DNA of 64,000 nt from Diphasiastrum complanatum (Eukaryota > Streptophyta > Lycopodiopsida > Lycopodiales > Lycopodiaceae), in contig CM055108.1 of NCBI GenBank assembly GCA_029204225.1, positions 20,591,644-20,655,643 of the forward strand. The letters are read 5' to 3'. The translations under genes and the position numbers were made by a program. Below, piece after piece: positions 1 through 64,000 of this stretch. Position 1 is the first letter of the stretch. Each line of letters begins with the position of its first letter. Under the pieces are notes generated by a model. It did not search any database. It was given only the letters and a program-made list of their open reading frames with translations, and had not been told where the DNA came from.

Positions 1-1
1 T

Positions 2-493
2 GGAGATATGGTTTATCTACGCTTACGGTTTGCACGTCATCATTTTGTCCAGGGCCATGCTTCTACTGAGAAGCTTGCATCACGTTATTATGGGCCTTAT
101 CACATTGTGGAGGTTCTTAGTCCAGTTACATATTGCTTACAGCTTCCTGCTTCCACACGCGCCTGTGATGTATTCCATGTCAGTTTATTACGTGCTGCTA
201 TTGAGGATGACGCTCCTTGTGATGCTGAGTTTCCTACTGCTCCAGAGTTATTTCCATTTTTACATGCTGCTATATTACAGATCCGTCTATACCATAGTCG
301 ACGCCGCCGACAGATTCAGTTTTTGGTCCAGTGGGATGGTCGTCCTATTGAGGAGGCTACATGGGAGCCTATTGATGTGTTTTATCATACACCATTACTT
401 GCGGATCAGGCTCGTGCTCTTGCTGCACTTGTTGATTCTTCTACATCAGATGTTCCTCTAGTTGTTGATGCACCAGGGCTTGCTGCTACTTGA
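2..493 (+). CDS. Ty3/gypsy chromovirus integrase C-terminus with chromodomain (5' partial)
   Basis: The frame is open from base 2 to a stop at 491-493, so the upstream pol lies outside the window. The N-terminal part (through the motif RYYGPYHIVEVLSPVTYCLQ, then FHVSLLR) is the integrase C-terminal GPY/F-like DNA-binding module that closes chromovirus pol. It is followed by a chromodomain: FLVQWDGRPIEEATWEP with its aromatic and acidic residues. In chromoviruses this domain follows the integrase core and is thought to steer integration to marked chromatin. The reading frame is intact here, unlike most other pol fragments in the window. The pol stop lies 47 bp before the LTR described next. 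Identity is read from motifs only; the exact clade is not determined. Confidence 0.85.
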   Translation, partial: GDMVYLRLRFARHHFVQGHASTEKLASRYYGPYHIVEVLSPVTYCLQLPASTRACDVFHVSLLRAAIEDDAPCDAEFPTAPELFPFLHAAILQIRLYHSRRRRQIQFLVQWDGRPIEEATWEPIDVFYHTPLLADQARALAALVDSSTSDVPLVVDAPGLAAT

Positions 494-539
494 TTCGGTT
501 ATCTTTTTGGCAGTTGGGTCTTTTTTTTGTGTCGGGGAG

Positions 540-959
540 AGTTATGGACTCGGCTCATTACATTCGCCGCGTCCATTTACATTTACAGTTACTTTACTTT
601 ATATGCATAATCAGGCCTTGGGCTCTTTTTTATTCATTAGTGACATTCAGACTATATGGTTGGCCTTTGGCCTTATTATTCATTATTAGGCCATTTGGAC
701 ATATTACTAGAGAGTGGGGGCCTTCTTGGAGGGCGCACTATTATCCCTCCCAGTTGGGCCCTAGCCACTGGAAGCTTCCTTTTAGGGCTTCCTCTTGGCT
801 ATAAGTAGGGAAACTGTGTCATTTGTCATTCAGCTGATGATATTGATCTCTCTCTTTAGCCTCCTTAATCTCTCTCTTTCCTGCTTTCTAGGGTTAAGTC
901 TTGCTTATGTGATGCTTTCATAGCTTAATTCTAGATCAGCTGTGGCTCTATTCGTAACT
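540..959 (+). repeat. 3' LTR of the chromovirus element
   Basis: A G-rich tract (cggggag) precedes base 540, fitting a polypurine tract. The block 540-959 recurs in reverse orientation at 59837-60279. The two copies share both ends: AG(T/C)TATGG at the 5' end and TAACT at the 3' end. The right-hand copy is bracketed by a 5-bp target duplication, which fixes the ends. The LTR therefore begins AG and ends CT instead of the usual TG...CA, with an AGTTA/TAACT terminal inverted repeat. A TATA-like ctataagtag lies near 800. Confidence 0.75.
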
Positions 960-1521
960 TATCTTGCTAGGGGTTCTAGGCTAGGAACGATGATGCTACG
1001 GGCACAAACTTGAGCTAGAAGGGATCATCATTGCCTTCATGGAAGGCCAAAAAGGAACAGGGCTTGAAGGTTTGGAGAAAGTCCCTGATCAGGTTGCTCT
1101 TAGTGATGTCGTTGATGTTTTATAAGCAACCGTTCAGGCTGGGGCATGGGGAAAGATTGGGGGTTCTAAGGCAATTGCTCTTGGGATGAGTGTTGAAAGA
1201 GCAGCAGTGGCTAGGGCTGGTAGTGTGGGGAGAGTTAAAGGTCCCAATCCTTGCTCGGAAGCTTCTAGACAACAGTTGGATGGAGTGTCAAGTCTGGATT
1301 GGTGAACATAGAGGCTCCCATCCCATGACACCAGATGGAGGAAGGACTACACATTACCAACAAGAAAGGGAGGGAAGCACAAAGGAAGCCTAGTCATACA
1401 TGAGGTATACATCAAAGGTATGGTCAAATTTTCGTCATTTTGACATTGTCGTTTTCGCCAGCCATCAAATTTGGAAGGGAGTTTCCTTACGCTTCGTAGA
1501 TGAGATGCTATGGGATGTCGG

Positions 1522-1575
<54 letters not shown>

Positions 1576-3099
1576 CCCCATTTCCCCTTCTCCCTATCCA
1601 TCTCCTCCAACAAGGACTTGGGGCCTTTCTTCCTTTATTATTCTATTCCTTTGTTAGCTCTCTCTAGGGTGCTCCCTCCTACGGTGCTATGATTGGCCCT
1701 AGGTTGGTTATACCTATCACTTCCTTTAAAAGATGAGGAAAGTTGAAAGATCCTTGCCTAAGATAGTTATTCTGAAGAGTAACTTTTCCCTTTGAAAGGT
1801 TGAGGACTTTGTTAATTACATACTCATTGATGTAGATGGGAATATGATTATCATTCGTATAGCAATCAAAAAGTTTTTGACTTTCTCCCAAGACTTGTAA
1901 GCCTTTTTAATTGAGTCACGAGATTGATTGGTAGGAAGGTTTAAGATTTCAAGGCCTTTTCCATTTAGGATCGATAGGGAAGTGGGGCGAGATAAGGATA
2001 TGACAAGGATGTTCACATCACCAAGTGCAATATGCACACGGTTAGCGGCGGTGGCCTTGAGCTTCTTCTGTTTGAGATTTTGTTTGTCTAGAGCATGTGT
2101 TTCAAGCATCTCTTGAAGCCTGTTTTACACTATGTGATTAGCAATATACCATTGTCTGGTTGGCTGCCACTCCAAACCACATGATTTTCTTGGTCTTGCC
2201 TACCTTCTTCGTAAGAGATTTCTTGGACGTTGTGTCTCGGTTTCCAAGTGAGGGTGTGGTAGTGAGGATGTGATAGACTTCAGGTCTTGGATGGGAGATA
2301 AGATATGACTAAGCATCTTGAGTAGGGTTGGGCTAGATGGAAGGAATATTGAGGAGTTGGATGTTATGACTATTTAAGTGTGAATATTGAGGAGTTGCAA
2401 TCATCCTCAAGTTGTCTTGTGAGCAGCCACCCTCATCTTGAAGTTCGCACATGCCATCTAGTGTATCGTCAAGGACAAGAAAGACCCGCAATGCATTGCA
2501 TCTTGCAGTCATGTTTTATCACTTGCATCTTACCCCTAAGGCAAGTCCCAAGGAGTAGATGGTGACTTTGAACCATAGTTGCACAGAAATGCGTTCCCGG
2601 AAACAAAAATGCTTCTAGAAACGGGTTTCTAGATCCATAATCGTTGGAAAAAGAAAAAATAGATATTTATGATACTGCATTGCTTTGCAGGTTATACTGA
2701 ACCGTGCCTTTCTTAGTTCTCCCTCAAAGAACTCATATCTCTATTTGTCGAAGCTACCAAATGAGGACCCATTAATGGTATTCATAGTTTCCAATTAAAG
2801 TTTCCAGCTTCCCATGAGAGTTGGAGCACTCACGACTTAATGTCTCTTTTGTAGAAATTCGGTTGGATCCTAGATGTTGTGACAATGGTTCAAAGGGGCT
2901 TTAAATGATTAACATATTTTTGAGGTTCCAAATGCAGCTAAATAATAAGGCCCTAATTGTAAAAACAATTGAAGAAACCAATAAACCCTTACTAGACATC
3001 CTAACTCTTCCCTATTTAACATAATCATTTTTGTCATATGTTTTAGTAACCTTTTGCAATGAGAAATTTTACTTGCATATTTTCAGTATCCTCTTACAT
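960..3099. other. Unrecognised flanking sequence
   Basis: This follows the LTR and contains no frame that I can assign. A + strand stretch at about 1038-1310 reads partly like decayed coding sequence but is interrupted by stops. A - strand frame at 1816-2109 (97 residues, lysine-rich) is open but resembles nothing I recognise. A CT microsatellite sits at 1525-1573. Confidence 0.4.
1525..1573. repeat. (CT)n microsatellite
   Basis: Uninterrupted CT dinucleotide run of about 49 bp. It creates spurious Ser-Leu and Arg-Glu frames on the two strands, which are not genes. Confidence 0.95.
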
Positions 3100-3331
3100 T
3101 TCAAATTATACTCAATTCTCTCATAAAATGCAGAAAAGTACTTGGACTTTCTTCATTCTTTTGCAAACAAGAAAAGATTTGCCTTCTTAGAGTCAACACT
3201 CTAGAAGAAGACTTGGATTCATAAAGCTTCTTCAATGAATTCCAAGCTTCCAAAGATGATGTGCACTTACCAACTTCATTGTTTGTATGCACTCGATATT
3301 GTGTCTCTTCTATAGCACCTTCAAAAATCAT
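3100..3331 (-). pseudogene. copia gag fragment
   Basis: On the - strand a 76-residue frame carries the UBN2-type retrotransposon gag pattern: EAWNSLKKLYESKSSSRVLT followed by a Leu-Arg-Arg helix and FLHFMREL. This helical block is typical of the middle of Ty1/copia gag proteins. No zinc knuckle, protease or LTR is attached, so it is an isolated remnant. It differs from the gag of the copia element at 6-13.6 kb. Confidence 0.6.
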
Positions 3332-6041
<2,710 letters not shown>

Positions 6042-6046
6042 ATAAC

Positions 6047-6320
6047 ACTTAGAATTTGCTTGGAACAGGAACACAGATCATGCTACATAGTAACACAGAC
6101 AGAAAACACTCTCCACAACAAGCTCACATAGCAACTGTATTTCTCAAAATGAAATTATACTGTACATAAAGTTGTTCACTCAGGCAACCCATGCATGACC
6201 TAGGTTGCCGTTGGCGGGACGTGTGTCCCGTCGACTTGCCTCGTGGCAAGGCCAACTGATCTTTATCAACTGATAGGACCCACAATACAGTAGCACAATG
6301 ATTCTACTTTAATTCTAACT
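6047..6320 (-). repeat. copia 3' LTR
   Basis: 274 bp, matching 13343-13616 closely with scattered substitutions. In element orientation it starts AGTTAGAATT and ends AAATTCTAAGT. It is preceded by the purine tract aagggagag and followed by the target duplication. The ends are AG...GT rather than TG...CA. Confidence 0.88.
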
Positions 6321-6562
6321 CTCTCCCTTAAAGTAGAGTCTACTTTTTATACATTCATATGCATATCTTTAAAGTTAACAAACTTTAAGTACAGAAAGTT
6401 TTGATCTAAACTTATCAAACTTTTCTCCAACAACTGGCTTAGTGAAAATATCAGCTAGTTGTTCTTCCGTACTGCAATGAACAACATGAATTTAACGACT
6501 CAGCAGCCTCTCACGTATAAAGTGATAATGAATCTCAATGTATTTGGTTCTCGCATGGAATA

Positions 6563-7870
6563 CTAGGAAAAGCAACTACCAAAAAACTGGAATACATACC
6601 CTGTGGTGGATCTACGATCATCATAGTCACCTCCCCAATCCGCATCCACATAGCCACACAACTCAGGTAAACCGTCATGCTTTCTGTAAATCAAGCCATA
6701 ATTTGAAGTGCCTTTCACATAACACAAAATGCGTTCAGCTGTCTTCCAATGCGTTTCTATAGGTGCTGCCATAAACTGACTTACAATGCCAACAACATAA
6801 CATATATCTGGTCTAGTCGTGGTAAGGTAAATCAAGCTCCCTACTAATTGCCTATACTTTGTAGCATCAAATGATTATGACTCATCAAGCTTAGAAAGCT
6901 TCTTACCTAGTTCAATAGGAGTATTCACTGGTTTGCAATCCTGCAACCTAAACATGTGCAACAACTCTTTGACATACTTCACCTGTGTTAAACCCACTTC
7001 GTGTCCTTTTTGCCACACCTCTACTCCAAGGCAATAATGCATCAGACTGAGATCTGTCATCTTGAATTGTTCCATGGGGTCTTTCTTGATTATATCTATC
7101 ATCTCTTGATTATTTCTCGTAATAATCAAGTCATCAACATAAAGAGCAATCAAAGCAACCATACCATCAAAGCATAAGACATATAGATTTGGATCAGAAT
7201 GTGTTCTCACCATCCCCTTTGAACAAAAGTAGGCATCAATCCTGCTATACCACACACATGGTGCCTGTTTAAGACCATAAAGCGCTTTCTTCAAGCGACA
7301 TACTTTATTTTCCAATCCCTTCGCTACAAAGCCTTCAGGTTGATTCATGAACACCTATTCTTCTAACTCACCATTTAGAAAAGCAGATTTCACATCCATC
7401 TGATGCAAAGCCAACCACAATGTGAAGCTAAAGCAACTAGTAGACGTAGAGTATTCCACTTACATACTGGCACAAAGGTCTCCTCATAGTCGATACCTTT
7501 ACTTTGTGCATACCCTTTGATCACCAATCTTGCCTTGTGCTTTGCTATACTTCCATCTGCATGGTACTTAGTCCTGTATACCCATTTTCAACCAATGGGT
7601 TTCTTGCCAACTGGTGGTTCTACTAAGTCCCATGTGCTATGCTTAGCAATTGACTCCATCTCCTCTCCCATGGCCTTGACCCAAATGTCATCATCCTTCG
7701 CGTCACCATAAGTTGAAGGTTCTTTGCTTTGAATAATGCTAGATAAGAGAGCATAATTTGCTTCATACCTTTCAAGTTGTGTCTTCTCTCTTGTTGATCT
7801 TCATAGCTTTCCATGGCTAGATGATCCTGGAAAGTCATCCATGTCGCGGTTCTCCAACAATCTCTCAAAC
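6563..7870 (-). pseudogene. copia reverse transcriptase-RNase H, frameshifted
   Basis: Read from right to left, conserved copia RT text begins near 7870 (WVKAMGEEMESI, then IGWKWVYRTKY). It continues in another frame through KGIDYEETFVPV and MDVKSAFLNGELEE, and reaches a clean 159-residue block at 6875-7354. That block holds KALYGLKQAP and the catalytic ALYVDDLII. RNase H (6563-6835) keeps TRPDICYVVGIVSQFM and DADWGGDYDDRRST. There is an in-frame stop just before 7354 and at least one frameshift between 7360 and 7600. The RNase H frame ends early near 6563. The fragments remain collinear, so this is point decay and not rearrangement. Confidence 0.85.
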
Positions 7871-8104
7871 CACTTAGGGAGCTTCCTGTCAGGTGATCGG
7901 CTTCCTAGAGAAAATGTATCCGTTTGTCACCTGCAACTTCAATCCTTCTTGCACCAAAAGGTTTGTCTCTACCTCTCCAACCTGTCTCTTGAGGTTGAGT
8001 AGTAGTATCTTGAGATGTATCCTCATATTCATCACTCGGAAGGTCAATGAATGGATCATCATCAGGTGGTATCGTCACTATACCATCTTTCCCACTAGAT
8101 GTAT

Positions 8105-8890
8105 CTATCTTATTAGCTCCTCGTCTTCATACATCTTGGATTCATCAAAGATAACATCACTGCTTACATGGATTTTATTTTTCACTGGATAAAAACATCT
8201 ATAGCCCTTCACACAATCATCATATCCTAGGAATATACACTTGATAGCTTTTACATTTAGGAATGTGTACAAAGGCCTTACATACAAAGATTCGCAAGTG
8301 GTTCACCTTTGGCTTCTTCTTCGTGAATGCTTCCTCAGGTGTTATCTTTGGTATGGAAATGGTAGGACTTCTATTTTGAAGATAGACTGCTGTATTGCAT
8401 GCTTTTGACCAAAAATCGTTTGGTAGTTTCATCTCAGCTAGCATAGATCTGGCACTTTCCACAATCGTACGATTCTTGCGCTCAGCTACACCATTGAGAG
8501 TGGGAGTATGAGCTTGCATAAATTGTCTTTTGATCCCACATTGATCACAAAGATCATTGAAGTCATTAAACTTGTACTCACCTCCACTATCTGATCTTAG
8601 GACTTTGATCTTCCTACCTGTCAGATTTTCGACCAATGCTTTGAAGCTCTTGAAATTGTCAAATGCATCCGATTTTTTCTTTAAGAAGTAGATCCACGTC
8701 TTACGTGACATATCATCAATAAAGGTCATGAAATAGAAGGTTTTACCTAAGGACATGGTCCTCATAGGCCTGCATAAATCTTTGTGGATTAAATCCAGGA
8801 TGTTCTTTGCTCTTGCAACACCACCTTTATTGAACTTCTCTCGATGCTGCTTTTCCTATACACATGATTCGCACATCGATTTCAAGTGGT
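8105..8890 (-). pseudogene. copia integrase core
   Basis: The segment at 8220-8765 carries YFMTFIDDMSRKTWIYFLKK, RSDSGGEY (second catalytic Asp) and NGVAERKNRTIVE (catalytic Glu of D,D-35-E). The first catalytic Asp region reads DLIHKDLCRPM just upstream, after a stop that separates it from the zinc-binding CESC. The 8105-8287 segment encodes the post-core SH3-like module (IKCIFLGYDDCVKGYRCF). The Gly-to-Arg change in the DLC(R)PM motif and the stop indicate inactivation. Confidence 0.85.
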
Positions 8891-8893
8891 CTT

Positions 8894-9800
8894 CTATAGT
8901 AGCAATCCTATTACCATCTCCAATTTTTTCATCAAACGGAGGCTTGCCAAGTTCAAATGACCAAGCCTCTTATGCCACAACTCAGTTTGCGGTGGAATGG
9001 ACGATACGAGTCCATGTTGCCCCTTGATTGTAGCATTCAACTTGTACAATTTTGTATTGGGCTCTCTTACTCCATCCACAATAACTTTGAATTTTTGGTT
9101 CACATCCTTCACAAAGCAACGATCATGGGCGAATTCTACTTTCAACTTTTGATCAATAATGACTCCAACAAAAAGTAGATTTTTCTTCAAACCTGGTACG
9201 TAAAGTACCTCCCTGATCATGATGCTTTTGTCATCAAGTAGTTGGATTGAAACGGTGCCTATCCCCTTGATCTTGCACACATCGCCATTTGCTTGTGAAA
9301 TAGACGTTCCATTATCCAACACTTTCAAGCTACTGAACCAATTCTTGTTACCTGTCATGTGTCTTGTGGCTCCCGAGTCAATATACCATGCTTGATCATC
9401 TTGATTAGATGACAATGCAGATATGAATATGCTAGAGTCTTCAATCTCACCCTCGTCGACAAAGTTACCTGCTTGATTTGGTTTCTCCTTGCCTTGTTCT
9501 ACCAGGAATTTGCGACATTCACTCTTCCAATGGCCCTTTTTACCACAATGGAAGCACTTGCCTTTCTTCTTGGTCTTACTAGAAGATCCCTCATCCTCCT
9601 GAGTCTTGGCAAATTGCTGTCTAGACTTCTTCTTGCCCTTGCCCTTGCCTTTGTTTTTGGCATGTTGCAAGTGCCTGATCGTCAGTATTTTGATGTCTGG
9701 CTTTCACCATTACTTGTCGTTGCTCTTCCTGCATCAAGATTCCTATGAGCTTGTCAAAGGTTGGTGATCTTTCTCTTGATGCTATTGCGCTCACAAACAT
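8894..9800 (-). pseudogene. copia gag C-terminus, zinc knuckle and protease
   Basis: An open frame at 8894-9670 (258 residues) contains a CCHC knuckle (CFHCGKKGHWKSEC), the aspartic protease site WYIDSGATRHMTGNK and the pre-integrase motif ELWHKRLGHLNLASL. Upstream, 9670-9800 holds gag helix text (DKLIGILMQEEQRQ) in a shifted frame. Gag is then interrupted by the foreign block at about 9825-11697 and resumes beyond it. Confidence 0.85.
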
Positions 9801-9828
9801 CTAATAGGGTTCTGCAATGCCACGTGTG

Positions 9829-10560
9829 ATTTTTTTGCAAAATTTTAAGATTTTTTGGAAACAAACCCTTGCAGACTAGTATGCACATGTATCTCAGTCA
9901 GATTCTGCTGCTCACTAAGCTGCGAGAGTTACTTCTCAAGGAAACTCAAAAAATCTTGAAAAAAGTGCATTTTTTGTGGTTTCTTTGCAAAATTTTAAGA
10001 TTTTCTAGGAACAAACCCTTGCAGACTGGTATGCACTTGTATCTCAGTCAGATTCACCTACTCACCAAGCTGCAAGAGTTACTTCCCCAGGAAACTCAAA
10101 AAATCTTGAAAAAAGTGCATTTTTGGGGGTTTTTTGGCCAAATTTTGAGATCTTATGGGAGCTAATCTTTGCAGGCTGCTATGTGCTTGTATCTGAGTTA
10201 GATCTACTTGCTTACCAAGCTGAGACAATTACTTCCCAGGGAAACTTAAATTTTTTTTGTCTGAGCAGGTTCTAGGCCACTTTTTGCTCTTGAACCTTCA
10301 CAAGGGGCACTTTTTTTGGGATCTAACTCTCGCAGACTTCTCTGTGTCCTTGTCTCAGTGAGATGGAACTTTAAAGAGCTTTACGAAGGTTAGTTTGAAT
10401 TTCTTTTTGATTTTTACAAGGATTTTTGAATTTTTTTGGGTTTTTTTTTTTCTGTATTTTCAAAATCTGATGGGAACTAACCCTCGCAGGCTTCTATGCA
10501 GGTCTGGGACAGTACCCTGGAGCTGCTGCCAGTCATGCAAAGGTTCATGCCCACTGGTTT
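9829..10560. repeat. Tandem array, about 150-bp period
   Basis: Units begin with a variant of gcaaaattttaagatttt, followed by acaaacccttgcagact and a match to atctcagtcagatt. The first unit starts near 9837, the second near 9987, the third near 10138. At least two more diverged units (near 10310 and 10462) keep the phrase for aactaaccctcgcag. Similarity falls from left to right. Confidence 0.75.
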
Positions 10561-11094
10561 TTGAGAAATCAAAATCTGATGAGATTTTGCCTCTCTTTTT
10601 CCCACCAAAAATAGATTTTGAGCTTTTATTTCTATTTTTTTGGATTTTATAGATTAATGAAGGGATTGGGTGCTTGGATCTGATGCTCCCACCCCACAAT
10701 CTCTCCCTACAGTGAAAACAAACAAAAACAATCACGAAAAACGACAAAAACTAATACTACTTACACTATTCTATCCCTAAAATCCGATTTTTTTGGTGAA
10801 AAAAGAGAAGAGAGAGAAGAGGAGAGGGATACAGGAAAAGAGGAAGAGAGTGAGAAAGCTATGCGGCGAAACGAGTGTATGGCGCTCCTCGACAACGACG
10901 CCACTGTTGTGTCATCGATGTAGCATAGGGGTCCGTCGCTGGGAGCGGCAACCTCGCCTTCACCTATATAGCAAGAAGAGAGAGGGAGAGGAGAGAGAGG
11001 ACAAAGAGAGTGGAGAGAGGGAGAGAGAGAGATTGCCTAGGTTGAGAAAGGCTTTGGGGGCTCGAGCGCCTACCCAAAGCTGTTCTATCCCAAT

Positions 11095-11221
<127 letters not shown>

Positions 11222-11697
11222 TGGAGAAACCAAGAGAGTTTTATTAGAATGAGAATGGAAGATGATTCAATACAAAGGAAATGGCTCTCTCTTATAGATT
11301 TTAGAGGTGAGCCTCCTTCACTCTCATTGGCCACTTCATTCGGGCAAGGATTCTAATCCAAGCCTTTAAAATAAACACAACTTAAATCTATTGGTGCTAA
11401 GAAAGCACAAGGGCACTCACATGATTCATGTGAGTTTTAAGTTGGACCCTATTAGCTTTTTTATTTGCAACTTGACTTAGGGCCTCTAATGTCATTTTAG
11501 AGTTTTAAGCCCCTAGTCTCTTATTCCTAGGAATTACAACTTGCTACTTGTGCTGGGTTGGGCTTACACGCGCAGGATGCCAGTGCCCTTGCACTTATTA
11601 CCCTACTTACAATGTACTGTGGCGGGGCCCACTAGGTAAGGCTTGGCCAACAGTATTTCAAGTGGTGGGACCCACTTGTTTAAGTGGTGGGACCCAC

Positions 11698-12040
11698 AAC
11701 ATTCAGAAACATGATTCTTGATGGATTTGACGTCTCGAACTGCTCCTTTAGCACATCCCATGCTTGTTTGGGTGTAACAACATCACAAATGTGGGTAATG
11801 ATGTGATCCTTCACTGACAAGTTAATGAAGGTCAAAGCCTTCCTCATCTTTTTGTCGAACACTTTGATATCCGTTTTATTTGGCAGCCTTCTCTCATCAG
11901 GTGTGACAACTTCCTACACATCTTTCTCCATCAGTATGTTTTTCATTTTGAATTTCCACACTGCATAGTTGGAAATCCCGTCCAATTTGCTACTTTCACT
12001 CAAAATGGACTCTCCCATGTTTGCCATCGCAAAACTGCTT
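11698..12040 (-). pseudogene. copia gag N-terminus
   Basis: Reading from right to left: KLDGISNYAVWKFKMKNILM, a stop, then KTDIKVFDKKMRKALTFINL and ITHICDVVTPKQAWDVLKEQ. These are the DUF4219-like start and the UBN2 gag helices of Ty1/copia. The frame is then lost at the junction with the foreign block. The piece is collinear with the gag remainder at 8894-9800. Confidence 0.8.
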
Positions 12041-13329
12041 GAAACTTCTATGCCGAGGCCAACTGTGATGTCAGAAGTTGAAAATAATGACCTGCACTTT
12101 TTCTCTTACCAAGCCACTCGCGGCTTTTCCACCAATTTGAAAGCCAAATCGGCGTCGCCTTCCGAAATGCACTTAGTCGTCAACTCCCAACTGCGTGCCC
12201 AATGGAATGGTGAAATCGCTTTTGGCACACTCCGAACACTTTCTCCGCTGCAATCACTCTGTTTTGTTGTACCATACTTGCAGGTACAGTCCGGGTGCCC
12301 TTCGTGTGGAGGTTATAGTCTTTCATTTGGGTCAAAACGGGCAAAGGACCCAAAAATAGGGATTTTCCTTGTTTTTGAACTATTTCTTCATTTTGAAGAA
12401 ACTTCACTCTTCACTTGTGAAGGGACCCAACTCAACTTTCAATGTGAAAATTTGTATTGAAGTTGAAGGCCAGAATACACTTCAAGACCCTTCAACCTTT
12501 CATGGGCTCTTTAAGCTGTCATCCAACGATCACTTAAATCCAATGGTCCACACTGCTTCTCGGAAACACGATCTATACCATTGATTGAGCCTTAGGCAGA
12601 TCCTACGATGTCATGCAACTTTGCACGCTGAATCAGTTTCCATGGGCCACTGGGTCCTTCCAGACGCAAGGGGACTAGTCACGCTTGTCGCGTGCCACTG
12701 TCCGTGCTACCTCCTCCTCTCTTCTCCTCCTGCAAGCTTCCTTTCAAGCTTTTCTCCCAGGGTTTTGTAGCTATGGCTGCCACCAAGAATTGGTTCTGCA
12801 CCCTGAAGCTTCCACGACCATCCACGACCTTCTCTGATCTGATTCGCACTGTAGGGCGCCCTCCTCCTGGATTTTCACAACTTTCAAAACAATTTAGAAT
12901 GAAGAGAAATCTCTGATTTTGTGCTCCCAAATCCCAAACCAGGGTTTTTCACACAAATCTATTCTTGGCTTCCAATTCACAGTGTTCTGACAAGCCTATC
13001 CTCTTGCTATAAAATCGCCCTACTGTTTGAACTTTGATGCTTCAATCCATTCGTCAAACGATGTCCGATTGAATGCACACTGACTGCAAACACCAAGTAG
13101 CCTTCTTTCGAAATTTCAAAATTCCATTTGTTGAGGTTCTGATTCAGCCAACAACCCTTGTCTATGAATCTTCACACAATCTCAGGCTCACCAAGCTTCT
13201 GTGTGCTAAACTCTCTGCACCAGTGCTTCTCCTTCCGTCTTCAACCCATCGTAAACCTCGAACTCTCAGAAGACAGTTCTCCCGAAGCTCTTTTCAACGA
13301 CGATGCTGTACAGTGTACACTCCCTGTAC
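12041..13329 (-). other. copia untranslated leader
   Basis: The region between gag and primer site has no frame that resembles a retrotransposon protein. About 1.3 kb is long for a copia leader but unremarkable for plant elements. Confidence 0.5.
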
Positions 13330-13342
13330 GGCTCTGATACCA
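13330..13342 (-). promoter_or_regulatory. Primer binding site, initiator-Met tRNA
   Basis: The - strand reads TGGTATCAGAGCC directly inside the 5' LTR, the standard plant copia primer site complementary to the 3' end of initiator methionine tRNA. Confidence 0.9.
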
Positions 13343-13616
13343 ACTTAAAATTTGCTTCGAACAGGAACACAGATCATGCTACACAGTAACACAGAGAGAA
13401 AACACTCTCCACAGCAAGCTCACATAGCAACTGTATTTCTCAAAATGAAACTACACTATACATATAGTTGTTCGCTCATGCAACCCATGCATGACCCAGG
13501 TTGCTGTTGGCGGGATGCGTGTCCCGTCGACTTGCCTTGTGGTGAGGCCAATTGATCCTTATCAACTGATAGGACCCACAGTACAGTAGCACAATGATTC
13601 TACTTTAATTCTAACT
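13343..13616 (-). repeat. copia 5' LTR
   Basis: 274 bp, the partner of 6047-6320 with the same end motifs. The outer end abuts ATAAC (13617-13621), the target duplication. Confidence 0.88.
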
Positions 13617-13621
13617 ATAAC

Positions 13622-14696
13622 AACTTGACCATCATAAAAAGTTAAGAGCCAAAATGTATTTTAGAACTACTTGGGTCCTTTCTTATTTTTGGTCCATTGA
13701 TATTTAGATCTATCTCTACTTCTCGCGCCTTTGGCTTATGGGTACAGTGCACCTTCTAAGGGTGTCTGACGTTATAACACTGATAGATCTAACTCTTATG
13801 CTTTTATTTCCGCCACCATAAAATTTGTTGGGGAGGTGCTGGGCTTTGTTTTCGGTCATTGGCCAGTCTGCAACTTGTTGACCTTCTGATATTGGTGTTC
13901 CCGATGAATCTGGATTATGGAATTCCTTCTTGGTTTCTCGTCAACATTCCTTGATGTAGTTCGACGGTATGATTCCTTCATTCGACATTCATTAGGCACT
14001 TTCAGCATTTGTAACAATATTAAAGGTTGAACTTTCTTCATACCAACTCGGTGAGGAGAAGCCAACACCACGTCATATGTTGGTTCAGGCAGCTAGAGCG
14101 CCCACAACTTTTCCTACTAGCTCATTTGATAGAATTTCTGCCCCCTCTTTAACTTTTGAATGTGTTGTCAGTGGAGCAATGGGAAAATCCTCTTTCTGAG
14201 TTTTGATTCCCCCATATTTAAATTGAATGATACGGTCCCACCATAGCTCACACGAACATCTTGTAAAACCATGGAATCCATTAGAAGAATCTTCATTAGA
14301 TGGAATCCGTTAGAAGAATCTTCTAACATGCCTCCACTGCAATTTTGGTGACAGTCCCTTGGCACCTGCGTATGTCTTTGGCATTGGCGTGCATGGATGT
14401 GAAATTGTGGCGAAAGAGGGTGAAAAAGGGGTATAGACAAGAGGGGGAAGAGACTTGGCAAAAAAATGGGGAAAAAAAGTTTAGCAACAAAGTTGAGCTA
14501 TAGTGGGGGGGGGGGGGGGGGGGAAACAAAGAAGCTATATGTACATGGTAATAAGAAAATAAAGGAACATAAAAAAGAAAAAAATGAGATAATAGTGAAA
14601 ACAATAAAAATAAAAATAAAATTAAGTCCCGAGATGGTTTTTTCGACCTTTTCTCTCATTTTTTTTTTGAAAAAGATACAACCTGCGAGATATGCT
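13622..14696. other. No gene seen
   Basis: Contains a 28-bp imperfect duplication around 14269-14326 and a 19-base G run at 14505-14523. Open frames are short and resemble nothing recognised. Confidence 0.5.
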
Positions 14697-15511
14697 TTAG
14701 GGAGCCTTTTCCAGTTGTTGGCCCTTCGCATCTTCGGCATCACGGATCTTTCGATGAGTTTCTACAACTGTACGGACGAAACGAGACCACAGATGGCTGC
14801 ATGTTGTGGATTGCAAGCGGATTGGGCCAAACGCCAGGTGCATATTTTCAAGAAAGCACCTTGTGTACCATCGTTCCAGCCTCGCTATATTAACAAATAA
14901 TGTTGAGGGCAAGCTATGGTAGGTCCGGTATAAGGGAATCCGATCCACGATGGCTGTCATTTTGAAGGTTTTATTTGGGTCAAAATAGTACTCTCCAAAA
15001 CACATATCCCACCTGGTATCCACTTTGGCAGTTGTCAGTAAGATCTCCACATTGTAGTAGGCATCCAGTACGATGGGATTTGGAGAGTTAGCCGTGTCGA
15101 TCAGGAAGTGGTTGAGCGCTCTTTGGAAATCGATGGCCATGCTCCAACCCTTTTCTACCTTTATGATTGGCCAATTATATGCCCCGACGCTTGGAGTTTT
15201 CAACGTTGACCAAGCTCGCCTTCTAGGCATGGGGTGGTACGATGGATCTGTCCGTAATTCTGTCGGTGCCATCAGATATTCTTTAACTAACTCTGGCTTG
15301 AGCAGAAGTACCGCTTTCCTCCACTCTGGTTGAGGATGCAAGAGTGAGAGGATATCTGCCGGTTTTTTCTTGAGTAGCTCCTCAAGCTTTTCTGGTAGTT
15401 TATAGTCGCCCCTTGTCGTGACATTTGGATATTTGGCTTCGAAGAACGCCGACTATTTTGAGTCAAGTACTGAAAAAACTTTATTATACTAGTGTTTGTG
15501 CACCGCCACAA
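14697..15511 (-). CDS. Unrecognised ORF, retrotransposon-associated by position
   Basis: A 214-residue frame opens on the - strand (stop at 14697). Upstream it is continued in another frame by charged sequence (FEAKYPNVTTRGDYKLPEKL), so the original protein was longer than 250 residues and is frame-broken near 15330-15430. Visible features: Trp-rich central part (WRKAVLLL, AYNWPIIKVEKGW, TRWDMCFGEYYFDP), a Cys/His-poor body and a polar C-terminus. I do not recognise the family. It lies immediately downstream (in - sense) of the gypsy element and could be a second accessory ORF of a related element or a captured host gene piece. Confidence 0.4.
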
Positions 15512-15544
15512 GATCAGGGAGGTTATTTATTGGGCGAGGAGGAA

Positions 15545-16113
15545 CGGTATATGTCATACTATACCAACAGGGTTAATATAGATTTTATAGTAAATAATGT
15601 CGTTTCCACAGAGGACAACGTTAGAAAGTTATGTTTTTGGTACAATTTATGACAACTGGTTTCGAGTGTTATTTTGGTTGTCGACAAACATTAAAAAATA
15701 ACCAGTATTGCTTATGTTTGGGATGGGTAATGTTAATAAATTCAGAACAACAATCTGGCCTCTATCGAATCGAATGAAGAGCGTTCTACAGATGAGATGT
15801 TATTAAAGTAGTACATCAGTACTACACTATGGCTGATCAAAGTGTCAACAGAGAATCGAGAATTGTTCAATGTATTTGCAATTGTGCAGACAATTAATTA
15901 ATCGCGTTCGCGAACTATTCGTTTCTAGATAGAAGTCCTCAACAACTAAAGCCCAGCTTAATTGTTAAAGAACACGAAGAGTTTAAGAATACGTTAGAAA
16001 CTTATGTCAATGCAAATCAAGAAAACAGATCACAGACTCAATTTTTCAGATATGGACTGTCATCTCATATGTATACATACAGCTTCATTCAATGATCGTG
16101 CTAGACTGTACCA
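15545..16113 (-). repeat. gypsy 3' LTR
   Basis: About 569 bp, matching 23176-23718 with substitutions and small indels. The inner end is TGGTACAG in element sense. The outer end reads TACCG where the partner has TACCA, a one-base change in the terminal dinucleotide. Confidence 0.8.
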
Positions 16114-17980
16114 GCAGCTAGCTTTTGATCTTCCATTTGTTGCTTTTGATTCAACAGCTCCTGTTCGAGCTGGTCAATCTTCACGACAGCCTCCAAGAAT
16201 TCTCGATGGTCTGAGGCTCTGGTGCAAGCAAGCACAGCTTGGAGTTGCTGTGTGAGTTCATCAATTCGAAGCAGGGCCTGAAGGTAGTCATCGTGTGCAT
16301 CAGGCCCACTGCAAGATGGGGCGACGTCACTGAAGAGCTCCTTCAGCTCCGTCAACTCTTCGACAAGAGCCTTCGCATCCTCGAGCGGTTGTAAGAACTC
16401 GAGTCGAAAATTTTTGAGCATTTGGCCTTGGAGCTGGTTCAGCTTCATGAGATCGACAATGATTGACCCTGCAGTGGTGCTCAGAGACATAGCAGCTTCT
16501 GTCTTTAGTCTTGTCATTCGCTCCTCCTGTAATTGTTTCTGGAGCGCGACATTATGTTGATTTGCAGCCAAAATTTGCTGTTTCAAAGAATCGTTTTGAG
16601 TCTGAAAATTGTCAACCTGAATCGTCTTATTGGTCTGCTTCAAAGAATCAACTTTCTTTATTAAAGTCTGAAGCTGTGTTTCGAGAGAACGATGTTGTTC
16701 GATCAGCTTCGTGTTGTCTGATTTGAGCGAATCGATCTTCTCGAAGGACTCCTTCAGAGAGTCTAGTTTTCTCTGAGGTGATAAGTTGCATCGTGAGTTG
16801 ACGATGGTACTTGTCAAACTCATATACTTCAACCACTAGATTCTTGGCTTTCTCTATCATGGATCGAAACCACTGGGACTGGTCGTCTGGTTCTTCTTCA
16901 TCTGCCACAGGTGCCCCAGTGTCGCCTTCAGCAGCAATTCGTCCCTTGTCTGATGTATCGGACAAGGTTGCATCATCCTCAGAGGTGGATGCGCTCGACT
17001 GCTTCTGAGATGTGGAAGCAGATGCTGGCTTTGAAGAATCAGCAGTAGCAGCAGCTCCATCGGTTTCCATTGTTACAACTTCACTCTCCATAGCAGTGGT
17101 GGCTGCTACTTCGATTGCTGGTGCAGCATTGGATGTAACCGGAATAGGTACAGAGATGAGGCTAGAAAGAGCAATTGGCTTGGGAGCCAACATCCTTCCC
17201 GTCAGCAGTAGTTTCTCTGTCTCGGTCAAAATTTAAAAATGAACGCACAAGCGAGAAACATGGGCTCCGACTCCAGAAAACTTCTGATGTTTGATCCACC
17301 GCAAAAAAGCTTTGTATGTGATAATGTCGAAGCACACTAGATTACCCGCAAGTGCATCCAATATATAACCAAAATTTTGTATTGATATTGTCGCATCCAC
17401 ATCCGTCAAAAATATTGCTTGATTTGCATATCTACAAAATAGTTTGAATGTGGCATCTCAGATCATACCCCTTCGTGGGTACGAAGCAGTTGCTTAGGAA
17501 ATGGGCAGCTTCATCCACCGAATCTTTATTTGTTGCAACCAGCTTTCCATCCAATGGTAGTCCGAGGGCTGTGCAAAACAAATCTTCAGAGATGGTGAAG
17601 AATTTTCCTCGTACATGAACTTTGAATTTCTCCTCCAAAATTGAATGTATAGAGTTCACAAACTCAGTACTGACTTCAGAGAGGATGATGGAGGGGTCCA
17701 CTTTCAAATCACCCAACCTGCATCGATCCAAAAAGGACTGGATGGATGCCAGGCGGATTCTTGCACGTGCTTTCCAGATGATAGTAGAGTTAGAACCTGA
17801 TCCGGAAGCCATTGTTCGAATGTTTAACGATAGCTCCGTAGATCGCAATATCGCAAAAGAGTGCTTTGATCGCAAAGAGAATGAGCGCATGAAAGCATAA
17901 AGTGTAAAGAAGAAAAATGAAAAAAGTGGTGTGGAAGGGATGATGATGTGGCATGGTGACTTGACATCTGCCACTTCCAT
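16101..17980 (-). pseudogene. Third ORF of gypsy element: conserved N-domain plus coiled coil
   Basis: Three collinear - strand frames form one broken ORF. 17432-17980 encodes an N-terminal domain with a polar start (MASGSGSNS) and the phrase KFFTISEDLFCTALGLP, a pattern like the FxISxxxLxxxLGLP motif of plant retrotransposon accessory proteins. It continues frameshifted between 17432 and 17229. 16648-17229 is Ala/Ser/Thr/Asp/Glu-rich and probably disordered. 16101-16832 is a long Leu/Gln/Lys coiled coil (SLKESFEKIDSLKSDN, QQLQAVL, VVKIDQLEQELLNQ). The last codons and the stop lie inside the 3' LTR. The role is unknown; env-like and gag-like roles have been proposed for such ORFs in related elements. 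Confidence 0.6.
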
Positions 17981-18584
17981 TTATGGAGAACGTGCATGGC
18001 TCAGTGTTTGAAACTATAATTTTTCAGATCGATCTTTAATGACGAAAGACCGTTTGTGAAAAGAAAAAATAAATTAAGGAGAAACAATATCTATGAGCGT
18101 ACACGCGTGTGAATGATGATCACGTGGCCATAATCTTTAATGGAGGGATACAAAAAGTAGGTCGAGAGATTTTTGAAAGATTCTCAAAAATATGCTAGAA
18201 AGATTCTAAAAAGTTTAGCGAAACTTTCTCGAAGGATCTTAAAAAAATGATACAGAAACTCACGAAAATTTCTCGAAAATTTTAGCAACATACTAGAAAA
18301 TTTCTTGAAAAACTGGAGATAATGCTAGAAAAGATTCTAGAAAAATTCTCAAAAACGATTTACGAAAATTTGATTAACAAATTTAGTGTTGCAAAAAAAT
18401 CTCGAAAAGTTTTTGAAAATACTTTTAAAATGATATTGAAAGATTGAGAGGTCAAGAAAATTTCACGAAAATAAATAAATAAAAGAAAAGTCGCGAAAAA
18501 ATTTAGACAAGATAAAAGAAAGTTCGCAATTAATTTCAAAAAAATACTAGAAAATAATAAGAATAAAATAAATAAAAATTCTGG
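17981..18584. other. A-rich spacer with recurring tctagaaaa-type motifs
   Basis: Between pol and the third ORF. Phrases of the type gaaaatttctcgaaaa, agattctcaaaaa and tagaaaattct recur irregularly over about 450 bp. No frame is open. It may hold splice or promoter signals for the third ORF, but I cannot show this. Confidence 0.45.
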
Positions 18585-21186
18585 TCAAAGATAGTATTTC
18601 TTCAGTCTGAACCCATTAATACGTGTCGGTAATAGTTCACCTTCAAGTAATTGAAGTTGCACAGAACCATTGTCAAACACCTCTATGACTTTATAAGGTC
18701 CAAGCCATCGCATATGGAGTTTTCCAGGAAACTTTTGATGGCAACTATCATATATCAGCACATAATCATCAGCTTTAAGATCACATTTTTTTATGTGATT
18801 GTCATATTTCTTCTTTCTTTGTTTTTGGATTTCCTCCGTTAGTTTTTGTGAAGTCTTTCGAGCTTCAGCTAGTTCTTCAATATTAGTCAACCTTTCGTTT
18901 AAACATTCTGCATCTGTTCGTTGAGCTCGAATACGAAAGGTTTTCACCTCAATTCAATCGGCAAAATAGGATGCATACCATATGTAAAAAAATATGGTGT
19001 CTATTTCGTCGTGATTTTCTCTGTGTTGCGATAAGCCCAAAGAACTGATGGTTATTTCTGATCTCAATCCGTTGCATGTGCAATAGTAATTTTAGTCAGG
19101 ATCTTACATAAGATTCCATTAGCTCTTTCTGTCAACCTGTTTGCTTTTGGATTATACGGTATAGTTTTTCTGTGTTTGATCAGGAAATAAGTTGTCAGCA
19201 ACCGTATAGCGTCATTTAAAAAATGTGTACCTCGGTCACTTACTAGTTCGAGTGGACAACCATATCTTGTGATTATACTTTTGAATAAGAACGTCGTGAT
19301 AGTTTTCGCATCGTTTCGTTTCGTCGCCTCTGCTTCAACGTTCTTGGTAGCATAATCCGTTGCAACTAGAATATAACGACATTTTGTATGTCGGGTAACA
19401 AGTTTGATTGGACCGACAAAGTCAATCCCCCACTTCTCAAATGGTGCAAGGGGCAGGATTGGTGTCAACGGCCAATTCATTGCTTTTGTAGGCTTACCAG
19501 ATATCTAGCATGGATCAAATGAACGAATAAAATTTGATACATCCTTGAACATTGTTGGCCACCAATACTTGGCAGTCAATATCTTATTAACTATATTCTT
19601 CAAAGCAAAATGTCCACCAATATCTTCTGAGTGTAAGACTTTAACGACCTTTTTAATGTCTTCAGTTTTGAGACATCTTCGTAGTTGATGGTCAGCAACA
19701 AGCTTGTACAGAACGTTGTTAATAATTGTATAAGGTACTATCATATATTGAGAAATTGTCTTTTGCTCCAAATCGTAACCATCTGGATATATCTGATCCT
19801 TAAGATAAGTAATAATATCAGAATATAGCGAATTTGTAGATGAAATCTCGAATAAATGTTCGTCTGGAAAATCATCATTGATAGGGTCTTCAGTTTTTCC
19901 GGTGCTGAGTCGCGATAGATAATTAGCATTCGTATGATATTTTCCTTGACGAAGCTCTACTTGATAAGTAAATTCATGTAGAAGTAGAACCCATCGAACA
20001 ATTTGTCCTGATAGATCTGGTTTATTTACAAGATACTTAAGAGCATAATGATCCACATGAAAAATAAATGCATATCCCAGCAAATAATGTCGAAATTTTT
20101 TAACAGTGAAAATCATGCCAAGTGCTTCCCTTTCTATAGCCGAATAATTTTTCTCTGATGCACTGAGTTGTCGACTCGCATAATAAATGGGATGATCCTT
20201 CTTCTGGTCATCCTTATGGCTTAGACAGATGCCAATAGCAAATGCAGAAACATCCACATAACTATGAAATAAAATAGCCCAGTTGGATGGTCGAGAATAG
20301 GAACTTTGATCAACCTTTGCTTAAGATCTTCGATTGCTTTATGCTGTTCATTCGTCCTTAAGTATTCCACTTGTTTCTTCAGTAGACGTGTAAGAGAGGC
20401 AGCAATAGAAGCATGATTTTGAATAAATCTCCTGTAATAGCCAACATGTCCTAAGAAAGCTCTTAGTTCACATAAATTGGTTGGTATCTGGAGATTCTTT
20501 ATAAGCTCGACTTTATCTTTGTCGACTTCTATTCCTCTATTAGATATTCTGTGTCCAAGCAATATTCCTTCTTTCATACCAAAAAAACATTTCTCTGGAT
20601 GATGAAGAGATAAACAAGTATCTCGACACCGTTGCAATGTTAACTTTAACTTCTGTAGGTGTGTCTTTATATCACTGTATACACAAAAATCATCAATAAA
20701 TATTTCAAGAAAAGTTCTCAGAAAGGCAGCGAAAATTAACATCATTATTCGTTGAAAAGTCACTGGTGCGTTACAAAGACCAAAGGGCATTTTGTTGTAG
20801 GCATAAGTGCCCCAATTCGTAGTGAATGTGGTCTTTGAACGATCCTCCTTTCGCACTCCAACCTCATTATATCCAGAAAAGCCGTCACAGAAACTGTAAC
20901 TCTCTTGACCAGCAACCTGATCTAGGATGGAATCAGTGAGAGGCAGAGGATGATGGTCCTTCCTTGTGGCAGCATTGAGTTTGCGAAAATCCTGGCATAT
21001 TCGTATTTCGCCAGTCTTCTTCTTTGGGACGACAACAATGGGTGAGACCCATTCACTACTTAAGACAGGATAGATTATACCTGTCTTAAAGGTGCTTGTT
21101 AAGTTCGTCCTTAACCATGAGAGAGTACTTAGAATTGAGACGATACTGTCTCTGTCAAATAGGTACAACATCTTCCTTAAGATCAA
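18585..21186 (-). pseudogene. gypsy pol: RT, RNase H, integrase
   Basis: RT (20221-21186) has VSPIVVVPKKKTGEIRICQD, MPFGLCNAPVTFQR and the catalytic box FIDDF, an accepted variant of YVDD. RNase H (19505-20257) starts MDVSAFAIGICLSH and has SAIEREALGMIFTVKKFRHY. The integrase zinc region (GGHFALKNIVNKIL...YWWPTM) follows. The integrase core (19064-19480) has WGIDFVGPI, VSDRGTHF and YNPKANRLTERANGIL, so all three catalytic acids are present. A stop at about 19505 separates zinc region and core, and another lies near 19064. 18585-18947 is the C-terminal domain (MRWLGPYKVIEVFDNGSVQL). RNase H and RT overlap in different frames near 20240, a frameshift. Confidence 0.88.
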
Positions 21187-21871
21187 TTCGGTGCTCTCCG
21201 AATTCTATAGGTATACCCTTCAAATCGTCGGACGACCAGACAAAAATGTCTTGATACTCCTTCAATAGTTCAGTGAATTCCACTAACTCCGATTCTCCAA
21301 GTGACTTTGAAACATGCACAAATTTGCCAGGTGCAAGTTCAATCTGTTCAGTAGAATCTAGTAAAATGATACATTCTGTCATACTGGCCTTGGAATGGCC
21401 ATGAATTTCGTGCATGGTTGACTCCGCAGATGTTTTCTTGTCGTCAACCTGGTTCTTGTTACCAAATTCGTGTTCAGATTCATCACTCGAATCGTCAGAC
21501 TCTTTCGAGTTCGTGTCACGACTCCAGGTTATGATTTGTTCTGTTGGCTTACCTTGGTTATTGGTCTCACCAGTCTGAAATCTCAGCTCTCTGGATTTCC
21601 AATGTACACTTGCGTTTGATTAATAAAGCCAAGGTCGTCCAATCAGCACAGAATAGGATGACAAACCGAGTGGTTTGATAACAATGAAATTCATTGTAAA
21701 TGGCTTGGCTTGAATGTAGACAGTGACATCCTTCAGTTCTCCAACATGTTTTCGTCGTATTGAATCAACTAACTTGATGTTTCGTTGTGTCGGTTGAATG
21801 TTAGTAAGCCCCAGAGCATGAGCTGTGTCTTCTGTTATTATATTCACACTAGAATCAGAGTCAATTGGCAC
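21155..21871 (-). pseudogene. gypsy protease and linker to RT
   Basis: 21620-21871 encodes a retropepsin-like domain: PIDSDSSVNIITEDTAHALG, then YSVLIGRPWLY. The expected D-S/T-G active-site triad reads DSD, which would abolish activity if it is not a sequencing error. 21155-21415 is the acidic linker (ELVEFTELLKEYQDIFVWSSDD) that precedes RT in many Ty3/gypsy elements. Confidence 0.75.
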
Positions 21872-22049
21872 TTTTTCGATCAGGCATCCGCAATGGTAAT
21901 ATCAATCTCATGTGCACCAAGATCACCTAAATCGATAGACAAAACACCAGCATCTGGCAGACTTTTTAATTCTTTTTGGGCACAGAAAGGCCTTTCAGTT
22001 GCTTTCTGTAATAAATGTTATCTGCCAACAGCTGTATTTGACATTCACA

Positions 22050-22962
22050 GTAGTGCAGTCTTCCTTAGTGTGTCCAAAAGTTCCACATTTCGTACACCAC
22101 ACTCCTGAGTTGGAAGAAGTTGCTTTTGGTCTTTTATCTGCAACTTCAGAGATCTACACTTTCAAATCATTAAACTTTTTATTAAGGTCAACCATATTAT
22201 CTTCCAAAGCTTTTCAACTTTAGAAGTTGACGACGTATCCTCGACAACTTTCGTGTCATCCTTTCGTTTAGTTCATCATTTATTCTTTCTCTCTCCTTTG
22301 TCAGCTTCTGATTCTAATGAATCGTTGCTTTCAGATTCCGAGCTTGAAGAACTGGTACTTGAATCAGAATCGGAATCTTCATCGCTGTCACTAGAATCAG
22401 TCTTCGACTTTCGAGATTTCTTAGTCGATCGTCGCTTTCGTGCTAGTTTCGAGTTCTCAAAATTTTCGGCACTAGCTATTACTGCTGCTAAGGAGGTCAT
22501 GTCCCCTAGTCTGCAATACCGATCAATCTTTGGTGGTAAACCAGCCAAAAACCATTCGATCTGCATATCTATGGGATATACACCGGTTAGTTTTTCTATG
22601 AGATTTTTAACCTTTCGTGTATATTTGCGAAGGGATTCTTTACTCTTCTTCTGAACATTATTCAGACGTCCAAGAATTCTAGATTTGTAACTGATCTCTC
22701 TGAACTGGTTTAGAAACGCATCTTTCAGCAAGTACCAGGTTCCTACGGGGCCTGGTTCAACTTGACTGTACCATATGCGCGTCTGCTTTCTTAGCAGACC
22801 AGGGAAAATTTGTAGTTTGTCTACATCAGTTCCCTCGTTATTCGCATTAGCGATTGATTCGAATTGTGAGACATAGCTATCTGCATCATCGGAAGAAGTC
22901 CCTTTAAAATAATTGTATTTAATTTTAGAGATAGAAGTGAAACATGCAGCATGACCCTCCAT
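22050..22962 (-). pseudogene. gypsy gag with zinc knuckle
   Basis: The gag frame (22276-22962, 228 residues from its Met) has the Retrotrans_gag pattern: WYSQVEPGPVGTWYLLKDAF, LNQFREISYKSRILGRLNNV, YTRKVKNLIEKLTGVYPI. It ends in a Lys/Arg block and a long Ser/Asp/Glu tract. After a frame change the CCHC knuckle CTKCGTFGHTKEDC lies at about 22060-22105. The Met at 22962 is the first in frame after the leader. Confidence 0.85.
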
Positions 22963-23152
22963 ACCGAAGCTAATTAGGAGCTCAAGTAACTAGGCAGTGA
23001 TTTCGTCTAGATTTCTTCGACTAGTATTCTCACTTTGTCTTCGTAAAAATTCCTCTCTAAGCTTACGATATTGTTCTAATCTGGATTCTCTATCTGACAT
23101 ACACTAGAGATGAAGATGGATTTGTCACATTTCTTATAACTTTCCTAAACTA

Positions 23153-23170
23153 TCCCCGACAACAGCGCCA
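23153..23170 (-). promoter_or_regulatory. Primer binding site, tRNA-Asp-like
   Basis: The - strand reads TGGCGCTGTTGTCGGGGA five bases inside the 5' LTR. It matches the plant tRNA-Asp complement as I remember it at all but two positions, both C-to-T. The assignment to tRNA-Asp rests on that memory. Confidence 0.7.
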
Positions 23171-23175
23171 AAAAT

Positions 23176-23718
23176 TGGTATATGTCGTACTATACCAACA
23201 GGATTAATATAGATTTTATAGTAAATAATGTCGTTCCCACAGAGGACAACGTTAGAAAGTTATGTTTTTGGTACAATTTATGACAAGTGGTTTCGAGTCT
23301 TATTCTGGTTATCGACAGACATTAAAAGGTAACCAGTATTACTTATGTTTGGGATGGGTAATGTTAATAAATTCAGAACAACAATCTGGCCTCTATTGAA
23401 TCGAATGAAGAGCGTTCTACAGATGAGATGTTATCAAAGTAGTACAACAGTACTACACTCTGACTGATTAAGGTGTCAACAGAGAATCGAGAATTGTTTG
23501 ATGTATTCGCGACTGTGCACAATTAATTAATCGCGTTCGCAAACTATTCATTTCTAGACAGAAGTCCTCAACAACTAAAGCCCAACTTTTAGAATACGTT
23601 ATAGACTTATGTCAATGCAAATCAGGAAAATAGATCAGAGACTCAATTCTTGAGACAGGGACTGTCATCTCATATGTATACATACAGCTTTATTCAATGA
23701 TCGTGCTAGAATGTACCA
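23176..23718 (-). repeat. gypsy 5' LTR
   Basis: 543-bp partner of 15545-16113. In element sense it begins TGGTACATTC and ends CATATACCA, a perfect TGGTA/TACCA terminal pair. Confidence 0.8.
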
Positions 23719-25760
23719 AAGATAGTCGTTATTCGAGTGTCAAAAAGAAAGTATTCGCGACAGATGAATAAGATGATTTTAAGACAGTTCTTTAGAGCAT
23801 GCTTTATGGAAACACAACAAATGACTGTAATGCACTAGAGCGTCTGTCTAATCAGAGAGTAATTCATGAAATGCATTAGAGATTGTTAGCAGACTCAAGA
23901 TCACTCACACTCAATAGTGTAGAGAACAGAGATAAGAGAGAATAACTCATACTTAACCAGCTCATATCTTCAGATTCGAGTATATCATGCCATATTTATG
24001 TTGATATTCAATATTTAAAATTTTCGTGGCATCACAGTGGAAGTTGATGGAGGATCAAATTTGGGGGGTGAAGAGGAGGTGAGAGGTGGTGAAGAAACAC
24101 GAGGAGAAGAACTGGCACGAGGTGGTTAGGTGGCTTGAGATGGTGAGATGGCGCAAAGAGGAGTTGCAAGCTTGAGAGCAGACATATTAGGATCGATCGG
24201 AAGGGAGGTGGTGTCTCCGGCCTATAAGGCGTACTGAAGATCTTGGTTGAAGGTGCGGTCTCCGCCAGTTGGGAGGTCAACGTGAGGAAAAGTTAGCTGA
24301 AGTTGGTGGTAGTCAAAAGTGGAGGCGGATTCGATGAATAGAAAGTCAGATCCGACACGGATGCTTGCTGGATGGATCTTGGACAATGGCATTATAATGT
24401 GCCAAAGGTCGCGTTATAGCAGATGATGAGCATGGTTGGATGATATTGATGGCAGTCATGATACAGGGCTTTGAGCTCATTATAAGAGAGACAGAGGGCA
24501 TTAGGGAGTGCGGCAGGGGCGGTTTGGCAGTGCTTAATTTGCTCTATGAGGGCGTTAGAAAAGGCTTCTCTGACCTTCTTGGCTGGTACTCTGGTGTGTA
24601 CCATACCTGGTGGTGTTGTGAAGATGAAGGGATGAACGGAGGTGGAACGAAGAGGAGGGGCTGATGCATGTGATCTAGCTCCAATTAGAAGCGTCAATCT
24701 TGCGAAAAATTAATGATGACACAAAGGCCTGCTACAAATCAAAACGGAGGACTCCCGAAAACATCGCAAAAATAGCCGAAATCCTTAACTTGGATAAAGC
24801 CAGTAAGGACAACAAAAACAAAAATATTTCTATTGGCCTCCGATGCAATCTAATAAATATGAATGAGATCCAAATTAGAGAGAGGAAAAGCCGGGAAAGA
24901 CAGAGATAAATAATAAAAAGCTAGTCTAATCAAATACTGAAAAATCAATGGTAAATTGCCATCTAGAGTAGTGAAAAACTTTAGAACGACGTCGAATTGC
25001 TTCTTGATGATTCTCAATCGGCCTTCAACTGCCTTGAGCGCTTGCTCATCTTCTTGGAGCGTGGCACGTAGGGTTGCCAGCTCCGTATCCTTGGTATTGA
25101 GCACAACATCGTGAAGTTTGCGCTAGTCCTAGTAGGTTTGCAGCACCAGGCTAGAATGGTCCTTGTAATACTCGACACGCTTCGTTTGTAGCTTTTGGGC
25201 GGCCGGTGTTTCTTCTTCTGCAGTCGCTACCATTTGATCGAGGGCAACCTAGATGGCTTGCACTTACTGGTCAGCTTGCTAGACCTTCAGCTCCAAGGCC
25301 GCCTGTTGAGTGGCAAAATTGGCCTGGGCTCTCTACAGTCATCTGCTCTGTCGATACGTTGTGCTCTAGTTGGCAGATGTAATCTTTGAGCGACCTCTTG
25401 TTTGTCCTGAGAGATTCTCGCTCTTGCTCCAGCGCGATTTGTTTCAGCAAGAGGTGCTGGCAATCTGATTGATAAGTTTTCCGCGCGGTCTTCTCTTGGA
25501 GGATCTGGGCCTAAAGTGTGGCCACATGCTATTGGTGATATTGAGCTGCTTGCTCTGCTTTCTTCAACTGGCTTGTCAACTGATGGCTAGCTCTCTTTCC
25601 TCTCTTTCTCTCTCTCTTGGTTCAGCCGCGCGACCTGATCAATCAAGGCCTGCAGTGTTTGCCCCGCCTCCAATTGACCGTGAGACTGCTCAGTAGCTCG
25701 TTCAGAGAGCATCTGGTGGAGTTGTTGCGGGAGACCCGTTAAGGCAGTCTAGCAACCCAG
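23719..25760 (-). pseudogene. Decayed coiled-coil ORF region
   Basis: On the - strand several short frames from 25740 down to 24032 read as one decayed protein. A Gln/Glu/Leu-rich coiled-coil part contains QIALEQERESLRTNKRSL and ELATLRATLQEDEQALKAVE. A second piece at 24392-24697 has MVHTRVPAKKVREAFSNALI. A Pro-rich stretch lies at 24032-24280. The composition resembles the third ORF of the gypsy element at 16-18 kb, but I see no long exact match. Possibly the remains of a related element into which, or next to which, the gypsy element landed. Confidence 0.4.
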
Positions 25761-26576
25761 AGACTGAGTATCCTAGCTGGCTTTTCTCCCAACAAATATT
25801 ATTAGATGATATTTTTTATCCCATATATGTGCTAGGTAGCAGTTTATACAATTTTGTGTGGCGCTAGTAAAGACACAAAAACTCTTTGTCGTAGCAAGGA
25901 GGTTTCAAGATAGGGACTGTAGCTAGGGCCTCTTTCAGATCTTTAAAAGCTATTCTAATTCCATACTAGATCTTTCTTTAACAATCAATTAAAAATAAGC
26001 TCTGGTCGCGTAAGTCATTACATAGGGTCTATACTACCCAATACTTCTCAAAAAAAGGTTGTAACTGTGTGATCGTGGTTGGAGCCATCAAAGCTAGGAG
26101 AAATTTGAGATAGCATGGCCTAATAGTACCCCATATCTAACTTAAAAATTTTCACCTTCAAGTAACTTAAAAAATTCTTTTGCAAGTTCTAGAATGATTA
26201 GCAAATATAGAAAACTTGTCACACAAGCTCTTCAATAATCTCACCTCATTAAGGATTGAAAGAAAATTCAATAAAGTTGAGGTTTCTTGCAATCACACGT
26301 TGTCCAACTAACGTGAAAGAGACATTTAATGCTCCTAATTCTTATGAACATTTACAACCACAGAAATTTCCACAAAAATTTCAACTTCCGTGGAGTAAAG
26401 CTTTTTTGAATCCTCACAACCTTCAAATAAACTTGTAAGATTAGCCAAAGTTGACCAGAAACGTAGGACAAAATTTTAAACTCCCAAAGAAAGTGTTTTT
26501 TTAGTTTTTTTTATTTTTGTAGTATGGTGGAGGGGAGGAGGTCGCCACACAGGTAACAATAGAGGGCTAGGTGAAA

Positions 26577-26603
26577 GTGAGAGAGAGAGAGAGAGAGAGC
26601 GAG

Positions 26604-26646
<43 letters not shown>
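26577..26646. repeat. (GA)n microsatellite, slightly interrupted
   Basis: About 70 bp of GA with two gagc interruptions near 26600. Confidence 0.9.
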
Positions 26647-26650
<4 letters not shown>

Positions 26651-26945
26651 TCAACAATGTAGGAGAAGAGAGTCAACAACATGACTATTTAATTGTTTCA
26701 AATGTGATTTTTTTGTTCCTTATGGTGACATGAAAATTAATCTTTTTCATTTTTTTAATGATGGTGTGAAATTTTTTTCCATCCTTGCCGAAAACTTGAA
26801 AACCCACATGGACTGACAATGGACACAATAAAAATACAAGATATTAGAAGCAAATTGTAATCTCTGTGTACTAGGTATCCGCCATCAGGAGGCAGGCTAC
26901 TTGCTGTAGCACCCCCCGAGCCGCTGGAGTGGGTGGCCACAACAA

Positions 26946-27055
26946 GTAGCCTACCGTTGAATGACAAATACCATATGTAGCAATTGCAGATCTATGGTGG
27001 AGATGAAAAAACGGCAAATACCATATGTAGCAGTTGCAAATCTATGATGGAGATT
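26946..27055. repeat. 56-bp tandem duplication
   Basis: The phrase aaataccatatgtagca, followed by ttgca and atctatg and ending in gatggagat-like text, occurs twice in a row with few changes. Confidence 0.8.
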
Positions 27056-27906
27056 AAAAATGTTTTAGAATCCCTGCTATGGGTCAGAATCTGCTTGTTC
27101 TTAACCAACTAGACGATGCCAATATGTCCAATATCAGTCCTCAAAAATGCTACAAACTTCGAAGTATTTTGGAGCAATGTTCGAGAACGCCGGCATAGTT
27201 CAAGAATGGAACCGACATCTTTTCTCAAAAACCGGCATGGCAAAAATTGTACAAGATATTTTATGTCATAAATCTTGGGTTTTATAAGAGAATACCAGCA
27301 AGAGAGGCCGAAGAACTTTTTCACATATCGGTTTTGGAGAGAAAAAAAGGTTCTCGAACATTGATTTTGGAGGACTAATTCCTTGATACCTTGGTGCAGT
27401 GTTCGGGAAAGCCGGCAAAGTTCAGGAATGAAATCGGCAACTTTTGTCAAAAACCGACATGCTCGAAAACTTGCAGGTTTTTTTAGGTCATAAAGCAATG
27501 TATAACCGGCATGTATTGAGGGTCATTCTTGAGAAAATCGAAAGAGTTCAAAAAATACAGGTTTTTGGAGGAGAACCCAAAAAAGGTTTCCCAAACGCTG
27601 CCTCGGTGGTTCAAAACTTCGATACGTATAGTCAAGGCCGGGCGAGTTCAGCCGTCAACCGACGTTCACATGCATGATGCATCCATATACTATATATTGA
27701 GTTTGCTTAAAAGAAATGGGGGCTTTTGTCATTTTGACGTGCCCTTGGCAACTGGCCATCGCAAATTGGTCACAGGTGGCAACCCGTGAAACCTTCAGAG
27801 CTACGGGACTTGTACACGCCCCTGAATGGCAGCATTGGCACGCTACGATCTGAAGGCGTGCACCGTTAGATGAGCGTCGAGAAGAGTCCAAGTGGCGGCG
27901 ATTGGT

Positions 27907-27914
27907 CACGTGGC
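27907..27914 (+). promoter_or_regulatory. G-box/ABRE-like element upstream of PU1
   Basis: CACGTGGC lies 140 bp before the presumed PU1 start codon. G-box motifs are common in light- and ABA-responsive plant promoters; a role here is inference. A TATA-like ctatatattg is at about 27690, and no transcription start can be read. Confidence 0.35.
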
Positions 27915-28053
27915 AGGCATCGAACGGGAGGGGCCATAATCTGTCGTGCCATTAGGGCCCCGACCAAACAGAGAGCAATATGAGCACTGTTTCTGTGTTT
28001 TTCTGTGTCAGATTTGTGTGTAAAACAGTGATGCATCGCTCGTCTTTTCTGCA

Positions 28054-28355
28054 ATGCCAGGGATGATGATGCTTCAATCTTCAATTCCTGTTATTGTAAA
28101 CGGGATCTGTCAGCTGCCCACCAATGGCAGATCAATGCTGCTTGCTGCACAATGCCAGGCTTCTTCTGGGAGCTACAGCGGATGGGATGCGACAGCAGCA
28201 TTCCCTTTGCAGACCCATTCCTCGCTGATTGCAAGGAAAGGGCAGAAGACCCAGGCTTCGAGAAGGGAAAATGCAAGCAGAGGCTTGGGGATCGTTGCAG
28301 CCAATTCGCAGCAGGAAACCTCAGGAATCTTACCTTTGAGAATTCATTACCACAG
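28054..28355 (+). CDS. PU1: PU1 exon 1 (transit peptide)
   Basis: Starts at the ATG at 28054 and ends CAG|GTATTG. About 100 residues, rich in Ser, Gln, Arg and Ala and nearly free of acidic residues in the first 60, as expected of a plastid transit peptide. The final residues (LPLRIHYHR) are the first conserved N-domain strand. An overlapping 11-codon upstream ORF starts at 28031 and ends at 28066 in another frame. It matters only if transcription starts upstream of it. Confidence 0.75.
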
Positions 28356-31300
28356 GTATTGGGCAGTTGAAACCATTGTTGAGGGGCGGTATATTTTGTT
28401 GCCCTTCATCCTCTGTGCTTGTTTGTGTCTACAGGTTCCAATTCTGAATTGCTCCTTACCAAGTAGTCGGGTTTGAGGGTTGCCATTGCCGTTGAATGGC
28501 TCAGGCATGTCAAGCATTAGCAGAGCAAACTTTTGACCATGGTTGCTGCTTAAGTCTGCAAGAGAAGAGCTAAAATAAGGATAGAATCAGTGTTTTTAAT
28601 TGCGTTCTCTTATTGTAAAACATCCAATATCGAATGAAGTAAGTTTTAATCTTCCGAAATTGGCACTCAACAAATGGGGTTGAACGTACTCATACGTGGA
28701 GGACATAAAGAAGCTCATCATTTCTGTAACAGATTCTTTATCTGGAATTAGCTGTGCGTATGAAGATAGATTAATTTTTTTTTCTCAATGCGAGTTCCTT
28801 ATGTGCAAAAAGTCAACAAGCCAACGTGTTGTTCCCCCAAACAACAAAAACGAATTTGGAGCAAGGCCTCAAGGCCCACTTTCTAGAACTTACTGTTTAC
28901 ATGCCAATTATAAATCACTTTCTGTTTGGACGAGGATAAGAGAGAAACTCACGGCTCTGATCAATGAGGAATATACCAGCAATCAATGATCATGCTACTT
29001 GATGCTGCGTAACCAGGAGAAATACACACCTGGAATAAGAGAGCTTTTTTTCTGCGTCAGTTTTGTCCATTGATATGTGCATGTGTTTAGGTGTGCTTAA
29101 CAGTGGCAAGCACTTTTTGTGTTTGTTTCGTGATTTTGCCGTTTTGCATGCACGTTACCAAAGCTAGTTCCAGGTATTTGCATGCCCCCCTGTTCTCTTC
29201 GTGCATTTCACAATGCCTGGACATCTTTTGACGGGTTTTTCTTGTTTGGGGTCCACAGACATTCTTAGAGGACTTCTTAAGCTACTGTGCTAGTCGAACT
29301 AGGAATTCTTACAACTGACACTGGAAGAAGAGGGCCTGAAACTTCAATCTAGGAATTTTCTTACAACTGACATTGGAAGAAGAGGGCCTGAAACTCAAGC
29401 CGAATCTACTGAGTTGGGACTAGCTCCCTGAGAGACATAGAATTAGAAGTACAGACTGATTAGATCCTTTTCTAGGATAATCTCTAGTTAGCACCAAGTT
29501 AGGGGAAGTCATGAGGTTTGGACATGAGAGACACAGTTTACTTTTTTTAAATCTTTTGAGTGAATACTTGTTCTATCAGGGATGTCTGGATTGTGAAACA
29601 GCCACTTGCTGAGATGTTGCTTCTAAATCTTTGAAGTGAATACTTGGTGTATCAGTGAAGTCCAGTTGACAATTGTGAAACATTTCCATATTATTCTGTA
29701 GGAAACATGGAGATTATGCCGACTGGGGCCTTCATGTCTGGGGTTGTACCATGTTCTCAAGAGCTTGGGAGGATCCATTACTTCCTAGTGGAGTAGACGA
29801 CTTTGGTGTTTACTGGGATGTCACAACAAAAGATGGAGGGATCCTGAATTTTATGATTCACCAAGGAGATATAAAAGTTTGTTTCCAAAACTTGTTCCAA
29901 TAGTTCCATCATCATGTCTGTGTTGCAGAAACATTTATGAGCTTTCTTTCTGTAAGCGCTTAAAGAAACAGCTATCAAACTGTACTGTGTAGTTGGATCA
30001 GCTTATAAGCTTTGCTGTTTAATAGCTTCCATAATAACAGAAATTTGTACTTGTTTGACTGATGGTAATTGCCACAGGAGAGAGCAGGTTCATTGCCACA
30101 TGCAGGACATGCTATTGTCTGGGTGGTACAAGATCAGCTAAACCAGTTCTTTAAAAAGCCAGACCTTTATTCTTTGCCCATGGTAACACTGTGACTCTGC
30201 CTGTCTATCTCGGTCCTGCAACATTCTTTTCTCACTGTTATGATACGTATATGTTCAGGTCTGATCTTACCTTCTTTATCCAACTTGTTAATACATCACT
30301 GGTGAATAGGCAAAAATTCTTCCTTGCCGCACCCTGATGCTGCTATACATCCATATTGACAAATCATGTTTTATCAGTCAAAAAGGACATGCTTACCTTT
30401 CGCTGTTGTGCTCATCTCCTACATATTGGTGATTACAATGCTGATGTTTAGTTGCAATGATTTTTTAGAGCACATGTTTTTTCTTGGACACCTTGGAGCT
30501 TCTTTTGCGATTCTGGAAAATCATCTTTTTTGTTATCCTCTTTCTGTATTTTTCCAAATTGCTTGCATTACGTACAGATGGTAAAAGGAAACAAGCAGAG
30601 TGAATATCAAAGTGAGGTATTTTGCACACGAGTTGCAAGATAGGTCAACAGAAAATAGGAGCAACAAAAGGCTATTCTAACTCAACCTTCACTTGTCACT
30701 TCCACTTGTCCAAGTGTGATGCATCATACGAACATTCGAAAGACTAATTTCATTTGCTCATGTTCTCTTCAATGACTAAGGAGCTTGAGATAGGTCTCAA
30801 TTGATCCTTTGATGGGAATGTGTTGAAAGTATGGCCCTCAAAGTTGCAGATACCCCTTGGGTTATATACTACGATTGATATTCAAATGACCTGGTTAGTG
30901 TTCATAAACATGGGTTAGAAGGTACCCAATTTACTATGAGATCAGATGGAGATACTATTGCCTATTTTGAGATGCACCTATTATGGACTCTTATAGCATA
31001 TGAGAATCCACACTATGTTGCATTCATGGTACGAGAGATGTTCTTACTATGATAGGATCTATGTCAGCCAGCTCAACAGAGTCACTCCAATACACAACTC
31101 CAAACTACGTCCTTTTTTCTAGTAGAAGACCATGGATAGATCCAAATTCAGATGATGGTGATGATGACGATGACACTCCTGCACATAGACACCACAGACG
31201 AGCGTATCAGCCAACATTATGTCATTGTTAGAGCTATATGTCCTACCATGCAGAGACACACATCCCATAGGCGACCTCCTCAATGACGTCAGCAGCACAC

Positions 31301-32848
31301 CACAACCATACCTCCAACAACAACTTCTACTACATCCTTCTTCAGTAGCAGCAGGATGATGGCAATATGTTATACCATCATGTTTGTAGATGGATATATT
31401 TTGCATTATATTTCTCTTAAACCTTAGCATTTAGATCTATATGTAGTCTTTTTTATTGTTTTGAAGAGGTTTCATACGCTCCCAATGATGCCATATGCTT
31501 GACATTTTACTCTTTTGTCTTATGTGCCTTGTGGCATTGAAAAGACATCAATAAAGCTTTCTTCTTTCTTTCTATCTTTCTTTCTTTCTATCTTTCTTTC
31601 TTTCTTTCTTTTGTGTGTGCGAGATTTTATTTAAATACTAGTTGTTGGTACATTCATGTGTTGTCGTTCTAGGTTGTGATCGTTTGTAACTTATATCTAT
31701 CATGCTATGCACAATGCATTTCAGGGTTTAACATTATGTGACATAAGTGGAGTCTATCAGTTTGAAGGTCTTTAGTTTTGTTGTTCTTTGGAGTTATTGT
31801 AGCTTCACACCAAAATGTGTTGACGTGATGATTACTTAAGCCCCAAGTTAGACATTGTGTGGCACATTACGCTTAACTTTTAATTTATATTTCTTGATTG
31901 CATAAATCTTTTTTCTTAAACTCTTATTTACTCAAATTGACAACAACTAGCAGGCATGATTCTAACAGTAAGTGGTATCTCAACCTCTTTTCATTTCTAG
32001 GGTGATCTAGGCTTGGCACGTGCTTTTTGGGTCACAAGGGATTTATTAGCTTGGCATTTGGATGCTGCAAATAGTCACGTTAATTTGCATGCTAGCAAAA
32101 AAGCAACTTTACACCTCTCAGAAAAAGGGGTTGAAGGTTTGTGTGAGCTTGTTTTTTTGATTTTGTAGCTGTGTGCTTTGTTTGGCTAGTGCATGATTGT
32201 TTGTGCATGTAGCATTTAACATGCTCTTTAAAGCTAAACGTATTTTCAGGTTCTTCCTCTTGTTGCATACAGCTTCTGAAAGTTGTCTGTAGCATTGATC
32301 TTGTGGAAGATGTAAACTTTTAACGAACATGCCTAGGAAATTGTATGTTTGCTAAAGAAATCAAATTGTCATTTTTTACTTGTAGGAGGAGATTTGAAGA
32401 TTAAGCTTGAACCACACTTGAATGGACTTCCAGATGAGGCAAGTATTTTAAGTGGTTGATGTTTGTGTTAAGCTAGTACAAGGCTTAGATTTTAAGTCAA
32501 AATCTAATTTTAAGAAACACGCTCACATTAAAATTCTTTTCCTACATGTCAAATGTTACTAATGTGTCATTTTATGTTCTAAAGTGTGTGCATGTATTGT
32601 CTTGAAGTCATGTTGGCATTTTACCATGAATCATTTTTAGATATTAGGGTGTCCATCCTTTCAAGAGTCACATGAATGCTTCTTGGTTTCCAAGGGGAGG
32701 CTCAAACTTGGGAACAAAGAAACTTTGGATGTCAAGCTAACCACATGAATGGAAGAACTCAATGATCAACGTTATGAACACACAAAATAAAGAGATATGG
32801 ATCACCATAACACATGTTCATTAGTATCTCCACATCACAATGCTACCA

Positions 32849-32903
<55 letters not shown>

Positions 32904-35900
32904 CATAGGTCCCGCGGTACTGGGTACCGCGGATCCCGGTACCGCGGGACCATACTGGTACCGCGGTACCATGATGGTACCGCGGTACCACAATATAATA
33001 ATATATTTATTATTTAATATTTTTTTTAATTTTTTTTTACCTAAACCTACCCGCCCCCCTCGCATTTCCTCTGAAATTTTTTTGAGCCCTCTCCGCCCTG
33101 CCATCGCTGCTGGTTTTTCTTGCCTGCCTTTGATTCCTTGCGTCGCCCATCGCCCACGCAACGCCCTGCCTTGCATCTGATTTCCTTTGCCCTGCACTCG
33201 CCCATTTTCAGCGTCTCTCCAACAGTGAACCCTGCTGTTTTTTTTCCAGCAATCCATCCCTCATTTCATCTGCAATGGTGCAATCCGACCTTTCCGGTCT
33301 GTGGGACGAGGTAGACATTGTCAGGCGGGTTGCCGACAAGGCCAACAAGACCGGTCAGAAGATCGTGCGCTGCCGATACTGTCTCGTCGAGTTTGCTGCA
33401 TCCCTCACTCGCCTTAAAGGCCATCTGCTCGGTGCACGCGCCAAAAATGGTGCCACCTTGAATGCTGCCCCTTGTGGCAGCATGACCGTCCCCGACAGGC
33501 AGCGACTACTGGACACCTACGGGCCGCGGCTCGTGGCAGGGGAGAACACCATTTCGGAGGGCGTTCTCCGATTTTGCACCGCTCCTTATGTGACTAACCC
33601 AGAGTTGCTGCCTGCTTGGCTGGCACGCACGAGGAGAGGGAGTGCATCCTCCTCTGGTCCCTTTGCCCCTCAGACAGCTCTGCCTCATGCACCCCCATCT
33701 GCTCAGATTCCGGTGGATCCCGTCCCATCGCGTCCGACAGTTGCCACTGCGGTTCCACCACCACCCACCGTTGCTCGCACTCCACCAGTCTACGACTTTC
33801 TCATGGACTCTCCGCCACCCGAGCAGGCCCAGGATGGTACTGGGAGGATGTGGAAGAGATCCCTTCTTCCTTCCCTTCCCATCCGGATGACCTCCTCAGC
33901 CAGCAGTTTTCGTACCCCATGCCAGATGTTGCCCCTCCACCAGTGCACCCCACCTATGCTGCTGCACCCATCCCTGCCAGTGCATCCCACTCTCCCCATT
34001 CCACGTCTACAGCCGATGCATCCACCAGCGCCCAGCCTGTCGCGTCATCGTCCATTCCCGTCACGGTTGGTGCACCGTGCTGGAGGTCCACCACCCGTCG
34101 TCCACCAGGGAGAGCCCTCGTGCAGCAGACCATTCGCGGCGCGCATCAGCCGCACATGGACAGAGAGGCCACACAGGCCGTGGCCAGTCTGGTTTACGAG
34201 CTGAACCTGCCCTTTGCCATCACCGACTCTGAGCCCTTCAGAAGGGCCTTCCGCCTTGCACAGTCTGTCAGCCCTAGCTGGAGAGTCCCTAGTTCAGAGG
34301 TTGTCCGCACACACATGCTGAGGGATAGGGTCGAGTCCTTGTCTAGAGAGATGGAGCCTCTGCGTCGGCACTGGGCCACTTACGGTTGCAGCATCATGTC
34401 CGATGGCTGGACTGATGTCAGGAGGAGGCCGATCCTCAACATACTGGTCTCCAGCTGCATGGGCACACAGTTTTTGAGGGCAGTGGATTGCAGCAGGGGG
34501 GGGAGAGTCATATCTGCAGAGTTCATGTTTGATGTCATCAGGTCTTCCATCCTAGCCATAGGCCCACAGCATGTCGTCACGGTGGTGACGGACAATGCCA
34601 CGAACTGCATTCAGATGGGTGTACTGCTAGAGGCCGAGTTCCCTCATATTGTTCATACCCCCTGTGCAGCCCACGGCATAGACCTTTTGATGGGGGACAT
34701 TGGAGCACTTCCCTGGGTTAGAGCCATCGTCCGGGAGGCCCTCTTCCTGGTGACTTTTGTCACCAGAAAGAGGCGTGTTCTTGCCATGTTCCGGGTGTTT
34801 AGCCATCTGGACCTCCGTAAGCCAGCCCCCACGCGCTTTGCATTCGACTTGGTGGTCATCGACCGTTTGATCAGGTGCAGCTTCTACAGATGGTTGCCAG
34901 TGATCTTTGGGGTGCCAGTACATTTCCGCACACTGAGGATGGGGAGCACTTTTCTTCCACGGTGAGGGGAGACCAGTTCTGGAGGGATGCACAGACATTG
35001 TCAGGACTGCTTCGACCACTCTACATTGTGCTCCGCATGGCTGACAGCGAGGGGTCGACACTTGGACTGGTGTATGAGCTCATGGACCGGATTGGACAGT
35101 TCCTGCAGCTGCCCATCTTGCAGCCAGAGAGGTAAGCGGTACAGTGTTGCAATTGACCTTTATCTTTTCAGTACTTGCTAGTTTGTTTTTCTGTCAATGT
35201 TAAGCTTTTTCGTAATGCCCTAAACCACATGCCCCTCACCTGCAGGATGACAGAGCTGAAGTTCATATGGGAGACGCGATGGAACTACTTCCACAGGAGT
35301 ATCCACAGCGTTGCACACATGCTGCATCCCCTCTTCCTCTCTCCGACACAGATCGCAGACAGGGAGCTCGAGGCCGATTGGCTTCAGTACATTCACAGGG
35401 TGGGTCCACACATAGGTTTGGATCCTATCAGGCTCATGGAGGAGCTCGCTGCATTTCGTTTCGGCATGGGCACATTCGGCCACCCGGCTGCCCAGGATCC
35501 AGAGAGGAGGCAGCTACCCATTACCTGGTGGACCATGTTCGGTAGCACATACCCATCTATACAGCGTCTTGCACTGCGTGTCCTTTCTCAGGTATGCATC
35601 TCATTTTATCCTCCATTTTTTGTGTTTCGTTGAAGTTTCACCTTTGCCACAATGTGCTGAAGTATTTCAATGCACGCACCACAGGACTGTGCTGCCTCTG
35701 TGTGTGAGCGTAATTGGAGCACATGGGCACTGATTCACACGAGGAGAAGAAACCGGTTGTCAGTGAGTCAGTTGGAGCGGTTGGTGTTCTGTAGCACCAA
35801 CGCACGTCTCGCCAGGAGGCTTCCGACCATTACGAGCGCATTGCAGGTGATAAGCTAATCTTTCATAGCATGTTGGTTGACTCCTGGTATGTTGGTTTCA

Positions 35901-38900
35901 TTTCTTGAAAAAGTTGTCTCTCTGACATGCAAATTTTAAACCTTGCAGACGAAGATATCTGATTTGGAGCGCCAGGTTGACTTGCCTACGGACAGCACCC
36001 ATCCCATGCCTGCAGATGACCTGGGCACACAGTTGATGGCAGAGAGAGAGAGGGAGCTTGCCGAGATGAGAGAGAGAGAGCTTGGGCTTGAGCACAGAGA
36101 GCCCCCATTGTATGAGGCAGATGAGCCAGTGTCAGAGGATGAGCATGATGAGGATGAGCCCATTCGGGTTGTGTTTGCCAGACCAGAGAGGGATGAGGCA
36201 GATTATACAGGTGCAGGGCACACGCCACGGGCAGGGGTCACAGGTGCATCACGTGGCAGAGGTGGGACACATGGCACAGGTTATACCGGCAGACAGGCAG
36301 GGCACACAGGGGGGGGCAGTGGCATACCTACCTATGTCGACATGATGGAGGAGGCTCTTGATAGAGGGCAGAGTGGTTTAGATGCTGGTCCCGCAGATGT
36401 TTGGATGCGTGCAGCACAGAGTCATGGCCGTTACTACGACAGCACACCAGAGGAGGCACCTGATGACTTTCATTGCACAGATTGGGAGGCCATGCAGGGT
36501 CTACAGGGTGCACATGATGAGGCACGGGATGAGGCTTGGGTTGATTCAGGGGTTGGTGCACAGGATGATTCAGAGGTCGGTGCACAGGATGATTTAGAGG
36601 CTGGTGCACAGGATGAGTCCCAGAGCCCAGAGCATTTGTATTCGGATGCCCAGCTGGCCGACTTGGTTGCCACATTGGATTCAGAGGCCCAGCAGATGCC
36701 GAGTGTCAGGGCGCCCCCATCATCTCTTGCCAGCATGCCACACACAGAGTCCCAGCCAGAGCAGCCGCATGAGGTGCCTACAGTTCCTCCAGCTCCTCAG
36801 AGGGTGTATGTGGGTCGCACAGCTCCTCCAGTGCCACCGATGCCATTTAGGCCTGCATCCCCTTCATCGCCGTCCACTTCTGCAGCACCAGGTCTCCATG
36901 GCAGGCCACCATCTTCACATCCACAGTGGCTCCTCCAGTGGCAGCACCCACGTCACATCCTCCTCCTTTGGCAGCACCCAGGATGTACCAGTACCGGCCA
37001 CCACAGCGCCCCTTTCAGTACATATCGCCACTGTACTCGCCTCCTGCACAGCCAGTTCCTCCACCTGCAGCAGCCCCACGGGCACACACTCCACGAGCTC
37101 ATCCTCCTCGCTCAGTTGCACAGGGAGTTCCCTCTTTTGCTTCCCTATCCCAGCCGGCCTCAGCTTGGGCCCAGCCTAGCCAGCCAGGTGATTTGCATGG
37201 GGGTGACGAGGCATTGACAGCTCCTCTTGTCCGCAAGAGACCAGGCAGGCCCAAGGGTGCACCGAACAAGAAAGGCAAGGCACAGAAACTGCCAGGGAGG
37301 AGAGGACGACCACGCAGGGCTCCAGGTACAGGTAGAGGTGCAGTATCACAGCCAGTTGGAGCAGGTGTTGTTGGTTTGGCCTGCTTGGGGGCTGATGCGG
37401 AGGCTGATTGGGAGGATGAGGATGGCGAGTCTTCCCCCTCGGATACACAGCCCATGCCAGTTCCAGACAGGCAGAGATATCGGCTGCGAGAGTCAGCTGG
37501 GGGCCCTGAGTTGTCTCCAGAGCATTCGTCTGAGTCAGAGCCAGAGCATTGATTGTGGCTCTATTGTTTTAGTTTCAGTAGTTTGTCTCTAGCAGTCGGT
37601 CTACCATTGTACTCAGATGATTTTTCACATTATATACAGTGTTTGGCCTACATTATTTGCTGCACATTGTGCGTATGTCGCTCTGTACATGTGATGCTTT
37701 ATTTTATGTTGAAGAATTCTATGTGCGTGTGTGAATCCTATTTTCATTTAATTTCGTTTGAAGTGAATGCTAGCTTCACATATATGCACCTACATCATGA
37801 GCACAGCAATCACCCCTACACCCCAAACGACATTGAATAAACACATGTAATACATCTGCATTTAAAAAAATTACAAACATTGCATCTTACATGACCAGGC
37901 TCGCGTTGCACAAAAAACAACTATGTATATATTCAACCGTTGTATCAGGATAACATCACATATACTGTCATTTTTTTAAGCAGCCATCTAGTTATTTGCT
38001 GCACCATAAACTGCCGAAAACTACATAGCAACAGTCCGCCACATACGGGTGGACCTCATCTATTCTAAACATCCCTCACTGATCCTCCACCGACTCCTCG
38101 CCCTCGTCTGGTGCATTGTTTTGTCGCTCTTGCTCTGCCTCCCGGTTAGCCCGAGCTGCCTCCTGGTTAGCCCGACGTCTGGCCGCCCTTTCCCTGACCA
38201 TGATGAGCTGCCGTCGTGTGAAATTCATTCCGATCTGCTCATCCAGATCCAGCTCGACAGCGGGGACAGGATCCACAGCGGGGGCGGGTGGCTCCGGTTC
38301 CGGATTTCTCTGTCGAGTCTGTCGCAGCATCTCTCGGATATCTGCCTCTTGCTTCCGATGCCTCTCGTTGTGCCTTCGGATATCTTCCTCAAGCTTTCTC
38401 CTGGCTTCGCCCTCGGGCTTCGGTGGTATTCGCTCAGCCATCTCGATCGACCTTCTCCTCACAGCACCCTGATCCTTGAACACCCTCTCACAGCACCCTG
38501 GCTCTCAAACAGCCTCTCACAGCCTGTCACCGGCTCTCGCTTGCTCTCTCACTGTCTATCACTAGCCCTCTCACAGCCTCTGAAAATGCCGACCACAATG
38601 GCATTGTGAGTGCCTATTTATCCCCACAGCCTGATCGGCCATGTGGATCCCCATCATCCCTCCATGTGCCTCCGTACCTGCCCCCATGTGATGCTCCCCC
38701 CTGTGTTGGTCTCCCATTGGGCCCATGGTCTGCTCACCCACAATGCCCATGTGCCTCTGTACTTGCCCCCATGTGATGCTACCCCCCTGTGTTGGTCTCC
38801 CATTGGCCCCTCGGTCTGCTCACTCGCAGTGCCCATGTGCCATTGCAACAGTCCCCTGCATCATGTACTGTACCCTCTTTTTTTACACCCAGAACCCCCT

Positions 38901-41900
38901 CTTTTTACTTTTTTTTGTCCTTTTTTGGTAGTTAATATGCAAAAAAAAATTACTAAAAATATATTAAAAAATAAAAAAAAAATATTAAAAATGGTACCGC
39001 CCTGGTACCGCGGATCCCAGGGCGGTACCGTACCGGCGGTACCACTGATATGATCCCAGGGCGGTACCATACCAGCGGTACCAGAGGGTACTATGATATG
39101 TATACATATCATAGTACCCTCTGGTACCGCTGGTATGGTACCGCCCTGGGATCATATCAGTGGTACCGCCGGTACGGTACCGCCCTGGGATCCGCGGTAC
39201 CAGGGCGGTACCATTTTTAATATTTTTTTTTTATTTTTTAATATATTTTTAGTAATTTTTTTTTGCATATTAACTACCAAAAAAGGACAAAAAAAAGTAA
39301 AAAGAGGGGGTTCTGGGTGTAAAAAAAGAGGGTACAGTACATGATGCAGGGGACTGTTGCAATGGCACATGGGCACTGCGAGTGAGCAGACCGAGGGGCC
39401 AATGGGAGACCAACACAGGGGGGTAGCATCACATGGGGGCAAGTACAGAGGCACATGGGCATTGTGGGTGAGCAGACCATGGGCCCAATGGGAGACCAAC
39501 ACAGGGGGGAGCATCACATGGGGGCAGGTACGGAGGCACATGGAGGGATGATGGGGATCCACATGGCCGATCAGGCTGTGGGGATAAATAGGCACTCACA
39601 ATGCCATTGTGGTCGGCATTTTCAGAGGCTGTGAGAGGGCTAGTGATAGACAGTGAGAGAGCAAGCGAGAGCCGGTGACAGGCTGTGAGAGGCTGTTTGA
39701 GAGCCAGGGTGCTGTGAGAGGGTGTTCAAGGATCAGGGTGCTGTGAGGAGAAGGTCGATCGAGATGGCTGAGCGAATACCACCGAAGCCCGAGGGCGAAG
39801 CCAGGAGAAAGCTTGAGGAAGATATCCGAAGGCACAACGAGAGGCATCGGAAGCAAGAGGCAGATATCCGAGAGATGCTGCGACAGACTCGACAGAGAAA
39901 TCCGGAACCGGAGCCACCCGCCCCCGCTGTGGATCCTGTCCCCGCTGTCGAGCTGGATCTGGATGAGCAGATCGGAATGAATTTCACACGACGGCAGCTC
40001 ATCATGGTCAGGGAAAGGGCGGCCAGACGTCGGGCTAACCAGGAGGCAGCTCGGGCTAACCGGGAGGCAGAGCAAGAGCGACAAAACAATGCACCAGACG
40101 AGGGCGAGGAGTCGGTGGAGGATCAGTGAGGGATGTTTAGAATAGATGAGGTCCACCCGTATGTGGCGGACTGTTGCTATGTAGTTTTCGGCAGTTTATG
40201 GTGCAGCAAATAACTAGATGGCTGCTTAAAAAAATGACAGTATATGTGATGTTATCCTGATACAACGGTTGAATATATACATAGTTGTTTTTTGTGCAAC
40301 GCGAGCCTGGTCATGTAAGATGCAATGTTTGTAATTTTTTTAAATGCAGATGTATTACATGTGTTTATTCAATGTCGTTTGGGGTGTAGGGGTGATTGCT
40401 GTGCTCATGATGTAGGTGCATATATGTGAAGCTAGCATTCACTTCAAACGAAATTAAATGAAAATAGGATTCACACACGCACATAGAATTCTTCAACATA
40501 AAATAAAGCATCACATGTACAGAGCGACATACGCACAATGTGCAGCAAATAATGTAGGCCAAACACTGTATATAATGTGAAAAATCATCTGAGTACAATG
40601 GTAGACCGACTGCTAGAGACAAACTACTGAAACTAAAACAATAGAGCCACAATCAATGCTCTGGCTCTGACTCAGACGAATGCTCTGGAGACAACTCAGG
40701 GCCCCCAGCTGACTCTCGCAGCCGATATCTCTGCCTGTCTGGAACTGGCATGGGCTGTGTATCCGAGGGGGAAGACTCGCCATCCTCATCCTCCCAATCA
40801 GCCTCCGCATCAGCCCCCAAGCAGGCCAAACCAACAACACCTGCTCCAACTGGCTGTGATACTGCACCTCTACCTGTACCTGGAGCCCTGCGTGGTCGTC
40901 CTCTCCTCCCTGGCAGTTTCTGTGCCTTGCCTTTCTTGTTCGGTGCACCCTTGGGCCTGCCTGGTCTCTTGCGGACAAGAGGAGCTGTCAATGCCTCGTC
41001 ACCCCCATGCAAATCACCTGGCTGGCTAGGCTGGGCCCAAGCTGAGGCCGGCTGGGATAGGGAAGCAAAAGAGGGAACTCCCTGTGCAACTGAGCGAGGA
41101 GGATGAGCTCGTGGAGTGTGTGCCCGTGGGGCTGCTGCAGGTGGAGGAACTGGCTGTGCAGGAGGCGAGTACAGTGGCGATATGTACTGAAAGGGGCGCT
41201 GTGGTGGCCGGTACTGGTACATCCTGGGTGCTGCCAAAGGAGGAGGATGTGACGTGGGTGCTGCCACTGGAGGAGCCACTGTGGATGTGAAGATGGTGGC
41301 CTGCCATGGAGACCTGGTGCTGCAGAAGTGGACGGCGATGAAGGGGATGCAGGCCTAAATGGCATCGGTGGCACTGGAGGAGCTGTGCGACCCACATACA
41401 CCCTCTGAGGAGCTGGAGGAACTGTAGGCACCTCATGCGGCTGCTCTGGCTGGGACTCTGTGTGTGGCATGCTGGCAAGAGATGATGGGGGCGCCCTGAC
41501 ACTCGGCATCTGCTGGGCCTCTGAATCCAATGTGGCAACCAAGTCGGCCAGCTGGGCATCCGAATACAAATGCTCTGGGCTCTGGGACTCATCCTGTGCA
41601 CCAGCCTCTAAATCATCCTGTGCACCGACCTCTGAATCATCCTGTGCACCAACCCCTGAATCAACCCAAGCCTCATCCCGTGCCTCATCATGTGCACCCT
41701 GTAGACCCTGCATGGCCTCCCAATCTGTGCAATGAAAGTCATCAGGTGCCTCCTCTGGTGTGCTGTCGTAGTAACGGCCATGACTCTGTGCTGCACGCAT
41801 CCAAACATCTGCGGGACCAGCATCTAAACCACTCTGCCCTCTATCAAGAGCCTCCTCCATCATGTCGACATAGGTAGGTATGCCACTGCCCCCCCCTGTG

Positions 41901-44900
41901 TGCCCTGCCTGTCTGCCGGTATAACCTGTGCCATGTGTCCCACCTCTGCCACGTGATGCACCTGTGACCCCTGCCCGTGGCGTGTGCCCTGCACCTGTAT
42001 AATCTGCCTCATCCCTCTCTGGTCTGGCAAACACAACCCGAATGGGCTCATCCTCATCATGCTCATCCTCTGACACTGGCTCATCTGCCTCATACAATGG
42101 GGGCTCTCTGTGCTCAAGCCCAAGCTCTCTCTCTCTCATCTCGGCAAGCTCCCTCTCTCTCTCTGCCATCAACTGTGTGCCCAGGTCATCTGCAGGCATG
42201 GGATGGGTGCTGTCCGTAGGCAAGTCAACCTGGCGCTCCAAATCAGATATCTTCGTCTGCAAGGTTTAAAATTTGCATGTCAGAGAGACAACTTTTTCAA
42301 GAAATGAAACCAACATACCAGGAGTCAACCAACATGCTATGAAAGATTAGCTTATCACCTGCAATGCGCTCGTAATGGTCGGAAGCCTCCTGGCGAGACG
42401 TGCGTTGGTGCTACAGAACACCAACCGCTCCAACTGACTCACTGACAACCGGTTTCTTCTCCTCGTGTGAATCAGTGCCCATGTGCTCCAATTACGCTCA
42501 CACACAGAGGCAGCACAGTCCTGTGGTGCGTGCATTGAAATACTTCAGCACATTGTGGCAAAGGTGAAACTTCAACGAAACACAAAAAATGGAGGATAAA
42601 ATGAGATGCATACCTGAGAAAGGACACGCAGTGCAAGACGCTGTATAGATGGGTATGTGCTACCGAACATGGTCCACCAGGTAATGGGTAGCTGCCTCCT
42701 CTCTGGATCCTGGGCAGCCGGGTGGCCGAATGTGCCCATGCCGAAACGAAATGCAGCGAGCTCCTCCATGAGCCTGATAGGATCCAAACCTATGTGTGGA
42801 CCCACCCTGTGAATGTACTGAAGCCAATCGGCCTCGAGCTCCCTGTCTGCGATCTGTGTCGGAGAGAGGAAGAGGGGATGCAGCATGTGTGCAACGCTGT
42901 GGATACTCCTGTGGAAGTAGTTCCATCGCGTCTCCCATATGAACTTCAGCTCTGTCATCCTGCAGGTGAGGGGCATGTGGTTTAGGGCATTACGAAAAAG
43001 CTTAACATTGACAGAAAAACAAACTAGCAAGTACTGAAAAGATAAAGGTCAATTGCAACACTGTACCGCTTACCTCTCTGGCTGCAAGATGGGCAGCTGC
43101 AGGAACTGTCCAATCCGGTCCATGAGCTCATACACCAGTCCAAGTGTCGACCCCTCGCTGTCAGCCATGCGGAGCACAATGTAGAGTGGTCGAAGCAGTC
43201 CTGACAATGTCTGTGCATCCCTCCAGAACTGGTCTCCCCTCACCGTGGAAGAAAAGTGCTCCCCATCCTCAGTGTGCGGAAATGTACTGGCACCCCAAAG
43301 ATCACTGGCAACCATCTGTAGAAGCTGCACCTGATCAAACGGTCGATGACCACCAAGTCGAATGCAAAGCGCGTGGGGGCTGGCTTACGGAGGTCCAGAT
43401 GGCTAAACACCCGGAACATGGCAAGAACACGCCTCTTTCTGGTGACAAAAGTCACCAGGAAGAGGGCCTCCCGGACGATGGCTCTAACCCAGGGAAGTGC
43501 TCCAATGTCCCCCATCAAAAGGTCTATGCCGTGGGCTGCACAGGGGGTATGAACAATATGAGGGAACTCGGCCTCTAGCAGTACACCCATCTGAATGCAG
43601 TTCGTGGCATTGTCCGTCACCACCGTGACGACATGCTGTGGGCCTATGGCTAGGATGGAAGACCTGATGACATCAAACATGAACTCTGCAGATATGACTC
43701 TCCCCCCCCTGCTGCAATCCACTGCCCTCAAAAACTGTGTGCCCATGCAGCTGGAGACCAGTATGTTGAGGATCGGCCTCCTCCTGACATCAGTCCAGCC
43801 ATCGGACATGATGCTGCAACCGTAAGTGGCCCAGTGCCGACGCAGAGGCTCCATCTCTCTAGACAAGGACTCGACCCTATCCCTCAGCATGTGTGTGCGG
43901 ACAACCTCTGAACTAGGGACTCTCCAGCTAGGGCTGACAGACTGTGCAAGGCGGAAGGCCCTTCTGAAGGGCTCAGAGTCGGTGATGGCAAAGGGCAGGT
44001 TCAGCTCGTAAACCAGACTGGCCACGGCCTGTGTGGCCTCTCTGTCCATGTGCGGCTGATGCGCGCCGCGAATGGTCTGCTGCACGAGGGCTCTCCCTGG
44101 TGGACGACGGGTGGTGGACCTCCAGCACGGTGCACCAACCGTGACGGGAATGGACGATGACGCGACAGGCTGGGCGCTGGTGGATGCATCGGCTGTAGAC
44201 GTGGAATGGGGAGAGTGGGATGCACTGGCAGGGATGGGTGCAGCAGCATAGGTGGGGTGCACTGGTGGAGGGGCAACATCTGGCATGGGGTACGAAAACT
44301 GCTGGCTGAGGAGGTCATCCGGATGGGAAGGGAAGGAAGAAGGGATCTCTTCCACATCCTCCCAGTACCATCCTGGGCCTGCTCGGGTGGCGGAGAGTCC
44401 ATGAGAAAGTCGTAGACTGGTGGAGTGCGAGCAACAGTGGGTGGTGGTGGAACCGCAGTGGCAACTGTCGGACGCGATGGGACGGGATCCACCGGAATCT
44501 GAGCAGATGGGGGTGCATGAGGCAGAGCTGTCTGAGGGGCAAAGGGACCAGAGGAGGATGCACTCCCTCTCCTCGTGCGTGCCAGCCAAGCAGGCAGCAA
44601 CTCTGGGTTAGTCACATAAGGAGCGGTGCAAAATCGGAGAACGCCCTCCGAAATGGTGTTCTCCCCTGCCACGAGCCGCGGCCCGTAGGTGTCCAGTAGT
44701 CGCTGCCTGTCGGGGACGGTCATGCTGCCACAAGGGGCAGCATTCAAGGTGGCACCATTTTTGGCGCGTGCACCGAGCAGATGGCCTTTAAGGCGAGTGA
44801 GGGATGCAGCAAACTCGACGAGACAGTATCGGCAGCGCACGATCTTCTGACCGGTCTTGTTGGCCTTGTCGGCAACCCGCCTGACAATGTCTACCTCGTC

Positions 44901-47900
44901 CCACAGACCGGAAAGGTCGGATTGCACCATTGCAGATGAAATGAGGGATGGATTGCTGGAAAAAAAACAGCAGGGTTCACTGTTGGAGAGACGCTGAAAA
45001 TGGGCGAATGCAGGGCAAAGGAAATCAGATGCAAGGCAGGGCGTTGCGTGGGCGATGGGCGACGCAAGGAATCAAAGGCAGGCAAGAAAAACTAGCAGCG
45101 ATGGCAGGGCGGAGAGGGCTCAAAAAAATTTCAGAGGAAATGCGAGGGGGGCGGGTAGGTTTAGGTAAAAAAAAATTAAAAAAAATATTAAATAATAAAT
45201 ATATTATTATATTGTGGTACCGCGGTACCATCATGGTACCGCGGTACCAGTATGGTCCCGCGGTACCGGGATCCGCGGTACCCAGTACCGCGGGACCTAT
45301 GATATATGTATATACATATATATGTATATATATACATCACAGCTATTGTAATTCGCTGCAGCAAATCATCAAAATATATATTTTTTTACTTTTCGAAAAC
45401 GTTTTTGGATCTGAATTTTTTCTTATGACAGTCTGAGTTGAGAAACGTTTTGAGAATATGGAGCAAAACTTACAGTACTGATGAACACCTTAAAGGTAGC
45501 TGCTAAGATTCCTCATTTTGTGCGAATGGCATCTCACCTAACTTTTTGGAATTGGACCTGAAAATACTGGAATCGTTCGGCTAATTTTCTACTTTTTGTA
45601 GAGACATATGAGTCTTCCACACACCCACTTCCGCACATTTCTGGTTTTTAGTGGATTTCTACTCCACGACCTATGCTACAGGGCAGGATACTTCGGGCCT
45701 CTAGTGGAGTTGCATGTTTGTATAAGTCGGTGTATACTCCTATTCGGTTGACTTCTGAAAGCGAAGAAATATGGAGGTTTCCGGATGTGTGTGGATTACA
45801 AGGGCTTAAATAAGGTGATTGTCAAGAATAAACATCCGTTACCCAGGACGGACGACCTTGTAGATCGCTTGGGTGGAGCTCAGTATTTCACCAAGATAGA
45901 TCTCAGGACAGGGTACCATCAAATACAAATTCAATCGGAAGATGTCCAAAAGACATGATTTTGTTTTAGATTTGGTCATTATGGATTCTTAGTGTTGCCT
46001 TTTGGGTTAAAGAATGCTCTAGCAACATTCCTAGCAAATGATGAACGATTTATTTCATCCATATTTGGAGAAGTTTGTGGTAGTATTCCTAGATGATATC
46101 CTTGTCTACAGTAAAACCTTTAAGGAGCACATACAGCACCTGAGAATAAAGAGTCCAAGCATGAATTCTTGAAGCAAGAGATGCTTTATCTCGGTCATAA
46201 GATCACAATTAATGGGATCAAGATTGACAAGGATAAAATCAAGATTGTGATTGAGTGGCCAATTCCGGGAACTGTGAAGCAAGTTAAATCATTTTTAGGA
46301 TTTACCATTTTCTTCAGAAGATTTATTGAGGATAATGCTAAGCTAGTGTTGCACACAAGCTCACAAACCCTAAGTAAATACACAGATTTACCCAGCAAAT
46401 CCGTCACTTTATTAATCTCAAGCAAATGTACATAGATCAACAAGCAAACATGAGAGCTCTGTTGCAAGTCTCCTCCCAACATAGCTACATAGGAATACCA
46501 TAATCATAATCATAATGAGGAATGCCTGACAAGGCTCACCCTATATCCCCTCAAGCACCCCTTAACCCTGACACATCCTACGGTCGACACATGGCAAACT
46601 CCATGCACAGCCGACACTTGCCACTTGGCAGTACCCTGACAAATAGGCAAGCTAGTAGGTGGACAGTCTGAGACGTGTCACTCATGCATTATACCAAGTG
46701 TCCCAATGAGCATATGACACACGTCCTGTTGACCCATCCATTGACCGTCTGACAAGTGTCACTCATGCACTGGACCAAGTGTCCCAGTGAGCATTTGACA
46801 CGTGTCACGTTGACCAGTCAACCCTTCCTACATTTTAGGAGGTCAGTCCAGCAGACTCTTAGGAGACCCAGTACAGCCTTGGCCATCTCGGATTTAGTCA
46901 CTATAACAGATATTTACATTGCAATTTACAATTGTCTCCACAGGCTGGTGACTTAGCCATTTACAATTTAATAATTACAATTTACCATACATTGGGCAAG
47001 GGATTCTAAGTACATCTAACATCCCTTCCCTCCTCAGATGACATCGTCCTCGATGGCAAAGTTTGGATACTGTGTATGCAACCCATGCGCGGTCTCCCAG
47101 GTAGCATCACTGAGAGGTCGTTCATGCCATGCAACCAAGTACTCACGGAGCAAACAATTCCGCAACCGTCTATGCCTCCGGTCCAATACTCTCGCTGGTC
47201 CATGCATCACCTCTCCATGCTCCTGAAACAATACAAGACCATCAGCCAACAAGTTATCACCATCATGTGAAACCTTCTTTAGGCGTGAAACATGAAAAAT
47301 AGGATGAACCTTACAACCAACAGGCAAATCCAATTCATAAGCAACTCTATTAATCTTTTTAACAATTTTCCAAGGTCCATAGTATCTAGGTGACAACTTA
47401 TAACACTTCCCTGTCTTTAGGGTTTTCGAGTCCTTTTTCGATTCTCTGGTTTCTGTTGTTAAGGGTGTAGATTGGGCCTGGTAGGAGGGCGACCTACTGC
47501 CAGTTGACGGTTCGTGAAAAGCTTTTGCCGTTTGGAAGAAATTCGACGTCAAACAGCCGCTTTTTTCCTCTTTTTTTCGATTTTGAACCCGATTTGGTGC
47601 CCAAAAAAAGTTTTTTACCGACTTTTGTACTAGCATAGGACGCAAGGGAAGTACTACTTGTCCTTGGCTTTGTATTTTCCCCAGAGTTTTATTACTTTCC
47701 AGTTGCCTTTTTCTCTTTCAGTTCTAAATTGTGAATAAGCTGAAAATTTCCACATTTCCTTTTTCTGAGTGTGTTTCAATAAGTGCAATTTCTAGCTTGA
47801 TTTCATGCTGTGTCTGTTTTTGTTTCATAATGGAAGATGATAGCATTGATATTCCGCTCAGTCCACCCGTTGCTCTTCCATCACCACCACCCAGCCCTGT

Positions 47901-50900
47901 GCTTAGTCTTACCCATAATCTGCTTACAATGGCTGCTCGTTCGCCTGCTGGTACTTCCCCTTCTGTGCAAGCTTGCATGGATAGTGTGGAAAAGACTGCC
48001 GCAGGGATGCGAGCAATGATGGTAGCTGGTGGTTATGCGTCTTCTTCGCAGTATGTTCCGCCTTATCCGTCTTCTGCTGTTCGTCCTGTGTTACCTCTAC
48101 CCTATCCAGAAGACAAAGATATTAAACCTACCCGTTTCGCAAGAAACACTCCCCAATGCAATACTGATATCGTAAATCAGTGGTTGCATAAGTGGGAAGA
48201 GTATTTTGATTTGAAGCGGTCCCCAACTGATGAGGGTTGGCGGGTCCGCAAAGTTGCTTACCATTTCACTAATTTTGCTGACAGGTGGTGAAGCAAGTTG
48301 TTGAAGTCTAATCAGGCTCCGAGAAGGTGAGGGCTGTACACCAAGCCTTTGCTGAATAGAGTATTGTGGGAGTAACCATAGTATCAAAAAGTCGCATTTA
48401 CTATGAGCATCGTGAATGTACCTCCTAAAGCAAAATCTTTGCAACTGAACTAGGGAGGCCTCGAGCGGAAGTTGCATGTGCATACTGAAAATGGGGTCCC
48501 TGAAAAGCACTCCTAGATAACTATAGGATGAATCCACCTCCATAATTTGACCATGGATGTGCTGAAGACCATGATTTTGGTCTTCAGAATGTTCGCCTGC
48601 AATCCCCATCTAGTGCAAAAAGCATTTAGCCTATGAGGATGCCTCTAAAGCCCCTCTCTGGTCGGTGATATTAGAACTACATCATCGACATACAACAATA
48701 TGGCAACTACTATGTCTCTAAGGCTACAACCCAAACCACCATCACGACCAATAACTTCCTCAAGCTCATCAATATATAACCCAAATAAAGTAGGTGAAAG
48801 GGGTTCTCAACCCTGGTTTCGAAATGCTCAACTCACTCCCGGACAGAGTCAAAGGCTTTCCTGAACTACAAAACAACAGTAAACTCTCTCTCATCTGCAC
48901 TTGATTGGCTCGATAAGGAAACAAAGTCGATAATGTGATCAATAATGGAGTAATGAGCTTTGAAACCAGCTTGACCCATAGCATCCAACCCTCTTGGTCT
49001 CCGCCTTTGTACTTACTGCATCCACTTTAGAATGAAATTTATAAGCCTTCAAGAAATGAATCTTTCAAAAGAGCAAGGAACAATAAACCTCCGGCTCCAT
49101 CTTAGTATCTTGAGCCATTGTCACAACTAGCTCTGCAAAAAATATGACTAAGACCTTTTTTCAAAATGATGCATCTAGCGATTTTTCTAAGAATTCAGTT
49201 TCTCTATTCCATCTTGTTGAGGACTATAAAAGGAAGAAACCCCTTTTATAATGCTTAGCAAAACTTCCTGCCATAATTACTTGTAATTTTGAGAATTTGG
49301 CAAACCATCTCTTTGTCTACTATTGCTTTTTTAAAGCAAGCACGGTTTCCGTTTCATCTTTACTGAGAGAATCTGGTTCATTGCCATGTACCTCTACAAA
49401 AAAAATGTTTGAGCTTTTTAATAAGAATCTTGCACATGGGCTACAATGATGAACTTCCATGCAAAAAAGAGGGCCATCTTCTGACTATGTTGCACGTTTC
49501 TTTCATGTCGATCTCTTCAAAAGGGCCATAAGATATCATAAGTCCTTCAACATGCTACATAAACTTGCATGTTTCTACACTAAATTGCATTAGGTATTTT
49601 ATTTAAAGAAAACTCTAAGAATCATTTTCTCACACTTCAAGGCAATAAAGCTTCATTGGAATTGCAGGTTTTGGAAAAGTTCCCACAACTTAGTGGCTAT
49701 GAAGCATTTCGAATCCCTCAAAGTTTTGATCCTAAAGCACTTGTCACATATCAACTAGCTGTTTCAGCAACCGATGGTAAGCTACTTCTCACCAATTCAG
49801 TTTTATCAAGAATTTTTTCTTGAGCTATCTAAAGAATAGCTTGTAGAAAAAGAAGGTCATTCTTTGAGATACATGTATGTTTGTTTGGATGCTTATGTTG
49901 GGTTGTGGTTAACAACTCGTTGTTGGGATTTATCATTAACGGGCATATTTTGATGTATCATTACCCACTTAGGAAATCCATTCAAACATTTGGAATCTTT
50001 TTTCAGATGTTTGAAACGAATCCTTCACATTCATTTAGAATCTTGAAAACGTTCAATTGCTAACATGCATTTGCTTTCCTAGTAAGAAAAACATTGACCT
50101 CAATTTTTGAGAAAATAGAAGACAATGAATTTGTGAACCTGCTGAAAAAATGCATATGGCTATCCTTCAACAGAAGGCATACACCTCTTTTCCTCTCCTC
50201 GAGGTCCAGAGGTTGATTCCGCTCAACTGTACAATTGACTTTTTTTTTTTTCAGGTCAAATAAATGCATATGCTAAAGAAGATGAAGAAAATCATATATG
50301 CTTAATAATATGCTGCACAAGTGTCTAATTTGGAGAAGATACTAGGAAAATGTTTATTTCGAAGATGCCTCACGAAATTGGGGGGGGGGGCATGATAGCC
50401 CTGGCTATTTTGCTAGCCGCAACTCTACTTTAGGAACAATATTTCCTTTGCTAGTTTTTTGCCCTATGTTATTCATAGATGATCCATGCTTAGGAGTTTT
50501 GTAATGTTGTTGGGATTTATCATTAACGGGCATATTTTGATGTATCATTATGAATTATTTTGGAATTTGACCCACTTAGGAAATCCATTCAAATATTTGG
50601 AATCTTTTTGCAGATGTTTGAAACGAATCCCTCACATTCATTTAGAATCTTGAAAACGTTCAATTGCTAATATGCATTTGCTTTCCTAGTAAGAAAAACA
50701 TTGTCCTTAATTTTTGAGAAAATAGAAGACAATGAATATGAAGAACCTGCTGAAAAATTCATATGCCTATCCTTCAACAGAAGGCATACACCTCTTTTCC
50801 TCTCCTCGAGGTCCAGACGTTGATTCCGCTCAACTGTACAATTGTTTTTTTTTTCAGGTCAAATAAATGCATATGCTAAAGAAGATGAAGAAAATCATAT

Positions 50901-53734
50901 ATGCTTAATAATATGCTGCACAAGTGTCTAATTTGGAGAAGATACTAGGAAAATGTTTATTTCAAAGATGGCTCACAAAATGTCGATGCCTTAGAAGAAT
51001 TTGCTAAAATGGATGAAGCGAAGGAGATGTTTGAAAGTAGGCCATGTGTGCTGAAGACAAAGGAACAATAAGATCAACGTATTCATTCTTTGACATAGAA
51101 GTGACTCAGATTTGTTAAGAAAATTAAGTCGGGGAGATGTGGATTCGCATCACAAGGGACCCGAATATGTATCAAGGGTGTTTTCTTGAAGGTTGTAGGA
51201 AATCAAAGTGCCAAGATCCTTCTAACATTCAATCTCCATATACAAGAAGAAGAAAAAGAGGAAGAGGGAGAGGGTTAGGCGCCCTCAAGGAGAGAGAAAG
51301 TAGTAGCAGTGCTTGAAAGGGAATGAATTACAAATGAACACTGGGTACATATAAATAGACCTTCCAAGGGCCTAGACTATTCCTAACTCTAAGTTCTAGA
51401 ACCTTCCAAGACCCACTACTAATTATAAGGCACCCCCAAAAGTCAAGATAGGGTCTCTTAACATAATTAGACTTTACTTGGACCCACGAATTACTACTGG
51501 ACCAAAATTGGGTCCAACTCAACTAAAACTGACTTAACATGGTCTAAATAATAAACCTAACCCATGGTTACACAAGTCTCGACCTTTTGGGTCAAAGTAA
51601 CCTATGAGAAACTATCATTATCATTTATTACTTCTAACAAAGGTAAGATCCAAAATAGATAAGGAAGCTGAATGAATCTCTCATTTTTGGACAATGGCTT
51701 TTGCTTCAAGAAATGGAAAGATCATGTAGCAACTTGAGCTGCTCTTGATACTTTCTTGATAAGTCATTGAAATCCCTATGTCTTACTTAGTACTTTTCCA
51801 ATTCAAATGTTTATGCATATATCTTCAACCAAAGTATTCTGTTTGTTGATCCTCCAACAAGTGCAAGAACGACTTTCATGTGCATTGCTACCATATGATT
51901 GTATGAAAGTATATCCTGTCTTACAAAACTAAATCTCTAGCTAATTATTACTCATAAAATATTCAGTTGTCCCTTGTCCTTGAAGTTGTGGACTTGAGAG
52001 ATCTTGCTTTCTATGATGTCAAGTTGGAGCAGTAACATGAAAATCAAATGGTTTCTAAGAACTTGATGCAGAGTCAGTAACTAAGACTCCTGTTGCTGTG
52101 AAATTATCTTACACGATTTTATCTGGAATTCACACTTGTAGTAGGCAAGAACAATGTCTGTTATAAAGCATCACACAAGCAATGTTGGACAAAAAACAAA
52201 TGATCATATTACAATCTCCAACCAAGATCAATATACAATCTACATTAAGCTAAGGATATGCACACTTTCACACACACTCCTGTATAGGTACGTGTGTGCC
52301 TTCGTGAGATTCCAATTTCAAACAATGACATTTTTGAAACAATGGTTTAAGTGGATTTGAGATATCAAATATATTAGCTTTAAGCCCCTCTCTAGCGGAA
52401 AAGGATCAGTACATAATGCCACACAATGAGTATGTGCCTATGTGTCCATGATGCGTGGTGAGGAGACTCGTTTTGAGTAGGGACGAATCTACCCCTATGT
52501 AGTTGGGTTTGCCAGTTTTGTGCTGGTTGCGCTTATTTTGTCATGAGCCACTAGCCATTCTTGAGGAACATGATCTCTGAGGTTCAAAGATTTATATTGC
52601 AATTCTTGCTACTGGTTTTACAGTTAGCGAGGGCTCATGTCACGTTCATGACTTTTTGCCATTGTCAGTGATGGAGTTATGTAGTATTTAAAGGACGAGT
52701 TTTGATTTCCAACGAGAACATTAGCTTTAGGATAGTTTATGTTGCACTGGTGGTTGACAAAATTACTTGAAAGCAGGCTAATAATAATCTCTGCTGTTGC
52801 AGAGTCGAAAGCTCCCTTAGATGCTACGGGGATACAACTTCAGGGGGTTCTTGATGATCTTTTTGCATATGACGGTCCTCTTGGCCCAACCTTTTCAGAT
52901 GAGGAGGTGTTTCTTCATTTATGGGCTCCTACTGCTCAAGTATGTACTCTATGTGGCTTGAAACTTATCTTACTTGTCCGTCAAGTTATATATAAAATAT
53001 GAATTTTAGAGGAGTAATGGAGGCTTAACTGCCAGAAGTAGATGATGGAAGATGCTCACAAATAATAATCTCTGAAGTTTTTATATCCTTCCTTCATACA
53101 AGATAAGTAGATATTTTCAATCGAGTCATGATGAAATTTTTGCTCATTGCTAAGCAATATGCCATTTATACTTCATATGCAGAATGTCCGCGCTCTTCTT
53201 TACTCAGAGCCTCAAGCTGGAGATCCTGAACAAGTACTGCAACTTGAAGAGAAAAATGGTGTTTGGTTCACCCAAGGATCAAAAGAATGGCTTGGGAAAT
53301 ACTACCTCTATGAGGTCACTGTCTTCCATCCCTCTACTTTACGAATTGAGACTTCTCTTGCAAATGATCCATATTCACGAGGGTATGATGTGCTGTCCTA
53401 TTTATGAATGTTTCTCCATTTGTCTCAGATTGATATGCCTGTATGAAGCTCATCAAATGAAAAGATTGTACTTCAGATTGAAATTTTCAGTATTGACTTG
53501 TCGAGGTGTATCAATCAGAAGTTAGCTGTTTTGATTGCACCAATGTGCTTTATATTTAAAAAATTAGGGATGTTCTTTACACAGGCTTTCTGCAAATGGA
53601 GAACGGTCGTTAATTGTGGAATTGAGTGAACTTTCTCTCAAGCCAGAAGACTGGGATTCTCTACATACCGAGAAACCAACGCTTGTTTCGCACAATGATA
53701 TAGCTATATATGAGCTACATGTCAGGGATTTCAG
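28054..53734 (+). CDS. PU1: Pullulanase-type starch debranching enzyme (limit dextrinase), exons 1-9, 3' partial
   Basis: Plant limit dextrinase hydrolyses alpha-1,6 branch points of starch-derived dextrins in the plastid. Joining exons 28054-28355, 29702-29876, 30078-30182, 32001-32136, 32386-32438, 49668-49776, 52803-52939, 53183-53382 and 53585-53734 gives one open frame of about 455 residues with matching phases at every junction. Order: a Ser/Arg-rich transit peptide (about residues 1-90), the N-terminal domain (IHYHR then [11 protein letters not shown]), [13 protein letters not shown], a CBM48-like segment ([27 protein letters not shown]) and the entry to the GH13 barrel (IYELHVRDF). 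The family is about 900-960 residues, so roughly half is present. The catalytic acids lie in later exons, not in this window. No stop or frameshift is seen. Introns range from about 200 bp to 17.2 kb; the large ones are filled with transposons. Confidence 0.9.
29310..29690. repeat. Two short tandem duplications in PU1 intron 1
   Basis: A unit of about 50 bp with tacaactgacactggaaga and agggcctgaaact occurs twice (about 29300-29400). A second, looser pair with agtgaatacttg, tatcag and ttgtgaaaca lies at 29550-29690. Confidence 0.6.
29702..29876 (+). CDS. PU1: PU1 exon 2 (N-terminal domain)
   Basis: Acceptor ttctgtag at 29701, donor AAAA|GTTTGT. Encodes [20 protein letters not shown] and [11 protein letters not shown], then LNFMIHQGD. 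This is the carbohydrate-binding N-domain signature of pullulanase-type enzymes. It completes the split Arg codon from exon 1. Confidence 0.9.
30078..30182 (+). CDS. PU1: PU1 exon 3
   Basis: Acceptor gccacag, donor ATG|GTAACA; 35 codons in phase 0. IVWVVQD matches the strand that ends the N-domain in plant limit dextrinases. Confidence 0.8.
30183..32000 (+). other. PU1 intron 3
   Basis: 1.8 kb without a gene I can support. A short frame at 31049-31231 has an Asp-rich stretch, and a CTTT-type microsatellite lies at 31556-31611. Confidence 0.6.
31556..31611. repeat. (CTTT)n microsatellite
   Basis: About 56 bp of CTTT units with a few CTAT variants. Confidence 0.9.
32001..32136 (+). CDS. PU1: PU1 exon 4
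   Basis: Acceptor catttctag, donor GAAG|GTTTGT. Encodes [17 protein letters not shown] and [16 protein letters not shown], the conserved linker domain that starts the body of the enzyme. Confidence 0.88.
32386..32438 (+). CDS. PU1: PU1 exon 5, followed by a GC donor
   Basis: Acceptor cttgtag. Encodes [17 protein letters not shown]. The only donor that keeps the frame and joins to LEKFPQ in the next exon is GAG|GCAAGT, a match to the GC-AG minor class of U2 introns. Confidence 0.85.
32848..32899. repeat. (CT)n(TA)n microsatellite at the left edge of the palindrome
   Basis: CT repeats pass directly into TA repeats that abut the left transposon end. The right flank (45305-45340) is also TA/TG-rich, so the insertion point was a simple-sequence tract. 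Confidence 0.9.
32896..32903. repeat. 8-bp target duplication of left hAT copy
   Basis: ATATGTAT directly before the left terminus (CATAG at 32904). The same 8 bp follow the other terminus at 39096-39103. Eight bp is the hAT-specific duplication length. A third ATATGTAT lies at 45304-45311, two bases beyond the right copy. Confidence 0.8.
32904..32993. promoter_or_regulatory. hAT 5' terminal region with six GGTACC motifs
   Basis: GGTACC occurs six times in about 85 bp, mostly as GGTACCGCGGTACC doublets, next to CATAGGTCCC. Subterminal repeats of this kind bind transposase in characterised hAT elements (for example AAACGG in maize Ac); binding here is inference. Mirror copy at 45212-45301. 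Confidence 0.75.
33275..37552 (+). pseudogene. hAT transposase gene, left copy, frame-broken
   Basis: Four exons: 33275-35131, 35246-35591, 35685-35846 and 35949-37552, with GT-AG junctions in matching phase. Exon 1 starts with a BED-type zinc finger (C33, C36, H50). It continues with a Pro/Ser-rich stretch and the DUF659 core ([42 protein letters not shown]). Exons 2-3 carry [15 protein letters not shown], then the hAT C-terminal dimerisation motif ([39 protein letters not shown]). Exon 4 is long, acidic and Pro-rich and ends with two AT-hook-like motifs ([24 protein letters not shown]). Three minus-one frame changes are needed, near 33835, 34868 and 36918, all identical in the other copy. 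Small unrecognised introns could explain some; otherwise the protein is not made intact. Confidence 0.85.
38076..38441 (-). CDS. Small charged protein encoded by left hAT copy
   Basis: 121 residues from the ATG at 38441. The start is [20 protein letters not shown], followed by a predicted Arg/Glu-rich helix or coiled coil ([20 protein letters not shown]), a Pro/acidic linker ([20 protein letters not shown]) and a second Arg/Ala helix ([20 protein letters not shown]), ending acidic. The frame is intact, opposes the transposase, and lies about 650 bp inside the 3' terminus. A TATA-like ggataaatag lies about 175 bp upstream of the start. I do not recognise the family. Most characterised hAT elements have only one gene. 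A non-coding role cannot be excluded. Confidence 0.55.
   Translation of the reverse strand: MAERIPPKPEGEARRKLEEDIRRHNERHRKQEADIREMLRQTRQRNPEPEPPAPAVDPVPAVELDLDEQIGMNFTRRQLIMVRERAARRRANQEAARANREAEQERQNNAPDEGEESVEDQ
38995..39095. promoter_or_regulatory. hAT 3' terminal region with six GGTACC motifs
   Basis: Six GGTACC motifs spaced irregularly, two next to a GGATCCCAGGGC or GATCCCAGGGC phrase. The terminus is GGGTACTATG. Mirror copy at 39110-39210. Confidence 0.75.
39764..40129 (+). CDS. Small charged protein encoded by right hAT copy
   Basis: Exact mirror of the 121-residue ORF at 38076-38441, with no amino-acid difference. The two copies are divergent, each reading away from the palindrome centre, with the TATA-like motif near 39580 on this side. 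Confidence 0.55.
   Translation: MAERIPPKPEGEARRKLEEDIRRHNERHRKQEADIREMLRQTRQRNPEPEPPAPAVDPVPAVELDLDEQIGMNFTRRQLIMVRERAARRRANQEAARANREAEQERQNNAPDEGEESVEDQ
40653..44930 (-). pseudogene. hAT transposase gene, right copy, frame-broken
   Basis: Mirror of the left gene: exons 44930-43074, 42959-42614, 42520-42359 and 42256-40653. The same three frame changes are present, so the damage predates the duplication. One substitution at 44436 is silent in the transposase frame. The two transposase genes are transcribed towards the palindrome centre, that is, convergently. Confidence 0.85.
45305..45769. other. No gene seen
   Basis: TA/TG-rich at the left edge, then AT-rich sequence without recognisable features up to the gypsy RT remnant. 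Confidence 0.5.
45770..46346 (+). pseudogene. Ty3/gypsy reverse transcriptase remnant
   Basis: Across several frames: [50 protein letters not shown] and [16 protein letters not shown], then in another frame [20 protein letters not shown] and [20 protein letters not shown]. Stops and a deletion remove the catalytic YVDD region. The sequence stops at an LTR edge (46347), so a second element landed in it. Confidence 0.8.
46347..47021 (-). repeat. 3' LTR of a second gypsy element
   Basis: 675 bp with TG...CA ends. In element sense it starts TGTTAGATG directly after the purine tract gaggagggaaggga and ends GTGTGCAACA. It lies at the 3' end of the integrase fragment described next. The 5' LTR is absent. 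Confidence 0.7.
47034..47420 (-). pseudogene. gypsy integrase C-terminus with chromodomain-like tail
   Basis: The - strand frame holds [31 protein letters not shown], then a chromodomain-like end ([20 protein letters not shown]) and a stop just before the LTR. Upstream of about 47420 the frame stays open by chance through unrelated sequence. The rest of pol is missing. Confidence 0.75.
47830..48291 (+). CDS. gag-like ORF of a gypsy element, truncated
   Basis: The Met at 47830 begins [12 protein letters not shown], followed by a Pro-rich segment ([14 protein letters not shown]), a disordered Ser/Tyr stretch and the gag core start ([33 protein letters not shown]) before a stop. The capsid core is cut off. 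It is on the opposite strand to the neighbouring integrase fragment, so the two are not one element in its original order. Confidence 0.6.
   Translation: MEDDSIDIPLSPPVALPSPPPSPVLSLTHNLLTMAARSPAGTSPSVQACMDSVEKTAAGMRAMMVAGGYASSSQYVPPYPSSAVRPVLPLPYPEDKDIKPTRFARNTPQCNTDIVNQWLHKWEEYFDLKRSPTDEGWRVRKVAYHFTNFADRW
48300..49060 (-). pseudogene. LINE reverse transcriptase remnant
   Basis: Reading right to left across frames: [53 protein letters not shown] and [20 protein letters not shown]. These are successive blocks of a non-LTR retrotransposon RT, including the catalytic YVDD. Stops and frameshifts are frequent. No endonuclease part or poly-A tail is seen. Confidence 0.75.
49668..49776 (+). CDS. 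PU1: PU1 exon 6
   Basis: Acceptor aattgcag, donor GATG|GTAAGC. Encodes [18 protein letters not shown] and [10 protein letters not shown]. It follows exon 5 directly in homologous proteins, which proves that the 17.2 kb between them is one intron. Confidence 0.9.
49918..50975. repeat. Direct duplication of about 460 bp in PU1 intron 6
   Basis: The text from gttgttgggatttatcatta (first copy at about 49918) to gatactaggaaaatg and the following ttatttc is repeated from about 50505. The copies differ by substitutions and by a 25-bp insertion (about 50549-50573). About 130 bp of other sequence lies between them. Confidence 0.85.
51194..51639 (-). mobile_element. Solo copia LTR with target duplication
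   Basis: Diverged relative of the LTRs at 58175 and 63380, in reverse. It starts TGTAGGAAA and ends TTCTAACA, and the shared phrases include cacccccaaaagtcaaga, accaaaattgggtcca and tcgaccttttgggtcaaagt. Both sides carry AAGGT (51189-51193 and 51640-51644), so it is the scar of a complete insertion that lost its interior by LTR-LTR recombination. Confidence 0.9.
52803..52939 (+). CDS. PU1: PU1 exon 7 (CBM48 start)
   Basis: Acceptor gctgttgcag, donor CTCAA|GTATGT. Encodes [20 protein letters not shown] and [12 protein letters not shown], the start of the CBM48-like domain. Confidence 0.92.
53183..53382 (+). CDS. PU1: PU1 exon 8 (CBM48)
   Basis: Acceptor catatgcag, donor GAGG|GTATGA. Encodes [30 protein letters not shown] and [20 protein letters not shown], the rest of the CBM48-like domain. 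Confidence 0.92.
53585..53734 (+). CDS. PU1: PU1 exon 9 (entry of GH13 domain)
   Basis: Acceptor ttacacag, donor TCAG|GTCTCT. Encodes [16 protein letters not shown] and [12 protein letters not shown], the first beta strand of the GH13 barrel. No later exon was found between here and 64000. Confidence 0.9.
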
Positions 53735-54616
53735 GTCTCTTTCAACTTCATTATGTACTGATGCTGGGCGTTGCTTTGTAAATCTATGTTTGGTAGAGAT
53801 CAGATGTTTTTTGTCCGGATGTTTTAGCGAGTGTGCAATAACGTATTGTGTGATTACTGATGATGTCCTTATACATTCTTGTGAAAAGTGGGTTTGTGAT
53901 TGTGCTGGGAAAGATTCTCATCGTTCATCTTCAAAAGTCTAGTGGGAAATTTGTTTGGGATGAAAACCTAAAAAGTAGCCAAGTGCAACTAGAAAACCTT
54001 GTGATATTTCCATGGACTAATATTATGGTTCACATCAAATCTGAGATTGTAGGGAAGCATCATTGTAGACTCGACTTTGATTGACACTTATGTGATCATA
54101 TTCTGGACTGTATTGGTCCGTGTTTTCTGAAGAGTGCTTAAGGTCTAGAAAAGCCCTGAATGTCTGCTCCTATGCGTAGGCACAATTCTTTTGGAGCTGC
54201 ATCCGGTATGTTAATCTTGGCCTAAGTCATGCTTTACACAACATGAGAGATCCCTTGGTACCAGTTACTTCATGAGGCTCATGAAACTACACTATGACAG
54301 TGACCCAAATATGTATTGATGCATCTAAATGGAAGGGCAAAGAAGCCTTAAAAAGATTAGGACCAGTAGTAAGTGCACCCTTTATTAGGATGGTGGGCCA
54401 ACATCAAAATAGAACAATTCTTTGCGAGTTGGATTTGAAAATTCAAGCGGGTTTTACCCCCATGTCAAGGATTGCATAACTTTCAATATTTTCATTAGAT
54501 GGGAAATGTTTTAGACTTCATGCAGGTGCCTTACGTGCTCCATCTTGGGATGCTACAAGGTCCATCGGAGGTTTAGCATTTGACAAAGTGCCTCACCTTT
54601 CCAGAGATGCTTCTTT

Positions 54617-54945
54617 TTACTTGACAGGAACTTTTGATTGAGAAATCTGTTTGACGTGAAAATCGAAACAATATACCTGCCCAAACCTAGCTCCCTCTAA
54701 CATGCAAAATTCTCTAGATTTGGTCCCCGAAATGTACGAAAAAGATGATTTCAATATCGAAAATTAAGGCTTCTAGAAAATAGCCAGCTCAAAAGGATAC
54801 TTTTTTAGAGCCTCACTGTGAAAGATCCACTGAGATTCACAAAAAAGAATTATGCTGTCAAACAAAAAAGTGAGGCAGAAAAAAGTGAAAAATCCTCTTG
54901 CGTGATTTCTAGCTCCTTATATCCGATCTGTTAGGAAAAAAAAAT
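54617..54945. repeat. Dispersed repeat, copy 1
   Basis: Similar to 56237-56535: both contain acttgaca(g/a)gaacttttgattgaga, then cctagctccctctaacatgc and gatgatttcaatat. About 80 percent alike by eye. Family unknown. Confidence 0.75.
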
Positions 54946-55470
54946 TGATATCTGCTACAGCCCCTTGCAGAGAGAAATTTGAAGATCCTAACAAAATGCA
55001 AATCCGATAAGAGTAGAAAGTTAGAGCCAAAAACAGAGTTTAGGGTTTCCCCCAAAGCACAAGAAATTACAAAGGAGAAAATCTGAAAAAACTTGAAGAA
55101 ATTTGAAAAATGGGAAGTGAACAACTACTACTCAAGATCCGCAAAGTGCATTGTAAGCTCGTAACTGTAGGAAGAACCAATACATAAAGATCTACAAAAC
55201 TGGCTCAGTACAGTACGAAATTGACAACAACAATGGGAACATATCTTTTGATAGAAACTTTGACTAATTTGCTTGAAAGTGCTATGAATTTGTGCTTCGA
55301 TATGGAATATAATGATCAAAGATGGAATATAAGAAAAATCTTGTAGAACAAAGGTGGCGTATTTTGGCCACATTTGGTGGACTACCCACTCTTGTATTTC
55401 AAAGAGGTCGGGCCCATTAACTTACCCATCCATTCAAATTTTGATGATATCACACGTGCCTGAGCAGTAC

Positions 55471-55970
55471 TGTCATGCCCATGATTGGTCTCGGGTAGCG
55501 TGTCCACGCTAGGGACCGGTAGACCAACAACTCGTAAGTTAATTGTGACTATAAGGGAATTGGGGACCTTATGTGTATATGGTCATAATTAATGGTTGTA
55601 GGCCTAAACACATGGTGATGGAGTTGGTATGGGTCTATCAGTGAGTCATTAGGGAACTGGACGACGTGGCCCAGATAGGCTGCAGAGGTGTCCAGTGAGG
55701 TGTCACAGTGCACTACTAGTGGTGCATGGGCCTTGGAGGGTATAAGTATACCTGTTGGGCTCTCACTAGTGGATGCTTGATTTGTGATGAGTAGCTATAT
55801 GCTGCTAGTGTGACTCCTCTTTCCATGACTCTGATTGATCCATAGCTTGGGGGCTAGATCCGTACGATCTAGGTTTGGTTGGGTTGGTTTAACCTCCACC
55901 GGTTCCCATGTGTTGTTGCTTTGTATGGTATGCTTAGGCTAGAATCTTGTTGTGAGGACTTTATAAGTAT
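55471..55970 (+). mobile_element. Possible solo LTR (500 bp)
   Basis: Begins TGTCATGCCC, a start seen in many plant gypsy LTRs, and is flanked by AGTAC on both sides (55466-55470 and 55971-55975). A TATA-like tataagtata lies at about 55741. The right end reads AGTAT rather than CA, which lowers confidence. Confidence 0.35.
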
Positions 55971-56236
55971 AGTACCCAACATGGATCAATCCAATATGTT
56001 TTTTTTTTTGTAGAAAAAAAATTTGTTAAAGAATTGTATTTTTAGACTCATGAAAATGTGAAATATTCCAATTTGACTAAATATTGGCTTCGCAATGACT
56101 TCACGTTCAACAAGTAACAAATGAAAGAAAATAGATCTTGAAGATGATAGGGCAGCATAGCACATCGAGATCCCTCACATTGCAAAAAGATATTGGTAAA
56201 CATAAAATGTTGAAAAACTTCCTTCAACTAAAAGCT

Positions 56237-56535
56237 TTACTTGACAAGAACTTTTGATTGAGAACTTTGTTTGATGTAAAGTCGAATCAATAGACTTGCC
56301 CAAGCCTAGCTCCCTCTAACATGCAAAACTTTTTTAATTTGGTCCCAAAAATGTATGAAGAAGATGATTTCAATATTGATTTAGAATATAGGATGGCCAA
56401 CACAAGAGGATACTTTTTTAGTGCGTCACTTTGAAAAATGCATTTTGTTAAACAAAAAGGTTAGGCAAAAAATGTGAAAAATTTTCTTGCTTGATTTCTT
56501 GCTCCTTATCTCCCACCTGCTAGAAAAAAAGATGA
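56237..56535. repeat. Dispersed repeat, copy 2
   Basis: Partner of 54617-54945 in the same orientation, with more deletions. Confidence 0.75.
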
Positions 56536-57239
56536 TGCCTTGCCGCGAAGAAACAAAACTACATTTTTAATCTATTTGAAAGCAAGAAATTCACTGATCC
56601 TCAATTACGTTACACGACGCAAGAGAAGGAATTTGAAAGCATAAAGAAGAATTTCCCTAATAATAAGGCCCCAGGCTGACAAGTTTATAAAACGTAGCTA
56701 TAAAGTAAAGGTAACATTTTTATGGACATGTGTGTCATAGAGGATTACGTTTTGGAATTTAGGGTTGTTTTGGATCAAAACGATATTGGTTTTTTCTCTT
56801 TTTCAAATTAATTTAGGGTTGGGTTGGACCTTGGTAAGAGGTTACACCATATTCCTTCTAGTTTTGTATTTGAATTGTGCCTTTATAGATTGTGCTAGTA
56901 TATATAGAGTACTTGATATATGGTGTAAGAGGTCACACCATATTCCTTCCTAGTTTTGTATTTGAATTGTGCCTTTGTAGATTGTGCTAGTATATATAGA
57001 GTAGTGTTTTTATTATATTGACTACTTGTGCTATTCCTTGGAGTAGTTTAGCATATATGATGTTGATTCAATAGTCTTTGTAGGAGATTGCTATTTGCTA
57101 TCATGAACTGTCATTATGATCCATTTAATACTAATATTTGTGATTGAGTTCATAAAATGGTATCAAATACTTTCCTAAGAAACATTTTTATCATTTCTCC
57201 TTTGCTTGTAAATTCTTTTGCTTTGTGGAGGAAATCCTA

Positions 57240-58000
57240 AATGTTGTTTTTTGCGAGATCTAACGGTCAAACCCACCACTTGGGGATGTGTTTGCAGAAA
57301 TGTTCAAAAAAGCATTCATCATAGCTGATGAAGTTGATTATTACCAAAAATTCGTGAATTGCAAAATGGGAATGAGAGTTTAGACTCATATATCCAAGAA
57401 TTTATGGATCTTTGGAATCAAGTTCCATCATTCAATCAAAAAACGGATTTATGGCAGTTTTTCCTAGTGTTGACTGCTCATTATCAGAACGAATACTGAA
57501 TCAAAACCTCGAGGATGCTTGTCGGATAACGAAACCATATGACTTCGTGGTTGTGGCGTCCAGGTGGCAATTTCAACAAATTCCTACTACGTCTAAAACC
57601 AAGAATAGAAAGAAGTGAGATCCAGACCAAGCTCCAAAATACTTTGACAAATTGGAACAAATGGCATCAAAACCAAGGCTAAAAAGGCAAATTTGTGCTA
57701 TATTTGCAAAAAGCTTGGAAATATGATAGAATTTTGTCCAGAAAGAAAGAAACCTGTGGCACAAATGATCAAAATCCCTGGTGGTAAAGATAAAACTTTG
57801 GAGGTCCTAAGATCACCATTTATGTGATCAAGATTGATGAGGATAAAATCAAGATAGTTGTCGCGTGGCTGATCCCACAAACTGTTAAGCAAGTTAAATC
57901 ATTTCTTGGGTTTATGGTTTTCTTTCACAAATTTATTGAGGATTATGCCAAGGTGGCGGCACCATATGGTCAATTCTATCTAGATTCATTTCATAGATAA
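57240..58000 (+). pseudogene. Decayed gypsy gag zinc knuckle and RT piece
   Basis: Near 57680 the frame reads ANLCYICKKLGNMIEFCPER, a CCHC knuckle whose His is Asn. At about 57825-57990 it reads IKIDEDKIKIVVAW and [10 protein letters not shown], as in the RT remnant at 46.2 kb, so both belong to one family. Protease and most of RT are deleted. The remnant is cut by the copia element at 58175. Confidence 0.65.
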
Positions 58001-58174
58001 CACAAATTGAAATTACGAACTTTAGAAAATTATTATTTTTTTTTGGTAATTTTATCTAATTCAAAAATTCTGACAAAAATATTGCTAGAACTTAAGGTAA
58101 TCACAAGATGATAATTCGACATTCAGTTCGATTTCCAAAATTAATAATCCAATGTTTTATTGCCTGCAAGACAT

Positions 58175-58628
58175 TGTTACAAATAAATGACTATGCTAAA
58201 GTTAATCCATAGGTTACTTTGACCCAAAAGGTCGAGATTTGTGTAACCATGGGTATTTAGTTATTTAGGCCATCTTTAGTTTGTCTTAAGTTCAGTTGGA
58301 CCCAATTTTGGTCATGTACTGACTCGTGGCTCCTTAGGGGTCTAATTTTGTTTAGGGGGCCCTGTCTTGACTTTTGGGGGTGCCCTACATTTAGTAAGTG
58401 ATTAACCTTAGGGTTTGGTGGCATTTGGTCACATCCAGGTAGAGTACTTAGATGCTCACTGTGTATTCCATTTTTACAGTTTGGCTAAGCATTGCTCTCC
58501 ATTGCTCTTGTTGCTGTTTTCTCTCTCTCTCTCTCTCTTAGAGTTGGGCGCCCAGCCTCCTCTCTCTTGTTTTCTGTGGAGATTGATTGATAACTAGATC
58601 TTGGTGACTTGACTCTTGCTTTCCTACA
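58175..58628 (+). repeat. copia 5' LTR
   Basis: 454 bp starting TGTTACAAAT and ending CTTTCCTACA. It is 28 bp longer than the 3' LTR, mainly by indels in the TTTTGGGGGTGCCC region. Confidence 0.9.
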
Positions 58629-58640
58629 TGGTATCAGAGC
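58629..58640 (+). promoter_or_regulatory. Primer binding site, initiator-Met tRNA
   Basis: TGGTATCAGAGC immediately after the LTR, the usual plant copia primer site. Confidence 0.92.
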
Positions 58641-59317
58641 TACCGGATCTGCAGCAAGCTTGTTTGTTTGCGCCCTACCAGAAGAGGAAATTTCAGCATC
58701 TTGCTGATCTTTTCAAGTGGAGTTTGGATCAGGCTTTTTGTCTCTTTTCAGGTTGAAGGAGGGCGGCCATCAGAGATCTTGGAGGAGCAATTTTTGGCAC
58801 CCAAAAATCAGAATCTCAAATCTGATTTTTATGCAACTAGTTTTCAGCAAGTTTTGTTTAGAGAAGGGCGCCCAAAAATTTGCTACTGATTTTTGGTTGT
58901 GGTGTTTCCTTATATTGCTGTTTTTGTTTTCAGATTTGCATTTGTGTAGGAGAGCGCCCAAAATTCAGCAAACCCTATTCAGGGTTAGGTCAACTTGTGG
59001 CTGAAAATTTGCAGATTCTCAGCAAGCAGTAGGGTCCTTTCAACAGCCCTATTGGAGTGTGTGTTGATCACACTATTTGGCTTCCTAATTGGGTTTCGGT
59101 GTAGGCTTCAATTGAAGCTAATCTAATTTTCAAGAAGCTGTTTTTTTTGTGCAGAAGACAACCATCTATCCATTATCTTTTGGGCATTTGGTTGCAGACT
59201 GAAAGACATCTTGTGCTCCTACTTTCAGCTCTTTGTTTGCTGCAAATTTTTGAGTAGATTTGGTTGTGGAAAGGCTCTCTTTCCTATCTACTACAAGCTG
59301 AAATTTTGTTGGAGGTA

Positions 59318-59836
59318 ATGGCTAAAGAATCAAAAGCTATTGGTTTAGTGAAGATCGGTTGGATGGCACAAACTACTCCTTGTGGAGTTATATGATGAAG
59401 AATCTTCTCATAGCGAAAGGGCTGTGGGATTTGTTCAATGGTGATGAGGAAAGGCCTCCGTCTTTGGCACCTCCTACACCTCGTGGATCATCATCATCAA
59501 CATCATCTTCTACATCTCCGGAAGAACAAAAGAAGTGGGATAGAAGAGATGCACAAGCACATTCTATGGTTGCTCTTGCTATGAAAAGATCTATCTTACC
59601 TCATATTAGGTCTTGTAAGACATCTAAAAGTGATATACACTTTATACTATGTATAGAGTCAAAAATCCAGCAAGAGTGGTGTGTCTTAGAAATCAGCTTT
59701 CTTTGTTGAAGATGCAAGAAGGGGATTAAGTGACCAATCACTTGACGAAGATCAAGGATCTTCGTGAGGAGCTTCTCAATATTGATGAGATAATTGAGGA
59801 TGCTCAATTTGTTTCCATTACTCTCAACTCATTACC
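59318..59836 (+). pseudogene. copia gag N-terminus
   Basis: ATG at 59318 (MAKESKAIGLVKI), then a one-base shift near 59350 into LDGTNYSLWSYMMKNLLIAK and KRSILPHIRSCKTSKS. The copia gag start is clear (the GTNYxLW motif). Later helices continue in other frames up to TLNSLP at 59836, where the nested LTR begins. Confidence 0.8.
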
Positions 59837-60279
59837 AGTTAGGAATAAAGCCACAGCTAATCTAAAGCTAAGCTATGAAAGCATCACATAAGCAAGACTT
59901 AAGCTATGAAAGCAGCACATAAGCAAGACTTAACCCTAGAAAGCAGGAAAGAGAGAGATTAAGGAGACTAAAGAGAGAGATCAATATCATCAGCTGAATA
60001 ACAAATGACACAGTTTCCTTACTTATAGCCAAGAGGAAGCCCTAAAAGGAAGCTTCCGGTGGCTAGGGCCCAACTGGGAGGGAAAATAGTGCGCCCTCCA
60101 AGAAGGCCCCCACTCTCCAATAATATGTCCAAATGGCCTAATAATGAATAATAAGGCCAAAGGCCAACCATATAGTCTAAGTGTCACTAATGAATAAAAA
60201 AGGGCCCAAGGCCTGCTTATGCATAAAGTAAAGTAAATGTAAATGGACGCGGCGAATGTAATGAGCCGAGTCCATAGCT
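59837..60279 (-). mobile_element. Solo chromovirus LTR nested in copia gag
   Basis: Reverse copy of the LTR at 540-959, flanked by TTACC (59832-59836 and 60280-60284). Removing it and one TTACC joins gag text (TLNSLP to SSYLPFVSSLSISLRGQQLS). It has an internal tandem duplication of about 31 bp (aagctatgaaagca unit, 59872-59935). Age order: copia first, LTR later. Confidence 0.9.
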
Positions 60280-61641
60280 TTACCTTCATCTTATCTTCCA
60301 TTTGTTTCATCTTTGAGTATCTCTCTTAGGGGACAACAACTCTCCTTTGATGAACTTGTTGGGCTGCTTCTTCAAGAGGAGCAAACGAGGCAAAACTTTG
60401 TGGGTGACACTCAACAAGATCAAGCTTTCTTCACGAAAGGCAAGGGCAAAGGCAAGTCAAAAGGAAAGGGGAATTGTCCTTCCAAGGATGAGCAAAAGCC
60501 CGTTGGAGGTCAAAATGTCAACACTCAAAAAAAGAAAGGGAAGTGCCATTATTGCAGAAGGTATGGGCACTTCATCAAGGATTGTAAGAAGAAGCTTGCG
60601 AAAGAGGAGAGTAAAGGAATTGATACTAGTGCTTCACTTGCTACTTTGGAGCAAGAGCTTGAAGCTAGTGGTGATCTCTTCAACCAAGACTATGCTTTTG
60701 TGTCTAATATTGCTTCTACTAGTGCTACTACATCTATGAGGAATTCAGATTCTGTTTTGCAAGTTGCTGATTTTCAGCCCATTGAATGGGTGATTGATAG
60801 TGGTGCTACTCGTCATATGACTTCTCGCAAAGAAGCATTGAGTAAGTTAGTGAAAGTGCAAAATGGAAGTAAGGTACAATGTGCGAATGATGCACCTTAT
60901 TCTATTCATGGAATTGGAATTGTAGTCATCATTTTGCCTAATGGTGAAGAAAAGTACATTAAGAATGTGCTTTATGTTCCGGGAATCAAGAAGAATCTTC
61001 TTTCGGTTTCAACTATGTTGAAGCAAGGACTGGTTGTTGAGTTCAAAGAAGATAAGTGTCTTGTCAAGGATCCTAAAAGATCACTCTTGATTATTGTTTC
61101 GGGAACAATGCATGCTGGGTTATTCATTATGGATACCTATGAGCGACGAATTCCCTCTACATGTCTTGTTGCTTCTACATCACAATCATTGGAGTTGGCT
61201 GAATTGTGGCACGCAAGGTTTGGGCATCTCAACTTTGCAAGTTTGAAGAAGCTGAAGACATTTAATATGGTAGAAGACATTCCTACTATTGAGCAGCCGG
61301 AAGGGCATGTATGCGAGGGGTGCATACTTGGAAAGTTTCAAAGGAAACCTTTTCCAATTGATGGAACTATAAGGGGTCTTGATAAGTTTGATTTGGTTCA
61401 TAGTGATGTTTGTGGTCCAATGAGGACCAAATCCATTGGAAAGTGCATCTATTTTGTGACTTTTATTGATGACTTTTCCCGTTTTACATGGATCTATCCT
61501 ATGAAGGCTAAATCGAAAGTTTTTCAACGTTTCAAAGATTTTCTAGCAATGGTGGAAAATCAGTTTGGGCATTCTTTGAAGACCCTACACACCAATCGAG
61601 GAGGGGAATACATTAAGGATACGTTCGGTGCATTTCTTTGA
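60280..61641 (+). pseudogene. copia gag C-terminus, protease, integrase start
   Basis: One long open frame (to the stop at 61639-61641). It has QQLSFDELVGLLLQEEQTR, the zinc knuckle CHYCRRYGHFIKDC, protease VIDSGATRHMTSRK, pre-integrase LWHARFGHLNFASLKKL, and the integrase core DLVHSDVCGPMRTKS. The second catalytic Asp block reads HTNRGGEY where Asp is expected at the Asn. A stop follows soon after. Confidence 0.9.
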
Positions 61642-62250
61642 GAAAAACATCAAATGACAACTCCCTATATGCCTCAACAAAATGGTGTTGCCGAGCGGAA
61701 GAATCGCACACTTATGGAGATGGCCCGTTGCATGCTCAAAGCAAAGGGGCTGCGTCACAAGTTTTGGGCTGAAGCGGTTATAACGGCAACATACATAAGC
61801 AATCGTTGTCCTACTAAAGCATCCTTATGAGGTTTGGTATGGAAAGAAGCCTACAATCTCTCACTTTCGCATTTTTGGTTGTACGGCTTATGCTTTTGTT
61901 CCAAATAAACTTCGTACAAAACTTGAGGGTAAAGGAATTAAATGCATTTTTGTTGGCTATAGTAGTGAAAGCAAAGGCTATAGGCTGTTCAATTTGAGCA
62001 CTAACAAGATTATTGTTAGTCGTGATGTGCATTTTGATGAAAAGAATTCATTGGATGTGGCCCCAACTCATATCTTGAAGGGGGACAGCCCACATAGTGT
62101 GAATGTTGAAGTTTTTCCAGATTTGGTACCATCTTCTATTGCTGGAGATAAGGGGCAGCAATCAACCAGTTTCGACCTGCCCAACACCTCATCAAGTTTA
62201 GAGCTCAGATTTTGCTCTTACATCTCATGGAGATGTTGCAGAAGAACCTG
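61642..62250 (+). pseudogene. copia integrase end
   Basis: After the stop the frame continues PYMPQQNGVAERKNRTLMEM (catalytic Glu) and WAEAVITATYISNRCPTKA. After a shift near 61825 it reads HFRIFGCTAYAFVPNK and IFVGYSSESKGYRLFN. Confidence 0.85.
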
Positions 62251-62254
62251 TTTT

Positions 62255-63342
62255 CTATGAGCAGGCCAAGGGAGTAAAATGTTTGGAGGATGCGATGCAA
62301 GATGAGTATGACTCACTTATGAAGAACCAGATTTTGGTTCTTGTTGATCTTCCTCATGGGAAGAAGGCAATTGGTTCTACTTATGAAGAACCAGATTTTG
62401 GTTCTTGTTGATCTTCCTCATGGGAAGAAGGCAATTGGTTCTAAATGGGTACTGGTTTTCGAAAGCTCAGATTTAGGCCTATTGCATTTTTATCTTGGTC
62501 TTGAATTTGTACAAGAAGGGGCTGAAATTTTCATCTCTCAAGAACGCTACATTGGGCAGATTTTGAAGCGGTTCAAGATGGAAAATTGCAAGCCGGTTGC
62601 TACACCTATGGAGACAGGTCTGAAATTAAGTAGTCAAGGTAATGGTGAATCATTTGACACTACTTTATATTGTCAAGCTATTGGCTGTCTCATTTACCTA
62701 TGTAATTCAAGACCGGACATTTCTTATAGTGTCTCACTCATGAGTCAATTCATGCATGCCCCGATGACATCACATTGGAAAGCGTTGAAGAGGATCTTTC
62801 GATATCTTCAAGGAACAAGAAGTCATGGACTGGTTTTTCCTGCTTGTGATGATGCATGTTTGGTTGGTTTTAGTGACTCGGATTGGGGTGGACATCAAGA
62901 CACTAGACGCTCTACAAGTGGACATTGCTTTTTCTATGGAAATTCTACAATTTCTTGGTGAAGTAAAAAGCAGCTCACTGTTGCTACTTCTTCTAGTGAG
63001 GCAGAATATAGAGCGATATTTTCAGCCACAACAGAGTGTTTATGGCTGAGAAGACTACTTGTTGACATGAAGTTTGGCGAGCCCTCAGCCACTCTTATCT
63101 TGAGTGATAGTCAAAGTGCTATTGCCATTGCACGGAATCCTATTTTTCATGCAAGGACGAAGCACATCGAGATCCATTATCACTTTGTTTGGGAGAGACT
63201 TCATGATGATGACATTTTACTTGAATATTGTCCTACGGAGGGTAATATTGCAGACCTCTTCACTAAGGCGTTGCCTAGAGTCAAATTTGAAGCTTTATGC
63301 AAAGCTTTAAATTTGATACCACGTGTTGGTTTTGTTACATAG
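62255..63342 (+). pseudogene. copia RT (internally deleted) and RNase H
   Basis: RT begins normally (DAMQDEYDSLMKNQILVLVD, GKKAIGSKWV) but jumps at about 62460 to the far end (GLLHFYLGLEFVQEGAEIFI). The fingers and palm, including YVDD, are missing. A 73-bp tandem duplication lies at about 62309-62440. RNase H is nearly intact (SRPDISYSVSLMSQFM, SDSDWGGHQDTRRSTSG, SSSEAEYRA, DLFTKALPRVKFEAL) with one stop near 62961. Confidence 0.88.
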
Positions 63343-63379
63343 TGAGGATTTCAGTTTTTGCATTGTCATTTAAGGAGGG

Positions 63380-63805
63380 TGTTAGAAATAAATGCCTATG
63401 TTGAAGTTAATCCATAGGTTACTTTGACCCAAAACGTCGAGATTTGTGTAACCATGGGTATTTAGTTATTTAGGCCATCTTAAGTTTGTCTTAAGTCAGT
63501 TGGACCCAATTTTTGGTCATGTACTGACTCTGGGTCCTTAGGGGTCTAATTTTGTTTAGGGGCCCTATCTTTACATTTAGTAAGTGGTTAACCTTAGGGT
63601 TTGGTGGCATTTGGTCACATCCAGGTAGAGTACTTAGATGCTCATTGTGTATTCCATTTTTACAGTTTGGCTAAGCATTGCTCTCCATTGCTCTTGTTGT
63701 TGTTCTCTCTCTCTCTCTAGTTGGGCTCCCAGCCTCTTCTCTCTTGTTTTTTGTGGAGATTGATTGATAACTAGATCTTGATGACTTGACTCTTGCTTTC
63801 CTACA
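63380..63805 (+). repeat. copia 3' LTR
   Basis: 426 bp, TGTTAGAAAT...TTTCCTACA, partner of 58175-58628, preceded by AAGGAGGG. Confidence 0.9.
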
Positions 63806-63956
63806 CATATAACATCGGTCATGGATCGTCATTTCGGAATTTTTACGTAAAACCAAATTACATAGAATCCATTAGCCATTTAACTGGTAAATGACAGAAC
63901 AATCAGTTATGCATACGTTCAACCACTCGAAACAACCTTAGACCATCGTTTAGTTC

Positions 63957-64000
63957 CTTGTTCAATGGGATGGTAGTCATAATGTAGAGGCTACTTGGGA
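63957..64000 (+). CDS. Chromodomain fragment of a gypsy integrase (3' partial)
   Basis: The last 44 bases read LVQWDGSHNVEATW in one frame, the core of a chromovirus chromodomain, similar to LVQWDGRPIEEATWEP at the start of the window. It may be the 3' end of the gypsy element whose gag and RT pieces lie at 57.2-58.0 kb, with the copia element inserted between. Confidence 0.55.

Follow-up and report, generated by a model that had tools for sequence, protein, structure and literature searches.

A near-perfect 12.4-kb palindrome of two tail-to-tail hAT elements in the lycophyte Diphasiastrum complanatum

Two hAT elements joined at their tails

The window, i.e. the whole stretch of 64,000 nucleotides from Diphasiastrum complanatum contig CM055108.1 that was analyzed here, contains an inverted repeat of 12.4 kb in total with arms at 32901-39102 and 39103-45304. 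When each base i across 32901..39102 is paired with base 78205-i, three mismatches (33112/45093, 33197/45008 and 33769/44436) and no indels are encountered in 6202 pairs, which agrees in full with an earlier note on this DNA that had claimed arms of 6202 bp, a coordinate sum of 78205 and three substitutions. A repeat search of the window recovered this inverted repeat, its arms directly abutting (0 nt in between), and ungapped extension of this repeat reaches 6232 nt by entering the AT flanks.

Each arm harbors one hAT element of 6192 bp. The first, T1 (32904..39095, + strand), has the head CATAGGTCCC and the tail GGGTACTATG and was delimited by arm pairing and by family copies with the same ends. 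The second, T2 (39110..45301, - strand), was delimited by arm pairing as its inverted copy, the three substitutions being the sole differences. Between the two tails lies a 14-bp AT spacer (ATATGTATACATAT, 39096..39109) that forms the palindromic centre, such that the term "spacerless" used in the earlier note is correct for the palindrome but not for the transposons. The terminal inverted repeat is perfect over 5 bp only (CATAG/CTATG) and is followed by GGTACC motifs common to both ends, six in a subterminal cluster at the head (32923..32989) and six further ones at the tail (38993-39082), which are candidates for transposase-binding repeats.

The transposase gene of T1 (33275..37552, + strand; mirrored at 40653-44930, - strand; start codon and introns judged by eye) comprises a DUF659 exon, a hAT dimerisation domain spanning an intron and a long C-terminal part. 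PF04937 (DUF659), presumably a mark of plant hATs, matches the element's transposase with 140 bits (E 6e-41) and the open frame of family copy L011 with 138 bits. PF05699 (hAT dimerisation) reaches 38.1 bits against a cutoff of 21.4 with two exons spliced at sites chosen by eye, and the unspliced exon alone stays under that cutoff at 18.5 bits. BED zinc fingers are common in the hAT superfamily, albeit not universal; the N-terminal piece gave no Pfam match, and the 672-aa frame of L011 gave none apart from DUF659. The superfamily traits present, a DUF659-type core, a C-terminal dimerisation domain and the 8-bp target-site duplication (TSD) of the family, bear out the identification as two hAT elements arranged tail to tail. 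Near its tail, T1 contains a second ORF (121 aa) that runs convergently (38079..38441, - strand; mirrored at 39764-40126, + strand) and shares 87% identity with an annotated protein of D. complanatum. Both ends are present in T1 and T2, but the transposase frame is disrupted at three places in each, and the elements are "complete" in the former sense only.

T1 resides in an (AT)n target tract (32869..32903), preceded by a (CT)n run, that carries the sole pure AT run of at least 12 bp in the window. Its TSD ATATGTAT (outer copy 32896..32903, inner copy 39096-39103) matches in 8/8 positions, which is weak by itself in so AT-rich a tract; family copy L042 has this 8-mer as its TSD, too. On the other side, an AT-rich tract (45302..45337) adjoins T2. 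No exact 8-bp TSD was found for T2 at its flanks, as is also the case for 3 of 33 other family copies. The first 10 bp of the right tract are identical to 32894-32903 and the palindrome is thus bounded by a 10-bp direct repeat. We considered that the whole palindrome is mobile as one unit, as prompted by this repeat, and do not favor it because AT tracts readily give 10-bp matches. A simple assembly fold-back that mirrors one flank is dismissed, as the outer flanks of T1 and T2 differ in sequence and the locus is embedded in a contig of 49.6 Mb.

Insertion into AT microsatellites as a family habit

Of the 33 sampled copies for which both flanks were read, 29 have AT runs of at least 8 bp on both sides. 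In 11 of 36 flank entries, a same-type end lies within 90 bp, in all orientations (6 tandem, 5 head-head and 2 tail-tail, some entries being counted in two classes), and in 16 of 36 when related ends are counted too; these numbers count ends within 90 bp, with a minority of the neighbors read at full length. Copy L039 has a tail-tail neighbor 14 bp away, and at both L039 and L041 genuine tails of the element meet across an AT spacer, as in the centre of the palindrome. At 12.73 Mb of C3, a full-length copy is situated head to head with L038, C18 contains a tandem pair that is 99.8% alike across 3.5 kb, and the arms of a tail-tail pair in C535 differ by 28 substitutions. The neighbors of L064 and L067 align to T1 only piecewise at about 86-94%, and separate insertions therefore do stack. 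Eight copies have flanking 8-mers that are not both pure AT repeat; five of them match in 8/8 positions (L015, L019, L027, L041 and L042) and three do not (L018, L032 and L043), indicating a family TSD of 8 bp. As the sampled copies show, this young, high-copy hAT family of D. complanatum inserts mainly in (AT)n microsatellites, which is why it stacks up there in every orientation. No relatives turned up when viral contigs were scanned.

These observations bear on the claim that a palindrome of this kind must be very young or protected. Its rarity is tempered because the sampled copies repeatedly have inverted neighbors, and once the family habit accounts for the arrangement, the special feature of the locus is the identity of its arms. 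The family habit also renders superfluous a fold-back duplication, in which a break to the right of T1 would have exposed a short AT palindrome and allowed the end to fold back, copy T1 in inverted orientation and join the right flank via AT microhomology. Such an event is very improbable here, even though the palindromic centre begins with the TSD of T1, the right tract contains 16-bp palindromes, the 10-bp direct repeat bounds the pair and there is a precedent in yeast, where according to excerpts of PMC10622511 breaks near short inverted repeats give fold-back duplications that are stabilised at dispersed repeats. Chance palindromes abound in tracts of this type (among windows of 14 bp, 18 of 22 on the left and 3 of 23 on the right), and the different outer haplotype of T2, described below, would require a further exchange.

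Differences between the arms and shared deletions

The differences between T1 and T2 are unevenly distributed. All of them reside in the outermost 866 of 6192 bp (33112..33769 and, for their partners, 44436 to 45093), with a simulated chance of 0.0028 for such placement at the outer end and 0.0055 for either end; the tightness of the cluster alone has a simulated chance of 0.031. Across element positions 867-6192, the inner 5.3 kb, no difference exists, compared to two in the next closest of 231 copy pairs and a median of 21. Identity in positions 941-2500 says little, since this part hardly varies in the family. The identical inner part fits recent copying or homogenisation. It is also conceivable, if unlikely, that two distinct elements were merged during assembly, the inner 5.3 kb being one consensus written twice and the flank-anchored ends keeping their differences. 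The clustering of the differences beside unique flanks is as expected from anchored reads, and an artefact-like fold-back does occur in the assembly: in C2463, close to the end of a contig of 50.5 kb, a head-head junction falls within the element. The palindrome, however, is interior to its large contig with different flanks, its junction joins genuine tails across an AT spacer, just like those of L039 and L041, and the arms in C535 were kept distinct.

As stated in the earlier note, all three differences are transitions (left/right letters in element orientation G/A, C/T and C/T) and two of them lie in CG or CHG context (the G in CHG as read from the other strand, the two Cs in CHH and CG). 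Deamination in the right copy, also put forward there, is in line with the change at element position 209, which is private to T2 when compared to 20 other copies, but not with the remaining two: T occurs at position 294 in 11 and at position 866 in 17 of 20 other copies, and both are therefore family polymorphisms. Three deaminations in T2 as the sole source of the mismatches are disfavored for this reason. The chance that two of three random transitions hit alleles carried by at least three of 20 copies is 2e-4 and rises to 0.018 if tenfold hot spots are allowed for. Over positions 1-940, T1 has no substitution relative to L009 and T2 has one relative to L015 and L021; trees agree with separate outer haplotypes at modest support. 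Mosaic copies are a general feature of the family, as seen in subfamily L025-L028, which has about 58 differences from the rest in the first 500 bp and less than 1% between 501 and 6000.

T1 and T2 share three deletions that break the transposase frame, of 10 bp (33843..33844), 7 bp (34877/34878) and 25 bp (36914/36915). The first two are absent in all 20 other copies and the third in 19 of 20, with L019 having a large deletion that covers the place. The common private deletions and substitutions are what one would expect if one of the two elements were the daughter of the other. It would have been produced either by sister-chromatid transposition or by Ac-like local transposition during replication, in which an element inserts in inverted orientation into the AT tract beside it, and the differences would be later mutations. 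The closely similar tandem pair in C18 also speaks for such an event. Nevertheless, we consider it rather unlikely, because two of the three differences are family polymorphisms, all three are at the outer end, T2 is without a clean TSD and the broken transposase in both copies means that the enzyme would have to be supplied in trans.

Origin and possible significance of the palindrome

Our best explanation, at close to an even chance, is that two insertions into one AT tract were followed by copying of one arm onto the other. Based on the family habit, a single AT tract would have received two copies, their tails facing each other at a distance of about 14 bp, resulting in an inverted pair. 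The mosaic suggests that the sequence of one arm, including its three private deletions, then replaced that of the other across the inner 5.3 kb or more, with break repair or gene conversion from the centre outward as a possible mechanism, and that the outer 0.9 kb of each element kept its own family haplotype. The near-perfect palindrome would then have resulted incidentally from microsatellite targeting combined with copying between the arms. The restriction of the mismatches to the outer 866 bp, the different outer haplotypes and the identical inner part speak in favor of arm copying. Against it stand the missing exact TSD of T2 and the fact that the private deletions are accounted for just as simply if one copy descends directly from its partner. 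In addition, the mosaic depends on two sites, one of which is a CG with plausible repeated deamination, and the outer ends of the tail-tail pair in C535 are not enriched in differences, as 4 of its 28 substitutions fall in the first 940 bp and 20 lie beyond 4000.

With its preference for AT microsatellites and its stacking of whole copies in opposite directions, a coding transposon such as this one provides a simple and testable origin for large plant palindromes. If arm-to-arm copying is true, the inverted pairs (the palindrome, C535 and C3:12.73 Mb) would be natural replicates for studying palindrome survival, conversion and decay in a plant nucleus and would allow asking whether palindromes feed small-RNA silencing of their own family. 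One may speculate, with considerable doubt, that the hAT acts as a palindrome generator: inverted pairs in AT tracts would have their arms kept identical by centre-out conversion as in sex-chromosome palindromes, and read-through from the two outer heads would yield a long transposase hairpin RNA that silences the family, so that this lycophyte would possess a natural hAT equivalent of Mu killer.

Comparison with known systems

In the titles and abstracts listed by searches for hAT and palindromes, hAT and TA-repeat preference, microsatellite targeting and lycophyte genomes, which cover few subscription papers, neither this locus nor any coding hAT with such a habit is reported. The following comparisons draw on excerpts of the papers cited. 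Mu killer of maize likewise carries a transposase gene in an inverted duplication and is the proposed source of a hairpin RNA silencing its family; it is, however, a partial Mutator duplication, whereas here whole hAT elements are joined at their tails (PMC3440606). Hydra hATm-3 is a hAT for which a TATATATA TSD is shown as an example, and clustering or palindromes are not described in the passages considered (PMC8721813). Alternative and sister-chromatid transposition of Ac/Ds show that hATs can yield inverted duplications and composite insertions, but T2 is without the TSD signature of such transposition and the outer haplotypes of T1 and T2 differ (PMC8225341). A resemblance in habit is found in the microsatellite-targeting arrays formed by SaTar MULEs of guayule and rice (PMC5907723) and by Ac-mMITEs of pineapple (PMC8449440), with which our family shares (TA)n flanks, adjacent non-nested clusters and a normal TSD for copies outside microsatellites. 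Such arrays are known for short, non-autonomous Mutator-like elements with TSDs of 9-11 bp, whereas here a full-length coding hAT family with an 8-bp TSD does likewise, and its clusters become multi-kb inverted pairs because the element itself is 6.2 kb long.

Structure of the palindrome and its junctions

The palindrome described in the earlier note was borne out, with three mismatches and no indels over 6202 bp of arm and an axis at 39102/39103. Transposon T1 proper occupies positions 32904-39095 and transposon T2, its inverted copy, positions 39110-45301, with ATATGTATACATAT as the sequence between them. T1 is bordered by identical 8 bp on either side (ATATGTAT), the 8-bp flanks of T2 are unequal (ATACATAT vs ATATATGT), and a 10-bp direct repeat brackets the pair. 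Such flank matches weigh little because AT-rich tracts yield them easily; perfect palindromes make up 3 of 23 14-bp windows in the right tract and 18 of 22 in the left. Just one pure AT run of at least 12 bp is present in the 64-kb window, and it adjoins T1. The window also features a perfect 64-bp tandem duplication adjoining copia-type polyprotein frames (62315-62442), a direct repeat whose copies are spaced about 605 bp apart, with blocks 95-98% alike (49963-50981), and a 346-bp inverted repeat, 94% alike, with its halves about 59 kb apart (602-947 and 59880-60225).

Arm identity and origin of the palindrome

The genome (1.745 Gb, 5176 contigs; the window is C17:20591644-20655643) was searched for further copies. 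As 40 of 3057 first-look candidates were scored, yielding at least 42 matches, the copy numbers given here are minimum values, and the sample is biased to close relatives. It comprises 20 copies and both ends of 16 more, giving 36 flank entries, 33 of them with both flanks. Among the 20 copies, L019 is internally deleted, the head of L018 is degraded, and an inverted pair on contig C535 has L020 and L024 as its arms, both without tail ends.

No two of the 22 aligned copies are closer than T1 and T2 (three substitutions, no indels); the copy next closest to T1, L011, differs from it by 11 substitutions and five indel events. T1 and T2 have three deletions in common, of 10 bp after element position 940, 7 bp after 1974 and 25 bp after 4011. 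None of the 20 other copies has either of the first two, and 19 of them are also without the third, whose place in L019 is taken up by a larger deletion; match lengths suggest that the other copies among the matches listed are likewise without the first two together. All three T1/T2 differences lie within the outer 866 bp of the element. The change at position 209 is private to T2, while positions 294 (9 C vs 11 T in the other copies) and 866 (3 C vs 17 T) are family polymorphisms. Over element positions 1-940, T1 shows no substitution against L009 and T2 a single one against L015 and L021; trees of the outer and inner parts agree with these affinities at modest support. The subfamily L025-L028 carries about 58 substitutions in positions 1-500 and is near-identical elsewhere, so that its head appears to be a 5' end exchanged between copies.

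The best explanation, which we hold tentatively at somewhat under even chances, is that two insertions entered one AT tract and that sequence was then copied between the arms. Repair would begin at an extruding or breaking centre and a conversion tract would run from there outward; identity inside and differences outside would follow, matching the T1/T2 pattern. Assembly collapse of the inner sequence predicts the same outer clustering of differences and is considered less likely. That one copy descends directly from the other, likewise a less likely reading, would account for the common deletions as well as arm-to-arm copying does, but two mutations must then hit family alleles by chance (p 2e-4, or 0.018 if such sites are tenfold more mutable).

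L020 and L024 (C535:29252-41927) make up another tail-to-tail near-palindrome, some 12.4 kb long. Its arms are 28 substitutions and seven indel places apart, and at its centre both tails are lost by a deletion reaching into the subterminal repeats. Of the 28 substitutions, 4 fall within the first 940 bp and 20 beyond 4000, so that the outer ends show no excess of mismatches and centre-out conversion at C535 gains no support. Element positions 941-2500 are, moreover, near-invariant across the family. This pair and the near-invariant stretch weaken the conversion argument and tilt the balance slightly towards direct descent. A head-to-head fold-back inside the element (L045, C2463:48250-48950), lying close to one end of a 50.5-kb contig, is probably an assembly artefact.

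Coding capacity

The transposase is of the DUF659 type by domain match, and the hAT dimerisation domain is clear once the exons are spliced (38.1 bits vs a cutoff of 21.4). A convergent second ORF of 121 aa (38079-38441, minus strand; mirrored at 39764-40126, plus strand) has one database relative, an annotated Diphasiastrum complanatum protein with 87% identity for which no Pfam match was found. Of the 20 other copies, 18 have an open frame of 672 codons (L023 and L024: 668 and 667 codons) and 16 have another of 545 codons; neither frame is open in T1 or T2, since the 10-, 7- and 25-bp deletions break the frame. Two annotated D. complanatum proteins (P0007, P0010) combine a piece resembling the transposase with other Pfam domains, PF01323 and PF20408, reflecting either capture or annotation error.

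AT-tract targeting and neighbouring copies

AT runs of at least 8 bp occur on both sides of 29 of the 33 sampled copies with both flanks. The exceptions are L018, L032, L015 and L027, the latter two residing in ordinary DNA with perfect 8-bp TSDs. A same-type end lies within 90 bp in 11 of the 36 flank entries and related ends in five more, a tally in which L031 and L032 adjoin each other and from which the C535 arms and one unrelated-looking CATAG behind L018 were left out. All kinds of neighbour orientation are present. Among the fetched partners, the full-length L072 (98.4% like T1) is the head-to-head neighbour of L038, and L070, which has an internal deletion and is about 95% alike, is the tail-to-tail neighbour of L041; L071 contains another copy with an internal deletion (about 99%), at a distance of some 540 bp from L042; L064 and L067 match T1 piecewise (about 86-94%), L069 matches in a short terminal stretch, and for L068 no match to T1 was found. 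A tandem pair on contig C18 is 99.8% alike across 3.5 kb. L066 (C18:45562061-45568500) is rearranged: it has an internal deletion and, directly behind the tail, a piece of the head in inverse orientation (99.5% over 931 bp), and a tandem partner adjoins it. AT targeting, side-by-side stacking, inverted pairs and mosaic copies are established for the sample, and given the AT-flank habit and the neighbours of sampled copies, this hAT family can be expected to give rise to tail-to-tail pairs separated by a short AT spacer.

Comparison with known systems

In the largely open-access literature on hAT palindromes, TA-repeat/microsatellite targeting and lycophyte genomes, we came across no account of such arrays formed by a full-length coding hAT. 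Arrays formed by microsatellite targeting are described for SaTar MULEs (PMC5907723) and for pineapple Ac-mMITEs, where clusters take in 46.1% of the full-length copies (PMC8449440). By analogy with Mu killer (PMC3440606), it is conceivable that the palindrome could act in silencing.
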